64,000 nucleotides of DNA from Sabellastarte sp. h YS-2021 (taxonomy: Eukaryota > Annelida > Polychaeta > Sabellida > Sabellidae). Below are positions 1 through 64,000 of the stretch, one piece after another. Made by a program: the position numbers and the translations under genes. Location: contig OZ024927.1 in the NCBI GenBank assembly GCA_964017235.1, forward strand, positions 29,593,160-29,657,159. The letters run 5' to 3'. Under the pieces are notes generated by a model, which worked only from the letters and a program-made list of their open reading frames with translations, was not told the origin of the DNA and ran no database searches. The first letter of the stretch is position 1. Every line of letters begins with the position of its first letter.

Positions 1-199
1 TGAGCATAGTTACAGCTTGAGAATAGCCTAATTATTTCTGAACATATTTTCTTAAAAGTATACCTTTAAAGTGTAACAATAAAAGCTCTTAAAAAGTGCA
101 AACGACTCCCAAGCAGCTTGTTTCCACCCCCTATGTATTAATGTTTTAAATCATAGTGTCCACAATTTTGTAGGATCAAATTTGGATATATATTCTAGA

Positions 200-1102
200 T
201 GAATGTAGGACATTTTGGACATGGACATTTTGGACTAGGACATTTCGGCTTAGGACATTCTGGCCTAGGACATTTCGGACAGGCCTTTTTTCAAGGGTGG
301 ACGTTTCGGACAATTTTTTTTTGGTCATAAAATTTGCTAAACTTCTTTGTCAGTGCATGCTCAAGCATGTGAATATTGAAACCAACTTAGGATAGTACAG
401 CTCAGGTGATGATCAAAAGTTTCACAGTAATTGAAGTACTTTTAAATTTCTGGTCAAAAAAGTTTATTCTTTATTAAATTATGAAGTTAAGGGGACAGTA
501 TCCTTTGAAACCTACTCGGGATTGGACTGCTCAGAGATAATTATATGAAGCTGACTCTTCTTGTAAACTATCTTGTGGACTATTTTGTGGTTAATTGCTT
601 AAACCCTTACAAAAACCTAGAAGGGGACCAAGAAATCTACATAGAACTTCAAACTAGATTGTGCAATCTCTGCGAGGACAGATCTTCAGGTTGCAAGTCC
701 ATAGCAGATTTTCTTCGGGGTGTGAGCCACAATTGGAGAGGAGGTCAGCCAGACATTTAAAATGAAACTCATTTCAATGTTTATGAATCTTGTCTTGTGT
801 TATAACCAGTCATGCTATTGACTGCATTTGTTCAGTTAAAGTATACTGTTCTGATAAATGTTCAGTTGAAGTGATAAATGTTGACCAAAATGATATACAA
901 TAAATCTCTTTTACTCTATTGATAAATGTTGATAAAAATGATGTACAATAAATGTTTTTACCATTCGTTCTTTTGTGAAAATAAAAACCAGAACCTTAAA
1001 AAAATACTTTTATAAAAAATCTCTCTGAAACATCCACCCCTGAAAAAAGGCCTGTCCAGAACGTCCTAGGCCAAAACGTCCATGTCCAAAATGTCTGTCT
1101 AC
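200..1102. mobile_element. Foldback DNA transposon (MITE) with 9-bp duplication, GGACATTTTGG motif arms
   Basis: The arms at about 200-310 and 1022-1102 are inverted copies built from several short GGACATTTTGG/GGACATTTCGG-like modules. The 9-bp sequence TATTCTAGA flanks the element at 191-199 and 1103-1111. The ~700-bp interior has no gene; a 71-codon frame at 545-760 has no recognisable features. A 9-bp duplication is typical of Mutator-like elements. Confidence 0.8.
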
Positions 1103-1111
1103 TATTCTAGA

Positions 1112-1490
1112 GACTGTTGTGGAAGTGTCCTATATTTCTTTTGCCAAATAATCTGACAATTAATTGTTCTGGTACATATATATACTAAAAATGGCCCAAT
1201 CTTGCAATAATAAAAGATCCTTTGAAAAATTCCTGGATCCAGAAAGTGATCTGGACACCACCAAAATCGAATCATTTGTTGCTTGTGCAACATTTCCTGA
1301 AATTTTTTTTTTAAGTCTATCCTTAACTTTTGCTATTTTGCACACAGGTAGACAAAAACAACAACAACAAAAAAAACCCCCAAAAACCAACACTGTCAAA
1401 CACGTATCCTGAATGTATCGAGTTTGAAATTTGTTGTATCTATCCCTGAACAAAATCTACTTGCTTCAACCTAGGCGAAGCCCCTTCTGT
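1112..1490 (+). repeat. CCTGGATCC-type dispersed repeat, copy 1
   Basis: Contains CCAAATAATCTGACAATTAA, TTCCTGGATCCAGA and a CAAACAAAC-like A-rich tail before GGCGAAGCCC. Shares order of motifs with 26403-26750. The type is widespread in marine invertebrate genomes as far as I recall; class not certain. Confidence 0.55.
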
Positions 1491-2277
1491 GTTGAGAATA
1501 TAGGAAAATTACAGTATTATTCTTAGATTAATGTAATTAATTATATTTTCTACCATTTACTTTGATGGTTCATTGTATGCTGGAAATTGGCAGGGTATGT
1601 ATTCACTAAAGGTACACAGACAATCTTGCAAATATCATTTTAATTTCAATATAACCCCTACATATTTGAGTTAAATCTTTGCTGCAGCCTTTTATTAATA
1701 TCGGCCTTGGACTTGAAAACTAGGTCTACTAAATAATTATTACATATTGAATGAACAAAAGTGATGTATCAACATGAATTCAGTTACACAAAATTAACAA
1801 GTGAGTTTCGTCACTGATTGAGGCAGTTTTTCATCTTTTGTTGCAGCCCGTAATTGCTTTGTTCTTGCAATCCAAACAAATTCATATCCTCTATATGAGA
1901 GCAGATGGGAACACATCTCATGTTGCTGAGTTTTTAAATCTATTAAGGCAACAACATCATTGGTAATTCAGCTGGGGAATTCAGTATAAAGCTGATTATG
2001 CACTAGACAATTTCATGGAGTGAGTGCTAATTTGCATGTGACAATCTCATTTCAAATCACCATCAGACAGGATTTCAATAGGATAGATTTAAATAGCTTT
2101 AGACCATTGCATCTTTATCAAGAATAGCTAAATTATGCATGAACAACCACTTCAAATGATGGACTTTGATGCTTTTCAGAAGACGAGTTTTCATTAAGCC
2201 ATGAATTTCATGGTACAAAAGTTTTAATTGCAAAAGATCCACAAGGCATTATGTTCTATGTGATAGGTAAACTATGA

Positions 2278-2311
2278 AAAAGTGTGCCTTTTCCTAGTGA
2301 GGCACACTTTT
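2278..2311. repeat. Hairpin 1
   Basis: 12-bp perfect stem AAAAGTGTGCCT / AGGCACACTTTT (2278-2289 and 2300-2311), 10-base loop, followed by GAATACTTTACCG. Confidence 0.75.
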
Positions 2312-2496
2312 GAATACTTTACCGAACTTAAAACTCAGAAACTTTTGGATACAACCCCCTAAAATAATTCCACTTTTATGGAATTGTTTAAAAAAACTCT
2401 TGATAAATCAATCAACCTAAATCTCAATACACTTGACTTGTGGCTATTTATTTTTTTACCTTTCTATATTGCCCATGTGTTTATATTGGTTTCTAG

Positions 2497-2738
2497 GGAG
2501 CCACGGTGGCAGAGTGGTAACACTCTCGCCTCCCACCTCTGAGGCCGGGGTTCAGTTCCCGGCACGGCCTCAAGTTGGAAAGCTGGTAGTTGCTTGCCAT
2601 TGGTCGGCAGTTTACAGTACAGAACCCTGACGAACTGTATGCATGTACTGGTTTCCTCTGCCCTTCCAACTACCTGTCGTGATATGACCTGTACAGTGTT
2701 CAAAGCGACATAAAACCCCAAATAAATAAAAAAATATA
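2497..2738 (+). mobile_element. tRNA-derived SINE, copy 1
   Basis: The head looks like a tRNA gene: A box TGGCAGAGTGGTAACAC and B box GGTTCAGTTCC. The tail ends GACATAAAACCCCAAATAAATA. A perfect 15-bp target-site duplication (TATATTGGTTTCTAG) flanks it at 2482-2496 and 2739-2753. Polymerase III-driven non-autonomous retroposon, presumably moved by a LINE. Confidence 0.93.
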
Positions 2739-3020
2739 TATATTGGTTTCTAGTATTTCTTCTGTTCTGTAGAAGTTTTACTGTAAATGGATTGCGGGAA
2801 TAAAAGTGACTTTAATAATTTGTTTATAACTCAGAACTCTTTGTAACTCAGAACACTATTTGAGCAAATGAGCTGGATAATTCAACTGATTTACTAGAAT
2901 TAAAACACACTTCTTATGTCATCCTATTGATGGAAAGGTGAATTATTTTGTAAAGTACAATTCTCTGGTCTAGAAAATGGGCACCTTTTGACTGTTTCAG
3001 GTGTCTGTAAATTAGAACAA

Positions 3021-3056
3021 AAAAGTGTGCATTACCTAAAAATAATGCACACTTTT
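3021..3056. repeat. Hairpin 2
   Basis: 14-bp perfect stem AAAAGTGTGCATTA (3021-3034) with its complement at 3043-3056, 8-base loop, followed by AACTGGGACC. Confidence 0.75.
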
Positions 3057-3238
3057 AACTGGGACCTTTCCAAAGTAACTGAAAACAAACCAAATTTCAA
3101 CCATTTCTACTACAAACAAACTAGGAAATTATGAAAATTAATTTATGCAAGTACCGTATATTAACACTTATTTTTTTGTAAGAATTATTATTGTAAATAG
3201 GGAAATAAGTTATTTTGTTTTGTTTTTCCTTAAAAATT

Positions 3239-3260
3239 TGACCTACTTCGAAGTAGGTCA
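3239..3260. repeat. Perfect 22-bp palindrome
   Basis: Half-site TGACCTACTTC followed directly by its complement; followed by CTTTTGACGCATTACCGG, similar to the flank of the hairpin at 2278. Each half contains the AGGTCA nuclear-receptor half-site. Confidence 0.75.
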
Positions 3261-5389
3261 CTTTTGACGCATTACCGGACAGAAGAATTGAATAACGTTA
3301 TAAGTGTGCTTTAAAATATAAATCATTGTACTATCTAAGCCAACTTTTCTCCATGCTTGGTCCTTAACCAGTGAATTATGAAGCACAACCCACACACAAC
3401 ACAGCATCACAATAATTGAGGGTTAAAGCAGGCCCAGATCTAGGTTCATTTCATTTTTTCAATTCATTTTTTCATTGTAAATATATTGCTCTGTACAAGA
3501 AGGTTCAATATAATTTTTACCTAATTGTGAATGAAATATATATTTAAATTAATTCATTTGAAACCACCTCATGAAGGATTTTAGAATTTATCTAGATCAA
3601 TCCAGATCCTGAGCATTCAGACTAATCCGTAATCTACGTCCATCTTTATCAATCCAAGTAAATTTCACAGTGTGAACACAAGGTAAGACTGGGTAAAACA
3701 TGATTATCATATACAGTTGAAAAATCCCTCCAATAGAACTGTGTTAAGTAGAATTATCTTTAAGTGGTAGTAAATACACAAATATGAGGTTATGAGCAGG
3801 CATTTTGTATTGCAATATAACCTGTTATTAGAATCAGTGGTCAAGTAGACCTATTCTTTCTAGTCCATCTAGTTTCAACTGAACAACTACATTATTTACT
3901 GGACTTTTTAAAAATCTGACCCATCATTCATTATATTTATAATTTAGTACACTGGATATTTATTTAAACTATTTCAAATGGGTATAATAGTGATACAAAT
4001 TAAAATCAAGATGCTCTGCTTGAGGTGTTTATTTTAAAGCAGGCATTAATTTGAACTAGGTGATATTGTGGGAATTTAGATAATATGAATAATGGAATTT
4101 TGAGTCTCAACAATAATGAGAAAACGATGGGATTAATTTGTATAAAATAAGGCTTTGTTAAATTGAAATATAAATGAAATTTGAAACTTACATTTTATCC
4201 GCTAACTAGTTTTTGATGAATGTATTAGAATGGGGACAGAGTTTATAGATTGGTCATGAATTCATATTTTTTCACAAACAATAATTCATTTGGCAATTAG
4301 ACAAAATAAAAAATAGGATTATATTAAGCCTTTAAAAAAGCTATTTAGAAAAATAGTATGTGTATATTGGTGAGTGGATTAAGTATAAATTTACAGTGAA
4401 AAAAGTGTAAGATCATATGATTCTGCATTATCTGACATCTCTATGAAAGTCTCTCCACAAAAATACTAATGACTCACATTCCTCTGGCTATTAAGAAGAT
4501 TATCACAAGTTGTTTTTTTTTAAACAAAAAAATAATAAGGTAAAAGAAACCTTCCATTTAAAAGACTTTTGAAAATATTGAGGTACATGTGTACATGTTT
4601 TAAAATCTGAGTTATACAATGTATTAATACAATTAAAAAGGTTTCCCAAAATTTCATGATTTCCATTTGACTGACTAATCCTTATCATGGAATCAAAAGT
4701 TGGAAAAAGGCTTTCACTGTTTTTGTCTTAATTGATTGCAAAATGACCCCCTGGCAAATTTGCCCTTTCATTAATTGTGACAAAAAAATTTATGGAGCAA
4801 ACAAAGAAAAGCTTTACCAAATGCAGTTTGGACAACTGAACTGCATCAACACAAAAAGAAAAATGTTAGAACGGGAATCTCAATTATCTGGCCATGTTGA
4901 AGAAGAATATTTTGTTTGGATATAAGGATGTTTATAAATTAGAGAAGGTGATTCAGTATAAAAGAGTAAGACATTGTGATTTTGGTAAAGTAGAAATGAT
5001 TTTAGAAACAATTATTCAGGGATAAAAGTAGATGGCAGTTTCAGGGGAAGAAGATATTTGATCTTTGTAATACAGCAAGGGTCAATACCTACACAGATTC
5101 ATGAAGTGTATTTTGATTTCTTTATATGGAAATAAGTAAAATACTTACTTTCATTTCCAAATCATCATAGAGGAATTGAAAGCAAAATTAAAAATGTCAC
5201 ATTTACATAATTTTGCCCACTTTTTGGGACTGATCTAAACTTTTGATGTTACTTTTACAGCAAGGGTTCTGTTGTGACGTTAGAGTGGGGAAGTGAGACA
5301 GGGGATTAAGTCATTCAGTTAAGAACTTACAAAGCAGAGGAGAAATGAAAGTAATAATGACAGCAGCGTGCACACATTTCCATATTCTC
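3261..5389. other. AT-rich stretch without recognised features
   Basis: No gene, SINE or TIR element is visible. Open frames are under 70 codons and show no conserved motif. Confidence 0.6.
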
Positions 5390-5930
5390 TTTTTTTTTTT
5401 TTTTTTTTAAATGCAAGGTTTATTAAATAGAAGAGGTATTTCTGTACAAACAAGTTGGCTCAGAAAGCCCACATATCCACCATCAATTCTAATTGTACTT
5501 TTAGAGTGCTTATTCTCTATCTTTAAGACAGACTCTAATGTGTATCATACCGAAAAGCCGAGATCAATAATTAATTGACCAGAGACCTAGCGAGGGTCAG
5601 TGCCATGGAGAAACAGTGGGAGAAACCAAAAACTAGGCTTTGTAAGCTTTGGGAAAGAGATAAGTGTTCAACTTCTTCCTGACAAGGCGAGAGAAGTGGC
5701 TATCATATATCGACAGAATTAGTCCAAATCATTGGAGCATCATATAAAAAATAACATCAGAGATGCCCGTACCCCACAGCCTGGGGAAATAGTTTTCAAC
5801 GCCATGAGTTATAGAAGTAGTGAAACATACAAAGATCTGGATACTTTCAGAGCAGTGTCAGTTATATAAAGCTCCACATAATGTTTAAGTAGAGCAAATA
5901 AATCTAAGAGAAAGAAAATTTATATAAAGA
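5390..5930 (-). mobile_element. Possible retroposed sequence with poly-A tail
   Basis: A ~20-base T run at 5390-5409 is followed within 15 bases by TTTATT, which on the minus strand reads AATAAA before a poly-A tail. The body is more balanced in composition than its surroundings. No protein homology was recognised; it may be a LINE 3' end or processed transcript. Confidence 0.4.
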
Positions 5931-6139
5931 TAACATATTAAAACAAGACAATGTAATAGCAAGATGACAGCATGCGAATCTGAAACCCTGTTAATTGGAG
6001 AATAGCTGTCAATGGAAATCGCACAATTATGTAAAAGTACATATAATAATAAGTTGCAGCATTCCGTATATCTTTGTCATTAGAGAAAGATGTCCCAAAT
6101 ATCGTAGGTGAACACACTTTGGCAGAGTCAAAGTTAAAA

Positions 6140-7376
6140 GTCACACCATGATGCACACCTACACCCCCTAACCAATGTCCCTAGCAACTGTTCGCCTTCT
6201 ACACCTTATGAAATCAAAGAGATAACCCACAGGATTTTAAAACTCATGGTCATTATGACAAGGTCAAATCAAGGTCACACCATGACATTGCACACCTATA
6301 CCCCCTAACTAATGTCCTTACCAAGTATAAACTTTCTACACCTTATGGTTTCCGAGATATAGCCCGGACAAGATTTTACTGGTCAAGGTCACTAAAGCAA
6401 AATCAAAGGTCAAATCAAGGTCATACCATGACATTGCACACCTACACCCCCTAACCAATGTCCTTACCAAGTATAAACTTTCTACACCTTATGGTTTGAG
6501 ATATAGCCCAGACAAGATTTTATAGGTCAAGGTCAAAACAGCAAGATCAAAGGTCAAATCAAGGTCACACCATGACGTTGCACACCTACAACCCCTAACC
6601 AATGTCCTTACCACGTATCAACTTCCTGCACCTTACTTTTTCCAAGATATAGTCCGGACAAAATTTTATAGGTCAAGGTTACTATGGCAAGGTAAAATCA
6701 AGGTCACACCAGGATACTGCACACCTGCACTCCCTAACCAATGTCGCTATAAAGTATCAACTTCCTACACTTTACGGTTGCTGAGATATAGCCCTGACAA
6801 GATTTTATAGGTCAAGGTCACTAGGGCAAGGTCAAATCAAGCTCACACCATGACATCACACACCTACACCTCCTAACTAATGTCCCTACCAACTATCAAC
6901 TTCCTACACCTTATGGTTCCCGAGATATAGCCCGGACAAGATTTTATAGGTCAAGGTCAATTACGGCAAGGTCAAATCATGGTCACACCATGACGTTGCA
7001 CACCAACAACACCCCACCAATGTCCCTACCAAGTATCAACTTCCTATACCTTACGGTTTCCGACATACTGGCCGGACAAGATTTTATAGGTAAAGGTCAA
7101 TATGGCAAGGTCAAAGGTCAAATCAAGGTCAAACCATGACATTGCACACCTACACCAACCAATGTCTCTACCAAGTATCAACTTCCTAGACCTTACAGTT
7201 TCTGACATAGCCCGCCAACCCGACCACCCATCCGGACACTATGGGTGAAAACACTATGGAGTTGCACACCTACAACCTCCAACCAATGTCCCTACCCAGT
7301 ATCAACTTCCTACACCTTACGGTGTCCAATATATAGCCCAGACAAGATTTTATAGGCAAGGTCAAAGGTCACATTT
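6140..7376 (+). repeat. Tandem array, ~140-bp AGGTCA-rich unit
   Basis: About nine diverged copies of a unit containing GCACACCTACACCCCCTAAC, CAATGTCCCTACCAAGTATC, GAGATATAGCCCGGACAAG and TATAGGTCAAGGTCA. Unit starts fall near 6153, 6290, 6436, 6580, 6720, 6860, 7000, 7145 and 7262. AGGTCA half-sites occur in direct repeats in most units. Confidence 0.9.
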
Positions 7377-7792
7377 TTCTTGTCAACACATGTAGTAACA
7401 AGACCTCTGACACGGTCATTTATCTCCTGCCATAAAATATAATGGTGCCTTAAGTAATACATTACAAAACTATGGTTTTATATTGTAAAATATATAGGAA
7501 AACTACATTAAGGATGCATCTATGGCCAGATACAAGATGCATCCACCTGAAATGGACAGCTAACATGGTTGTGAAGACAAACCACATTTTCATGATAAAG
7601 AATTAATTAAGAAAATAGCCAGCCATGGCAGGCAAGAACCCCAGCCCGCAGTTACAGCTAAATGGCCAACAACATTGAGATTTGGGAAAATCTTAGGAAC
7701 AACTTCTTTGTAAGAAGTATAGAGAACCCACGAGATGTTCTACAAAATATTCTTAGGCCATGATTTCTTACAAGTAGTTTTTTTTTTTTTTT
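7377..7792. other. Spacer without recognised gene
   Basis: Unique-looking AT-rich sequence ending in a T run (about 7779-7796); nothing further recognised. Confidence 0.5.
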
Positions 7793-8017
7793 TTTACTCA
7801 ATAGTGAGAACCTGAAATAGCTATCTATATTATACATGATTCAAAAGGACATGAATAACATATTTATACAAAACACTCTAAATGCAATAGGCTTCAAGTT
7901 ATAACTGATTTACTCAACAGTGATAACATGAAAGTAGTTATTACTCAGCTATACAATGCGCTACAAGTCTGCAATTTTACTATGTTATAGCTGACCCAAA
8001 AGTAGCTGAATAACATT
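7793..8017 (+). repeat. Fragment of the satellite family found at 42330-43290
   Basis: AACACTCTAAATGCAATAGG, AGTAGTTATTACTCAGCTAT and AAAAGTAGCTGAATAACAT correspond to AACACTCTAAATGCAGTCG, AGTAGCTATTACTCAGTTAG and AAAAGATAGGTGAACAACAT in the second half of the 40613-43477 element. It stops exactly at the LINE poly-A tail. Confidence 0.7.
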
Positions 8018-10355
8018 TTTTTTTTTTTTTTTTGTTTTTTTTTTTTGTATAAATGTTCCTTTATTGCTACCATTAGAACTTGCCATTACACTGACCTGGA
8101 GGTACACACACCCTGGCAAGGAGGTGTTCCAGTTATAGCAACTTTTAAATATTTACACATCAAAATACAAGAAATTTACACTAAACCACAGAAGGCTGAG
8201 TACATTTTACAAAATTTTCATAAAATAAATTTTAAGTAAACAATTTATTAAATACAGCCCAACTTTTACTAAATTTTTCTACAGTCTGGTTGTAAGTTGA
8301 CAGTAACCTCTGTTCCTCAAATACTTTTTTTATTTTTTGATGAAGATGTACATTATCAAATGGTTTTTGTTGTCTTGAATTAGAGAATATATGACTCTTT
8401 ACGACCATTATTATTGTATTGACAGGAAGGAAATGCTGGTCTCTCATTGTGTATCCCAGCAGAATTTCTTGAGGAGAGAGGTTCAAACTGAAACCAGTTT
8501 TTGATGCAATCCACAGCTTCACATCATTCCAGATTTGGCGAGATATAGAACAATCGTAGAAAAGATGTTTTAATGTTTCAGTATCAGACTGACACAACAA
8601 ACATAATTCCGATTGAACTATTCCCATTTTATACAGTAACCTCTGTGTACCTAAAATCCTATGAATAAGCCTATATTGAAACCAAATTAATTCATTTTCC
8701 TGTACTGTTTTGAAACAAACAGTAAAAAAATGTTCCCATGTATATTTTTCGATTTCAATACCCAAGTCTTCATTCCATTTGGTCTTGAATTTCATATCAC
8801 AAGTAGCCTCGTTTAAAATACTGTAGAAGGGCTTTGCCCCACTTTTATTGAAAACAATAGATAAAGTTTTTGGTATACACGGTTTTTCAAATATACACGA
8901 CTCCTTATTTTTATGCTTTTTGACTAGAGAATCACAGAGTGTTTTTAATCTGAAGTGTTCCAAAAAATTGGTAGGTTTAAATCCATAGATCTTTTCTATT
9001 TCGAGCTCACTCAAGAAGCTCCAGTCGTTTTTTATTAAATCACCAATATAAGTAATTCCATGCTTGAACCACTGTGGAAAAAATAAAGTTGTTTGAGATA
9101 TGTCTGGATTGTACCATATTGGCGAGGCCAAGATATCGGAATTGTTTTCAATCTTAACTTTATTAGAGTATTTAACCCATGACAATAAGACATCTTTCCA
9201 AAATTGGTTCATACCAGTGTTTTTCTTTATAGTATTACAATCCCATTCAGAGCCATATACAATTAAATTGTTTATATCTGAAATTGATACTTGAGACAAT
9301 AAAACCCAAGGAGAGTTTTTGCCAACAAATAGTCTTTTTATCCAGGTCAGTTTTAGGGAATGGATAAAATTTTCTATGTTTACCATTCTAAGACCACCAT
9401 TTTTGTAGTCTTGCGAGATTTGTAGTCTTTTAATTTTATCCGGCTTGTTGTCCCATAGAAAATCATAGAGCATTTTCGTAAAGGATTTACAGAAGTGAGC
9501 AGGTGGAGAGGGTAAACAGGTGAAGATATGGTTGAATTTTGACAAAATGAAAGTTTTAATAATGGTGATTTTACCAAAAGGCGTTAAATTTCTTTTCTTC
9601 CAACCCATTAAAAGCTTGTCACATTGTTTTAGTGCTGCTGAATAATTGAGCATTGGCATTTCGTCGAGGTTGGTAGAAAAGTGAATGCCTAGCAAACGGA
9701 ATTGGTGAATACCCCATTCCAAGTTATATGGTACGTTTATCTTCTCCCTTGAATGTTTTTTCCTTCCTATCCAAACCACTTTAGTCTTACTAGTATTAAT
9801 TTTTAAACCGGATAATGTACCAAATATTTCAATGGTGTTTAGGGCTGCAAGAAGAGAGTTGGTTGAACCATCTAAAAAGAGTGTGGTGTCATCGGCAAAC
9901 TGTGTCATTTTCAGTTCTGTGTTATGTACTTTTATTCCTTTAATTTCAGAGTTTTCATTTATGAGATAATTTAGAATCTGACTACATATAATAAAAAGAT
10001 ATGGTGCAATGGGGTCGCCTTGTTTACATCCGCGCTCTATATTAAAGGATTCTGACTTAATACCAACTTGTAAAACAGAGGCAGATATTTTGTTGTTAAA
10101 CAGCTTAACCCAGTTTACAATTTTTTTTCCAAAACCTAAAAATTCTAAAGTTTTATACATAAATTTCCAAGAGATAGAATCAAAGGCTTTTTCAAAGTCT
10201 ATCAACATCAATAACCCATTGATATTTTTTGATTCAGTGTAGTGCATTAGATCGTATACCAATCGTGTAGACTCCCCTATAAATCTTCCTTTAATGAAGC
10301 CACACTGCGAATCTGATATTAATTTATCTAGAACCTTCCATATTCTCACTTGTCC
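8018..10355 (-). mobile_element. 5'-truncated L1/Tx1-like LINE retrotransposon
   Basis: A minus-strand non-LTR retrotransposon. Its 3' end has AATAAA about 20 bases before an A-rich tail (plus-strand T runs at 8018-8046), with a ~200-bp 3' UTR after the ORF2 stop at 8232. The 5' part (endonuclease and first RT motifs) is missing, as expected from incomplete reverse transcription; homology to LINE ORF2 begins around RIWKVLDKL near 10350. The remaining 2.1-kb frame has no stop, implying fairly recent insertion. No convincing target-site duplication was found by eye. It abuts the satellite-family fragment at 7793-8017. Confidence 0.88.
8232..10352 (-). pseudogene. LINE ORF2 fragment: reverse transcriptase and C-terminal CCHC motif
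   Basis: About 700 residues in one open frame, 5'-truncated so it lacks the apurinic endonuclease domain and cannot be an autonomous ORF2. Visible RT blocks: GFIKGRF (motif 2 region, about 22-28), DFEKAFDS (56-63, first catalytic Asp), RGCKQGDPIAPYLF (111-124) and FADD (156-159, catalytic Asp pair). Near the C terminus CLLCQSDTETLKHLFYDC gives a C-x2-C-x8-H-x4-C zinc-knuckle-like motif, typical of the L1 group. The product would copy LINE RNA at a nicked target site. Residues before about 7 may be target DNA read in frame. There is no sign of its own start codon. Confidence 0.88.
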
Positions 10356-10671
10356 TATGAACACAAGAGTTGGTGTGGTGGTCCAGCCTTTTCATTGTTT
10401 GCATCATTTCCTTTATTTCACACCTCAGATGCTTAATTAGTTTCTATGTGGAGATCACCAATTCAAATGATCGTATTAGTCACCACTGTCTTTCAACTCA
10501 AGGATCAAACCATCAGGCCTGATGGAGCATGCTCCAGTAATGTGACTTCCTGTTTGCTCTTGGCTTTGTATATTTTTTCTCTGGCATTTTGGCAAGCTTT
10601 TTTATCTTTGAAGAAAAAAAGAAAGACTTCAGACCTGTGAACTAAGTGTGTATTCCCAACTCATTGATCTG

Positions 10672-10795
10672 CCTTTGTGGTCTAGATTGACCAGTTCCAG
10701 TCTGATCACTGCAATTAAGCAGCACTGAGCTTGCTTAGTACTTGGATGGGTGATACTCTGAGCTCTCTGCCAGGTATACAGGGCAGATACACAAC
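10672..10795 (+). mobile_element. 5S rRNA-derived sequence (SINE3-like head or 5S pseudogene), copy 1
   Basis: Matches the internal promoter half of eukaryotic 5S rRNA: GTCTGATCACTGCAATTAAGC (one base change from typical spacing), then TTAGTACTTGGATGGGTGA, the 5S A-box and C-box regions. Mutations in other stems argue against a functional gene. It could be the head of a 5S-derived SINE or a dispersed 5S pseudogene. Confidence 0.72.
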
Positions 10796-11002
10796 GACTC
10801 AGATGATCACTTTATTGGCAGTCCTGTTGCAATTTAACTGAACGAAGGTACAAGACATGACATTAAATCAATCAATCCACCACATATTAACTTCAGGTTT
10901 GTAATATAAATATCCAACATTAGCCTTTAAAGTCAACTGTGTAGAAACAGTGGCATCAGCCATTGGCAATCATTGAAACAGGAAACATAACTTATCTCCA
11001 TA

Positions 11003-11165
11003 GATCTTTTATAGGTCAAGGTCGCAACAGCAAGGTCGAAGGTCAAATCAAGGACAGACCATGACGTTGCACACCTACATCCCCTAACCAATGTCCCTAC
11101 CAAGTATCAACTTCCTACACCTTACGGTTTTCGAGATATAGCCCGGACAAGATTTTCAAACTCAA
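11003..11165 (+). repeat. Isolated copy of the ~140-bp AGGTCA-rich unit
   Basis: One complete unit plus a partial one, with the same order of motifs (TATAGGTCAAGGTCG, GCACACCTACATCCCC, TATAGCCCGGACAAG), about 3.6 kb beyond the main array and on the other side of the LINE. Confidence 0.9.
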
Positions 11166-11394
11166 GGTCACTGCTGCAGCTAAATTCACTGGATGCTCAT
11201 TACTCAGGGTTTGCAAAGGACAAGTGCCAAAACTTTTCTGAACATATTCTATATATATTTGGGTCAAACTACATAGAGATACACAAGTATTTGGCTCTTA
11301 CATTTCACTGTCATTCAGTTTCCAAATACAACTATGAAAATTATCACTAGCAACAAAAGAGTTTTATGAAGCAGTTCTGCAAAGGGTTAAAGTA

Positions 11395-11490
11395 TGTAGG
11401 AGGCATTTTTTCCAGGAACAAAGTTATATTATAGGAAGGGTATTTTCTAGGAGGCACATTTTCCGTGAGGCATATTTTCTACAAACCGTA
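11395..11490. mobile_element. Remnant of a GGAGGGCACTTTTCC-type foldback arm
   Basis: Successive AGGAGGCATTTTTTCC, TAGGAGGCACATTTTCC and GTGAGGCATATTTTCTAC resemble decayed modules of the right arm at 33775-33855. No matching second arm was found nearby. Confidence 0.4.
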
Positions 11491-12491
11491 GTTGACAATA
11501 ACTTCAGGGGAGCATGGACAAAATGCATTTAAAATGTCCTTATATATCACACATTATCTTTGCTCTATTCAATGGTTCTAGTTTTCTGTTCTATCTTAAA
11601 CTTTTATAGTGCTTAAACTCTGCATTCAGGTAAATTCTATAACACAACAACCATAATCTTAAAATTTATCAATCCATGGGCATAACAATGGTCATTTCCA
11701 CAGAGACAATAGTGGAAGGGCCTTGGCAAACAGATTTAATAAATTTCTTCCTAAAGAAAGGGACACAGGAAGCATCATCAGGAAATTTATTCTTGGTAGT
11801 AGGAGCATCAAAGGCAAAAGTAAGACTTAATTACTTCTTACATTTGTGCAAGGATCGACAAAACTGAAGAAACTCTAGGAACCTTCTATCCAGTCTTCCC
11901 CATCCTGCTTTGTATTTACTGCTACAGGGGAGTAGAAATGGTCTGATGTAATTAAGATGACCACTTCATTTTGTAGACAAGGGTAGTTTGATTCTTCAAC
12001 TACAGTGGGTGGGTAAGGTATTACAATTCATGTTTAATATTTTACACAATAATTTTTTTGACAAACATGATACATGTCTGGGGTAATATTGAATTAAATA
12101 TCCCACTGAATTAGAGACATTTACTGTATCATTATGTCCTCATCACCAAGAACTAATGGCATTATGCCCCCACATACTACAGTGCAGCCATCTTCAGTAT
12201 GTTCTGATATATTACACCAGTCATCATGTTTTTGATTTGATGCTATCTGAATGAGTGCATATTACATATTCCACCAAGACACTCACAACACAGTATAAAC
12301 TGTTTGATTCTTTTGTATGTAAAAATCGGACCACAAAATCAGGAAATGCATTCATACTACAGTTACTACCAGATCGGATCAGGAGTAACTTTGACGAATA
12401 AAACTTAAAACCCATAATACAGCAAATCTTGACCACATCCCTTTCAGAAAAAGAAAATCTTACTGTTGGTGAAAATATAAATCTCCCCAAT
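11491..12491. other. Stretch without recognised features
   Basis: Only short open frames (under 90 codons) without motifs; no clear repeat by eye. Confidence 0.5.
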
Positions 12492-12506
12492 TACATCATC
12501 TGTACA

Positions 12507-12712
12507 GTGCACCACGGTGGCAGAGTGGTAACACTCTCGCCTCCCACCTTTGAGGCTGGGGTTCAGTTTCTCAAGTGGGAAAGCTGGTAGTTGCTTGCTG
12601 TTGGTCGGCAGTTTACAGTACAGAATCCTGACGAACTGTATGTACTGGTTTCCTCTGCCCTTCCAGCTACCCATCGTGATATGACAGCGACGTAAAACCC
12701 CAAATAAATAAA
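12507..12712 (+). mobile_element. tRNA-derived SINE, copy 2
   Basis: Same family as at 2497, with a few short internal deletions, including part of the B-box region. Flanked by 15-bp duplications at 12492-12506 and 12713-12727 (TACATCATCTGTACA, one mismatch between the two). Confidence 0.9.
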
Positions 12713-12727
12713 TACATGATCTGTACA

Positions 12728-14264
12728 TATTTCATCCTGCAAGAGGACTCCGTACAATTGTTCCTGATTATTGCTAAAAATCTGTTTGAATTAAACTTGA
12801 CTGCTAAACCAAAGATTTTTTTATTTTTTTCATAATATGTTCATTGGTTTTCCAATTTCAGTGGATTATATCCGTTAGTTGGATCAGGCTGCTGTTTTAA
12901 ATATAAAATAATAGGAATTGAAGGCATTCTGCAGCAGGTGCTTAAGTAAAACCAGCTGTTATAGTTTTTATCCAGAGAAGACTTTAAAATTTACAAGGAT
13001 CATTAATTCATTCTTTCATCAAAATATGTGAAATTGTTTTAATAAGTTAAAGTTACTGAAGGGGTCTTGATTTAAAAAGGAAAACCTGCCACCCATAAAA
13101 TAAAAATGGGCATAACTTTTCAATAAATGTCTTATATAAGAAATATGTTCTAGTTAATTTGTTTCTGTGGATTATTTTGAAGTAAACCATTTGAGAAATG
13201 TTCTCTACAAGTCTAGTGCCTTCATGATGGAATTTACTCTTCAGTGGAGACTTTTCCAAGTTATCGGAATCTGGGAATGCAAAATATTTTGCCACTGCAA
13301 TTGATAGGTCTAAGTAAAAACAATCATATTTATTGAAACAATTAGAACTACATGTATTTCCTTAATTTTTATCTTAGTGGGAGAACTAACAGTTTCTTTA
13401 ATCTTTACATGAAATATATTTTGGAGACGAATGTTGGCGAATTCTTATAATAGAAAGAATAAATGGAAACATCTTGCTTGAGCCAACCCATGATTGCTAA
13501 ACTTCAGAAATGTCAAGCTTGCAAAAGGGTCATCTGGACAAATGGAGGCTGCGGTGATTGAATAAGGACAACCTTGAAGAGGACAGAAATGGCAGAAAAA
13601 GGGTGAATGATGGGAATATCTCAATAAACACATCACATAAAAGGAGGTAAACAACCATTAACAGCCTGGAATGTCCTTTGTGGAACAAATCTATACATAG
13701 CAAAGATATGAGGGGGATTGTAACCCATCCTCTGCCCAGATAATATATGACAGAGGGGTTCCACAAGGAGTTTCATAGGGGTGTTTGTGTGTGTAATTTA
13801 AAATTTAGATGTAAGGTGGCTTGTTATTAGTGACAATCATTCACTGATGTAACAATTGTAACTATGATCACTACAAAGATCTTTCATGTGATGAGTTTTG
13901 TGAAATGGGTTCCAAATGCATTTGGAAATTTAAAATGGTAAGTTTGGATTTGTTTGGTATAAATCAGTTTATGGTAAAAATCTGGGTTATTTTAGATCAA
14001 TGATATAGGTCTAAAGGCTCTAAGAACCATATTAATGTATTGAGTGTTTCATATACATCTAACAGAGACCACTGTTAATACAGTCGACAATGGTACCAAT
14101 AGAATTGTTGTCCTGTGAAGTGCCTAATATATATTTTATTTTCACCTAATTGTAGAGATTTTGTTAAGTGTGAGCTGTAGCAAGGCTTGTTGTTCTCGAG
14201 ATCACTGTTTTGTCTGTCACCTGACTTTCAAGGAATTTATCCTTTCAGTGAGGAATCTGCCCTT
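12728..14264. other. Stretch without recognised features
   Basis: AT-rich; the short minus-strand frames near 13445-13766 have no motif, splice context or conserved composition that would support a gene. Confidence 0.5.
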
Positions 14265-14273
14265 CCAGTATGC

Positions 14274-14799
14274 CTGTAACAGACATAAGCCCCCCCTGAC
14301 AAAAGCCCCCCCCCCCCCTTCAAATCTGAGGGGTTAGGCCAAAAGCCCCGCCCCCATTTTCAGAGGGCTAGGGCAACCCCCTGCATTGTAATTGCCCCTC
14401 TTTTACATTTGAGATTAACTTCTGTTTCCTGATTTATAATTTTTCCCAATATAATTTATTTCTAGTCAAATTGTAATTCATGGTACTTCTAATTAACAGG
14501 TAACAGGCATCAGCGGATTTAATAATTTAATATGACCTGTGAGAAAGTGATTAAAGAATCAAGGTACCGTACAGAACTAATATGTTGAATAATATTGAAA
14601 TTTAAAGTCTTAAATAAATAAATTGAAATAAAAATATTGTATTTCTTTTACTTATAGGAGGGGGCTTTGGTTCTACAGAAGCGGGGGTGGGGGGCTTTAG
14701 TCCTACAGAGGAGGGGGGGTGCTTTGGTCAGAGGGGGCTTATGCCCTACCCGGGTAGACCAGGGGGGGCTTTTGTCAGGGGGGCTTATGTCCTACACTC
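14274..14799. mobile_element. Foldback DNA transposon with 9-bp duplication, AAGCCCCCC motif arms
   Basis: The inverted arms contain GACATAAGCCCCCC and TGACAAAAGCCCCCC at both ends, with additional C-rich modules inward. CCAGTATGC is present at 14265-14273 and 14800-14808 as a 9-bp target-site duplication. The interior is AT-rich and non-coding. The terminal GTAGGACAT also occurs at the end of the element at 200-1102. Confidence 0.8.
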
Positions 14800-14946
14800 C
14801 CAGTATGCACTACTGGTGTTTCTGCTCACTTCCAAGCTCTGTCAGTGCCCTAGTATTAGCTTTGTGACTCGCGCATGTAGATAAAAAAAAGTCTTTTTGG
14901 CCTTTTTTGACTCTGGCCTTTCATGAATTATAGCCTAGTGTGAAGA

Positions 14947-15045
14947 ATACCCATCTCATTATTGGAATTATGAAGCAATGGGTTACATTAGTAATTGGAT
15001 AGGCGACCATCTGAGTTCTAGGCCAGGTATGGCATATATCGGATT
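14947..15045 (+). mobile_element. 5S rRNA-derived sequence, copy 2 (decayed)
   Basis: ATGAAGCAATGGGTTACATT and TTAGTAATTGGATAGGCGACC correspond to the 5S rRNA internal promoter with several substitutions. Downstream, TTCAGATGATAATTTGGCA at about 15158 resembles CTCAGATGATCACTTTATTG at about 10799 after copy 1, so both copies may share a non-5S body. Confidence 0.55.
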
Positions 15046-16212
15046 TTGTTTTTGTTACCAGAGTTTCATAAATTCTAGTGCACTACTGATGTCTCTGATG
15101 GCTTAGCACATCACACATGTAGAATGAGAGTTGACCTCGGTGTGTACTCATGTCATTCAGATGATAATTTGGCATAACTTCGCATCAAATCTTTGTTCCG
15201 GCCAGTTTTAGGTAATTTAGCATGAATTAAGATAAATTAACAGAATCATTATCACATTTTTGAACAATATTAATGCCCAATCACCTTTTACTAATAATAT
15301 ATAGCCTTTCAAATGAAACTATATTCCTATTAAGAATGTAAGGGTGTGCCAAATTGGTACCAAACAAAGTATCTGCAATTCTTGTTGATAAAATTATAAC
15401 ATATCTACTTTTTTATTTAATGATGCTGCCGATTTAGTGTAGTTGCTTAATTACCGCACTAGCATTAGTATTTTTCTGGCAGCAGACTGAAACCGATTGA
15501 GATGAAAACAAAGAAAAGTACGCTTAACTTTCTGTATTGTATTTATTGTTAGCAATGAATAATTTATGCCGATACATACTATCATACAGATTATATGCAC
15601 ATATAAACAGATGAGTAACAAACAGATGATACCTATACACATGAACTAAAAACATAACAACGTACAAGAAACCATAACAATATAACTCATTTTATAGTAA
15701 TAATGACATTTAAATAAACTCTATTTTGACTGGAGATTGACCTTGAAATATAACCTTTTACTCCTTTTGGTAAAAATCCTAAATAACACTGACATTTACA
15801 TAAAAGAATCTTCCCCAAAACTAGTGAATTTGAGTTTGACAATATACTATCATCTCTGGAAGAAATGCTCCAATGCCCTTATATAACCAAATATTTGCAA
15901 CAGTAGGGACTGAGTGGTTACAACAAGAAAAACATTAAAAGCTGCGTTGGATAGTGCATTCCGTTCTTTATTTCACTGGGGTAGAAATGTCAAAATCTGC
16001 TAAGAATATATGAAGAATTGGTTATTGAAAATGTCATCATTTCAGGCTTTTTAATGGCTGACACTTCATCAAAACATTACAAAAACACCTCTAAATTTAG
16101 TGATATATCTCACATTTTTAATCTTCTCACTTCATTATACTACTATCTTATGAAGGGCTTTTTCTGAAATCACGGAATTTCACTCATGTTAAATCCCAGG
16201 AAACCAATTTTC
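15046..16212. other. Stretch without recognised features
   Basis: AT-rich sequence after the 5S-like copy; no gene or TIR element recognised. Confidence 0.5.
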
Positions 16213-16430
16213 CTTCAGTAAACAGTGTGACCACTTTGTATTGGAAATAAAATGTAAAACAACTACAAAAATAAGGAAAATTATGTTGAAAATGAATATA
16301 AGGAGGTCTAATGTGACCTAATATTGGGTTTTATATAAGTTAATCTAACTCAGAATAATTACTGGCAATTTATCAGCAATATCTTCGGATTGGGTGATGA
16401 GGAAAGGTATTTTCAAGGACATGGGCCTTT
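16213..16430 (+). repeat. Unnamed dispersed repeat, copy 1
   Basis: Contains AATAAAATGTAAAACAACTA, ACAAAAATAAGGAAAATTAT, GTTGAAAATGAATATAAGG and ATATTGGGTTTTATATAAGT, in the same order as copies at 29745, 30785 and 57128. Confidence 0.6.
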
Positions 16431-17077
16431 CAGACAGCCGTGATTAATTAGTATTAATATTTCCAACATGTTGTTATGAGCTAGAATCAACCAGACAACA
16501 ACAGAGGTGAGGGTCACATGAATATTGTTTTTATGAAACACATAAGTAAAGGAGGAAAAATCTGTTATCACAGATAAGAACAAAGTTCTTAAACAGATAA
16601 GTCTTTTGATGAACAAAAATCCAAATTATCTATTTAAATAAAAGAAATCTGATACATAATTAATATTATATTGACTACTAGCAAGAAATAACCAAATTTC
16701 ACTATTACCTGTATCACATGCATTTGGTACACTACATTGTTGAGTTGTTTTGCTCTTGTAGAAACGTAACATTTAAAACACAATCTATAACCATAGTCCA
16801 TTGTTATTTCTTTGCTAATTGAATACACACTAAACTTGCACATTCATACAACTGGAGGAAAAAAACTGGTAATTCAACTATCAATAGAAAGATCACAGGA
16901 GAAATTGACGTGGAAAAGCCACTTTATATGTGAAAATCTGTATGGTTGTCACTGCTGACATTATTAAATGACAAAATACATGAATAATAATAACTGATGT
17001 GTAACACAGGGGAAAACAGATATGGAATCCATTAATATTGTCTGCAACCTATATTTTTGCTATTAAATTTTATTTGG

Positions 17078-17309
17078 GTTTTTTTATTTGGGGTTTTTAC
17101 GTCACTTTCAACACTGTACAGGTCATTTCACGACGGGTAGTTGGAAGGGCAGAGGAAACCAGTACATACAGTTCGTCAGGGTTCTGTACTGTAAACTGCC
17201 AACCAACGGCAAGCAACTACCAGCTTTCCACTTGAGGCCATGCTGGGAACCGAAGCCCAGCCTCAGAGGTGGGAGGCGAGAGTGTTACCACTCTGCCACC
17301 GTGGCCCCT
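17078..17309 (-). mobile_element. tRNA-derived SINE, copy 3
   Basis: Full-length family member in minus orientation: the tRNA-like head is at the high-coordinate end (CCACCGTGGCCCC at about 17297-17309) and the A/T-rich tail at the low end. Target-site duplication is not clear; a short TTAAAT match is the only candidate. Confidence 0.88.
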
Positions 17310-18726
17310 TAAATATGGATTACAATCAGGGTGAAAAATGCTAAATAAAAATTACAAGTATACTGTGTTTGTATCTGTAATTATAAAAACTTTGATTAGT
17401 TTTTACATTATTGGATTGCATCTTGAGAATGTTAGCCCTAACTTAAACGCAAACATCCTTGTTGGGATAATAACCATTGACAAGGTGAAGTGGCAACATT
17501 CCAGACACGCTACCACAAAGAAAATATAATAATTTGAAAAAGTTAATCCCCAAAAATCTTGGAAACTATTTCAGGTTGATATTTACATTGAAGCTGCTCA
17601 AAGCAAACTGACTTAAAATACACCACAAGTAATAATGTCTGTAACGGAGCACTCCTTTGGTATAAATCTACTCTTTCAAGGCTCTTGGGGTATCTTTTTT
17701 CCCCTTTCAAAAATAGAATAATACTCTTTCAAAAAATGTTTATTCCAAATTATCCATTATTCTACCATTTATTCAGCATTTCACTTGTTGTCTTATTGGC
17801 CTTCCCAAAAGAATGGCAATTTACCAAGCTGGACTTAGTCTAAATAACAATAACTCTGAAATACTATTTTCACATAAAAGACATTAAATTCCGATTTCAC
17901 TGTTGCGAGTTTAATACCGGCATATTCTATTGTACAATTCATACAATACCCAACAAAGTTAACATAGTCTGACAAAAACACAGTGGTTTTAGAACTCAAT
18001 ACGAGTTTGACAGCAGAATTTATTAAATCACATACAGGTCAGTCTTTGGTGTTTGTACTTTAGCATCAGCCAATCTCCTATCATACATGCATTTCAATAC
18101 TGTAAGTACCTAATTTCAGGCAAAAATAACTCGTCCTATTAAACGCGCTCAAACAAACTAATCATCAAATGAAATCGACTGACAAAAAACATTTTTTCAT
18201 ACAAATAACTACACAACAGATCTGTGAATCGTTGTTTCTTGAATCAATTTGTAATTCAAGACTATCTAGTAATCAGAAGCAATTAAAATAATTTACAAAA
18301 AAATCTTATTAACAACAAAAAGAGTTTTCTTGCAAACAACCTATAATAAACTACAATGTCTTGTATGTACAATGATTATTCACAACAACTTGAGAGTTTT
18401 GAAAACAAACTAGCACCAATAAAGTCACAATTGTGTTTTCAGGAATTAGAAATATACATATATCGCAAGATTCTCTACAATCTGAACAGCTTTGATAAAT
18501 TTATTTGACAATTGAACTAATGCAAAATTCACAAAATAGGTTTCATGTTCAGATAATAGGATTTCTATTTGAAATACAACACTTTTGTTCTACAAACATT
18601 GACAGCATTGTCTTCATGTAAACATCAAACTGACCACGAAATGTCAACACAGAATGCTACAGGCTGCAATGTTATCACATTATGAACTTTTAACAATGAA
18701 TAAATAGGATGTCTGCACTAATTTAC
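17310..18726. other. Stretch without recognised gene, downstream of protocadherin
   Basis: AT-rich; may include the distal 3' UTR of the protocadherin on the minus strand (several TTTATT, i.e. AATAAA on the minus strand, near 18022 and 18510), but the cleavage site cannot be set. Confidence 0.4.
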
Positions 18727-18922
18727 TACCGTAAATTTCCGAAATAACGCCCAGGTTCAAATAAATGCCTGGTTCAAATTAACGCCTGGTACCAAGCACA
18801 CTGTTTACAATTTATAACACTGTTTTTTATATTTCAAAAGAACGCCTGGTTCAATTTAACACCTGGTCTGATGCCATTTGAAAATAATTAACGCCCGGGC
18901 CATATTTTGGAAAAATACGGTA
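18727..18922. mobile_element. MITE with TACCGTA-TTTCC termini, copy 1
   Basis: The ends are TACCGTAAATTTCCGAAAT and, inverted, TACCGTATTTTTCCAAAAT, giving ~17-bp terminal inverted repeats. TA at both ends fits a TA target duplication. Inside are several AACGCCTGGTTC-like modules in both orientations. It lies in the putative 3' UTR of the protocadherin. Confidence 0.75.
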
Positions 18923-19258
18923 TTTGTTGATACTGACACTACCTAATTAAAGCCTGCTGCGCATGTATAAAACAGACCAACTACAGTACTGAAGTCAAAC
19001 TACAGAAACATAAAACTTTGTTAACTTTTAAACCTCACCCCCTACCCCCAACTTTTTTTTCAGGTACATATCCTTTGTCAATGTATTAAATAATGAACTA
19101 GAAGGACAGAATCAATAAAGCTGCTGTAAATTTATAAAATAACACCTTATTGAAACCAGTTAACACCCAATGAAAACAAACTTGTCAAGATATTCTGCAA
19201 ATTCAAAAAAATGCTTGGTCCAATGATAATCTACAAAGACCTAATGCCTTGGCCATTT

Positions 19259-20319
19259 TTATACTACACTAAAGCTGGGTATATCCTCATAATGTGCACC
19301 ATTGTTTACCCGCCCCATAGTAAACATACCATTGGGGTCCAAAACATAGCTCCCCGAAGTACATGTTTCCTCCGAGTCAGGAAGACCTTCAACAGAGTCA
19401 CAAACATCCTGTGACCTGGACCCACTATTACCATAATCCTCAGCGAATCTCACTTCTTTCTTATTTCCTGCCATATTATTCTGGTCTCTTTGTTCTAACG
19501 TGACTGCAGGAGAAGTTTTTAGAAGACCTGGCAAATTTTGACTATGATTTGGCTTTGAAGCAGACACAGATGACATTGGAGGATCTGGCAGCTTCTGATA
19601 AAGGCTAAGTTCTCTATTTGAGGTGGTTGAAGAAGGTCTGCTACTGTAGTCACTGGTATTGCTCACGTCAGCAGGATTCAGTGAAGCACTATGGTCAAAA
19701 CTACTGTTCTGGCTTTCCAGCTGATAAGCGCTACCATGCTGTTGGTTATTGCCCTCATTGCCAGTTTGAGAGACCAGATTTGAGATACCATAGTTTCCAT
19801 TATGATCATGTGAGTCAGTATCAGAGTGATGAACACAACCGGCTTGAGATTGACTGAGACCTGGCACAGCGCTGCTGCCTACTTCACCAGTGGATAACGA
19901 TTTTGTTTTAAATGTACTGAAAGGTTCTGACTTCTTGGCACTCGCAATGCTTTTTCTGGGACTTCCGCCCCCATTCATCCCAGAATGTGGCAATACATCA
20001 GTGAGTTTCAGTTTTTGCAGAGGTATCAGTTCCCTTGCATCCAGAGCTTGTGGATGGTGAGATCTGCTGAAATCCTGATATCTAGAAGCCTCTCTAGTTG
20101 GAGATGAGAAGCTGGTTTTATCATGATCAAATAGCCCTCGCTGAGGCTTTTCTGGTATATTGGGCAGTGCGTGGCTGGGCAATTCACGCATGGAGGCACG
20201 CTCAGGGCTGGCTCTTGTAGGGCTACAGCCTGCTGGCCTTTCACGTAATGAGTGTCTCTGTGGGGAATGCCGGACTGCACTGTATATAGGATTGGAAGTG
20301 ACAGCAGCAGTGTCAACAT
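19259..20319 (-). CDS. Protocadherin exon 4: C-terminal tail, stop and PDZ-type end
   Basis: 353 codons including the stop, entered in phase 1 after the acceptor TTGTGTTTCAG. The segment is Ser/Pro/Asn-rich and low in hydrophobic residues, so it is probably disordered. Near the end it carries KKEVRF followed by AED (about residues 1364-1369 of the whole protein), a second candidate RVxF-type PP1 docking site, then TSGSYVLDP. The protein ends FSVV; Ser at -2 and Val at the last position fit a class I PDZ ligand. Many SP sites suggest phosphorylation by proline-directed kinases (inference). The stop codon is TAA at 19259-19261. The polyadenylation site was not determined; the 3' UTR should extend below 19259 on the minus strand. 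Confidence 0.88.
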
Positions 20320-21950
20320 CTGAAACACAATGGCGAGATGTTACAAAATATGTGTACTGCAAAAAGAGCTGGTAATTTACATATATAAATTTACATATTT
20401 ATTTATATAGCTAAACCATATAATGTTGAACTTTAACTAAAATATGTTACTTACATTGAACCCCTCTGTAGAAATCTGATGCACAGAATCTGAGTGCTGT
20501 TTTAAGTGGAAGTAAATATTCAGAAATTGAGATAGAATTATTTTCTGTAATTTACTGTAGAGTTATTGTTCTTGTACCCTCTGTTTTGAGTTAACAATAT
20601 TCAACCATATACTTAACCAGGACTTTCAGTAAATTTATAGAAACTGAGGACTTTCAACAGGCTGAAATATTACCTCTACTAGAAAAGGAATTCTTCTAAA
20701 CAGGATTCAATTAAAAGAATGTTGAATCTATGTTAATGATCTTTACTTCTTAATTGTACACTTTTTAGAAGTTTAAAGCCCCTTGTTGTATGTTATACAT
20801 AAATTTATATTCATCCATATTTTCACACTGTTCTCTATGCGTCTTAATCATATAAAGCACTGTCTAAGATTAGAACCCTGATGCCACAGGTGAAAGGCAT
20901 GTGTCTTAACCATTAAACAACTGAGATTGCTTTTATTGTAAAATACTCATCTGCACAATTAGAGGTAGTTTGGTGTGCTTAAATTGTATGGGCAGCAATA
21001 AGGGTCAAATATGTTTCACAAAATACTATACACCTATAAATGGTTACTTTCTTATTACAAATAATACTTCACAGTCTGAATTTAAAAATGACAAATATTT
21101 AAAACAAATAATTAATATTTGACTGAATGCAAATTACAAAATTATGGTGATAGACATATAGCTTTAGATTCAGTTTAAGTACATGCAATAATTTAACAAT
21201 GAGTGTGCAAATACTTCAGATATGTGGGGAATATTGTGCAAATATCACTAAATTGACCTCACAAGTGAAGAAACACACTGACAAAACTGAAAAGTTAAAC
21301 AAATGTAAATATTCTGGAAAACACAGTAAACATGTGTTTTAATGTGCAGATGACACAGACATAATACAGAATGGATACTGCATTATCTATGCAGTAAAAT
21401 TAATATATTACCGGTAAATACATGGCATATAAAGAGCAACCTGACATGACTATAAAATCCAAATCATCTGCAATTTAATGTCATAATCAGGATTTACACA
21501 TGTTTTGGCAGTCACTCAGGGTTATATCTGTACTACTAGCATTGTACAAGTATATTATAAATGTCAATTTGAAGTAAAAGCATTAAAGGTATTAACAATT
21601 GGATAAACAGTACGAATCACATTAAATGATGCAGGTTCTTCTACAGAAATAAAATAAGATTACTAGTTCATCAAAAAAAAATAATGATTTATTTGGAAAA
21701 AAATTGAGGATGTATGCAGTAAAATCTAAGAATGCCATGAACTGCCATCCAAATTCAAAATTCAGAAAATGAATTTAAAATTTTAAATACGTATTTGGAA
21801 CTTGGATTGCGGTTCCAGGCTTTAATGAAAATTACTTTGGTGATGCCACATAATTTTAGAAGCCACTATGTTGTAATATTATTTGTAAACTACTGTACAT
21901 TCAATTTAGTAGACTGATTCTTGAAGAGAGCAAAGAATGACTATTATCCA

Positions 21951-22235
21951 ACTAAGGAGTAGATGTTTTATCCATCATTTATCCTCACTAAGGAGCAGAT
22001 ATTTTATCCATCATTTATCCCCACTAAGGAGCAGATATTTTATCCGTCATTTATCCCCACTAAGGAGCAGATGTTTTGTCCATCATTTATCCCCACTAAG
22101 GAGCAGATGTTTTATCCATCATTTATCCCCACTAAGGAGCAGATGTTTTATTCATCTTTTATCCCCACTAACGAGCAGATGTTTAATCCATCAGTTATCC
22201 CCACCAAGGAGTAGATGTTTTATCCATCAGTTATT
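21951..22235 (+). repeat. 36-bp minisatellite, about 8 copies
   Basis: Unit ACTAAGGAGCAGATGTTTTA followed by TCCATCATTTATCCCC. Because the period is a multiple of three, two plus-strand frames stay open with 12-residue peptide repeats (TKEQMFYPSFIP-like and LRSRCFIHHLSP-like); these are a by-product, not evidence of a gene. Copies differ by single bases. Confidence 0.93.
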
Positions 22236-25200
22236 TGTTTCTTTGTTTGTTATCAGAATTATTTAGAAACAATAAGACAGATTTTGATCAAACTTTCAGA
22301 TGATGTGAGATACATTTATCACTGAATATAAATGTAAATATTGTAGCTATGCCATGACAATTAACACCTGTGTGTATTTTAGCAATGGATTACACATACA
22401 TTTGAAAACATACAAGATGGTTCAGGTACATTATTTATAAACATGGCATTATGATCTGAACTTAAAAGCCGAAAAATAAACATGGATAAAACAGTGAAAC
22501 TAAGAAATAACAAAGTCTCTCACAAAATTAGAGATTTCTGTGTTAAATGATAAATTTGATATATAGAAATTAGTAAGCCAGGTATACACAAAAAATTGTT
22601 TGAAAAGAAGTTGAGATTTAGACAACATTTAGTGCACACAAAAATGCTTTATATAGGACACAAAAATTACAAGGTTTTGTGGTATATCTTTTCACAGGGA
22701 AATTTAACTTTGACAGTTAAAAACCAATTGCTTCACAATTTGGCCTAAATTTCATAATGTCAGTATATTTTAAAAATTAAACATCTTTATGTAGAATTAT
22801 CTTTTATGATTATATCTTGACTGGTATTCATAAGAGAAATCAGCCAAAGATCAGCAAAAAGTCAGCGTAATTATACATTTTTTTTATCCACCACAAGCTA
22901 TGTATAACCTATGTAGTGGGAATACAGACAGGGGATATATTTTTTTTTTGTATACAACGGCACTCCCTTATCACAGATAATTAGTGCCACGAGTGCTGAT
23001 TTTTCATTAAGATTTCTTAGACTATGTGACCTACTAATATATATCATATACATCATTAAAAAGGTATTTTCACAGTGCTTCTGCTCATTTTAATTGCATT
23101 AAAATCCATGCAGAAATGGCTGAGAAGTGAGAAAGTAGAAATTGAGGTTTTGGTATTTCCTTGTGCTTCTGTCTATACATGACAGGCTTTTTCACATTCT
23201 TTCTACAAATATTGATTTATTTAACTTACTCATCCTACAAAATGATGGATAATAAAAGTAAAACATCCCCCTTTAGACATATATAAAACAAAAATATCAC
23301 TCACGAAGGTTAACAATTTAACACTCATGTTATGCACTCTTATAATATTGACATCTACGTTTGTGATACATTTTTTTCATACATGTCATTTGGGAAATTT
23401 TCCTATTGTAGGCCTGTACTAAACTTTTGCTGACTTATGTCTCATTTTTTCGCTATTCTTTTTCATGAATACGACGCCTGGTCTTTATAAGTGCCTTACG
23501 TTGAATCCTATCATGATACTGTATCTTGGATTTCTGCTTGACTAAAAACACTTTTCTTGAGATTCTTATTAACAAGGCTAAACTGTATATAAAACAGGAT
23601 AAACTTTAAAAAAAAACACATTATGTTAAAGGCTATTTCCTATAAGTGGCTATAGCAGTAAATAACTTCTAACTTTTATTCGCAGCAAAGCGGTAAATCT
23701 CTATCAAATCAGTTTTAAATTAAAAGTACATAGGATGCAAATTGAGGGATATTTACTTAATTACTAATAACTAATAAGCTTTGGTTTATTACTTTAAAGT
23801 CCCAGGTAAGTTGTTATGCAACTAAAGCCTACATTTTCTGTGGCTTTGACAATAATTTTAAGGGGTTTATACATTAGTATGTTAGAGCTACAATTACAGT
23901 TACTAAGGTTAATTGTTGATACAAGGAAGGGTTTGGGGTGTAGGTTTGGTGTATATATTGTGTATGTATATATTACTTGCACAGTAATGTGACCAAGTGA
24001 CACAACGGTTTGGCTTTTATAGAATTGCCCATTATGCAAAAGTTTGTAAACCATTACATGGTGTAGCAAACATTGAGGTATAAATTATTTTACAACAGGA
24101 AACAAAGAAGTCAGAAATTTGGTTACTCTCAAAAGTTTACAGCAACAACAGCAGTAGTTTATAGGAAAATAATTGGAATTTGGAAAATTTACAGATGCAA
24201 ATGAATATTTACTTGTATTTCCATTTTTTTTTTTTTGAAAAATTAGAGTAATCATAACAAATTTTATGTGCATAACTTTCAACCCATTTGCTAATCTAGA
24301 CTGATTTTTAAGAATTCAAAGCGGTCACTGGTTCTGGCAATTAAATTGGTTTTATACACTTGACAATATGGTCAACTCTCCATTCCAGTGTAATTCATAA
24401 TTTACACATGCATAAACTCAATTCTTAGAGGCTACACAGATGATTCTGTTTAAGTAACAACCAGTGATAGGACTGTTTAACTATGGATTGTATACCTTAA
24501 CCCCGACTGGAAAAAGTTTAAATTGAACAAGAGTCGTTCTTGTAGCTCATAATCTACCGATGAAGTAGGTTGGATTTTATGGTGAAAAAGATAGCTTTCT
24601 GAGAAACTCCTGACCTCTTCTCCTGAATCTTCCTTACTGGGTAATGAATCCTCCCAAATTGATTACAAACCTAATAAAGGCCTATAAGATCACGATATAA
24701 CCAACACAAGATTAAAAAGATGTTTTAAGAGCAATACGATAGCTTTGGGATATAATTCTCAAATGTAAGATCTGATAAGAATTGTAGAGATGGCAGAAAG
24801 TTTACGGTATATTTAGAAATAGTTTGAATGTGTCGGGGATATATGTGATTGCATTCCCAAACATTCCCGAATTTTAACCATTGGTCACCAGCTGTTGCCG
24901 AAGGTTGAGATTGTGGTTTATAATTCTCCCAGATGACAAAAATGACCTCCAGAACAGCTAAGTTTCAGGATTATAACTCAATCTGGGGTGGGAGATGGGG
25001 GTGGATCCACATAGTTTAAGTTACCCCTGAATGGTTGTGGAGACCATTGCCCAAAAAATGCTGTCTTCTTAGTGGAGGTAAATTGGAAATGGAAAACAAT
25101 ATGACATGTTTTACAGTCTCCTGTATAGTTTGTGTCGTAGTTGGAGGACAACATTATCAAGTGTATCAGAACCGTAATAATTTGATATTGAATTAATGTG

Positions 25201-26402
25201 GGTTTTACATCAGTGGGTAAAATTATTCAAAATTTAGAAATTTTGTACAAAATTGATCACACTCACACTACAAGTACACTGGATTATACAAAACTAGAGC
25301 ACAAACTACAAAATGAATTAACAAATGCATTAACAACACTGGTATTTAGTGTCCAGTGCAGAAATTAAGAACTATTTAGATTTTTTACCTCTTGTATCTA
25401 TAATTCTTGAATTTATCAAACTGAAAATTGCGAAGCCCAATAAAAATATAAATAACAATTGTTAATTAAAATATAGCTAGAACAAATGAAGTAAGAGGGA
25501 AAAATTAAGTTAAAATAATTAACTGGTATACACAACTTGTATTACATGTTATCAGAAGTATCATATGAAAACAAAAAAAAATTGTGATTTATTTTAATAT
25601 GTTAAAGAGACATATAATTTTATTATTTGCAAAAAATATATATGATCGGTAACTTAGTTACTCTTACTATTTTTCTGAAAGTAATATAGCTGATATTTCA
25701 TATTATTGATTTACAATGAATGAGATACAATGGTGTCTCAAGGTAATTACTTTCATAGATATCCTTTCAAGGTCAAATTGAAAGTCAGTTTTACTTTACT
25801 GAGATATTGCAGATATAAATTTAAGTGACTGTAAGCCAGAATCACCAATCCAAGTTCAAACCGGTTGAAATAAAAGTACTGATTCCAACATTATATCTAT
25901 ATTAAATTGATTCAAGAATACACTTTTGTTGTCTGTGAGTTCAACATGGTGTTGAGAAATATATTCTGCAAGGGATAAAATGTACAGAAAGATATATAGA
26001 GAAATATGCAGACATTTTCACAAGTTGTATTAATAAGAGATCAATATGGAATAGATAGTCAGCTGGTCTGAAAATATGTGCAATAAGCTTGCCTATAGCA
26101 AGAACAGTCACAAAACAACTATTGCTACTCAGCCAGTCAAGTTCATCACTCAGTGAAATTTGTCACTTGCATTAAAGGACAATATTTAAATTATTTTATC
26201 ATTACCTTTCACTGTATAATTATACATAACTATTGTAAGATATTGTTCCGTTTATTTAAATATAATAAAATAGAAAAACACTTAGAGAGCACACACCTCT
26301 GCCAACTAGTTTGTTTGCACACATACTTTTTTCTGCTCTAGATCATAGCGTCTGGAATTTTGCAAAAGGATTCAGATCAAACTTAGCTATATTATATTAT
26401 AT

Positions 26403-26750
26403 TATTGTGGGAGATGTCTTGTACTTATTTTGCCAAACAATCTAATAATTAATTATGGGGGTATATACACAGATATACTGAAAATGATTAAGTATGGGGG
26501 TATATACACAGATACTGAAAATGATCCTATCTCGCTGTGATAAAACATTAAAAAAAATTCCTGGATCCAGACGTGGATCCAGCTTCACCATCAAAATTCA
26601 GTTATCTGTTCGGTGTGGCACTGTCAACATATCCTAAAAATTTCATCACAATCAATCCATAAATGTTTGAGTTACTTTGTAAACAGAGAGTAGGTCACAC
26701 AAACGAACAAACCAACGTTGTCAAAAACATCTCCTTGGAGAAGTTAAATA
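26403..26750 (+). repeat. CCTGGATCC-type dispersed repeat, copy 2
   Basis: Same motif order as 1112-1490: CCAAACAATCTAATAATTAA, TTCCTGGATCCAGA, ATTTCATCACAATCAATCCA, then ACAAACGAACAAACC and CTCCTTGGAG. A ~40-bp stretch with GGGGGTATATACACAGATA is duplicated in tandem at 26456-26528. Confidence 0.6.
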
Positions 26751-26894
26751 TTGTCAGTCTTTGAGAGAGATTTAAAGCAGTGATAAACTTCACAGGGTAA
26801 CAAATTGGAATGGCTGAGCAGCAACATTTTCAGATTGCAACCAACTTGATGAAATAATGCAGTTTTCTTAAGATATTGCATAAAAATCAATATC

Positions 26895-27440
26895 TCGGGC
26901 TAGTTTCACAAAGGGTCTTCGACTTAGCCTGGACTTAGACTAAGTCAGAGACTTAAATCTGAGCCTTATGTCTCAGCTAAATCTAGGGACTTAAATGCAT
27001 TTCACAAAAGGTGATTTAGCTAAGTCCAAGCTTATTAAATAACAACAGTGGTTTTCTATGTTATATGACCCTTTATGTCTGGTCAAAATATATTACTGGT
27101 GACATATATCCTTTGTTCAACTCATTTTATCTTTGGCAAAATGCTGTTTTTCAGTGAAAAACTTTGTAATTGTATAAAAATGTCCAAAAACTAAGTTAGG
27201 GAAATGTTGTACATATTTATTCTTTATTTTCAGGCATTTCAAATTTTGAAGTGACAAAAATTTATGGCGGCCATATTTAAATCTTTCTTTACAAAACTTA
27301 AGCCCACTCCCAGATAGACTTTTTTTTTTTTAGAAGCTTTGTGAAACACTCTAAGACCACAGACTTAGCCTGAGTTCAAGACAAAAGTCTTAACTTTAGG
27401 TCTAAGTTTGTGCTGAGTTCTTTCGTGAAACCTGCCTCAG
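26895..27440. mobile_element. MITE with GTTTCACAAAG termini
   Basis: Left CGGGCTAGTTTCACAAAGG and right (inverted) CTGAGGCAGGTTTCACGAAAG. The subterminal regions have repeated GACTTAG/CTAAGTC modules in both orientations, so each arm can also fold on itself. Confidence 0.7.
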
Positions 27441-27927
27441 GTTTATGTACACCATTATCACATGCACATATGTATGTCTGTGATATTGATTTTTATGTTA
27501 TTCCTCCACAATGCTATCAATAATGACAGATAAATTAATCATGAAATATATTGTGTGCACTTTTCTTTTGTAATTTACATACTCTTAAATTTCACACTTT
27601 TTATTTTTTCCTACTTCATGAACAATAGGTATGTACCATATACTTTAGAAGTTGAAGACCAGTTTTCTTCACATAAATAGATAGTGATATTATATAACTG
27701 TCAGGCTTGACTTAGTGATTATATACATTGGTACTGAGTGTAGATTTTGACTTGAAATACAACTGATTACTGTATCCAGCAGTTTGTTATTGACGCATAC
27801 CTCTATGAACTAAAAACTACAAAATATTTCCATATAAAATCAGCCAAAAATAACAGAATAATGCACAACAGAATATTTCACAAATAAACACAACATCTTT
27901 ATGGTTGAAATAGGCTCAACTGAATCA

Positions 27928-28590
27928 GGGGCCGGATTCACGAAATGTCTAAAGTCTCAAATCTGAGATTTTGGTCTCACATCTAAGATTTTTCTCAGAC
28001 TTGAGACCTTTAGTTCAGCTGGGATTCACAAAAGATCTCAGGCTGAGATTTTTCTCAGATTTGGTCTCAAATCTAAGACTGCCTAGGGGGTGACTTAAGT
28101 TTACATAAATAGAGTGTATGTAATAAAAAGTCACAAAACAAAATGAAAATAGTGAAGTATGACATATTATTTAACTTGTAACCCAAAATATGAATATATA
28201 TTAAGAGTTTGTATAAAAACAACAGTAAACATTTACATTACAAATTTACACGAGTGGCTTGTTTTGCTGCTATAATCAATTCTTTTTAATGTCAGTACAA
28301 ATAATAGTAAAAAGACTATGTTTTGCTTGATTGAAAATATTCTAAAATGTGAGTATATCTGGTAGAGTGGTAAAATATAAATATGTTTACTTTCCACTAA
28401 TCTCAACAAAATGTTACATCAGTTTTGATTGGTCCAGACTCAAAACTTGGCTGAGATTTTGGTCTCAGCTGAGATTCCTTTCGTGAATCTCAACTTAAGC
28501 AGAATCTCAGCTGAGATAAAAATCTCAGATTTGAGCAAAATCTCAGCTGAGATTTGGCTAAGACTTGAGACCTTTCGTGAATCGGGCCCC
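27928..28590. mobile_element. MITE with GGGGCC-GATTCACGAAA termini
   Basis: Terminal inverted repeats GGGGCCGGATTCACGAAA / GGGGCCCGATTCACGAAA. Both arms are lined with palindromic TCTCAGCTGAGAT and AAATCTGAGATTT modules. The interior is AT-rich. No clear target duplication. Confidence 0.8.
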
Positions 28591-28656
28591 TGGAGCCAGA
28601 TAATAAATGAAACAGATTAAAAATATCATTAGTTTTCTGAATCCAGTTAACGCAGG

Positions 28657-28893
28657 GTAGAGTAAGAAATCTAAAATTCGCCACATATCTGAAATTCGCC
28701 ACATGTGAAAATACTAATAAAATACATGTAAATGAATTGTGGTGAGATTTGTTGAATGTTTAGTAAATTAAGGCTTTTTGAACTGAAAAATACCAATTTT
28801 TAGACAAAAACATCATTTTCTTCATAAAATTAACTAAGGTTTTAGAGGTGGCGAATTTTAGATTCCTGGCGAATTTTAGATTTCTTACTCTAC
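28657..28893. mobile_element. MITE with GTAGAGTAAGAAATC termini, twin 1
   Basis: 237 bp, with long terminal inverted repeats: GTAGAGTAAGAAATCTAAAA at the left and its inverse at the right, and inner copies of AATTCGCCA. If TA is the target duplication, the element proper starts at GAGTAAG. Confidence 0.85.
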
Positions 28894-28957
28894 CTTGACA
28901 GGAAACTTAATATGTTTGACCTGGCAAATTGGCTGCAATGGGGTTAGTTATACACAT

Positions 28958-29188
28958 GTAGAGTAAGAAATCTAAAATTCGCCACATATCTGAAATTCGC
29001 CACATGTGAAAATACTAATCAAATAAATGAATTGTGGTGAGATTTGTTGAATGTATAGTAAATTAAGGCTTTTTGAACTGAAAAATACCAATTTTTGGAC
29101 AAAAACATCATTTTCTTCATAAAATTAACTAAGGTTTTAGAGGTGGCGAATTTTAGATTCCTGGCGAATTTTAGATTTCTTACTCTAC
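28958..29188. mobile_element. MITE with GTAGAGTAAGAAATC termini, twin 2
   Basis: 231 bp, almost identical to twin 1 apart from a 6-base indel (in twin 1 about 28728) and a few substitutions; same orientation, 64 bp away. Confidence 0.85.
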
Positions 29189-29744
29189 ATTGTAAACGTG
29201 ACTGAAATATAAATGGTTTAGATAGTTCAGAAAAGTGTACAAATGGAAAATTCTTCCAGCTATGCAGAGTTTGAAAGGACTGATTGATACTACAACAACA
29301 GAAGTGCTGAAAAACTTAATTCATGAAAAAATGTCAAGATTGTACAATTTCAAGACGGTTTATGTTTAAATAAATTGCTTGATGTGCATTATAAGCAGAA
29401 GTTAAGTCTGTTTGATAAATATGTAAATTTTGAAAATCCAAGAATAGCTTCAGACTATGTATTGTTAGCTAAAAGGTCTTTAAATTTAAATTTCCAATAA
29501 CAGACGGACTAAATATGTACTACATACATAACATTATACATACACGTAAACTGAAGACATGTTATATTAACAGGTACTATTTCTACATTATTTGCTACCT
29601 AGTTGTTTGAACGACTGTTCTGGTTAATGTTTACCTGAAAGAATATTAGTTTATAATTCAATTAAACAACAGAATATAATAAAGACATTGAAAAAATACA
29701 TTTCTATACACTCTTTTTAACTACTTTTGGGTAATGGTCATAAA

Positions 29745-30070
29745 ATATACAGTGGTAACATTTATATTAAATGGGACAGTTGGTTACGAGAATTGAAACT
29801 CTCCCACAAAGTCCCCCCCAAAAAACCTGACCTGAATCTAGTTACATCAACTCGAAGCAAAATGTGGTTCATTTAAACAAATATATCGGGGAAAAAAATT
29901 TGGAATAAACTGCTAAATGAGAAAAAATTGTGTTAGAAATGAATATAAATCAATCAAATTTGGCAGAATATTGGGTTTTAATTGAGTCAATTTACCCTGG
30001 AAATACATACTAATAAGATATGGGGGATGATGCAATATTGGGGGCATGGGCACTTAAAAAGACATGGTCC
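29745..30070 (+). repeat. Unnamed dispersed repeat, copy 2
   Basis: Shares GAAATGAATATAAATCAATC, AATATTGGGTTTTAATTGAG, TCAATTTACCCTGG and a terminal GGGCATGGGC with the other copies. Confidence 0.55.
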
Positions 30071-30784
30071 TCTAAGGGAGTAGTGCGGGTAAAAGGGTTT
30101 TTTCAATTAAAATTTTGTTATCTAGAATTCTTGCTTTAGTAGAAGTATTTTTGTTGATCTCACGAGCTCTGAAGAGGATTTAAATCTACAATATCTCCCT
30201 CGATCATATTTTCACCAGAATATATCCTGGCATCATTAAACTGAATTTGTAGCATCTAATGAAGTGCATTAACCCCAATGTATAATGAAAGAAAAAATTT
30301 GACACAAGAAATCCCAGAAACTGCTATGAGAAGTGCACTGACCTTTGATAGGTCTGAAGGCCATCAGAGATGGGATTTCCCATTGAATCATAGGCAAGGG
30401 ATAATATATTTCTTAATGTCTTCATATGTTTTATTAGATCACAACACATACAATACATAGTAACTCCTTTTGTGAACAAAATTGAAAAATTTTAGTGAAC
30501 AACAACATGCAACAATAAAATGTTTATAATATATGATTAATATGAAACACAGAAATGACTGATCTAAAACGCTAAAGAAAAAAAATTATTAATTTTTCCA
30601 CTGAAACGTTACTAAGATAGACTGTAGAGACTGGAAGATGTAAAAGACTGCAATAAGCCAGTTTTTGGGGTAAAAGATATTGTCCAAGTTGGGGCGCTAC
30701 ATCTCTTTTAAAAGATAAAGTCATATCAGGACAGACCCTTGTTATACATGTTGATATGAAATGTATTTGAAATCAAGACCATAG

Positions 30785-31070
30785 TGACCAGCATATTTTT
30801 ATGGAATACAAAAGTGACTTTCCACAAAGTTGGCCAGAGGTATGCAGTTGGTAAACAAATCTCAGCACAATAAAATGTGACATAACTACAAAAATAAGAA
30901 AAATTTTGTTGAAAATGGATATTAAATAATAAAATTAGACTGATTACTGGATTTCAATGGAGAAAGTTAGCATCGAATTGACATATTAGCAATTTATTAG
31001 CGATAACGTAAGATCGTCGATGGTGTGCTTAGGAAAGCATGGGCGATAAAGAGCATGGCATCGGTATATA
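30785..31070 (+). repeat. Unnamed dispersed repeat, copy 3
   Basis: Shares AATAAAATGTGACATAACTA, ACAAAAATAAGAAAAATTTT, ACATATTAGCAATTTATTAG, CGATAACGTAAGATCG and GCATGGGCGAT with the other copies. It lies 0.7 kb from copy 2 in the same orientation. Confidence 0.6.
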
Positions 31071-32278
31071 CTAGTATTTGTTTCTTCATATCCGAGAAAA
31101 TATCCATTTAATCTGGCCACAATCAGCAATATCTCCACATCCTCACAAGTTTATTTTGTAAACTAGCACAACATACAAATAGTTCTGTAGTTCTACCATC
31201 CAGCTTGTCACACAGAGATCAATAAGTCAGAACTACAATTATTAGATCACAACACATGAATATCTATATTTGATTATCAATTTATTATATTATATTTATA
31301 TTATAAGTATTGTTTATCAAGTGTTTGTGTCGAAAACAGACAAGAAGCTCTCTGCCAGAGAGAAATCTGTGAATATGGGAGAGAACAGAAGAGAGTAAAA
31401 AATCTAAAGAAATGTAACTAGAATGACCAACAAAATATATGAAAAGACACAAGTTTTCAGGACATTCATTCTGTTCAAAAGAAGGTTTTGATGTTGCCAC
31501 CATTTGAACGCTTCTTTCAACACTCTCATATAATTGGTCTAAAAATCAACACAAAGTAATTAACAACAGTACCATGTGTTTTAACCCACTGATGCTGATG
31601 CACACAACGATTGACTCATATTTATTTATTTGTTAAATTCATACACTAAGTATGTCAGTTTATGATTCACTCTAATCAGCCTAAATTAGTAAAAAGTAAT
31701 AATGGCAAAGGATGAATTTGAAATATGTCCACTTTCAAATATCAAATTGCTTTGGCATAGGGCAAATTTCAGACAATCGACAATGGGAGTGATTACCTGT
31801 AAACTTATGTACCCCATGAAAAACTGTGGCAAAATCAAGGGTACAAGATACCTGGAATGAATCAATGTCCCTCCAAAAGATTGTGGTATGAATTAGTGTA
31901 TGTTTCCAGTAACACTATCTACAGTAGGTGATTCATTAATAAATTTTCTTCATCTCCTTCTGGCATGAAAGGAAATGTGTACATTTCAATAAATAGTTTT
32001 ACACAAATATAGATGGCCAGAACTCTGTAGTGAAAATTGGTGATTTTAGAAAATTCTTTTCGAATCAATATTTGTTGTATATTCGTCGAAAGTTAGGGGG
32101 TGGATTTGCACTTTTATTATTGCTGAAATTACCCTGAAAAGTACTCTGAGTTTGCTGACTGCATATAACCGATCACATGGAAACATACATTAGTCTGACC
32201 TAAAATAACATACAGAAGTCAACAGCAGTTAAATGTTATTGAAAAACACAAGTCACACATATATCTGCAGATACTCAC

Positions 32279-32537
32279 TTGTGGACTCTGTGTGAGGACT
32301 GCTGTAGTACGGGTCAATGCGGTAGCTTTGCTGTAACTGAGAACTTGTGGTGTAGTGTGGGGTGTACTGTGAGGGGAGTGGGCTGTAGGCTGTAGTATGG
32401 GGTGGAGCAGCACCGTGGTGATGGTGATGAGTGGCATATAGATTATCTCCTTCTTCTGATGGACCCCTCCCACTGTCTGTACCAGAACACTCGCTGTCCA
32501 TATCTGTGTGGTTCGACAGGTTGAGGATGTCATGCAT
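32279..32537 (-). CDS. Protocadherin exon 3: cytoplasmic tail with acidic DSGRG motif
   Basis: 86 codons plus one base (phase 0 in, phase 1 out). The acceptor is GTTCTTTTTCCAG, the donor CACAA|GTGAGT. The peptide starts MHDILNLSNHTDMDSE and carries SECSGTDSGRGPSEEGD, an acidic Ser/Gly stretch resembling conserved tail motifs of protocadherins, then a run of five His and a Tyr/Pro/Ser-rich segment with several tyrosines that could be phosphorylated. The single leftover base (A) joins AT of exon 4 to make Asn, keeping the frame. The start codon-like ATG is internal, not a translation start. Confidence 0.86.
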
Positions 32538-33004
32538 CTGGAAAAAGAACAAGAAGAGTTTTTTTTGTAAAAAGACAGGTATCAGGATAAATGTGATGGA
32601 ACTTTGGTTTTAATGCCATTGTGTCATTTTGTATTGGTTATATTATGATACGAAACAGAGGGACAGAGGAAGTGCTGTGTTAGCTGGTCAAGAATCAGAA
32701 CTGACATATTCAAGGAACTATACACTTTCCAAAACATGTTGGGGGTGGGGATGGGGGGAGACAACCAGGCACTTTTTAGACTTTTCACAAACAATATTTT
32801 ATTAAAGCAATCAGGCAAAATCAACATAGATTATAATAAGCCTTCTCGCAGGAAGAACTATTTACAAAAGAATATATGAACATGATGATGAAGGTGTGGA
32901 CATATTGCCCAATATAAGACTATGAAAACTGCCCTGATTTCTTTAAAATTTCTTGTACCAATATTCAAACATCTTGTTGAGTGTTGGGGGTGGGGCAATA
33001 GGTG

Positions 33005-33855
33005 CACGGAAAAGTGCCCTCCAAGAAAAGTGCCCTCCTAGAAGACTGCCCTCCTAGAAAAGTGCCCTCCTTTTGAGGGGCTGGAAAAGTGCCCTCCTTT
33101 TCACAAAAGATACACCATGAAATATTTTATAAGCATTTTAGTAAGCATTTTATAGACATTTAATTTAGAGAATTATAAGATATGATTGTGACAACATAAT
33201 TATGATCATATAGAACTAAGCTGGTTAATATTCAATTTTAGCTTTAAAATCATTGACTTTACCTGTCTTAAGGTGGGCTAGTATGTTCTAGTCCATCCTA
33301 AGTTGGGCTATAGCCATGGGCTGACTCCTAAGTTGGGCTCTAACATTAACATACATTGGCATACTTAATCTACATAAGAAGTATTTTTTAAAATAAACAT
33401 TGGCAGATGCACATCTATGTGACCACAAATCTCCTTGGAAAAGTCTAATGCAGTGTCCAACACCTCTCAGGAACTGTAGCAGATTTAACTTTACCTTTAA
33501 TCATATGAAAGCCTTAGCAGCTATTGGGATTCACATAGAGCACACTTCAAACACTAGCAGATTTAAATGTATCTTTAATCATGAAAGACAGAGCAGCTAC
33601 TGGAATTCACACAGAGCACAATTCACCTTTAATCATGAAAGCCTCAGCAGCTATGGGAATTCACATACAGCACACTTCAAACACTAGAGGATTTATTGTA
33701 CCTTTAATCATGAAAGCCTGAGCAGCTACTATGTGAATAAAACATTTAAAGTAATTTCATAGTACATCATCTGAGAAAAGGAGGGCAGTTTTCCACCACT
33801 TCAAAATTGAAGGAGGCCAGTCTTCCAGGAGGGCACTTTTCCAGGAGGGCACTTC
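33005..33855. mobile_element. Foldback element with AAGTGCCCTCC module arms
   Basis: The left arm (33005-33105) has five AAGTGCCCTCC-like modules and the right arm (33775-33855) has them inverted (GGAGGGCACTTTTCC). Exact ends and target duplication are not clear. The interior contains a short degenerate tandem repeat (33478-33730). Confidence 0.7.
33478..33730 (+). repeat. Degenerate tandem repeat inside the foldback element
   Basis: About four copies of a ~55-85-bp unit with TTTAATCATGAAAGCC and CAGCTATGGGAATTCACA, varying by internal deletions. Several frames stay partly open by chance. Confidence 0.7.
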
Positions 33856-34698
33856 TACTTTCTGAACATAATTTCAGAATCCAATGTAGATAATCAGATT
33901 TCCACTGACTGTATGCAAATTAGTTTACTTAATCCCCTTTATAGCTGGTATGATATATTTCTTTTCATACCGCTGTATTTATATTTTGGGTATTTAGTTT
34001 CTTTGTGTATGAACATATGAAAAGATCTTGTAGAACAAGGGTTGTATAGATCCCATGCACACCACTGACAGTACCATTTGCCTTAACAGTATGCTGATGT
34101 AAGACAATCTGACCAGTACATGTGTATATAAGAGTACACTATGCCAACAATGACTTTATAATAAAAGCTCAAATATTTTCTGAATTACAATGAAAATCAA
34201 GCCTAAAGGCTAGAAAGCACCATGCTCACCGTAAAAAAACTTTTGATTTGGTTAACTGTGTAAACACATTCAGAGAGATAAGATCTGGTCAGCTTGTCTG
34301 ACATCACCATACTATTAAGGCAGGGAGTCTGCCTGGCGAGCCTATGTCTTGTAACGTGTACGAGTGCTTTCTGAATACCAAATCTTTGGCATGTACATAT
34401 TTGAAAAACATTTTGGTATAAACTTGAGCCTAAAGCAAGACTAGATACATACAATCAAGATGCTAGACTGAAACAAAATGGCAAAATACAGCCTTAGATG
34501 TAGCTATTGTACAAATTGTAATATTACAGTGCAAAGTGTGAATACAAAATCACCATGACATGAGAAACATGAAATTTACCACACTATCCCTAATCATTAG
34601 TGCCACTTAGGAAACCTGATTAATTTCTTCCGAAAAGTGCAACATTCACGCCAAATTTATGATTGTCAGACTATTTATTTAATATTTTTCACGATTAA

Positions 34699-34982
34699 GT
34701 GTACGTACACATGTATATGGCTTACAACATCCGACGGCCGATTTGCGACGGCAAATTTTTTCCTGACCCTTTCAATATTTTGTAAACATACATCTAAATT
34801 CACTTGTCATCCGATTTTTTCCCTCCCAGAGCGGAAAAATCGCCGTCGCAAATTGAACGTCGGGTGTCACAAACTGGAATCGGACATATGTAAACAACCA
34901 AACATAAATGAAAAGGAGAGGAAAAATCGCTGTCACAAATCGGCCGCCAGATATCGTAAGCCGCATACATGTGTATGTACAC
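34699..34982. mobile_element. TIR element with ~60-bp inverted repeats and TAA duplication
   Basis: Left GTGTACGTACACATGTATAT and right (inverted) GTGTACATACACATGTATGC, continuing through GGCTTAC and CGGCCGATTTG. TAA lies directly outside both ends, a 3-bp TWA duplication as in PIF/Harbinger-type elements. A third, inverted copy of the inner arm (GGAAAAATCGCCGTCGCAAA) sits at 34842-34870. Confidence 0.82.
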
Positions 34983-36689
34983 TAAGGCTATAATATGGGA
35001 AGAAATATGCGACTGGGTACCCGTTTGGCAAGAGCTTACCCAAATCTGCATAACAATGTTTTAGGTGCAACCAACTGAAGCAAATATTAGTGGATGATGT
35101 ATCTACATTTATCGAAAATAAGGAGAATTGCATGAAAAAACTAAAACCAGACAGATAAATCTGACTGAGTACTAAAATTTACACAAGTAATTTGTGGATT
35201 TAAAGAATATTTTAATAGTTTCTCAAGTATTGGTTTTCTACTTTGTACTCAGTTTCTTAACAAAGTCAGATCGTATTTGGTTATAACCGCTTTAACCTTT
35301 TGGATTGTTATTCAAAATATCTGAAAATTTGGACTCTTGTAACAATCATTGGCAATGGGGGGGATGTCAAACCAGTGGCAAATTTCATATTCCCTTTTCT
35401 ACAACTTACACACGCAATAAGATACTGAAAAATACAGTTAAGCCTCTATTATCCAAACAATTGAAAGAGTACGGGAGGGATTTTATTGTATTTTGGTTAA
35501 CTCTTGAAGCTGTTGAAAAAAAATAATAAAAAGGTTAAAAAAGTTTAAGATGCTTTTAAAATCACAGATAAAGGAATTCTACTAGCAACAATGGAATCTG
35601 GAGGGTTCTAGTTTTGAAGCTATATCAATCAATGAATAGAAATCATCCTTGAAATTCATTGTGGCAAACTCACACAAAAACACAGAAGAAAAATGATCAA
35701 CTTTACTTAATTTCTGAATATTGCTTTAAAATATACAAACAAGTCTATTTTGCAGTTGACTCATTTAATTTGAAGATTATTTTGTATATAATAAGCATAC
35801 ATTTGTTGAATGTTACAAGGGAATGTATTTATTATAGGAAGATAATTATTTTAAAACATGCAGTAATTTGTGGATTGTAAAGCGAGGTGAGAAAAAAACT
35901 TTTGAGCAGTAAGGAATTTGCTGATGACGCAGCTAATTTTACAATGAAAAATCATGCAATATGTTTTCAATTTTTTATAGATTGGATGGGTAACCTTTTG
36001 GCTCGGGTACAATTCAGTTTTTAGTAAACTTAACTACAGGATTTCTGGGCTCAATCAAGTGATATATTGGAGTAAAGCTGATTATAAATTTCATTACTAA
36101 ATCCCAATAAATTAAACATTGTAATTTGGATACCTTTATAGCCATAATCAAGGTGACCTTTGGGTTAGGTAAAATTATCATTAACCTGCACTTATTATGT
36201 ACATTAAATCATTTTGATGGATACATTATGGAGTAATTAGTGCAATAGGCCCTCTTATGTTGAATATTAGGGGTACATGAAAACACTCCTACTAAACTTT
36301 CAATGGAAGAGTCCCTGACAGCAGCTCAAATTTATTTTAAAAATTCTGGGTTTTTTTTTCAAAGTTCTATTCAAAGGAGTTTGACCAGTTACAAATGACA
36401 AAATAATACAACCTGTTTATATCAAATATAAAGTGACTAATTCAATGCTTCTACTTAACCAAGATTTCCAGATAACTAAGTAAATTTCAACAGGAAATAA
36501 CCTCTCTCTGAATCTGAGGTTTACTTCTACTTAACATACAGGAAGTTACACTTATCAAAGTTTCTGCTTAAAGGTGTTTGTATCTGGGGTGGATTTCTTT
36601 TTTTTTTTTTTTTTTGGACAGTAGAGACATAACTGTACCTCCAGTAACCTCTGTATCAGATGGTCACGTTGCCTGTTGCCACTACTCAC

Positions 36690-36896
36690 CCCAGGGGGCG
36701 GTTGATGAGGGGGTGTGAGACCGGGGTGGGTGGGGGACTTATCGTAGTGCCTCAGTCCCAGGGGGTGGTGGCTGTACTTCCTTGGGTCGGTGATGTGGGG
36801 GTAGTGCTTAGCTGGCCTCTCCGAAATCCCCCCGCATGGCGAGAACTCCATCGGTCGAGATGGTTTCTTTGCAGGTGACAAGAACTTTGGAGTGTC
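36690..36896 (-). CDS. Protocadherin exon 2: cytoplasmic tail
   Basis: 69 codons, phase 0 at both ends (tail residues about 923-991). The acceptor is TACTTTCCAG followed by GAC (Asp) and the donor is CTGGG|GTGAGT. The segment begins DTPKFLSPAKKPSRP and is rich in Pro, His and Ser (for example HPGLTPPHQPPPG at its end), as expected for a disordered cytoplasmic linker with possible SH3 or WW ligands. No globular domain is visible. A long poly-A run on the coding strand lies about 70 bp beyond the donor, inside intron 2. The exon was recognised from the splice signals and from frame agreement with exons 1 and 3; an alternative donor a little downstream is possible but weaker. Confidence 0.85.
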
Positions 36897-38593
36897 CTGG
36901 AAAGTACAGAAATATCAACAAATGTTGGCAAGAAGCTTTGAGGGATGTAAACAAATGTAACACATAGTGAGCATCATTGTTAGCAATATGATTTTTGCCC
37001 AAGTCAGTTTTGCCTGAATTCTGAAAAAGTAGTCAATTTCGCCTAAGTCACATTCATCCAAATTCATAAAGTAACACTTTTGACCCATTTTTTTTATATA
37101 TAATAAAACAGATTCTGACAACTGACATTTCAATCTGCATTTTGATATTCATGTAAAACTATATTTTATGATAGCTGTAAGCACTATATTATGCAATTAT
37201 GTGTCTTTATATGCATATTTGAAAATGTGATCAAACACAATTATCACTAGAAGACCAACCAACCATTCGTCTGGGTGAAAAAACCTATTATAACATTTGG
37301 GTAAAATGTATTTTAGTGACGTTGACCCCCTGAAAAAAATTTTCAAATGAAAATGGGATGACCAAAGGTTTACTAAAAATATCAAATACTTTTGTCCTGG
37401 TATGCAATACTTTTTGTCCAAATACTTTTTGTCTGTACATATTGCAAGGTGAGAAGATAGCCTCATCAGAACATCTTTGCCTTAGTTTGTTTGTTAAAAT
37501 TTAATAGACGAAACCATTTTTGATGTCAACATCAGCAATTGTTTTATGTCAAAGTGTGCACTGTTTACTGCAAAACCTCACTTTAACAGGTTTTAACACT
37601 GCAAGGTTTTAAACAATCACAACAATGATATCATACTTACCAAATAGCTCAAATTTGGAAACAAAAATGTAGCACAGGTTTTAACCTTGAAAATATTTTA
37701 AGAAATAACAAACCTGTTTAAAATATGTTTTACTTAATTCTTTAGGTTAAACTCAAATAAGACTTCATAAAATGTCCTAAACATAGTTAAGGATACATGA
37801 TAAAAAACTTGTTTGGATGAATATCGAAATAGATGCTGAAAACACACACATGCATTGACAATCACACTCTAATTTGTTGCGTAAAAATTGAGCCAGGCAA
37901 TACCTAAATGTCAATAATTTTTTTCAGCCTAGAAAAATATATGTACTGCTACTTTCTACCTGTAACATGTCTTAAAATTATTGTCAATACACTTTGAGTG
38001 AATGACCTTTCACTCTTTGGTCCACATGTGTTACTCAGGACTGATTACTTGTTATTTACTGCACATGCACCCCAATTACTCTCTTTTAGGTCTTGTGGCA
38101 AGAGCCACAACTAGGCGGGAGTAATTCTGTCATGTGTCACTTAGTAAGTCAGTGGTTACTGATTGCAATTAAGTCAAAACTACAGGGACTAGGTGAATAT
38201 ATATAAATTAGTGTGCAACCAACAAGTGAGAGCTGAACAAGTTTGCATTTCTTCAGGGTTTTTTCTCTGACTTAATTTACAAAAACATTAATCATTCAAC
38301 AAGATCTGACACCAGGTAGAAAACTTTTTTTGGGATATAAGCACAGTTTAGGGGAAATAAAATCACAACAGATCCTAAGGACTAACTACACACAATGATG
38401 GATAAATAGTGTTTATAATGAAACATAGGACATATTTTGTGTAAACATCAAGTCTAAAGACATCTAATGTGTATCTCTACTGTTTGGTCAGCCATAAGGA
38501 TATTTATTTAAAGTGGACTTTGAAATAAAAACACAACCATATACTTCACAATAGACAGCAACACAAGTGCACTTAGAGACAACAGCAGAGACA

Positions 38594-40186
38594 ATGCAAC
38601 AAACACCCTGGCAACATCAGCTGAACAATTACAGTATCATTGGATGGCCTTATCTCTACAGTTACCATGGGAACAGCATCAGCAGTGACAATACAAGGGC
38701 ATTTTATAAGGCCTCCACATGCAAACTAGAGGACTCCTGCCAGAAAAACGCAGGTTCGAACCCAAGTCCACCGCAACATAAGCATGGTTTACCTGGCAAG
38801 TTAGTACCAACACTTTCATCACCAGATACTCTGTATGGACCTAATGCTGGAACCTTACAACAGGCATGTGGGAACCCTGCATACGGAGGGATGAAATACA
38901 GCCAATGTTCTCAATATAGGAACATGGCATATCCAGTAGTAAGCTCTGAAGCAAATCAAAGACTTGTTCTTCAACTCAAACCAGAATACCCAACACATAT
39001 TCAACCAGTCACTTCCAATACTACTCCAGTTACAGGTATGGACAACGATGGGGGAGTGAACACAACAGTTATTCATCCTGTAATGCCTGTTTTGCCAATA
39101 CAACAGCCCAACATCTCAGGAGTAAGCACAAATAATTTGAAACCCTCTTTAGTGTCATCTGATAGTTCTAAACAAAAGAAAGCTACTTGCTCAACTGGAC
39201 GTCCGAGAAAGCGTCCATTAGAAACTGGCAAGCCACCGTACAGTTATATTGCCCTTATCTGTATGGCTATGGCCAATGCAGTTGACAGGAAGTGTACCTT
39301 GAGAGAAATCATAGACTATATTGAGCTCCGCTTTCCATTCTACCGTAAAGATAAAAAGTGGCAAGGCTCCATCCGGCACAATCTGACTTTGAATGCATGC
39401 TTTGTGAAATGTGAGCGAAGGTCGGGGGACAAGGGCTGTCTGTGGACACTGGATAAAGACTACGAGGACATGTTTGACAATGGTAGTCTTCTACGACGGA
39501 AATATCGACTAAAGAAAGGAAGTGAGGACAAGTATAGGAGAAACATCAACAAGAATCCTGCTGCCAAGATGACAGAAAAAGATCATGTAAAGGTCATAGA
39601 ACTAAGCCCAAATGTCACAGTATGTACAGATACAACTTTAATGTCAGGGACCAAAGTTCTTAATAGGCCATGTGCTATTCAAGGAAATGGGAGTATTGAA
39701 ATGATGAAAAAGGGTTATGCAGTTGAAATTCCAGCTGCAATCGATTGTAACAACAATTCTCTGAATATGTGTCAACCAGATCAGATGCATGGCGAAAGGA
39801 AATGTAAGATGCACTTCACCATGCCAGAAAAAGGAACAGCAGGAAGTCATCAAAACCATGGCGATGCTACTCTTACCATTCCTGCCACATCTGGACCATA
39901 CAACAGCCAGAGAGCAGCCTTAGTCTCTCCAGTCTATTCAGAGCATCATTCACAAAATGTTTCATTTCCAAAAGCCTGCACACTAAAAGATGACATCGGT
40001 GCAACTCCCAGTATTTTTGGCAATGACTTTCGACAGATATCAAGGTACAACTATGGCACTGCTAAAGGGTTTACAGATAACAATGTAGCCAATGAAAAAG
40101 ACTGGAACATAAACATGTCAAGTGTGACTATGATTCCACAAATCAAAATGCAGATCGGTGCAGAAGCTATTCAAATAGGATTCTAA
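38594..40186 (+). CDS. Forkhead-box transcription factor, FoxE-like, intronless, nested in protocadherin intron 1
   Basis: 530 residues from the ATG at 38594; an in-frame GTG 27 bp upstream is not a likely eukaryotic start. The forkhead domain is about residues 213-308 (39230-39517): KPPYSYIAL at its start, [13 protein letters not shown] before helix 3, the recognition helix [13 protein letters not shown], then [16 protein letters not shown] and RRKYRLKK. A basic GRPRKRP (202-208) precedes the domain and could act as a nuclear signal or AT-hook-like contact. Flanking regions are Asn/Ser/Thr-rich with no other known domain. [15 protein letters not shown] and EDMFD-GS are closest to FoxE among the families I know, but the domain is divergent (NSIRHN has become GSIRHN; an IIDYIEL helix 2), so subfamily is uncertain. 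The whole domain is in one exon. It runs antisense to the host protocadherin. It should be a nuclear DNA-binding regulator. A TATA-like AT-rich stretch lies near 38500. Confidence 0.9.
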
Positions 40187-40258
40187 AACTGACTATGACT
40201 CCACCAATGAGAAAGGATAAGATTGGTGCAGAATCTATTCAAATGGGATTCTAAAACT
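40126..40258 (+). repeat. Tandem duplication of the forkhead gene's last codons across its stop
   Basis: Unit 1 (40126-40190) holds the last 19 codons, the TAA stop and four bases after it. Unit 2 (40191-40258) is a diverged copy placed directly after. It keeps an open frame, differs by a 3-base insertion and mostly third-position or conservative changes, and again ends GF-stop followed by AAACT. Unit 2 therefore lies in the 3' UTR of the present gene. Confidence 0.85.
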
Positions 40259-40689
40259 ATATGTTATTTACTGTTTCGTGCACTAGGAACTAAAGTATTG
40301 ATAATACAAGTACCTGCATATACTTAACTCTGACTTTATGTATTTGAAGATTGCATTGAGAAACAAACACATGTATTACATTGAAGTACTTCCACAAATA
40401 TGGTTTCTGTAATTTATCCATATTATAAAAGTATATTCTACATAAAAAACATATCCAAGTATGTTCCCTTATGTTTTCAAACTTATTGTATCTTATATAA
40501 ATGTTACAATGCAGTATTTAAATGTACTTTATGTGTCATACATACGTGTAGTAAATTCCTTAGACTGAAAAATGGATTTTCATTGAGATAACAAGACCAC
40601 TGCCGTGGTATGATCTCCCGCCGCACTACATCAAAAAGTAGGTGAACAACATATTTGACAAAACTCCTTTAAATTGAATAGTTTTGCTG

Positions 40690-42330
40690 TTAAGTGAAAG
40701 CTCTCCCAAAAGTAGGTGAATGAGTTATTTGAGAAAAATTGGCTATCTCCAATACTTTTAGCGATAATTCGCATTTACTCATTTTGAGTAGGTGAGTAAT
40801 TAGCTATGAGTGTGAAACTTCACCAAGCGAAAGCTCTCCCAAAAGTAGGTGAATGAGTTATTTGAGAAAAATTGGCTATCTGCAATACTTTTAGAGATAA
40901 TTCGCATTTACTCATTTTGAGTAGGTGAGTAATTAGCTATGGGTCTGAAACTTCACCATGTGAAAGCTCTTCCAAAAGTAGGTGAATGAGTTATTTCAGA
41001 AAAATTGGCTATCTGCAATACTTTTAGCGATAATTCGCATTTACTCATTTTCAGTAGGTGAGTAATTAGCTATGGGTCTGAAACTTCACCATGTGAAAGC
41101 TCTCCCAAAAGTAGATGAATGAGTTATTTGAGAAAAATTGGCTAAGTACAATACTTTTAAGAGATAATTCGCATTTACTCATTTTGAGTAGGTGAGTAAT
41201 TATCTACGGGTCTGAAACTTCACCATGTGAAAGCTCTCCCAAAAGTAGGTGAATGAGTTATTTGAGAAAAATTGGCTATCTGCAATACTTTTAGCGATAA
41301 TTCGCATTTACTCATTTTGAGTACGTGAGTAATTAGCTATGGGTGTGAAACTTCACCAAGTGAAAGTTCTCCCAAAAGTAGGTGAATGAGTTATTTGGGA
41401 AAAATTGGCCATCTGCAATACTTTTAGAGATAATTCGCATTTACTCATTTTCAGTAGGTGAATAATTAGCTATGGGTCTGAAACTTCACCATGTGAAAGC
41501 TCTTCCAAAAGTAGGTGAACGAGTTATTTGAGAAAAATTGGCTATCTGCAATACTTTTAGCGATAATTCGCATTTACTCATTTTGAGTAGGTGAGTAATT
41601 ATCTATGGGTCTGAAACTTCACCATGTGAAAGCTCTCCCAAAAGTAGATGAAGGAGTTATTTGAGAAAAATTGGCTATCTGCAATACTTTTACAGATAAT
41701 TCGCATTTACGCATTTTGAGTGGGTGAGTAATTAGCTATGGGTCTGAAACTTCATCAAGTGAAAGCTCTTCCAAAAGTAGGTGAATGAGTTATTTGGGAA
41801 AAATTGGCCATCTGCAATACTTTTAGAGATAATTCGCATTTACTCATTTTCAGTAGGTGAGTAATTAGCTATGGGTGTGAAACTTCACCATGTGAAAGCT
41901 CTTCCAAAAGTAGGTGAATGAGTTATTTGAGAAAAATTGGCTATCTGCAATACTTTTAGCGATAATTCGCATTTACTCATTTTGAGTAGGTGAGTAATTA
42001 GTTATGGGTCTGAAACTTCACCAAGTGAAAGCTCTCCCAAAAGTAGGTGAATGAGTTATTTGAGAAAAATTGGCTATCTGCAATACTTTTAGCGATAATT
42101 CGCATTTACTCATTTTCAGTAGGTGAGTAATTAGCTATGGGTCTGAAACTTCACCAAGTGAAAGCTCTCCCAAAAGTAGGTGAATGAGTTCTTTGAGAAA
42201 AATTGGCTATCTGCAATACGTTTAGAGATAATTCGCATTTACTCATTTTCAGTAGGTGAGTAATTAGCTACGAGTCTGAAACTTCACCATGTGAAAGCTC
42301 TCCCAAAAGTAGATGAATGACTTAAAAAGT
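40690..42330 (+). repeat. 133-bp satellite array, about 12 copies
   Basis: Unit starts (AGTAGGTGAATGAG) at 40711, 40844, 40977 and onward every ~133 bp. Each unit has AGTTATTTGAGAAAAATTGG, CAATACTTTTAGCGATAATT, CGCATTTACTCATTTTGAGT, AGGTGAGTAATTAGCTATGG and CTGAAACTTCACCATGTGAA. TACTCA-TTT-TGAGTA in each unit can form a small hairpin. Copies are highly similar. Confidence 0.95.
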
Positions 42331-43320
42331 AGATGAACAACTTATTTGAGAGAAATTGTGTAGCTGCAATACTTTTGAAGATATAAGGCATTTACTCATT
42401 ATGGTTATCATTAAAAATTGACAAAGTAGCTAATACGGTTTGCGAGATATTTGTGATTTTTCACATTTTCACCAAAAGTAGCAATAAAGTAGCCATTACT
42501 CACTTGTACATTGAGCAACAGTTGTGAAACTTAAATATGTTACAGTTCACAAAAAAGTAGATGAACAACTTATTGGAGAGAAATTGTGTAGCTGCAATAC
42601 TTTTGAAGATATAAGGCATTTACTCATTATGGTTATCATTAAAAATTGACAAAGTAGCTATTACTCACTTAGCTATGGAGATACACTTCCAAACTAGTGA
42701 CCATGTTGTAGCTGTGGAAATAGTAGCTGAACAACATATTGGAACAAAATTGTGTAGCTGCAATACTTTTGAAGATATAAGCCATTTACTCATTATGGTT
42801 ATCATCAAAGTAGCTATTACTCAGTTAGCTATGGAGTTACAGCTGTGAAAATTCACAATACAGTATATCCAAAAGATAGGTGAACAACATATTCGACAAA
42901 AATCTTCTATATTCAATAGTTTTTGAGTTATAAGTGACTTGCTCAACGGTCAAATGTTAAACTTAGTTTAGCTATTACTCAGTTAGCTATGGTGCTACAC
43001 CTTGGACACCTCACCATGATATAGTACATGAAGGAGTTGTTGAACAACATATTTCAGGCCAATATTGTAAGTAACAGTTGCTCATTTAAACTCATTTTGC
43101 TCATTGTTAATAACAGAAAATAGCTATTACTCACTTAGCTATGAAGATAGAACCCTAAAAATGGTACCATCTTGTAGGCATGGAGAAAGTAGCTGAACAA
43201 CGTATTTTACAGAAACACTCTAAATGCAGTCGTTTTGGAGTTATGAGCACTTTACTCAAAGTAGCCACCATTGCTATTACTCACTTAGCTATGGTCCTAG
43301 GTGTGAAATAACAGCATCAA
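42331..43320 (+). repeat. Longer, diverged satellite units related to the 133-bp array
   Basis: About five degenerate units of roughly 180-200 bp with GTAGCTGAACAACATATT, TGTAGCTGCAATACTTTTGA and AGTAGCTATTACTCACTTAG. The shared GTAGNTGAAC, CAATACTTTT and TAGCTATGG elements link them to the 133-bp unit. Confidence 0.85.
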
Positions 43321-43781
43321 ATGAAAGGACATACGCAATAAGGTCATAAAAAACATTGAAAAGGCCAAGGAGAAACAACCAGTGTGATGTACAGCCCTTT
43401 ATAAAAGCGTGACACTCAATAACACACGAACACGCACGGAATGCGTTTTATAATCTCCCGCCCGGCCGGCGGGAGATAAAAAGTTTAGGAATATTGTTTT
43501 TAACCTTTCATAAATGTGAGTGCCATACAGGTGTCATAGACTTGTATAGAAATAACAACTTGTATAGAAATAACAACAATGCTTTTTGAAAATTTCACAC
43601 AATTCTTAAAATCCCAAGATGAACAGGTCTTTATGTGATCCAAAGTATTTTAAATGAGTGCATAATAGTAAAATTAATTTAAAGCTTTCTGTAAAAGAAG
43701 AACTTTATTTTGTCTTCATTATGTACCCTTAGATTACTCTTTATAAGTGAAATAGAGCAACAATGAACTCAGAGGACTCAG

Positions 43782-44014
43782 TTTTTGTTTATTTGGGGTT
43801 TTACGTCGCTTTTAACACTGTACAGGTCATATCACGACGGGTAGTTGGAAGGGCAGAGGAAACCAGTACATATAGTTCACTAGGGTTCTGTACTGTAAAC
43901 TGCCGACCAACGGCAAGCAACTACCAGCTTTCCCACTTACGGCCATGACGGGGATCGAACCCCGGCCGCAGAGGTGGGAGGCGAGAGTGTTACCACTCTG
44001 CCACCGTGGCCCCC
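43782..44014 (-). mobile_element. tRNA-derived SINE, copy 4
   Basis: Minus-oriented member in protocadherin intron 1 with intact A and B boxes (GATCGAACCCC on the plus strand is the B-box complement). A perfect 14-bp duplication (CTCAGAGGACTCAG) flanks it at 43768-43781 and 44015-44028. Confidence 0.93.
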
Positions 44015-46122
44015 CTCAGAGGACTCAGAGCCTTTCAGTAGTTAACTTAGGTCATATAAGGCCATGCTTTCATTGCATCCCACTTGTCATCCCAGGCTGG
44101 ATCTGAACCCAGCACAACATAAATGAGGGCCAAGTGATTAAACCCCGATGTGTTAATCATTGGGTCACAGAGACCAGTGTACAAATAAGAAACAAAATCC
44201 TGTCTTCACAAGCAAGTATAAAAATTCTACAACTTGGCTTCATAAAAATCTTCACCATACTTGTTCCCCATGTTATTTCAATTTAATTTACTTACAGAAT
44301 CAAGTAGATATGGGAAGATAAGGGAGACCATAATGCACTAATTTAAGTCCTAAGCTTACAAGTTCGAACTGCAAAGTCTAGCTTAAAGTCTAGCTTTTAT
44401 TCTGTTCTACACATTGTTTAGCACTTAATCTTTGTCTCTAAAACTCTAAGGCGCAACACCAGATATCAATTCAAAATCATTTTTCCAAAGGCACAGGCAA
44501 GTCGGTACCATGGAGATGCTGGATAGTTTATAAAACCTACTTAAGAGATGCTACTGTTAAAAGTTGCATAATATACCTTAATTAGCTATTTTAGATGATT
44601 ATAAATACTTTTCATCATATTATTAAGGGCAAAAATAATCTGTAAAAGATGCTGTTTTACACTGTTTTGCATAAACATGCACAAATTATCATGACCAATC
44701 ATATTCAGTATGTGCAAATATCATAGGTTTTCATTTAGTTCCTTCCACAACTCCTTTATATTTAATACAAAACTACTTTATCCATAATTTCAAAATATAT
44801 GGTCTTCCAAAATGTCCAGAAGATATATTGTATTGTATATAACACATATCTATGAGCCAAGTGATCTTAAACAGACCTGTAAATTGATAATTATAACCAA
44901 TCATAGAGAATTATGTGCCACAGAAAATTAAAGCTGTTAATCCCAGACAGCTTTTGTCTAGAACCAAGCACCTGTGAGCAAGAAATTACCTTCCAATTTT
45001 CCAGTGCATTGACAAACTACAAAGGAAAGCTACTCCTTAAGCTTTTCTTTCGGTACATACTTAGTAGCCTGGTGTTAGGCTCTATGTATAAAGAAAAACA
45101 TCCTAAACAAAGTTGAGCAGTTGTATCCTGTCTGACATCCAGCATCCCTCAAGCATTGCCATTTTTGGAAGTCTACCCGCATGGAGGTGACAACCTGTGA
45201 TCGGGTAAAAAACCTGATAACCACTCAGCTATTGTGGTCCTTTAGCATGGGAACTACTAAATTCATAATTCCCCAATACAGGGACATAACATTTTAGTCC
45301 ACAAAAAAAGCAATTACCTGACCATATCTGTTGGGCTTGAAATGTATATTGAAAGAAAATGAAATCTATGTTCAAGACACAACCTTTGAGACTTAAAATT
45401 CTGATGAAACATCAGGTACTTGCATGTTGCACTTGTATATATTCCACTAACAAGGGCCTCAATGCATGCATAGTTGACACTTAGCTATCAATTCTGTGGT
45501 TATAGGTTCAAATCTAGCTAATACATTATGGTTGATGTACTAAAAGCTTGTCCCGAAATGACTTTAGCTAACAGGGATGTAAAACTCAAACTTTGACCTT
45601 TTCAAAAAGAGTATGTAGCAATCCTACGAGAGCCAAAAAAAGACTAACTAATCACTGGCAGCAAATTAGGAACCAGCTTAATACTGTTGTTTGATGCCAG
45701 TCTAGTTATTATAGGCCTCAACCTAGTGATATAGATTATTTCTGTCTGGGAATTTTAGAGAATTCCCCATGTAAAACTGGCTAATCCTGCATTACTGAGA
45801 CTTGAAATGACCAGATTAAGATCCATTGATAAATACTGAATACAGTGAGACCTAGGGGGTTGGTCATTATAAGTAAGTATACTTTGCTTAATCAGTCATA
45901 CTGTTATGTCTTTTCACATTAAACAATATAATGAAGCTTGTGGGGTTAATTTGTCCAAACTAGATAATTATTATTCGCTGAATGCTTTCCTTACAAAACT
46001 ACTTCTGATAACATTTTTGTGGTAGGATAACACACCGTGGTAGCTCAAAAAGTAGTCTATAAAATAAATAGGACTATTTGTAACAGAAAATAATCACATA
46101 TTGTGAAGTTCTTAACCAAATT

Positions 46123-46203
46123 AGTGGGTGTTTCCATGAGACTAATGATTAAGGCCTGATCACTAATAGCTGATGCATTACATTACTGTTTCCAAACACC
46201 AAA
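46123..46203. mobile_element. Small inverted-repeat element with GGTGTTT termini
   Basis: GGTGTTTCCATGAGACTAAT at the left and, inverted, GGTGTTTGGAAACAGTAATG at the right; about 80 bp. Weak, could be chance. Confidence 0.35.
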
Positions 46204-46539
46204 TATTAAACACAGATCCTGTATGCTTATAAAAAAATCTTAATATTTCCTTTGACTTTTTAGTTAAAACAGGATTCATTCTAAACTGTAACTTGCTAAT
46301 TTTCCAACTGGTTTTGATACAAAACATGCTAGACAAAGTGCAAGGTCCTTCCTTAGTGCCTTATGATTCTCTGAAAATATTTAACTTGGAAAGAAGTTCT
46401 GCTATTATAAAATGCACTCATTCATTGTCTCAAAAAAAAAGTAAAGGCTTGTAAGCAAGTCTATAAACATACACACATTGACTGAAATATACAAATACTT
46501 TTATATTTGTTTTTTTTGGCTTAGGGTGATAAAAGAAGA

Positions 46540-46577
46540 TCAGTGTTGGTAGTCCATGATCTACATTGACCAACACT
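46540..46577. repeat. Isolated hairpin
   Basis: 10-bp perfect stem CAGTGTTGGT / ACCAACACTG with an 18-base loop. No neighbouring gene explains it. Confidence 0.55.
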
Positions 46578-47579
46578 GGGTATAAAGAAACTTCTGTGAA
46601 ACAGATAGAATTAATGTGAGCAGTTAGTGGTCGGTGTTGTGAAAATACCGGCTCAGAGATGTTTTAACACTTTTCCATTAAATACAACATATAAAAGGAT
46701 TCTTTTAGCTCATTTTCTACTTTAAAACTCATTTGATGCATATATTCTGTCTTTTTGCAATAAACTGTACCAGAAAAACCTTGATCCTAACAAACATGAT
46801 CTGAGGTGTATATAACCCTGTCATACATTGGGAGCGAGATATCGCATGTCCTCTCAATGACACTGAACATAAAGTAGAAGGTCTAATCAGGAGGACCAGT
46901 TATGGAACATTTAATTCACCCGTCCTGCTGGGTCCTTGCCCCCAAACAAATGAACCCCTACTGGTTGAAAGCCATTTAATGCATAAATTGAAGGCATAAA
47001 ACCCTATAATATACATATTTGTAATGTCTTAATCAGAAAGCAAGAAGGATTGCTAAGTTAAAACTTCACAATTAAGATACACAAGAGCCTTTCCAAGGTT
47101 CAGGCTTACTTGGCATTTTAAAATTACACATATTTTCTTGGTGTTTTTAATTACATAGGATGATTACTAAGTAACTTATCATTGTAAATATAAACACATA
47201 CAATCCATAGAAATAAGGCAGTTAGTGAGTATTGTTTTGGTTTTTATTGAACACCAAAACCATATAGATTCTTTGTGGCAAAGGAAGAAACAACATTCTT
47301 TTTCAAGACTGTACAGCTACGGCCTCTTTCTTGGACTGTATATTTGGTTGTCAAACTTTAAACATATAACATCAAATTAGCAGTGATTTAAGTTCCTTAT
47401 ATCACTTTGTTGAATTTCAATGATCATGGGTTTAGTTTTAATTTAATAAAATAAATAAAAATCACCTGATACACAGCAATTCTTATCTGCATGAAGCTTC
47501 CTCTGCACCAGTATCTAAAGTCCAACTTAAACTGTCTCAGCAAATTGAATGCCCAGAATTTACAGGATTTGGTTTCACT

Positions 47580-48025
47580 TACCGTATTTATTCATATAAA
47601 CGCCCCGGGGGGCGATGCTTTTTTCAAAAGGGGGGGGGGGACTATTATCTATAAAAAAAATCAACTCTTGAGTCCAGTGGCAATGGACACTTACAGCCCT
47701 GATCTTGCTTGCCAGCATGTATTATGGTGAGACAGCTTAAAATATTGGAAACAAACCTTAAATTATAAAGTTTATCTCATATTTTTGCAGATTTCATTGC
47801 ATTTGTGATCATAATTGCTTTGTTTTGTTGTGACTTTCTTTATTTCTCGTAAGTGGTATTTGATTGGGGAAGTACTAAAACGTATCTTTTTTCTGAATCC
47901 TGGAATCGCAAAGGTGCTGGCCGTTGAGAGGGATGTAAAACCCCGAAATATGAATTTTGCAAAGGTAGACAGGAGGGGGAGGGGGCGACTAATAGGGAGG
48001 GGGTGTTAATACGGATAAATACGGT
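47580..48025. mobile_element. MITE with TACCGTATTTATTC termini, copy 2
   Basis: Left end TACCGTATTTATTCATATAA then CGCCCC; right end GGGGGTGTTAATACGGATAA then ATACGGT, inverted. The termini match the element at 18727. G-rich subterminal blocks lie at 47609-47640 and 47972-48005. Non-coding interior. Confidence 0.72.
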
Positions 48026-50969
48026 CATTACGGCAAAATCTATGTATACCTTGTGTACAACTTTTTGGCTTTCGTTTAGTTGATTACTATGACCTTGATC
48101 TTATTTTTATCTTTTATTGTTTCCATATAATAATAACAATAATAGAACAATTTGTAAAACACAAAATTGACAAGAATCCTCTAATGCACTGAAATGCAAA
48201 AAGTAATGCAGCCTCTTCAGATAAGTCAGAAGAGCTTGAAAAACAAACTGGTTTTGTTTTTTTTTAAACCAAATGAAATCCGGTATTTTAAATGTTTGCT
48301 ACTGATATGTCGAAACTTAAACAGTAATCATGCATTAGCCATAATTAAAAAAAGAAAGGTCTGCGAGATATTCTAAACTGCATCATAACTGAATATAAAA
48401 TAATAAAAATGTGCCATATCGCCCAAACTTTATATGATTTCTTATTGTTTTTAAGAATAATGAGCTATGAGAAAGCCTAAACTGATAATGTTTTCAATAA
48501 ACTGTTCTTTAATTATTCGAAACAGATTTTCACTGCAATGTAACAAAAAGCAGAAAATCCTTTTACCTTTCACCTCATAGTATGTTTTTGGCTGGCTCAT
48601 CTGGAAACAATTTTAGATTTTGACAAAAATGGTAAAATTTGAGATAGTAATTTGGGTGTAATATTTTATAATTGAGTTCCATTGTGATCTGACAGTGCAA
48701 TCTTTCACAGCCTTATTGACGGTACTTTGCTGAATGGTTTTGTCTTTTGAAAATCCATAAATTTAATAATGCTATATATCAAAACTTCATGTCAAAAGAC
48801 AATGACTCCATTCAGAATATAAACAACTATAATAAACACAAGGTGTTTCTCCTAAGTACTCGTAATTATGTTGTAAAACAATTTGTGCCCTAAGTTCTGA
48901 ATATTACTGAGGTGTCAACTGAATTCTTCTTGCTAATAAATCAAGGTATTTACAGCCATTTAGTCCAATATTTAAGACTTGTACAAATGTAGCTATTGAT
49001 TTGACCTTGTTCACTTTTGAGAATTCTTGAAAAACATCTTCAATTGAAGGTATAGGCCAGTTTTCAGAACTACCCACATATCCACAAATATTTTATTTTT
49101 GGTATTTTCACAAAACATAACTTGGGTATTTTCCTGAAGTGCCAGAAGTCTGGGTATATGTGGCTACTGTGCAGTGACTTGTTGGTGCCGATATTATTGG
49201 TTCCATATAGTGGATATTAGCTTTGCTAAAGGCTTAAAGCTTTTTGAAATTAGGGAAAACTTTCAGTTTACACAATAAAGTTTCAGTTTATATATTACAC
49301 TTTTATATATACTTGGTTTTACAAGTTACGACAGCATACTTCTAAGACTGATGAATTTATATCTCCTAACATGTATCAGTTTTTTTTTGAACACCAAATA
49401 TTTGTGGGTATGTTTCAGATACAGTACAAATTTGAGCCTTATGCAAGTCTCACCAGATATTAAAGGCCAATCATTTAATGGACTAATTTTAAATATTGAT
49501 TTTCTTATTTCCTAGCCAGTTTTGTTGACGATTCTTTTCTGTGTGTCCTTCTTTTAGTTGGATGGAGGTAAAACTGGGATCAACTTCTGTGAAATAGTTA
49601 TGAGCATAAAACTCATCAACGGACACAAACAAACTTCATTGTCAGCCAGTGGCTCAGCCTGACACTGGGCTAAGTGACTAAGTCTGAGATTTGTGCAGTC
49701 AGCCCCAGGTACAAGAAAATACAGTATGTACATGTACTTAAAACTATTTAAAAGGTTTCAGAATTTGTATAAGCCATCAGTGGTTGGTGGTGTGGAAACA
49801 GCCATTAATTTGCAACTGGATATTTATTTAAAATAAGGAAAATCTTCTTCAAATTGTAATCAAGGGCCCCTGTATCAAACTTTTGCTAAAGGTTTTATTT
49901 CAACAAGGCCATATATTTCAGAAAATCTATCTTTGTAATACTTTCAATCCATCCAATATTTTGAACTAAACTTGTCACTGACAGATTTAAACTGAAAAAT
50001 CAACAATGTAAATTCTAAGGTAGGCAGAAGATTCATTTTAAATCTTGGCCTTGTTTAAGTATGCATGATATATGTGCAAAACAAAGACAGTACAATAATG
50101 GTGTCTCACTACCCTCAAATTCTCTGCAATGATGAATACCTTTGTGACAAAAGGTTCAAAGCACGCATCTGAACAGTTTTGAAAACAGCCTGTTTTCCAG
50201 ATTTGTGACCTGAGGCTAAAATTTCTATAGTTGGTCGTGCTGCTTGTCCATTGAATCATCAGTGACAAGAGTGAAGCAGAAAGTAAGGTTCATTATCAAG
50301 TTCAACAGGGTCGGCAGATTTACACTTGTACGTGAATTACAACAGCCAACGGCTGTTATACACATGCAGAAAATAGCCTGGTCACATATATCTGCAGCTA
50401 GACTGAAAATATTATGGAGCTATATTTATGTTGAAAGTGTTTCAGAATAGCCGTCATATGACAGTTATGAACTTGTGAGGTCCTTTATGCGTCACACTGA
50501 AATTTACATTAAAGCTTCAATAATGTGTAACTCGTGTAATTAGGGGGCTTATCAAACAATGTGATGTTATTTTTAAAGTTTACTCACACTTTCTGTTGCA
50601 TTAAGCTATAATATAGCTCTGTACAGGTAAAGAAACTAATCTGTTTGATCTAGTCTCATTGTACATTTATAAAACTTAATCCTTGTTGTAGCAGAATCTA
50701 AACCACGTAAGATGAAAAATCATTGTTCCAAAATCATGTAGCAGTTTAATAAACAAAAGTCATTAACTGTATACCCCCTGGTTGTTTTCTGTGATGCCTG
50801 GTCCCTTTCTGTCTATGAAAAGTGATATTTGGTTGACTGTTATGGTTATGTTCTGCCTTAGAGTTCCTTTGAGATTAAGCACTACAAAAGTCCAATAAGA
50901 ACTAGACCTACGCATTGGAGAACCGATGCAAATTTGTATTCACCAGAAAGACAACTCACCAAAGCCAGT

Positions 50970-51570
50970 GAACCACTGTTTGACATTGAAGGAGGGGCCA
51001 ATGTCAAATCTGAAATCAGATTCCGAGCACAAGATAACCTGGAAGTTGGTTTCACATTGCAAACCTCTAGGATCAATAATAAACAAGTTATAAGCAGTTT
51101 TAAGGGGCTCAAGGTCAAATCTAACCATATCAGAAGATTCCCAGCCCATGATTTCCTATAAGCTGGTTTCACATTGCAAGTCTCTAAGACCAATATTTAG
51201 CGAGTTATAAGCACTTTTAAGTTTTGCTATCCTTATTTGACCTTGAAGGAGGTGTCCAAAGTCAAATCTGACCACATCATTCCCAGCCCATGATTTCCTA
51301 TAAGTTGGTTTACCATCCCAAACCTCTAGGACCAATGACAACCGAGTTATAAGCACTTTTAACTTTGGCTATCCTCGTTTGACCTTGAAGGAGGGGTCCA
51401 AGGTCAAATCTGACAACATCAGAAGATTTGCAGCACATGATTTCCTATAGGTTGGTTTCACATTACAAACCTCCAGAACCAATAATAAGGGAGATATAGG
51501 CACTCTTAAAGTCTGCTATGTGGGTTACTTTGGCACTCCGTGGATGACCTTGAATTCAGTGATTCAAGGT
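50970..51570 (+). repeat. Tandem array, ~145-bp unit with GGTCAAATCTGAC
   Basis: Four or so copies with CAAGGTCAAATCTGACCACA, GCCCATGATTTCCTATAAG, GTTGGTTTCACATTACAAAC, CGAGTTATAAGCACTTTTAA and TTTGACCTTGAAGGAGG. Markers fall near 51003, 51114, 51259 and 51404. Several short overlapping frames in both strands are products of the repetition. Confidence 0.88.
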
Positions 51571-52366
51571 CAAATGTCTGCAAGGTTGTAGAGGACATGT
51601 ATATCTGTTATACATATCATCTATAAAGAGATTCAACTTTCTACCTATGAGAAACGGCCAGTAGAAAAATGTAGATAATTTTCAAAGAAATGCCCGCAGC
51701 GGCCATCTTGTTTTTCAGAATGAGGCTAATTTCAGTCCCAGAGAAGCTTACCCCGAATGAAGATATCCTGCAAATTTGGTGAACCTAGGCGGTGTAGTTT
51801 TCCTCTGAGAGCGTTAACGCCGAAAATCTCTCTACGTGCGGTGGCGGCGGCGTAGCGAACGCAAAACCAAAGTATACACCAGATGCCTCTGGTAGATACA
51901 ATAAACTTTTCCTCTAATAATATACTCTGTTGAAAGACCAGTATTGAGATTTGAACTGATTCTGTAAGTTTTTGAATCCAGCACTCTAGCCATAAAGCAG
52001 CTGAAGGCACACAAACTAATGACAGATCTTGTTCAAAAGGTGAAGGAACCTTGTGAAAAACTCATTGTTTAAAACACCGTAAATTACATAAAAAAGGAAT
52101 TAAAATTTGTAATCCAGAAAATGGCTGACATTTTGCCAATAAATAGATAAAAATTGGATTAACTGTGAGCATTTTTGTTGTCTTGTGAGATTGTTTATTT
52201 CAGTTCTTCTAAAATTTCTTCCCTCAAATTTAATAACTTTTGCTTGATTTTAAGGAATGGGAAATTTAATAAATGTGTCCAACTGGTTTGATTGTTTCTC
52301 TTCTTAGAAGTATGTGATATAATGGTAGCCTTGCATAAGGCTCACATTTGTGTCAAAAGCCATTTA

Positions 52367-52591
52367 TTTATTTATTTGGGGTTTTACGTCACTTTCAACA
52401 CTGTACAGGTCATATCGCAATGGGTAGTTGGAAGGGCAGAGGAAACCAGTACATACAGTTCGTCAGGGTTCTGTACTGTAAACTGCCGACCAACAGCAAG
52501 CAACTACCAGCTTTCCCACATGAGGCCGTGCCCGAACCCCGGCCTCAGAGGTGGGAGGCGAGAGTGTTACCACTCTCCCACCGTGGCCCCG
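52367..52591 (-). mobile_element. tRNA-derived SINE, copy 5
   Basis: Minus-oriented member in protocadherin intron 1. A perfect 13-bp duplication (CAAAAGCCATTTA) is present at 52354-52366 and 52592-52604. The B-box region has a small deletion (CCCGAACCCC). Confidence 0.92.
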
Positions 52592-53383
52592 CAAAAGCCA
52601 TTTAAAACATGTACACAAAGGTTTGGTGTTCCTAAGGCACTCATACATGTTTGGAGATTTGAATTCAATGGACAGTCTCTGTCTCAGCAATATACTTAGC
52701 AAGAATATGTAAGTGTACATCGCATAAAACACTGCAACTTCGTCAAGTAGGCTGAAAGTTTGTAGGAATAACAAAGATACTCAAGCCTTGAGCAAAGTTA
52801 ATTTAATAGAAAAGAAATAAGAACATTTTTATCATGGACCAAACATTGCCAGTCAATATAATGGATTCACACTTCCCCAGACAAATGGGTAAAATCCTCA
52901 ACAAATTTCTGGTTGAAAAGAAGACACAAAACAAATCAAGTCAGTCCGGCAGGCTGGAAAATCCCCACATTTTCTTCAGTTCTAAGTTTTGACATCACAA
53001 TTGTAAAAGATATTACGTTAATTCTAACATGTTGGGATATATTATTAACACAGGGCAAACACAGACACTGTGGTGGTAACAGTCCATTTAAGTACCAGCA
53101 AAAGACCAGGAACAGGACTCATACTGTACATGAATCCTTAGAAAAAAGTTTAAAACAAATAAATTTATGTGTAACGAATGGGGGATCATTTGGGGCCTTT
53201 TCAGGTAAGTGTAGATGTTAGAATTTCAATGAAGTTCAACTTTTAAATTTAATTCTGGTTAACCCAGTAAACAAATGGGTTGAGAACAAGATGGTCACTC
53301 AATTAAAGTAGAATGTTTGTCTTCCAAGATGAAACTTGTGTGAACCTCTCTAGGCACACTTTATGGTAATTTCCTTATGCCCT

Positions 53384-54530
53384 TGTTCCACCAAAGGATT
53401 AAGCCCCGATCCTGTCTGGGACCCTTAATCGTGGACAGTCGGTGAAAAAAAAAACAAAAATGGGTGGGAAAACTGGATCGGTTTCAAAGTCTGGGATTAA
53501 GTACAGATCGTCCTCAGGACGCCTCAGGCGGCCCCAGACAGTCCCTAACTGGTCTTGGACTAAGAACCGACCAAGCCATTTTTCTGGTCAGTTTGAACCA
53601 CGATCCTGTCGTAGACAAACCGACTGGGTCCCAGGACGCCTCAGGCCTCCTGGGACTAAGCCCCGACTAACCCACGATTAAGTCCCGACCCCACAAGGTG
53701 TCCTGAGGCGTCCCCAGACCGAGATAGCCGATTCTTGTTTTGCAATGGGACTAAGGGTCGCAGGAGGCCTGGGACTAAGGTACTAAGGGTCGGGGACTAA
53801 GGGTCGCAGGCGGCCTGGGACAACATACGACTGTGTAAATTTGGTCTGAGGAGGCCTGGGACTGGACATTTTGTTTATGGCGGGAAAAATAATTGGTTGG
53901 GGTCGGGAGAAATATCAAACATGTTTGATAAAAAAAACAAAAATGGGTGGGAAAACTGGATCGGTTTCAAAGTCTGGGATTAAGTACAGATCGTCCTCAG
54001 GACGCCTCAGGCGGCCCCAGACAGTCCCTAACTGGTCTTGGACTAAGAACCGACCAAGCCATTTTTCTGGTCAGTTTGAACCACGATCCTGTCGTAGACA
54101 AACCGACTGGGTCCCAGGACGCCTCAGGCCTCCTGGGACTAAGCCCCGACTAACCCACGATTAAGTCCCGACCCCACAAGGTGTCCTGAGGCGTCCCCAG
54201 ACCGAGATAGCCGATTCTTGTTTTGCAATGGGACTAAGGGTCGCAGGAGGCCTGGGACTAAGGTACTAAGGGTCGGGGACTAAGGGTCGCAGGCGGCCTG
54301 GGACAACATACGACTGTGTAAATTTGGTCTGAGGAGGCCTGGGACTGGACATTTTGTTTATGGCGGGAAAAATAATTGGTTGGGGTCGGGAGAAATATCA
54401 AACATGTTTGATTTTTCTCACGGCCCCAACCGACCACAACCGACCCTTACAGGACGCCTGGGACTAAGCAAATTTTTTAAACCGACCCTCAAAAACCCTT
54501 AATCGGGAGCCTTAGTTGTGTGGTGGAACA
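53384..54530. mobile_element. TIR element TGTTCCACCA with internal tandem duplication
   Basis: Ends TGTTCCACCA...TGGTGGAACA, followed inward by TTAAGCC/CTTAATCG-like modules in both arms. The GC-rich interior carries many GGGACTAAG and GGTCGG modules. Without the 483-bp duplication the element would be 664 bp. No certain target duplication. Confidence 0.75.
53447..54412 (+). repeat. Two tandem 483-bp units, identical by eye
   Basis: Units 53447-53929 and 53930-54412. Every stretch compared is identical, including two frames of 68 and ~80 codons that repeat exactly. Each unit ends in the 16-bp perfect palindrome ATCAAACATGTTTGAT (53914-53929, 54397-54412). Confidence 0.95.
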
Positions 54531-57127
54531 CCCACATTACATGTGTATGTTTGGGTGTACTTTTATAATCAAATTTGACAGAGACATATATGATTCTGAA
54601 TGGTCTTTAACCCTTCAACTTTAGCTTCAAACTTAAAATTTTCCCACCAAGATTTTAGCCTGATCAATAAAGCATTGCAATAAAATGTACATAATTCATT
54701 GTATTATTACTCACAGTGATTAATGTAACTTTGTACCTTTACCTCAAGTTTCAAATTAATTAACCAAATTTATGTTGAAATGCTGGTAAACACTTTGTAA
54801 TAATGATAAAGACATAAACCCATCTGGGTCATAAATAAGAACACAAAGGGCGATCACAGAGTTATGATAACATAAATACATCAAATGCTCACTGAAACAT
54901 TCAATGACATGATAGAAATTATTCAACACATCATTAAGAACTCCAAAATATAACAGGTATACTATAAACTAATTTTACGATCTGTTGCACAACTTTTGTT
55001 TGCAGAAGTATTAAAACATTTGGTGTTATTTATGTGATATACGTGTCATGGCCATTATTAATTCTTTTTAGATTTTAAACCAACGATCGTAAATAAGATT
55101 TTTGGGGAAATCAAATTTTATTTGAATTGACATCTGTATTTGACAAAAATTTAATGTGTTTGGTATTTTAAGTTTTATTATGTAAACATATGGAATGTCA
55201 CTTTGAAGAAATTGTATTGATTAATTTATGCATAGTTTTCTATATTCATTTTAGTACTGCTTACTGAAGTTTAATGGTAAAAATTGGAAGATAAAAACTT
55301 TTTGGAAAAAGCATCAAAAAGACATTCTTCCTCATCTGTTGACTTTTACAGTGTTACAACTAAAATGTAAGGGAATAATAACATATTCCAGCTAACGGTT
55401 AATAACTTAATGACTAGTCTTCACCAAAAAATGTTGGAAACCAAAAACACAAAAAAAACACTGTCACTGTAAAAAATAAGTAGTGCTCAACAATTGTAAA
55501 TTTCAGTACATTCATGAAGTAATTGGATGCAATTTGAACGTTTCATTTTTTAATGTTAACTATATTAAGTTCATTTGATAATCCAGTTAATCAAACAAAT
55601 TGTATAATAAATGGTAACATCTGACTTAACACCTATATGTAATTGTCATTCCATGTTACTAAAATAAAATTTCTGACAATGCAACTTGAAGTGTTGTGTC
55701 AAAAATTTCTCACTGTTTAGATTCCAAATTTTTTTGGGTGTTTTTGTCATATTGTCAGAGTACTCTGTGTTGATACTATCTGCATATTCCCTTGGCAGAA
55801 TTACTGTCCAATATTATTTGGATGATCCAACGATCTTGCCGCTCCGAGACTTTATCAAAATAAAGAAATAAGGCTAAAACTGTTAGAACATTTTCCATTT
55901 TCCACAGAAAAGGTCAGGGGTGAAATGAGTGTGTTCACAGTGAGTGAATCACATACATCTTGATGAGTAACATTCTGCAATACATTTTCTTCATTTTTGC
56001 CTTTAAGTAAATTTTATTATTGCTGCAAAAATGGTGAATCGTTAACAGGTTACCATTTATTATCCTGAAAAAATATTTCAATCTTGTAAAAATAACCTGA
56101 TCTGTATGTGAGCAGTTACTTAAGTAAAAGTCTGTAAATATTATTTTGCAGAGTAAATAAAAACTAAAATACCTTGGATGGCCAAACTAAATGGGTGGTC
56201 GAGTTTTAGAAAACTTATATGAATGTACATCAGTCACCTTGTTCTATTCAGCAAGCAAAGGTATGAACTTTTATTGCTTATCTATTTTCCAATTATGGGG
56301 GTAAATATCGATGATTATTACCCCTGACTTACTTAGGCAAATACTCCTATAAAGTCTAACATCAAACCGATCCAATTTGACAGACTCATATATAAGCCCT
56401 CTTTTAATTGAAGAGAATTATGAAAAAAAATGAAGAATCATTTGAGAAATAAAATAGTCCTGGTTGTTTAACTGCAGTCTGTGGTGTATGTAGATGATAG
56501 TGATTGATATAATACAACAAGCAATCAGTGCCCATGAACGGGCTCTGTGTCAGCTGACTGTGAGTTTTGAGTTACAGAGTAGAAGTGAAAGAAGTAACGA
56601 GCTACATGTATGTAATTTCACTATGTTATAGCTGTTAAAAATTATTTGAAAAAATTAATATAAAAAAATTAAGACAGATCCAGGTCTAATACTCACATAA
56701 GGTAATCTACTAATGGCCTGGTACATATATGCAAGATGTGAGAAAAATCCCTGCAATAGTGAATGAGAAAATTGTGATAAAGTGTTGACATTTTCACACT
56801 TTGGGTGGGGGTACCTGACTTGTAATGTCTCTGGGGAAAAGACGCATGAACACATCTGAATGATATGTAAGGCATCTTTTAAAAAAAACTGCATGTCTCT
56901 CAGGGTCTTGTAGTTTAGGAGAAGTTATTCACGCGGACGCCCACGCCGCAGAATGACGACATAAAAACGGGAGAATATTTTAGAATAAAAATTTATATCA
57001 CATTGTATGGTGTTGAAAATTATACCAGTCCTGTGTTCTTTAAGTAGCCTTGGACAACATGACCAAATTTACAAAAAGCTGGGGATGGGTGTTTATGACG
57101 ATGCAAATTAGGCAGGTATTAAAAAAA

Positions 57128-57400
57128 CCCTGACTTTAGGAACTCCACTTTTAGTATATACCAACAGGAAGTAAAGTGCAGTTGAAGTGAACAAATCTTT
57201 CTGTAATAAAATGTTAAATAACTGCAAAAATCAGGAAAGCTATGTTGAATATGAATATGTTGTAATCACATTTGACTTATTATTGAGTTATAATTGAGTT
57301 AATTTACCTCGGAACAACATATTAGCAACTTTTGGGTGATAATATGAGATCGGGGGTGTTTAAAACATTGGTGATACAGTGTATGACATGGGCAGACAAA
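57128..57400 (+). repeat. Unnamed dispersed repeat, copy 4
   Basis: Shares AATAAAATGTTAAATAACTG, TGTTGAATATGAATATG, AATTGAGTTAATTTACC, ACATATTAGCAACTTTTGGG and GATAATATGAGATCGGGGGT with the other copies. Confidence 0.6.
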
Positions 57401-59684
57401 ATATGGTATAATAACAGTTGTGACTGTTTATTATTGGATCATATTAAGTCAAGGGAAGTAAAATTCTTCTTTTTATTGGTAAATACTTTGTTACACAAGA
57501 AGTTAAGCCAGCCACTTTTGGGTAAAAAGGGGGTTATAATTATCTGCCTAAAATAACTGTGTTTGTCTGCTCTACAAGTACTGATATGCCATTCCTCCCC
57601 CCACAGTTTGGGGATGATACGATTGATTAATAATTCACAACAGAAGGACTGACAGCTAGCCCCAGTTACAATTACTGAGAAAGTGATTGCTTAGCACTGA
57701 AACAGGGGATCAAACAACTAAAGTGAGAACGTATAACAAAAATTTAATTTAATAGAACATTGTGAAAATTATGCATATTCTGCCAACTGATTTCATGTCA
57801 AAATGGATGAGTGATGAACAATCAATGCATTGTTATTTCTTAAGTCGATAAAGATAGCTTCATCAAATTTGGAGACTCCTCTGCCCATTAAATGATTGAT
57901 AATGCCTCTCTACATTTTTAATAAAACCATTAACGTGTCAGATTTTACCAGCACTAATAACTGTATCAGATTACATCCATAGTTTGAAATGCACTGGTTA
58001 GCTTGAATAAATAACAATTTATTTTGGGAAACCCACATAAAACCATCTTATTTGATATATGTAAAAAAAACTTGAAAATGTTTGGTTCACATTTTCTTAC
58101 TTATCATTAACACTTCATCTTTCAATTTATCATCATTACATTTTATACATAAAGGAAATCTTTCATCATATCTTTACAAAGATGATGCTTTTATACTTGT
58201 TATAACAACTTGTTTGTCTGTTCAAACTGCTAATTTAGTCATCGCAAAACATTAAACTGGCCCGACATATAAAGTGATGTTATTTTTAAATATGTCAAGA
58301 TATACTATATAATTATCACATGGAAGGTCTGGACTGGAGTATGTCAAATATCACAACCTGTAATCTGAACTCTGAGACATTTTCTTCATAATTTCATTCG
58401 GTGTTTTTACAAAAGCATATTGATTGTAATTATTGTTACACCTTTCAAAAACAAAGCACTGTGAAATTATAACTTGTTAAGTCATTTAATATGACAGGAA
58501 AATTGACTGGCACAAAATCGTGATAATATAATGCAGTAACTTCTATCATGATCTCATTCACCATTTATTGTGTTTAATTATAGTTGTATCATTGAAAAAC
58601 AGACCACATATACTGACAAGTCAGGTGAACAGGTAAAAATGGAAACTGTTATAATATCTGATTATGAAATTATAAGAAATGTTTATTATAGAAAAAAACT
58701 GAAATTAAAAAGAACACTCTTAGTCTCAACACAATATCCTGAGATGTTTCAGATCTGAAATACCACTTGATTTCAAATAAAATCTGAGGCCTCATTAACG
58801 TAGCCTCTTTCCTAACTTTAAATAATTCTCCTTTCAAAGAACTATAACTGAATCGAAAAAAAAATCTTTATTTTTAAGAATTATTCCTTTTTTTATAAAA
58901 TGCATAATATTAATTAGGTAATTCTGTATTTTCAGTGAAAGCGCTTGGCGTATGAAATGATAATGAATCTTTTCAGTGTTATGGATGGAAATATATGCAG
59001 AAACTTACAATATCAGAGGTCATTTAGTATGACTGTTTATAGATCAAAATAAGCAAAACTAAAAATAGTCAGTGCAAGAACTCACACAATTCCTCATAAA
59101 CATATATTTTGCCCTGAAAAAGCTATTATTACGATCTGTCTGCTCTGTGACTTGATGTACATTGTAATATTCTCAATTACATTTACAAATATAATCTTTT
59201 TACATTTCTTACAATGACAGTTTTCACTTTTTGAAGTAGTTAAATTACAAGGGTTTGGATAGTGGAGGGTCTCTTAATGAAGAGGAGCTCAAGTTGAGTC
59301 TTTTTTTTTTGTTCATGAAGATAAACATAAACAATAACAATTGCATGTATTCATTTGTGAGCAGTGTTAACTTGGAAATGTTATTTAATCACTCCCCATA
59401 GTTCACTGAAATGGGATCACATGTGATCAAATTTAAGATGCAAATCCTTTACCTCATCTATTAAAAGCTATCTATAATAATGTCAGAGCAATCTCGGGCT
59501 TGTATTCACAACATTTTTTTTCAGTTCAAGAAGTAGATAGCCTTGTTCATATAGTATTGACAATTGAAAAATAAATCATCAATACAAAACAACAGTTAAA
59601 ACTCTCCAGTAACACTCCACCACAAATCACAACTGTAACATCTCACAAAATCTCATATAAAACCCTGTGTGTCCCTCTTCTTAC

Positions 59685-62450
59685 CTGTGAAAGACTGGTT
59701 TCCTGAGTGATGGCCCTGCCCCCGGGACTTCGCTGGATGTAAGGCTCGTCATGTGTAAAGGTGAAGGTCACTTCTTTCTTGAGAGGTTTGCTCACCTCTT
59801 TAATGGGCGAGTCAATACTACAGTCACTCTTGACACTAGCAGTGTCATCATCATAGCTATGCCCCTCGCCACCTACGATCTTGACGCCCCCACCATTTAA
59901 GGCTTTATTGGCCTCCAGACGACAGTTATATTTGGCCCCCTTGTCACTGGGCCTCCTCCTGTGGTATTTCAAGAGGCAGACACTGATGGTGACCACCACA
60001 ATGATGAAAATCAAACCCACCAAGGATCCCAGGATCGCCATTAAGTTTGCTTCAAGGAAGGAGGCATTTTGGGTTATTGGAGAAGCCACAGACTTGTCTA
60101 TGATAATATGGAGCTGTTCATGGCTGGCTTTAGGGGGATTTCCCTGATCTGTGACTGTAACGGATACCTCCACTTGTTGGTGTTCTATTTCCTCCATACT
60201 CCTTGCTACACTGATTATGCCAGTACTTATGTCTACTTTAAAGAACTCAATGTCACTCCCTTGAGAGATGAAAAAGTTGATTTCCCCATTGCCATTTTCT
60301 CTAGAATCAGCATCATGGGCGAGGATTCTGGTGATTACATAATCAACAGGTGACTGGTTGGAAATCTCCAGAGTGTTGTTTCTCTTACTGGGGAAGTCGA
60401 TAATAGGCGGGTTGTCATTGATATCCTGTACATGTACTGTACACTCAACCCTTGTCTGAATAGCTGGGGAGCCTACATTCTCTGCTCGAACCTCTAAATG
60501 ATAGACTTCCTGTGTTTCCCAGTCAAGAACTTCGGCAGTGAAGATCTGTCCAGTCACTTTGTCAATATAGAAACGATGGTTTCCTTTTGACTGAGGATCT
60601 ATTTTGTAAGTGATGTTTCCATGTTGAGGGCTGTCATCATCTGAAGCAGTAACCTTGCCTACTGACGTATCCTTGGGCAATCCTTCCTTTACAACAAACA
60701 AATAGGCCTCTTCATTAAATACCGGATACTCGTCATTAACATCCTGCACTGTGAGCTTGAAATCAGTTCTTGCAGACTTGGCTGGATCTCCATGATCTGT
60801 TGCTACCACCACAAAGTTGTAAGATCTCTTCTTCTCATAGTCAAAAATAGTATTGGCTTTAATGACTCCAGATATAGCATCGATTGCCAAGAGATTGTCT
60901 TCAGAGCGATTTTTGCCCTGTAAGGAGTACTGAATGGCTGCATTGCGGCCTGTATCTTCATCCTCAGCTTTTATTTTTATTACAAAGGCGTTAAGACTGT
61001 TGTTCTCTCGCAGAACTGCTGAGAAATATTCCTGCTTAAATACTGGGGCATGATCATTTTCATCCATTACTCTCACTATAATTTGCTCCACGGCAGTTAG
61101 TACAGGAGACCCTTTGTCCTCACAAGTCAGCAAGACATGGTATTTGTCAATGTCCTCTCTGTCAAAGATCATCCTACTCACCAGTGTGTATTCCATGGTG
61201 GATCCAGACAAAGGCACCAACTGAAAGGCATTGTTGTCAATCTCGCATTCAAAAAGTCCACTTTCCCCCAGATCAGGGTCCACCACGGCAATATGAGCAA
61301 CAAAAGTGCCAACATTGGCATTTTCTAACACCTCAGCATCACCGCTATCCGTTAATACATTCACATTGATCAATGGAGCATGGTCATTTAAATCCAGTAC
61401 TCTGATTCGCACTTTCGCAAATGTAGGGAGTGAATTTTCACCTTTATCTTTTGCTTGCACATTAAGCTGATACAACTGATTTTCCTCAAAATCTATCAAG
61501 CCTTTCACATATATTTCGCCAGTTTCTTCATTGATTCCAAATATGGACAGGTATTCGTCTTGAGTTGATGGTGCAAATGAATATACAACCTTGCCAAAGT
61601 CTCCGGAATCTGGATCAGAAGCATGGACTTGCAAAATAGTGGATCTCAGTGGTAGATTTTCATAGATGGTGGTTTCGTAAGTGGCATTATCAAACTTCGG
61701 GGTGTTATCATTCACATCAGTCACAGTTAGATCCAGGGTGATGGATCCAGACTGCTGTGGATTATCTCCATCAAAAGCATACACCACCAGCGTGTAATAG
61801 GCCTCTTTTTCTCTGTCTAGCTTCTCCAGTAACACAATGTTGATATCCATGGATCCATCTGAATGTGCCGTGACTTGGAGATCAAACTTTTCGCTGCCAG
61901 GTTTCTCTTTATCCAAGCGATATCCCTGTATGCCGTAAAGACCACTGTCTTTGTCATCTGCACTCGGTATGGGAATCAAAGAGCCTGGAGTGTTGGTCTC
62001 AGCAACTGATGTGGATATCTGGCTCGGGGTGAACACTGGTTTATTATCATTTTTATCCTCAATTTTCACCTTGATTTTGATAATCTCAAAGTAGGTCACA
62101 GGATTGACCTTGATATCGAGGTCAATATCACAGACAGCCTGATAAGCACAAATCTCCTCTCTGTCAATGGATTCACTAGTCCGAACTACCCCAGTTCTTT
62201 TATTGATGGTAAATAACTCATATAATCCTGTTGTATAACGAAAGACAAACTCAAGTTGATTGAGTTCTTCAGGAGTTCTTCTAGAGGCAATGCCAGAGTT
62301 TTCCTTGACGTTTCCTACTCGTTTATTGGCTTCTTCCTCTTCATAGATGGTGTACTCTAAGATATTCCCCGTTTGACCTTGTATAACCATCACAAGGTCA
62401 AGTAACACAGCAAAGCTGAGTGCAAGAGTTGACAGGTGAATTAAAGCCAT
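59685..62450 (-). CDS. Protocadherin exon 1: signal peptide, seven cadherin repeats, membrane helix, proximal tail
   Basis: Residues 1-922. The start ATG at 62450 lies in a strong context (GCCATGG) and is followed by a hydrophobic signal peptide (about 1-25). Cadherin repeats end at calcium-binding linkers: EDKNDN (131-136), DVNDN (245-249), DLNDH (352-356), DENDH (463-467), DVNDE (570-574) and DINDN (676-680). A seventh, membrane-proximal repeat covers about 681-788. DRE/LDRE and DxD calcium motifs recur in most repeats. The transmembrane helix is about 805-827, followed by a basic stop-transfer KYHRRR. The tail contains KKEVTF (891-896), which fits the RVxF type of PP1 docking motif known in delta-1 protocadherins. 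The exon ends at a consensus donor (CACAG|GTAAGA). Without splicing the frame runs 13 more codons to a stop at 59643, so a short-tail isoform by intron retention is possible. Family assignment is sure; the orthologue is not. Confidence 0.95.
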
Positions 62451-64000
62451 GGCTATAATGTGTTATTTTCACTAGAGAATTACCTAAAATATAAAGGCAC
62501 ACAAAGACACTGGTTCCACATCAACAGCGTTTGCTCACACTTTCCATTATCCTGTGCTTTAAGAAGAGATCAATTATGCTTCCCTCTACTAAACACTGCT
62601 TAAGGAGAACTTTAAAGCTCTGCTGTAAATAATCACAGGGCACATTTTGTGATCCATGAAGGTGCAGTTGAGTGGTAATCATCAGTAGCCATGTCCACAA
62701 GCCATGTTTTTATGTCACTGGCCCCTGTAGTTTTACTCACAGTTTTCATCAAATGACTGTACTGCCGGTGGTGTCTGTGAATACTAAACCCATTCCCTTA
62801 CATGAGAAAATTGAAGCTAATTGGCAAGACAAATGGTCATCACAGGGCATGAACAGATTGGCTATAGCCTTCTTTTGTATTCATCTAGAGTTTCCTTTCT
62901 CTCTTTAAATCTCTTTTCTTCTTGGCCTGTAAACAACACAAAACAATTCCAGCTGTTTTATTAATGAAACACTAGACCCCTTTCTTTATGCCTTTATACT
63001 AACAACAGTTATATGTTTCCAATGGTCAGCTCAAGATTTTGATATATTATGCAAATCCCCTCTGACGCAAACCTATAAACCCTCCCCACCCTGTTACTCT
63101 TGTTCAAAGCACTCAGTAGGTTACATGGTATTAATTTATGCAATTGAAACCATAATTTTAAAATAAATGTTTCTCCACTTCACAAGTATGCTGGACCTCC
63201 TGCCACAAATCCTTGTTTTGTGTGACCCAGTCTCTCATAAGGACCTCTGGAAGTTGGGACCAAAAAGGTCTCCCATTGGGAACCTAAGCTTTAAAGCCTT
63301 ACTTTAAATTGCTAAGACCCACTTGTCACCCCTGTGTAATACCCATGACTCCTGCTGGGGGGTCCCACTGTGAAAAACTACAGTGACAAAAACAACTCCA
63401 TAAAGTGGCCACAATCTCACACTCTTATATGTTCTGACCCCACCAATAAAATGGCAAATTTTCTCCTTTGATGAAAATAACTGTGTCATGCTGTTTAATA
63501 CTTTCACATTTTTGTTGGTTAGTGGATATTCATAAGACTCTTAAGTTTCACCCATAAAAGGAAGGTTACAAATTATTTAGCCAATCTTTGGTAATTTTGT
63601 GACACAAGCAGGATTATAAGGTGTATCAAATGTTTCTAAAATATACACAGACTTAAAGCCCTACCTTTTACCCCGATATATCTCCATATTTATCCAAATC
63701 TCCCATCTTTCTTTTCTTAGTAATAAGACAATAACAAATGATCAATCTTCATACCTGTATGTATAAAACCTTGCAATTTGGTGACTGGTAACATCCATAA
63801 TACCCAACTGTCAAAGTTACAAGATAATTTCTCATGGTCGTTTATTTCAATTATCGTTGCTTATAATCAGTTAAACCTTCCTGACTACCCTCTTATTAAA
63901 GAAGACACTTATTTGGTATCAAAATACAATTCTATACCCTATGATGACAATGTATGGACAATTAATTGAGAAAATCTGCTGCCACCTATATAATTTGCCA
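62451..64000 (-). other. Upstream region of the protocadherin: probable 5' UTR/promoter sequence
   Basis: The coding start is at 62450. On the minus strand a plausible acceptor (TTTATATTTTAG before GTAATT, at about 62484) lies 33 bp upstream of the ATG, so a short 5' UTR part of exon 1 and a separate upstream non-coding exon are likely. No coding exon, CpG-rich block or clear TATA box is visible in the rest. Confidence 0.4.

Follow-up and report, generated by a model that had tools for sequence, protein, structure and literature searches.

What does a forkhead protein read when the asparagine that contacts the bases of its site has given way to glycine? The question is raised by a single-exon gene in the window, by which is meant the whole stretch of 64,000 nucleotides analysed here (C1:29593160-29657159). 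In the recognition helix (H3) of FOX proteins, Asn (i), Arg (i+3) and His (i+4) are described as the major-groove contacts, the Asn being kept in 47 of the 49 human FOX proteins (PMC9701222). In FOX complexes other than that of FOXN1, this residue forms a bidentate contact with an invariant adenine; FOXN1 uses a different rotamer of it for its different site, and the base contacts of the helix are reported as strictly conserved even among proteins of differing specificity (PMC7062188). The explanation that we favour, by a modest preponderance, is that the gene in the window is functional and has long been conserved, as one of six genes for divergent forkhead transcription factors of FoxE-like type, each encoded in a single exon, which have lost two DNA-reading residues, this Asn and a Tyr of helix 2 (H2).

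The gene and its host intron

A preliminary description reported a complete, intronless forkhead frame of 530 codons, nested antisense in a 22.8-kb protocadherin intron, with protein flanks that share no domain with standard Fox families. All of this was confirmed by the features of the locus, which are the following:

59685..62450, minus strand: first coding exon of the host protocadherin (start Met assumed), a frame of 939 aa in which PF00028 matches seven stretches
36897..59684, minus strand: host intron of 22,788 bp, containing the Fox gene
36690..36896, minus strand: next exon of the host protocadherin, 69 codons long, with both ends in phase 0 and with acceptor and donor
38198..38206, plus strand: TATA-like stretch 396 bp 5′ of the ATG, a consensus match and putative promoter element
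38594..40186, plus strand: single-exon forkhead gene of 530 aa and stop, an ORF from ATG to TAA
39230..39475, plus strand: Forkhead domain, residues 213-294, a Pfam match (104 bits, E 4.7e-30)
39311..39313, plus strand: helix-2 position, with Ile replacing Tyr
39359..39394, plus strand: recognition helix (WQGSIRHNL), with the Gly codon GGC at 39365-39367
40126..40258 (40126-40190 and 40191-40258), plus strand: 3′ end of the coding frame, present twice in tandem

The frame is preceded by an in-frame stop (TAG at 38552-38554). Its protein scores 104 bits against a curated Forkhead cut-off of 27 bits, which places it among FOX proteins, and the top solved-structure matches of its domain were FOXC2 (PDB, E 3.1e-32) and an entry named ‘GENESIS’, which we take to be FOXD3; both have Asn at the place of the Gly. 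Forkhead was the sole domain found by Pfam at E 0.1, the flanks matching no family. A scan for bacterial-type promoters, which is not meaningful for such DNA, returned sites not above those of shuffles. The duplicated 3′ unit, of ~65 bp, includes the stop codon and has its second copy in the 3′ flank; ~500 bp past the stop codon of the Fox frame starts a 133-bp minisatellite (40694-42324; 12.3 copies, 93% matches).

On the host side, a phase-0 donor, GTAAGA, follows the first exon at 59684, and the 69-codon exon stands between CTTTCCAG and the donor GTGAGT. From splice sites and phase together, the two exons are probably joined. The length given for the intron is the distance between these two recognised coding exons. 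Host exon 2 and the Fox frame are 1,698 bp apart. A nested gene as a rule lacks introns and runs antisense to its host, and such nesting is described as common (PMC8467205); the position of this gene is the ordinary case of a compact gene within a large intron. Elsewhere in the protocadherin intron there are two tandem copies of a 483-bp unit (53443-54412, 99%), and a LINE-like frame of the window (8232-10391, minus strand) matches reverse transcriptase and zf-RVT.

The same genome (1.79 Gb, 647 contigs) includes a mitochondrial contig, C647, with genes on both strands as judged by eye. Its COX1 uses AGR as sense codons (the vertebrate code would give 13 stops) and, from inspection of conserved Met sites by eye, ATA as Met; taken with the set of Fox genes, this codon usage hints at a protostome, probably of the spiralian branch. 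An apparent COX3 (L054, ~985-1795) is split over frames, perhaps by sequencing error.

Family, duplication and selection

Searched in six frames with the whole protein, the genome yielded five paralogs of the window gene, scoring 136-160 bits, with a gap from 136 down to 105 bits for the next homolog. Two lie on contig C2 and three on C11, each in one frame of 456-606 aa from its ATG. A tree of 56 domains joined the six genes in one clade (support 100/99), which persisted at 100/100 after removal of the 16 recognition-helix columns, so that the shared Gly alone does not make the clade. Within it the window gene was sister to the other five, at 100/95 with all columns and 35/44 without the helix. 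Beyond this genome, none of 114 pattern matches in viral contigs was confirmed as a relative, and 15 pattern matches in prokaryote genomes included one 16-residue match (Paenibacillus), taken as chance. The earlier picture was right in that the gene is real, divergent and fast-evolving, but incomplete, since it is one of six copies and the H2 Tyr is also gone; it is better understood as part of an expanded, FoxE-like family in which every member of the clade has both changes.

A retroposed origin had also been proposed, and a recent retroposed Fox copy inserted into the intron would account for a gene that is intronless and nested, with dispersed copies. Against this, absence of introns is the rule in clade-I Fox genes (PMC9539403), and a single frame covers the whole domain of the window gene, with no intron in it. 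By a hand count, the domain lies within one open frame in 39 of the 63 forkhead matches in the genome, and in 35 of the 39 this frame is at least 365 aa long; the remaining 24 are partial pieces, some surely from intron-split genes. The paralogs have intronless frames too, and the younger ones share DNA upstream: L026 matches L029 at 82% over 2.4 kb before the ATG, a 79-bp block (76%) that contains TATAAATAGCAGA is shared by L026 and L027, and an upstream TATA block is common to four paralogs. Such DNA is unexpected in an mRNA copy and points to DNA duplication. Outside the domain the window gene has no DNA in common with its paralogs, and it is too diverged for this test, which applies to the younger paralogs only; saturated dS marks it as old. 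On the evidence of frames, upstream DNA and divergence, retroposition was not supported, and we regard it as highly improbable. Neither intronlessness nor antisense nesting is out of the ordinary.

Substitution rates were estimated by NG86. For the window gene compared with its paralogs, domain dN was 0.22-0.29 at saturated dS (four of five pairs undefined, the fifth 4.2), and flank dN was 1.0-1.4, on alignments of ~20% identity that are themselves unsure. In the young pairs, domain dN/dS was ~0.08 (L026/L029) and ~0.10 (L027/L028), with 0.42-0.46 in the flanks. The domain, including its Gly, is being kept by purifying selection. The fast flanks and the duplicated 3′ end could suggest a decaying pseudogene, but 530 open codons would arise by chance with a probability of ~4e-15 (for this base composition, sites treated as independent), domain dN is low where dS is saturated, and the Gly has been held through three codons, GGC, GGG and GGA all being used in the clade. 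On these grounds decay was rejected, and it is extremely improbable.

Outside the domain, a C-terminal tail, IP.I...IQ.GF, looks similar across the family by eye. An end-anchored test of it, picked after the tail had been seen, covered four of the five paralogs, L027, with a tail shorter by two residues, being set aside; among 20,000 random draws, 0, 0, 1 and 0 scored as high. Tests free of this bias gave weaker results. The score of a paralog C-flank profile against the window gene was equalled in 61 of 2,000 shuffles. Pairwise C-flank scores were equalled by 138-369 of 1,000 shuffles, and N-flank similarity did not rise above shuffles (157-552 of 1,000 pairwise; 852 of 2,000 for the profile). 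A shared tail is suggestive only.

The nearest forkhead class

The trees included human references, FOXC2 and FOXD3 among them, and FoxE was represented by two references, both human. With all columns, three trees grouped the clade with these two at 92/90, 99/97 and 95/94; the grouping was absent from the free tree built without the 16 helix columns, in which, when forced, it fitted no worse (p-AU 0.58). We infer with moderate confidence that FoxE is the nearest class, with support that rests on the helix columns, and the family is called FoxE-like in this sense. Besides the all-column grouping, FOXE1 and FOXE3 resemble the clade in the helix motifs KKWQ and HNLTLN; however, FOXE keeps the H3 Asn and the H2 Tyr, both of which the clade has lost.

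Other placements were disfavoured when forced: with 11 rows of the genome called FoxQ2-like by resemblance, in a tree with no FoxQ2 reference (p-AU 0.02), with FoxD (p-AU 0.03) and with FoxI (p-AU 0.002). These constraint groups, and that for FoxH, were named after the first tree had been viewed.

Spiralian FoxQ2 expansions are like the clade in being multi-copy and intronless, and eight copies in this genome, which we take to be FoxQ2-like, have also lost the Asn, here to Ile; unlike the clade, they keep the H2 Tyr. These eight intronless copies (L032, L036-L042) are found on C3, C6 and C19, with helices of the types WRISVRHHL and WKISIRHQL, and three C6 copies have identical domains. A further departure from the canonical contacts is seen in L017 and L018, where Phe replaces the H3 His (WQNTVRFNLS). 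L022, which was not in the tree, appears to us to resemble FoxI. The FoxQ1 and FoxI classes are both given as absent from molluscs (PMC12530298), so that this genome, in which L024 groups with FOXQ1, may come from some other kind of animal. The same source describes Fox-OG13/NA and Fox-OG16/NA (‘FoxY’ and ‘FoxZ’), which, compared by description only, are likewise extra Fox groups of uncertain orthology. Among the open-access texts searched, none was found that names FoxY, FoxZ and bivalve together.

DNA-contact residues and what they may read

The window helix aligns to the FOX recognition helix with no gap inside it, so Gly occupies the place of the base-contacting Asn, as had first been proposed, and this is a position whose change alters specificity in FoxH1 (PMC9701222). 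The peptide QGSIRHNL was found in none of the open-access texts searched. Across 46 domains of at least 60 aa, the position holds Asn in 31, Ile in 8, Gly in 6 and Ser in 1 (L043), and the six with Gly are exactly the clade members. With Gly, Arg and His, the window gene has lost one of the three H3 contacts; FoxH1 also departs at the Asn and is still a FOX protein, so membership of the superfamily stands. Over the whole clade the Arg is left in five of six, L030 having Lys, and the His in six of six. The five paralogs also lack the Trp and Ser of the helix (LHGA).

The main new point is that the H2 Tyr is lost in all six genes on top of the Gly. This position could be read in 44 domains, 36 of which have Tyr and eight another residue: Ile in the window gene, L, L, V, Q and Q in its paralogs, and two exceptions among the 38 domains outside the clade. 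The exceptions, L005 (Cys), which groups with FOXD3 in the tree, and L024 (Asn), which groups with FOXQ1, both keep the H3 Asn. Loss of both residues is thereby seen in 6/6 of the clade and in 0/38 of the other domains read at both positions. Each loss needs at most one event, on a single stem branch, so the pairing carries no statistical weight.

The closest functional parallel is FoxH1, in which Asn to Asp together with H2 Tyr to Leu/Ile is reported to permit the reading of GG and GT with TT sites retained, the H2 Tyr otherwise restraining the Arg (PMC9701222). FoxH1 and the clade are altered at the same two positions and retain Arg (i+3) and His (i+4), save for the Lys of L030, and it may be asked whether the clade is a divergent FoxH group that inherited both changes rather than acquiring them convergently. 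The window gene does have a FoxH-type H2 residue (Ile) along with the loss of the H3 Asn; forcing the clade together with FOXH1, represented by one long-branched reference, lowered lnL by 6.86 at a p-AU of 0.06, above 0.05; and no clear FoxH was recognised elsewhere among the loci of the genome, L043 joining FOXH1 through long branches only. The free trees, however, put the clade with FOXE and FOXH1 elsewhere, all six genes have Gly and not the H3 Asp, and a simple pattern found no PPNK-like Smad motif in the clade. Descent from FoxH is, on this evidence, distinctly unlikely.

For a functional FoxE-like family, the reading preferred here, the loss of the Asn side chain would remove the adenine-reading contact, and the loss of the Tyr hydroxyl would leave the Arg free to bind G directly; the family would thereby be expected to bind core sites of the GG/GT type (FoxH1-like), or relaxed ones, and not the canonical site only. 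By analogy with FoxH1, the DNA specificity of the clade is likely altered, and its members presumably act as transcription factors. Tentatively, one may go further and picture a forkhead subfamily of at least six copies that would read the core by Arg and His alone, a second and independent route, through Gly and not Asp, to FoxH1-like (GG/GT) or wholly new specificity.

The Asp of FoxH1 does contact DNA, whereas Gly has no side chain to do so, and binding by the clade may therefore simply be weaker. The Gly would in that case mainly weaken DNA binding, and the proteins, with relaxed specificity, would act through partners or compete with other Fox proteins at shared sites. The missing Trp and Ser of the five paralogs, the Lys in place of the H3 Arg in L030 and the fast-evolving flanks fit such weakening; the strong conservation of the domain, of the Arg in five genes and of the His in all suggests instead that DNA reading still matters. 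We hold this account to be rather doubtful, though of appreciable weight.

A conserved, multi-copy family that has Gly fixed at the Asn position and no H2 Tyr left offers a natural test of the part that each residue plays in FOX specificity. With eight Ile copies in the same genome, departures from the canonical contacts may accompany the expansion of Fox genes.
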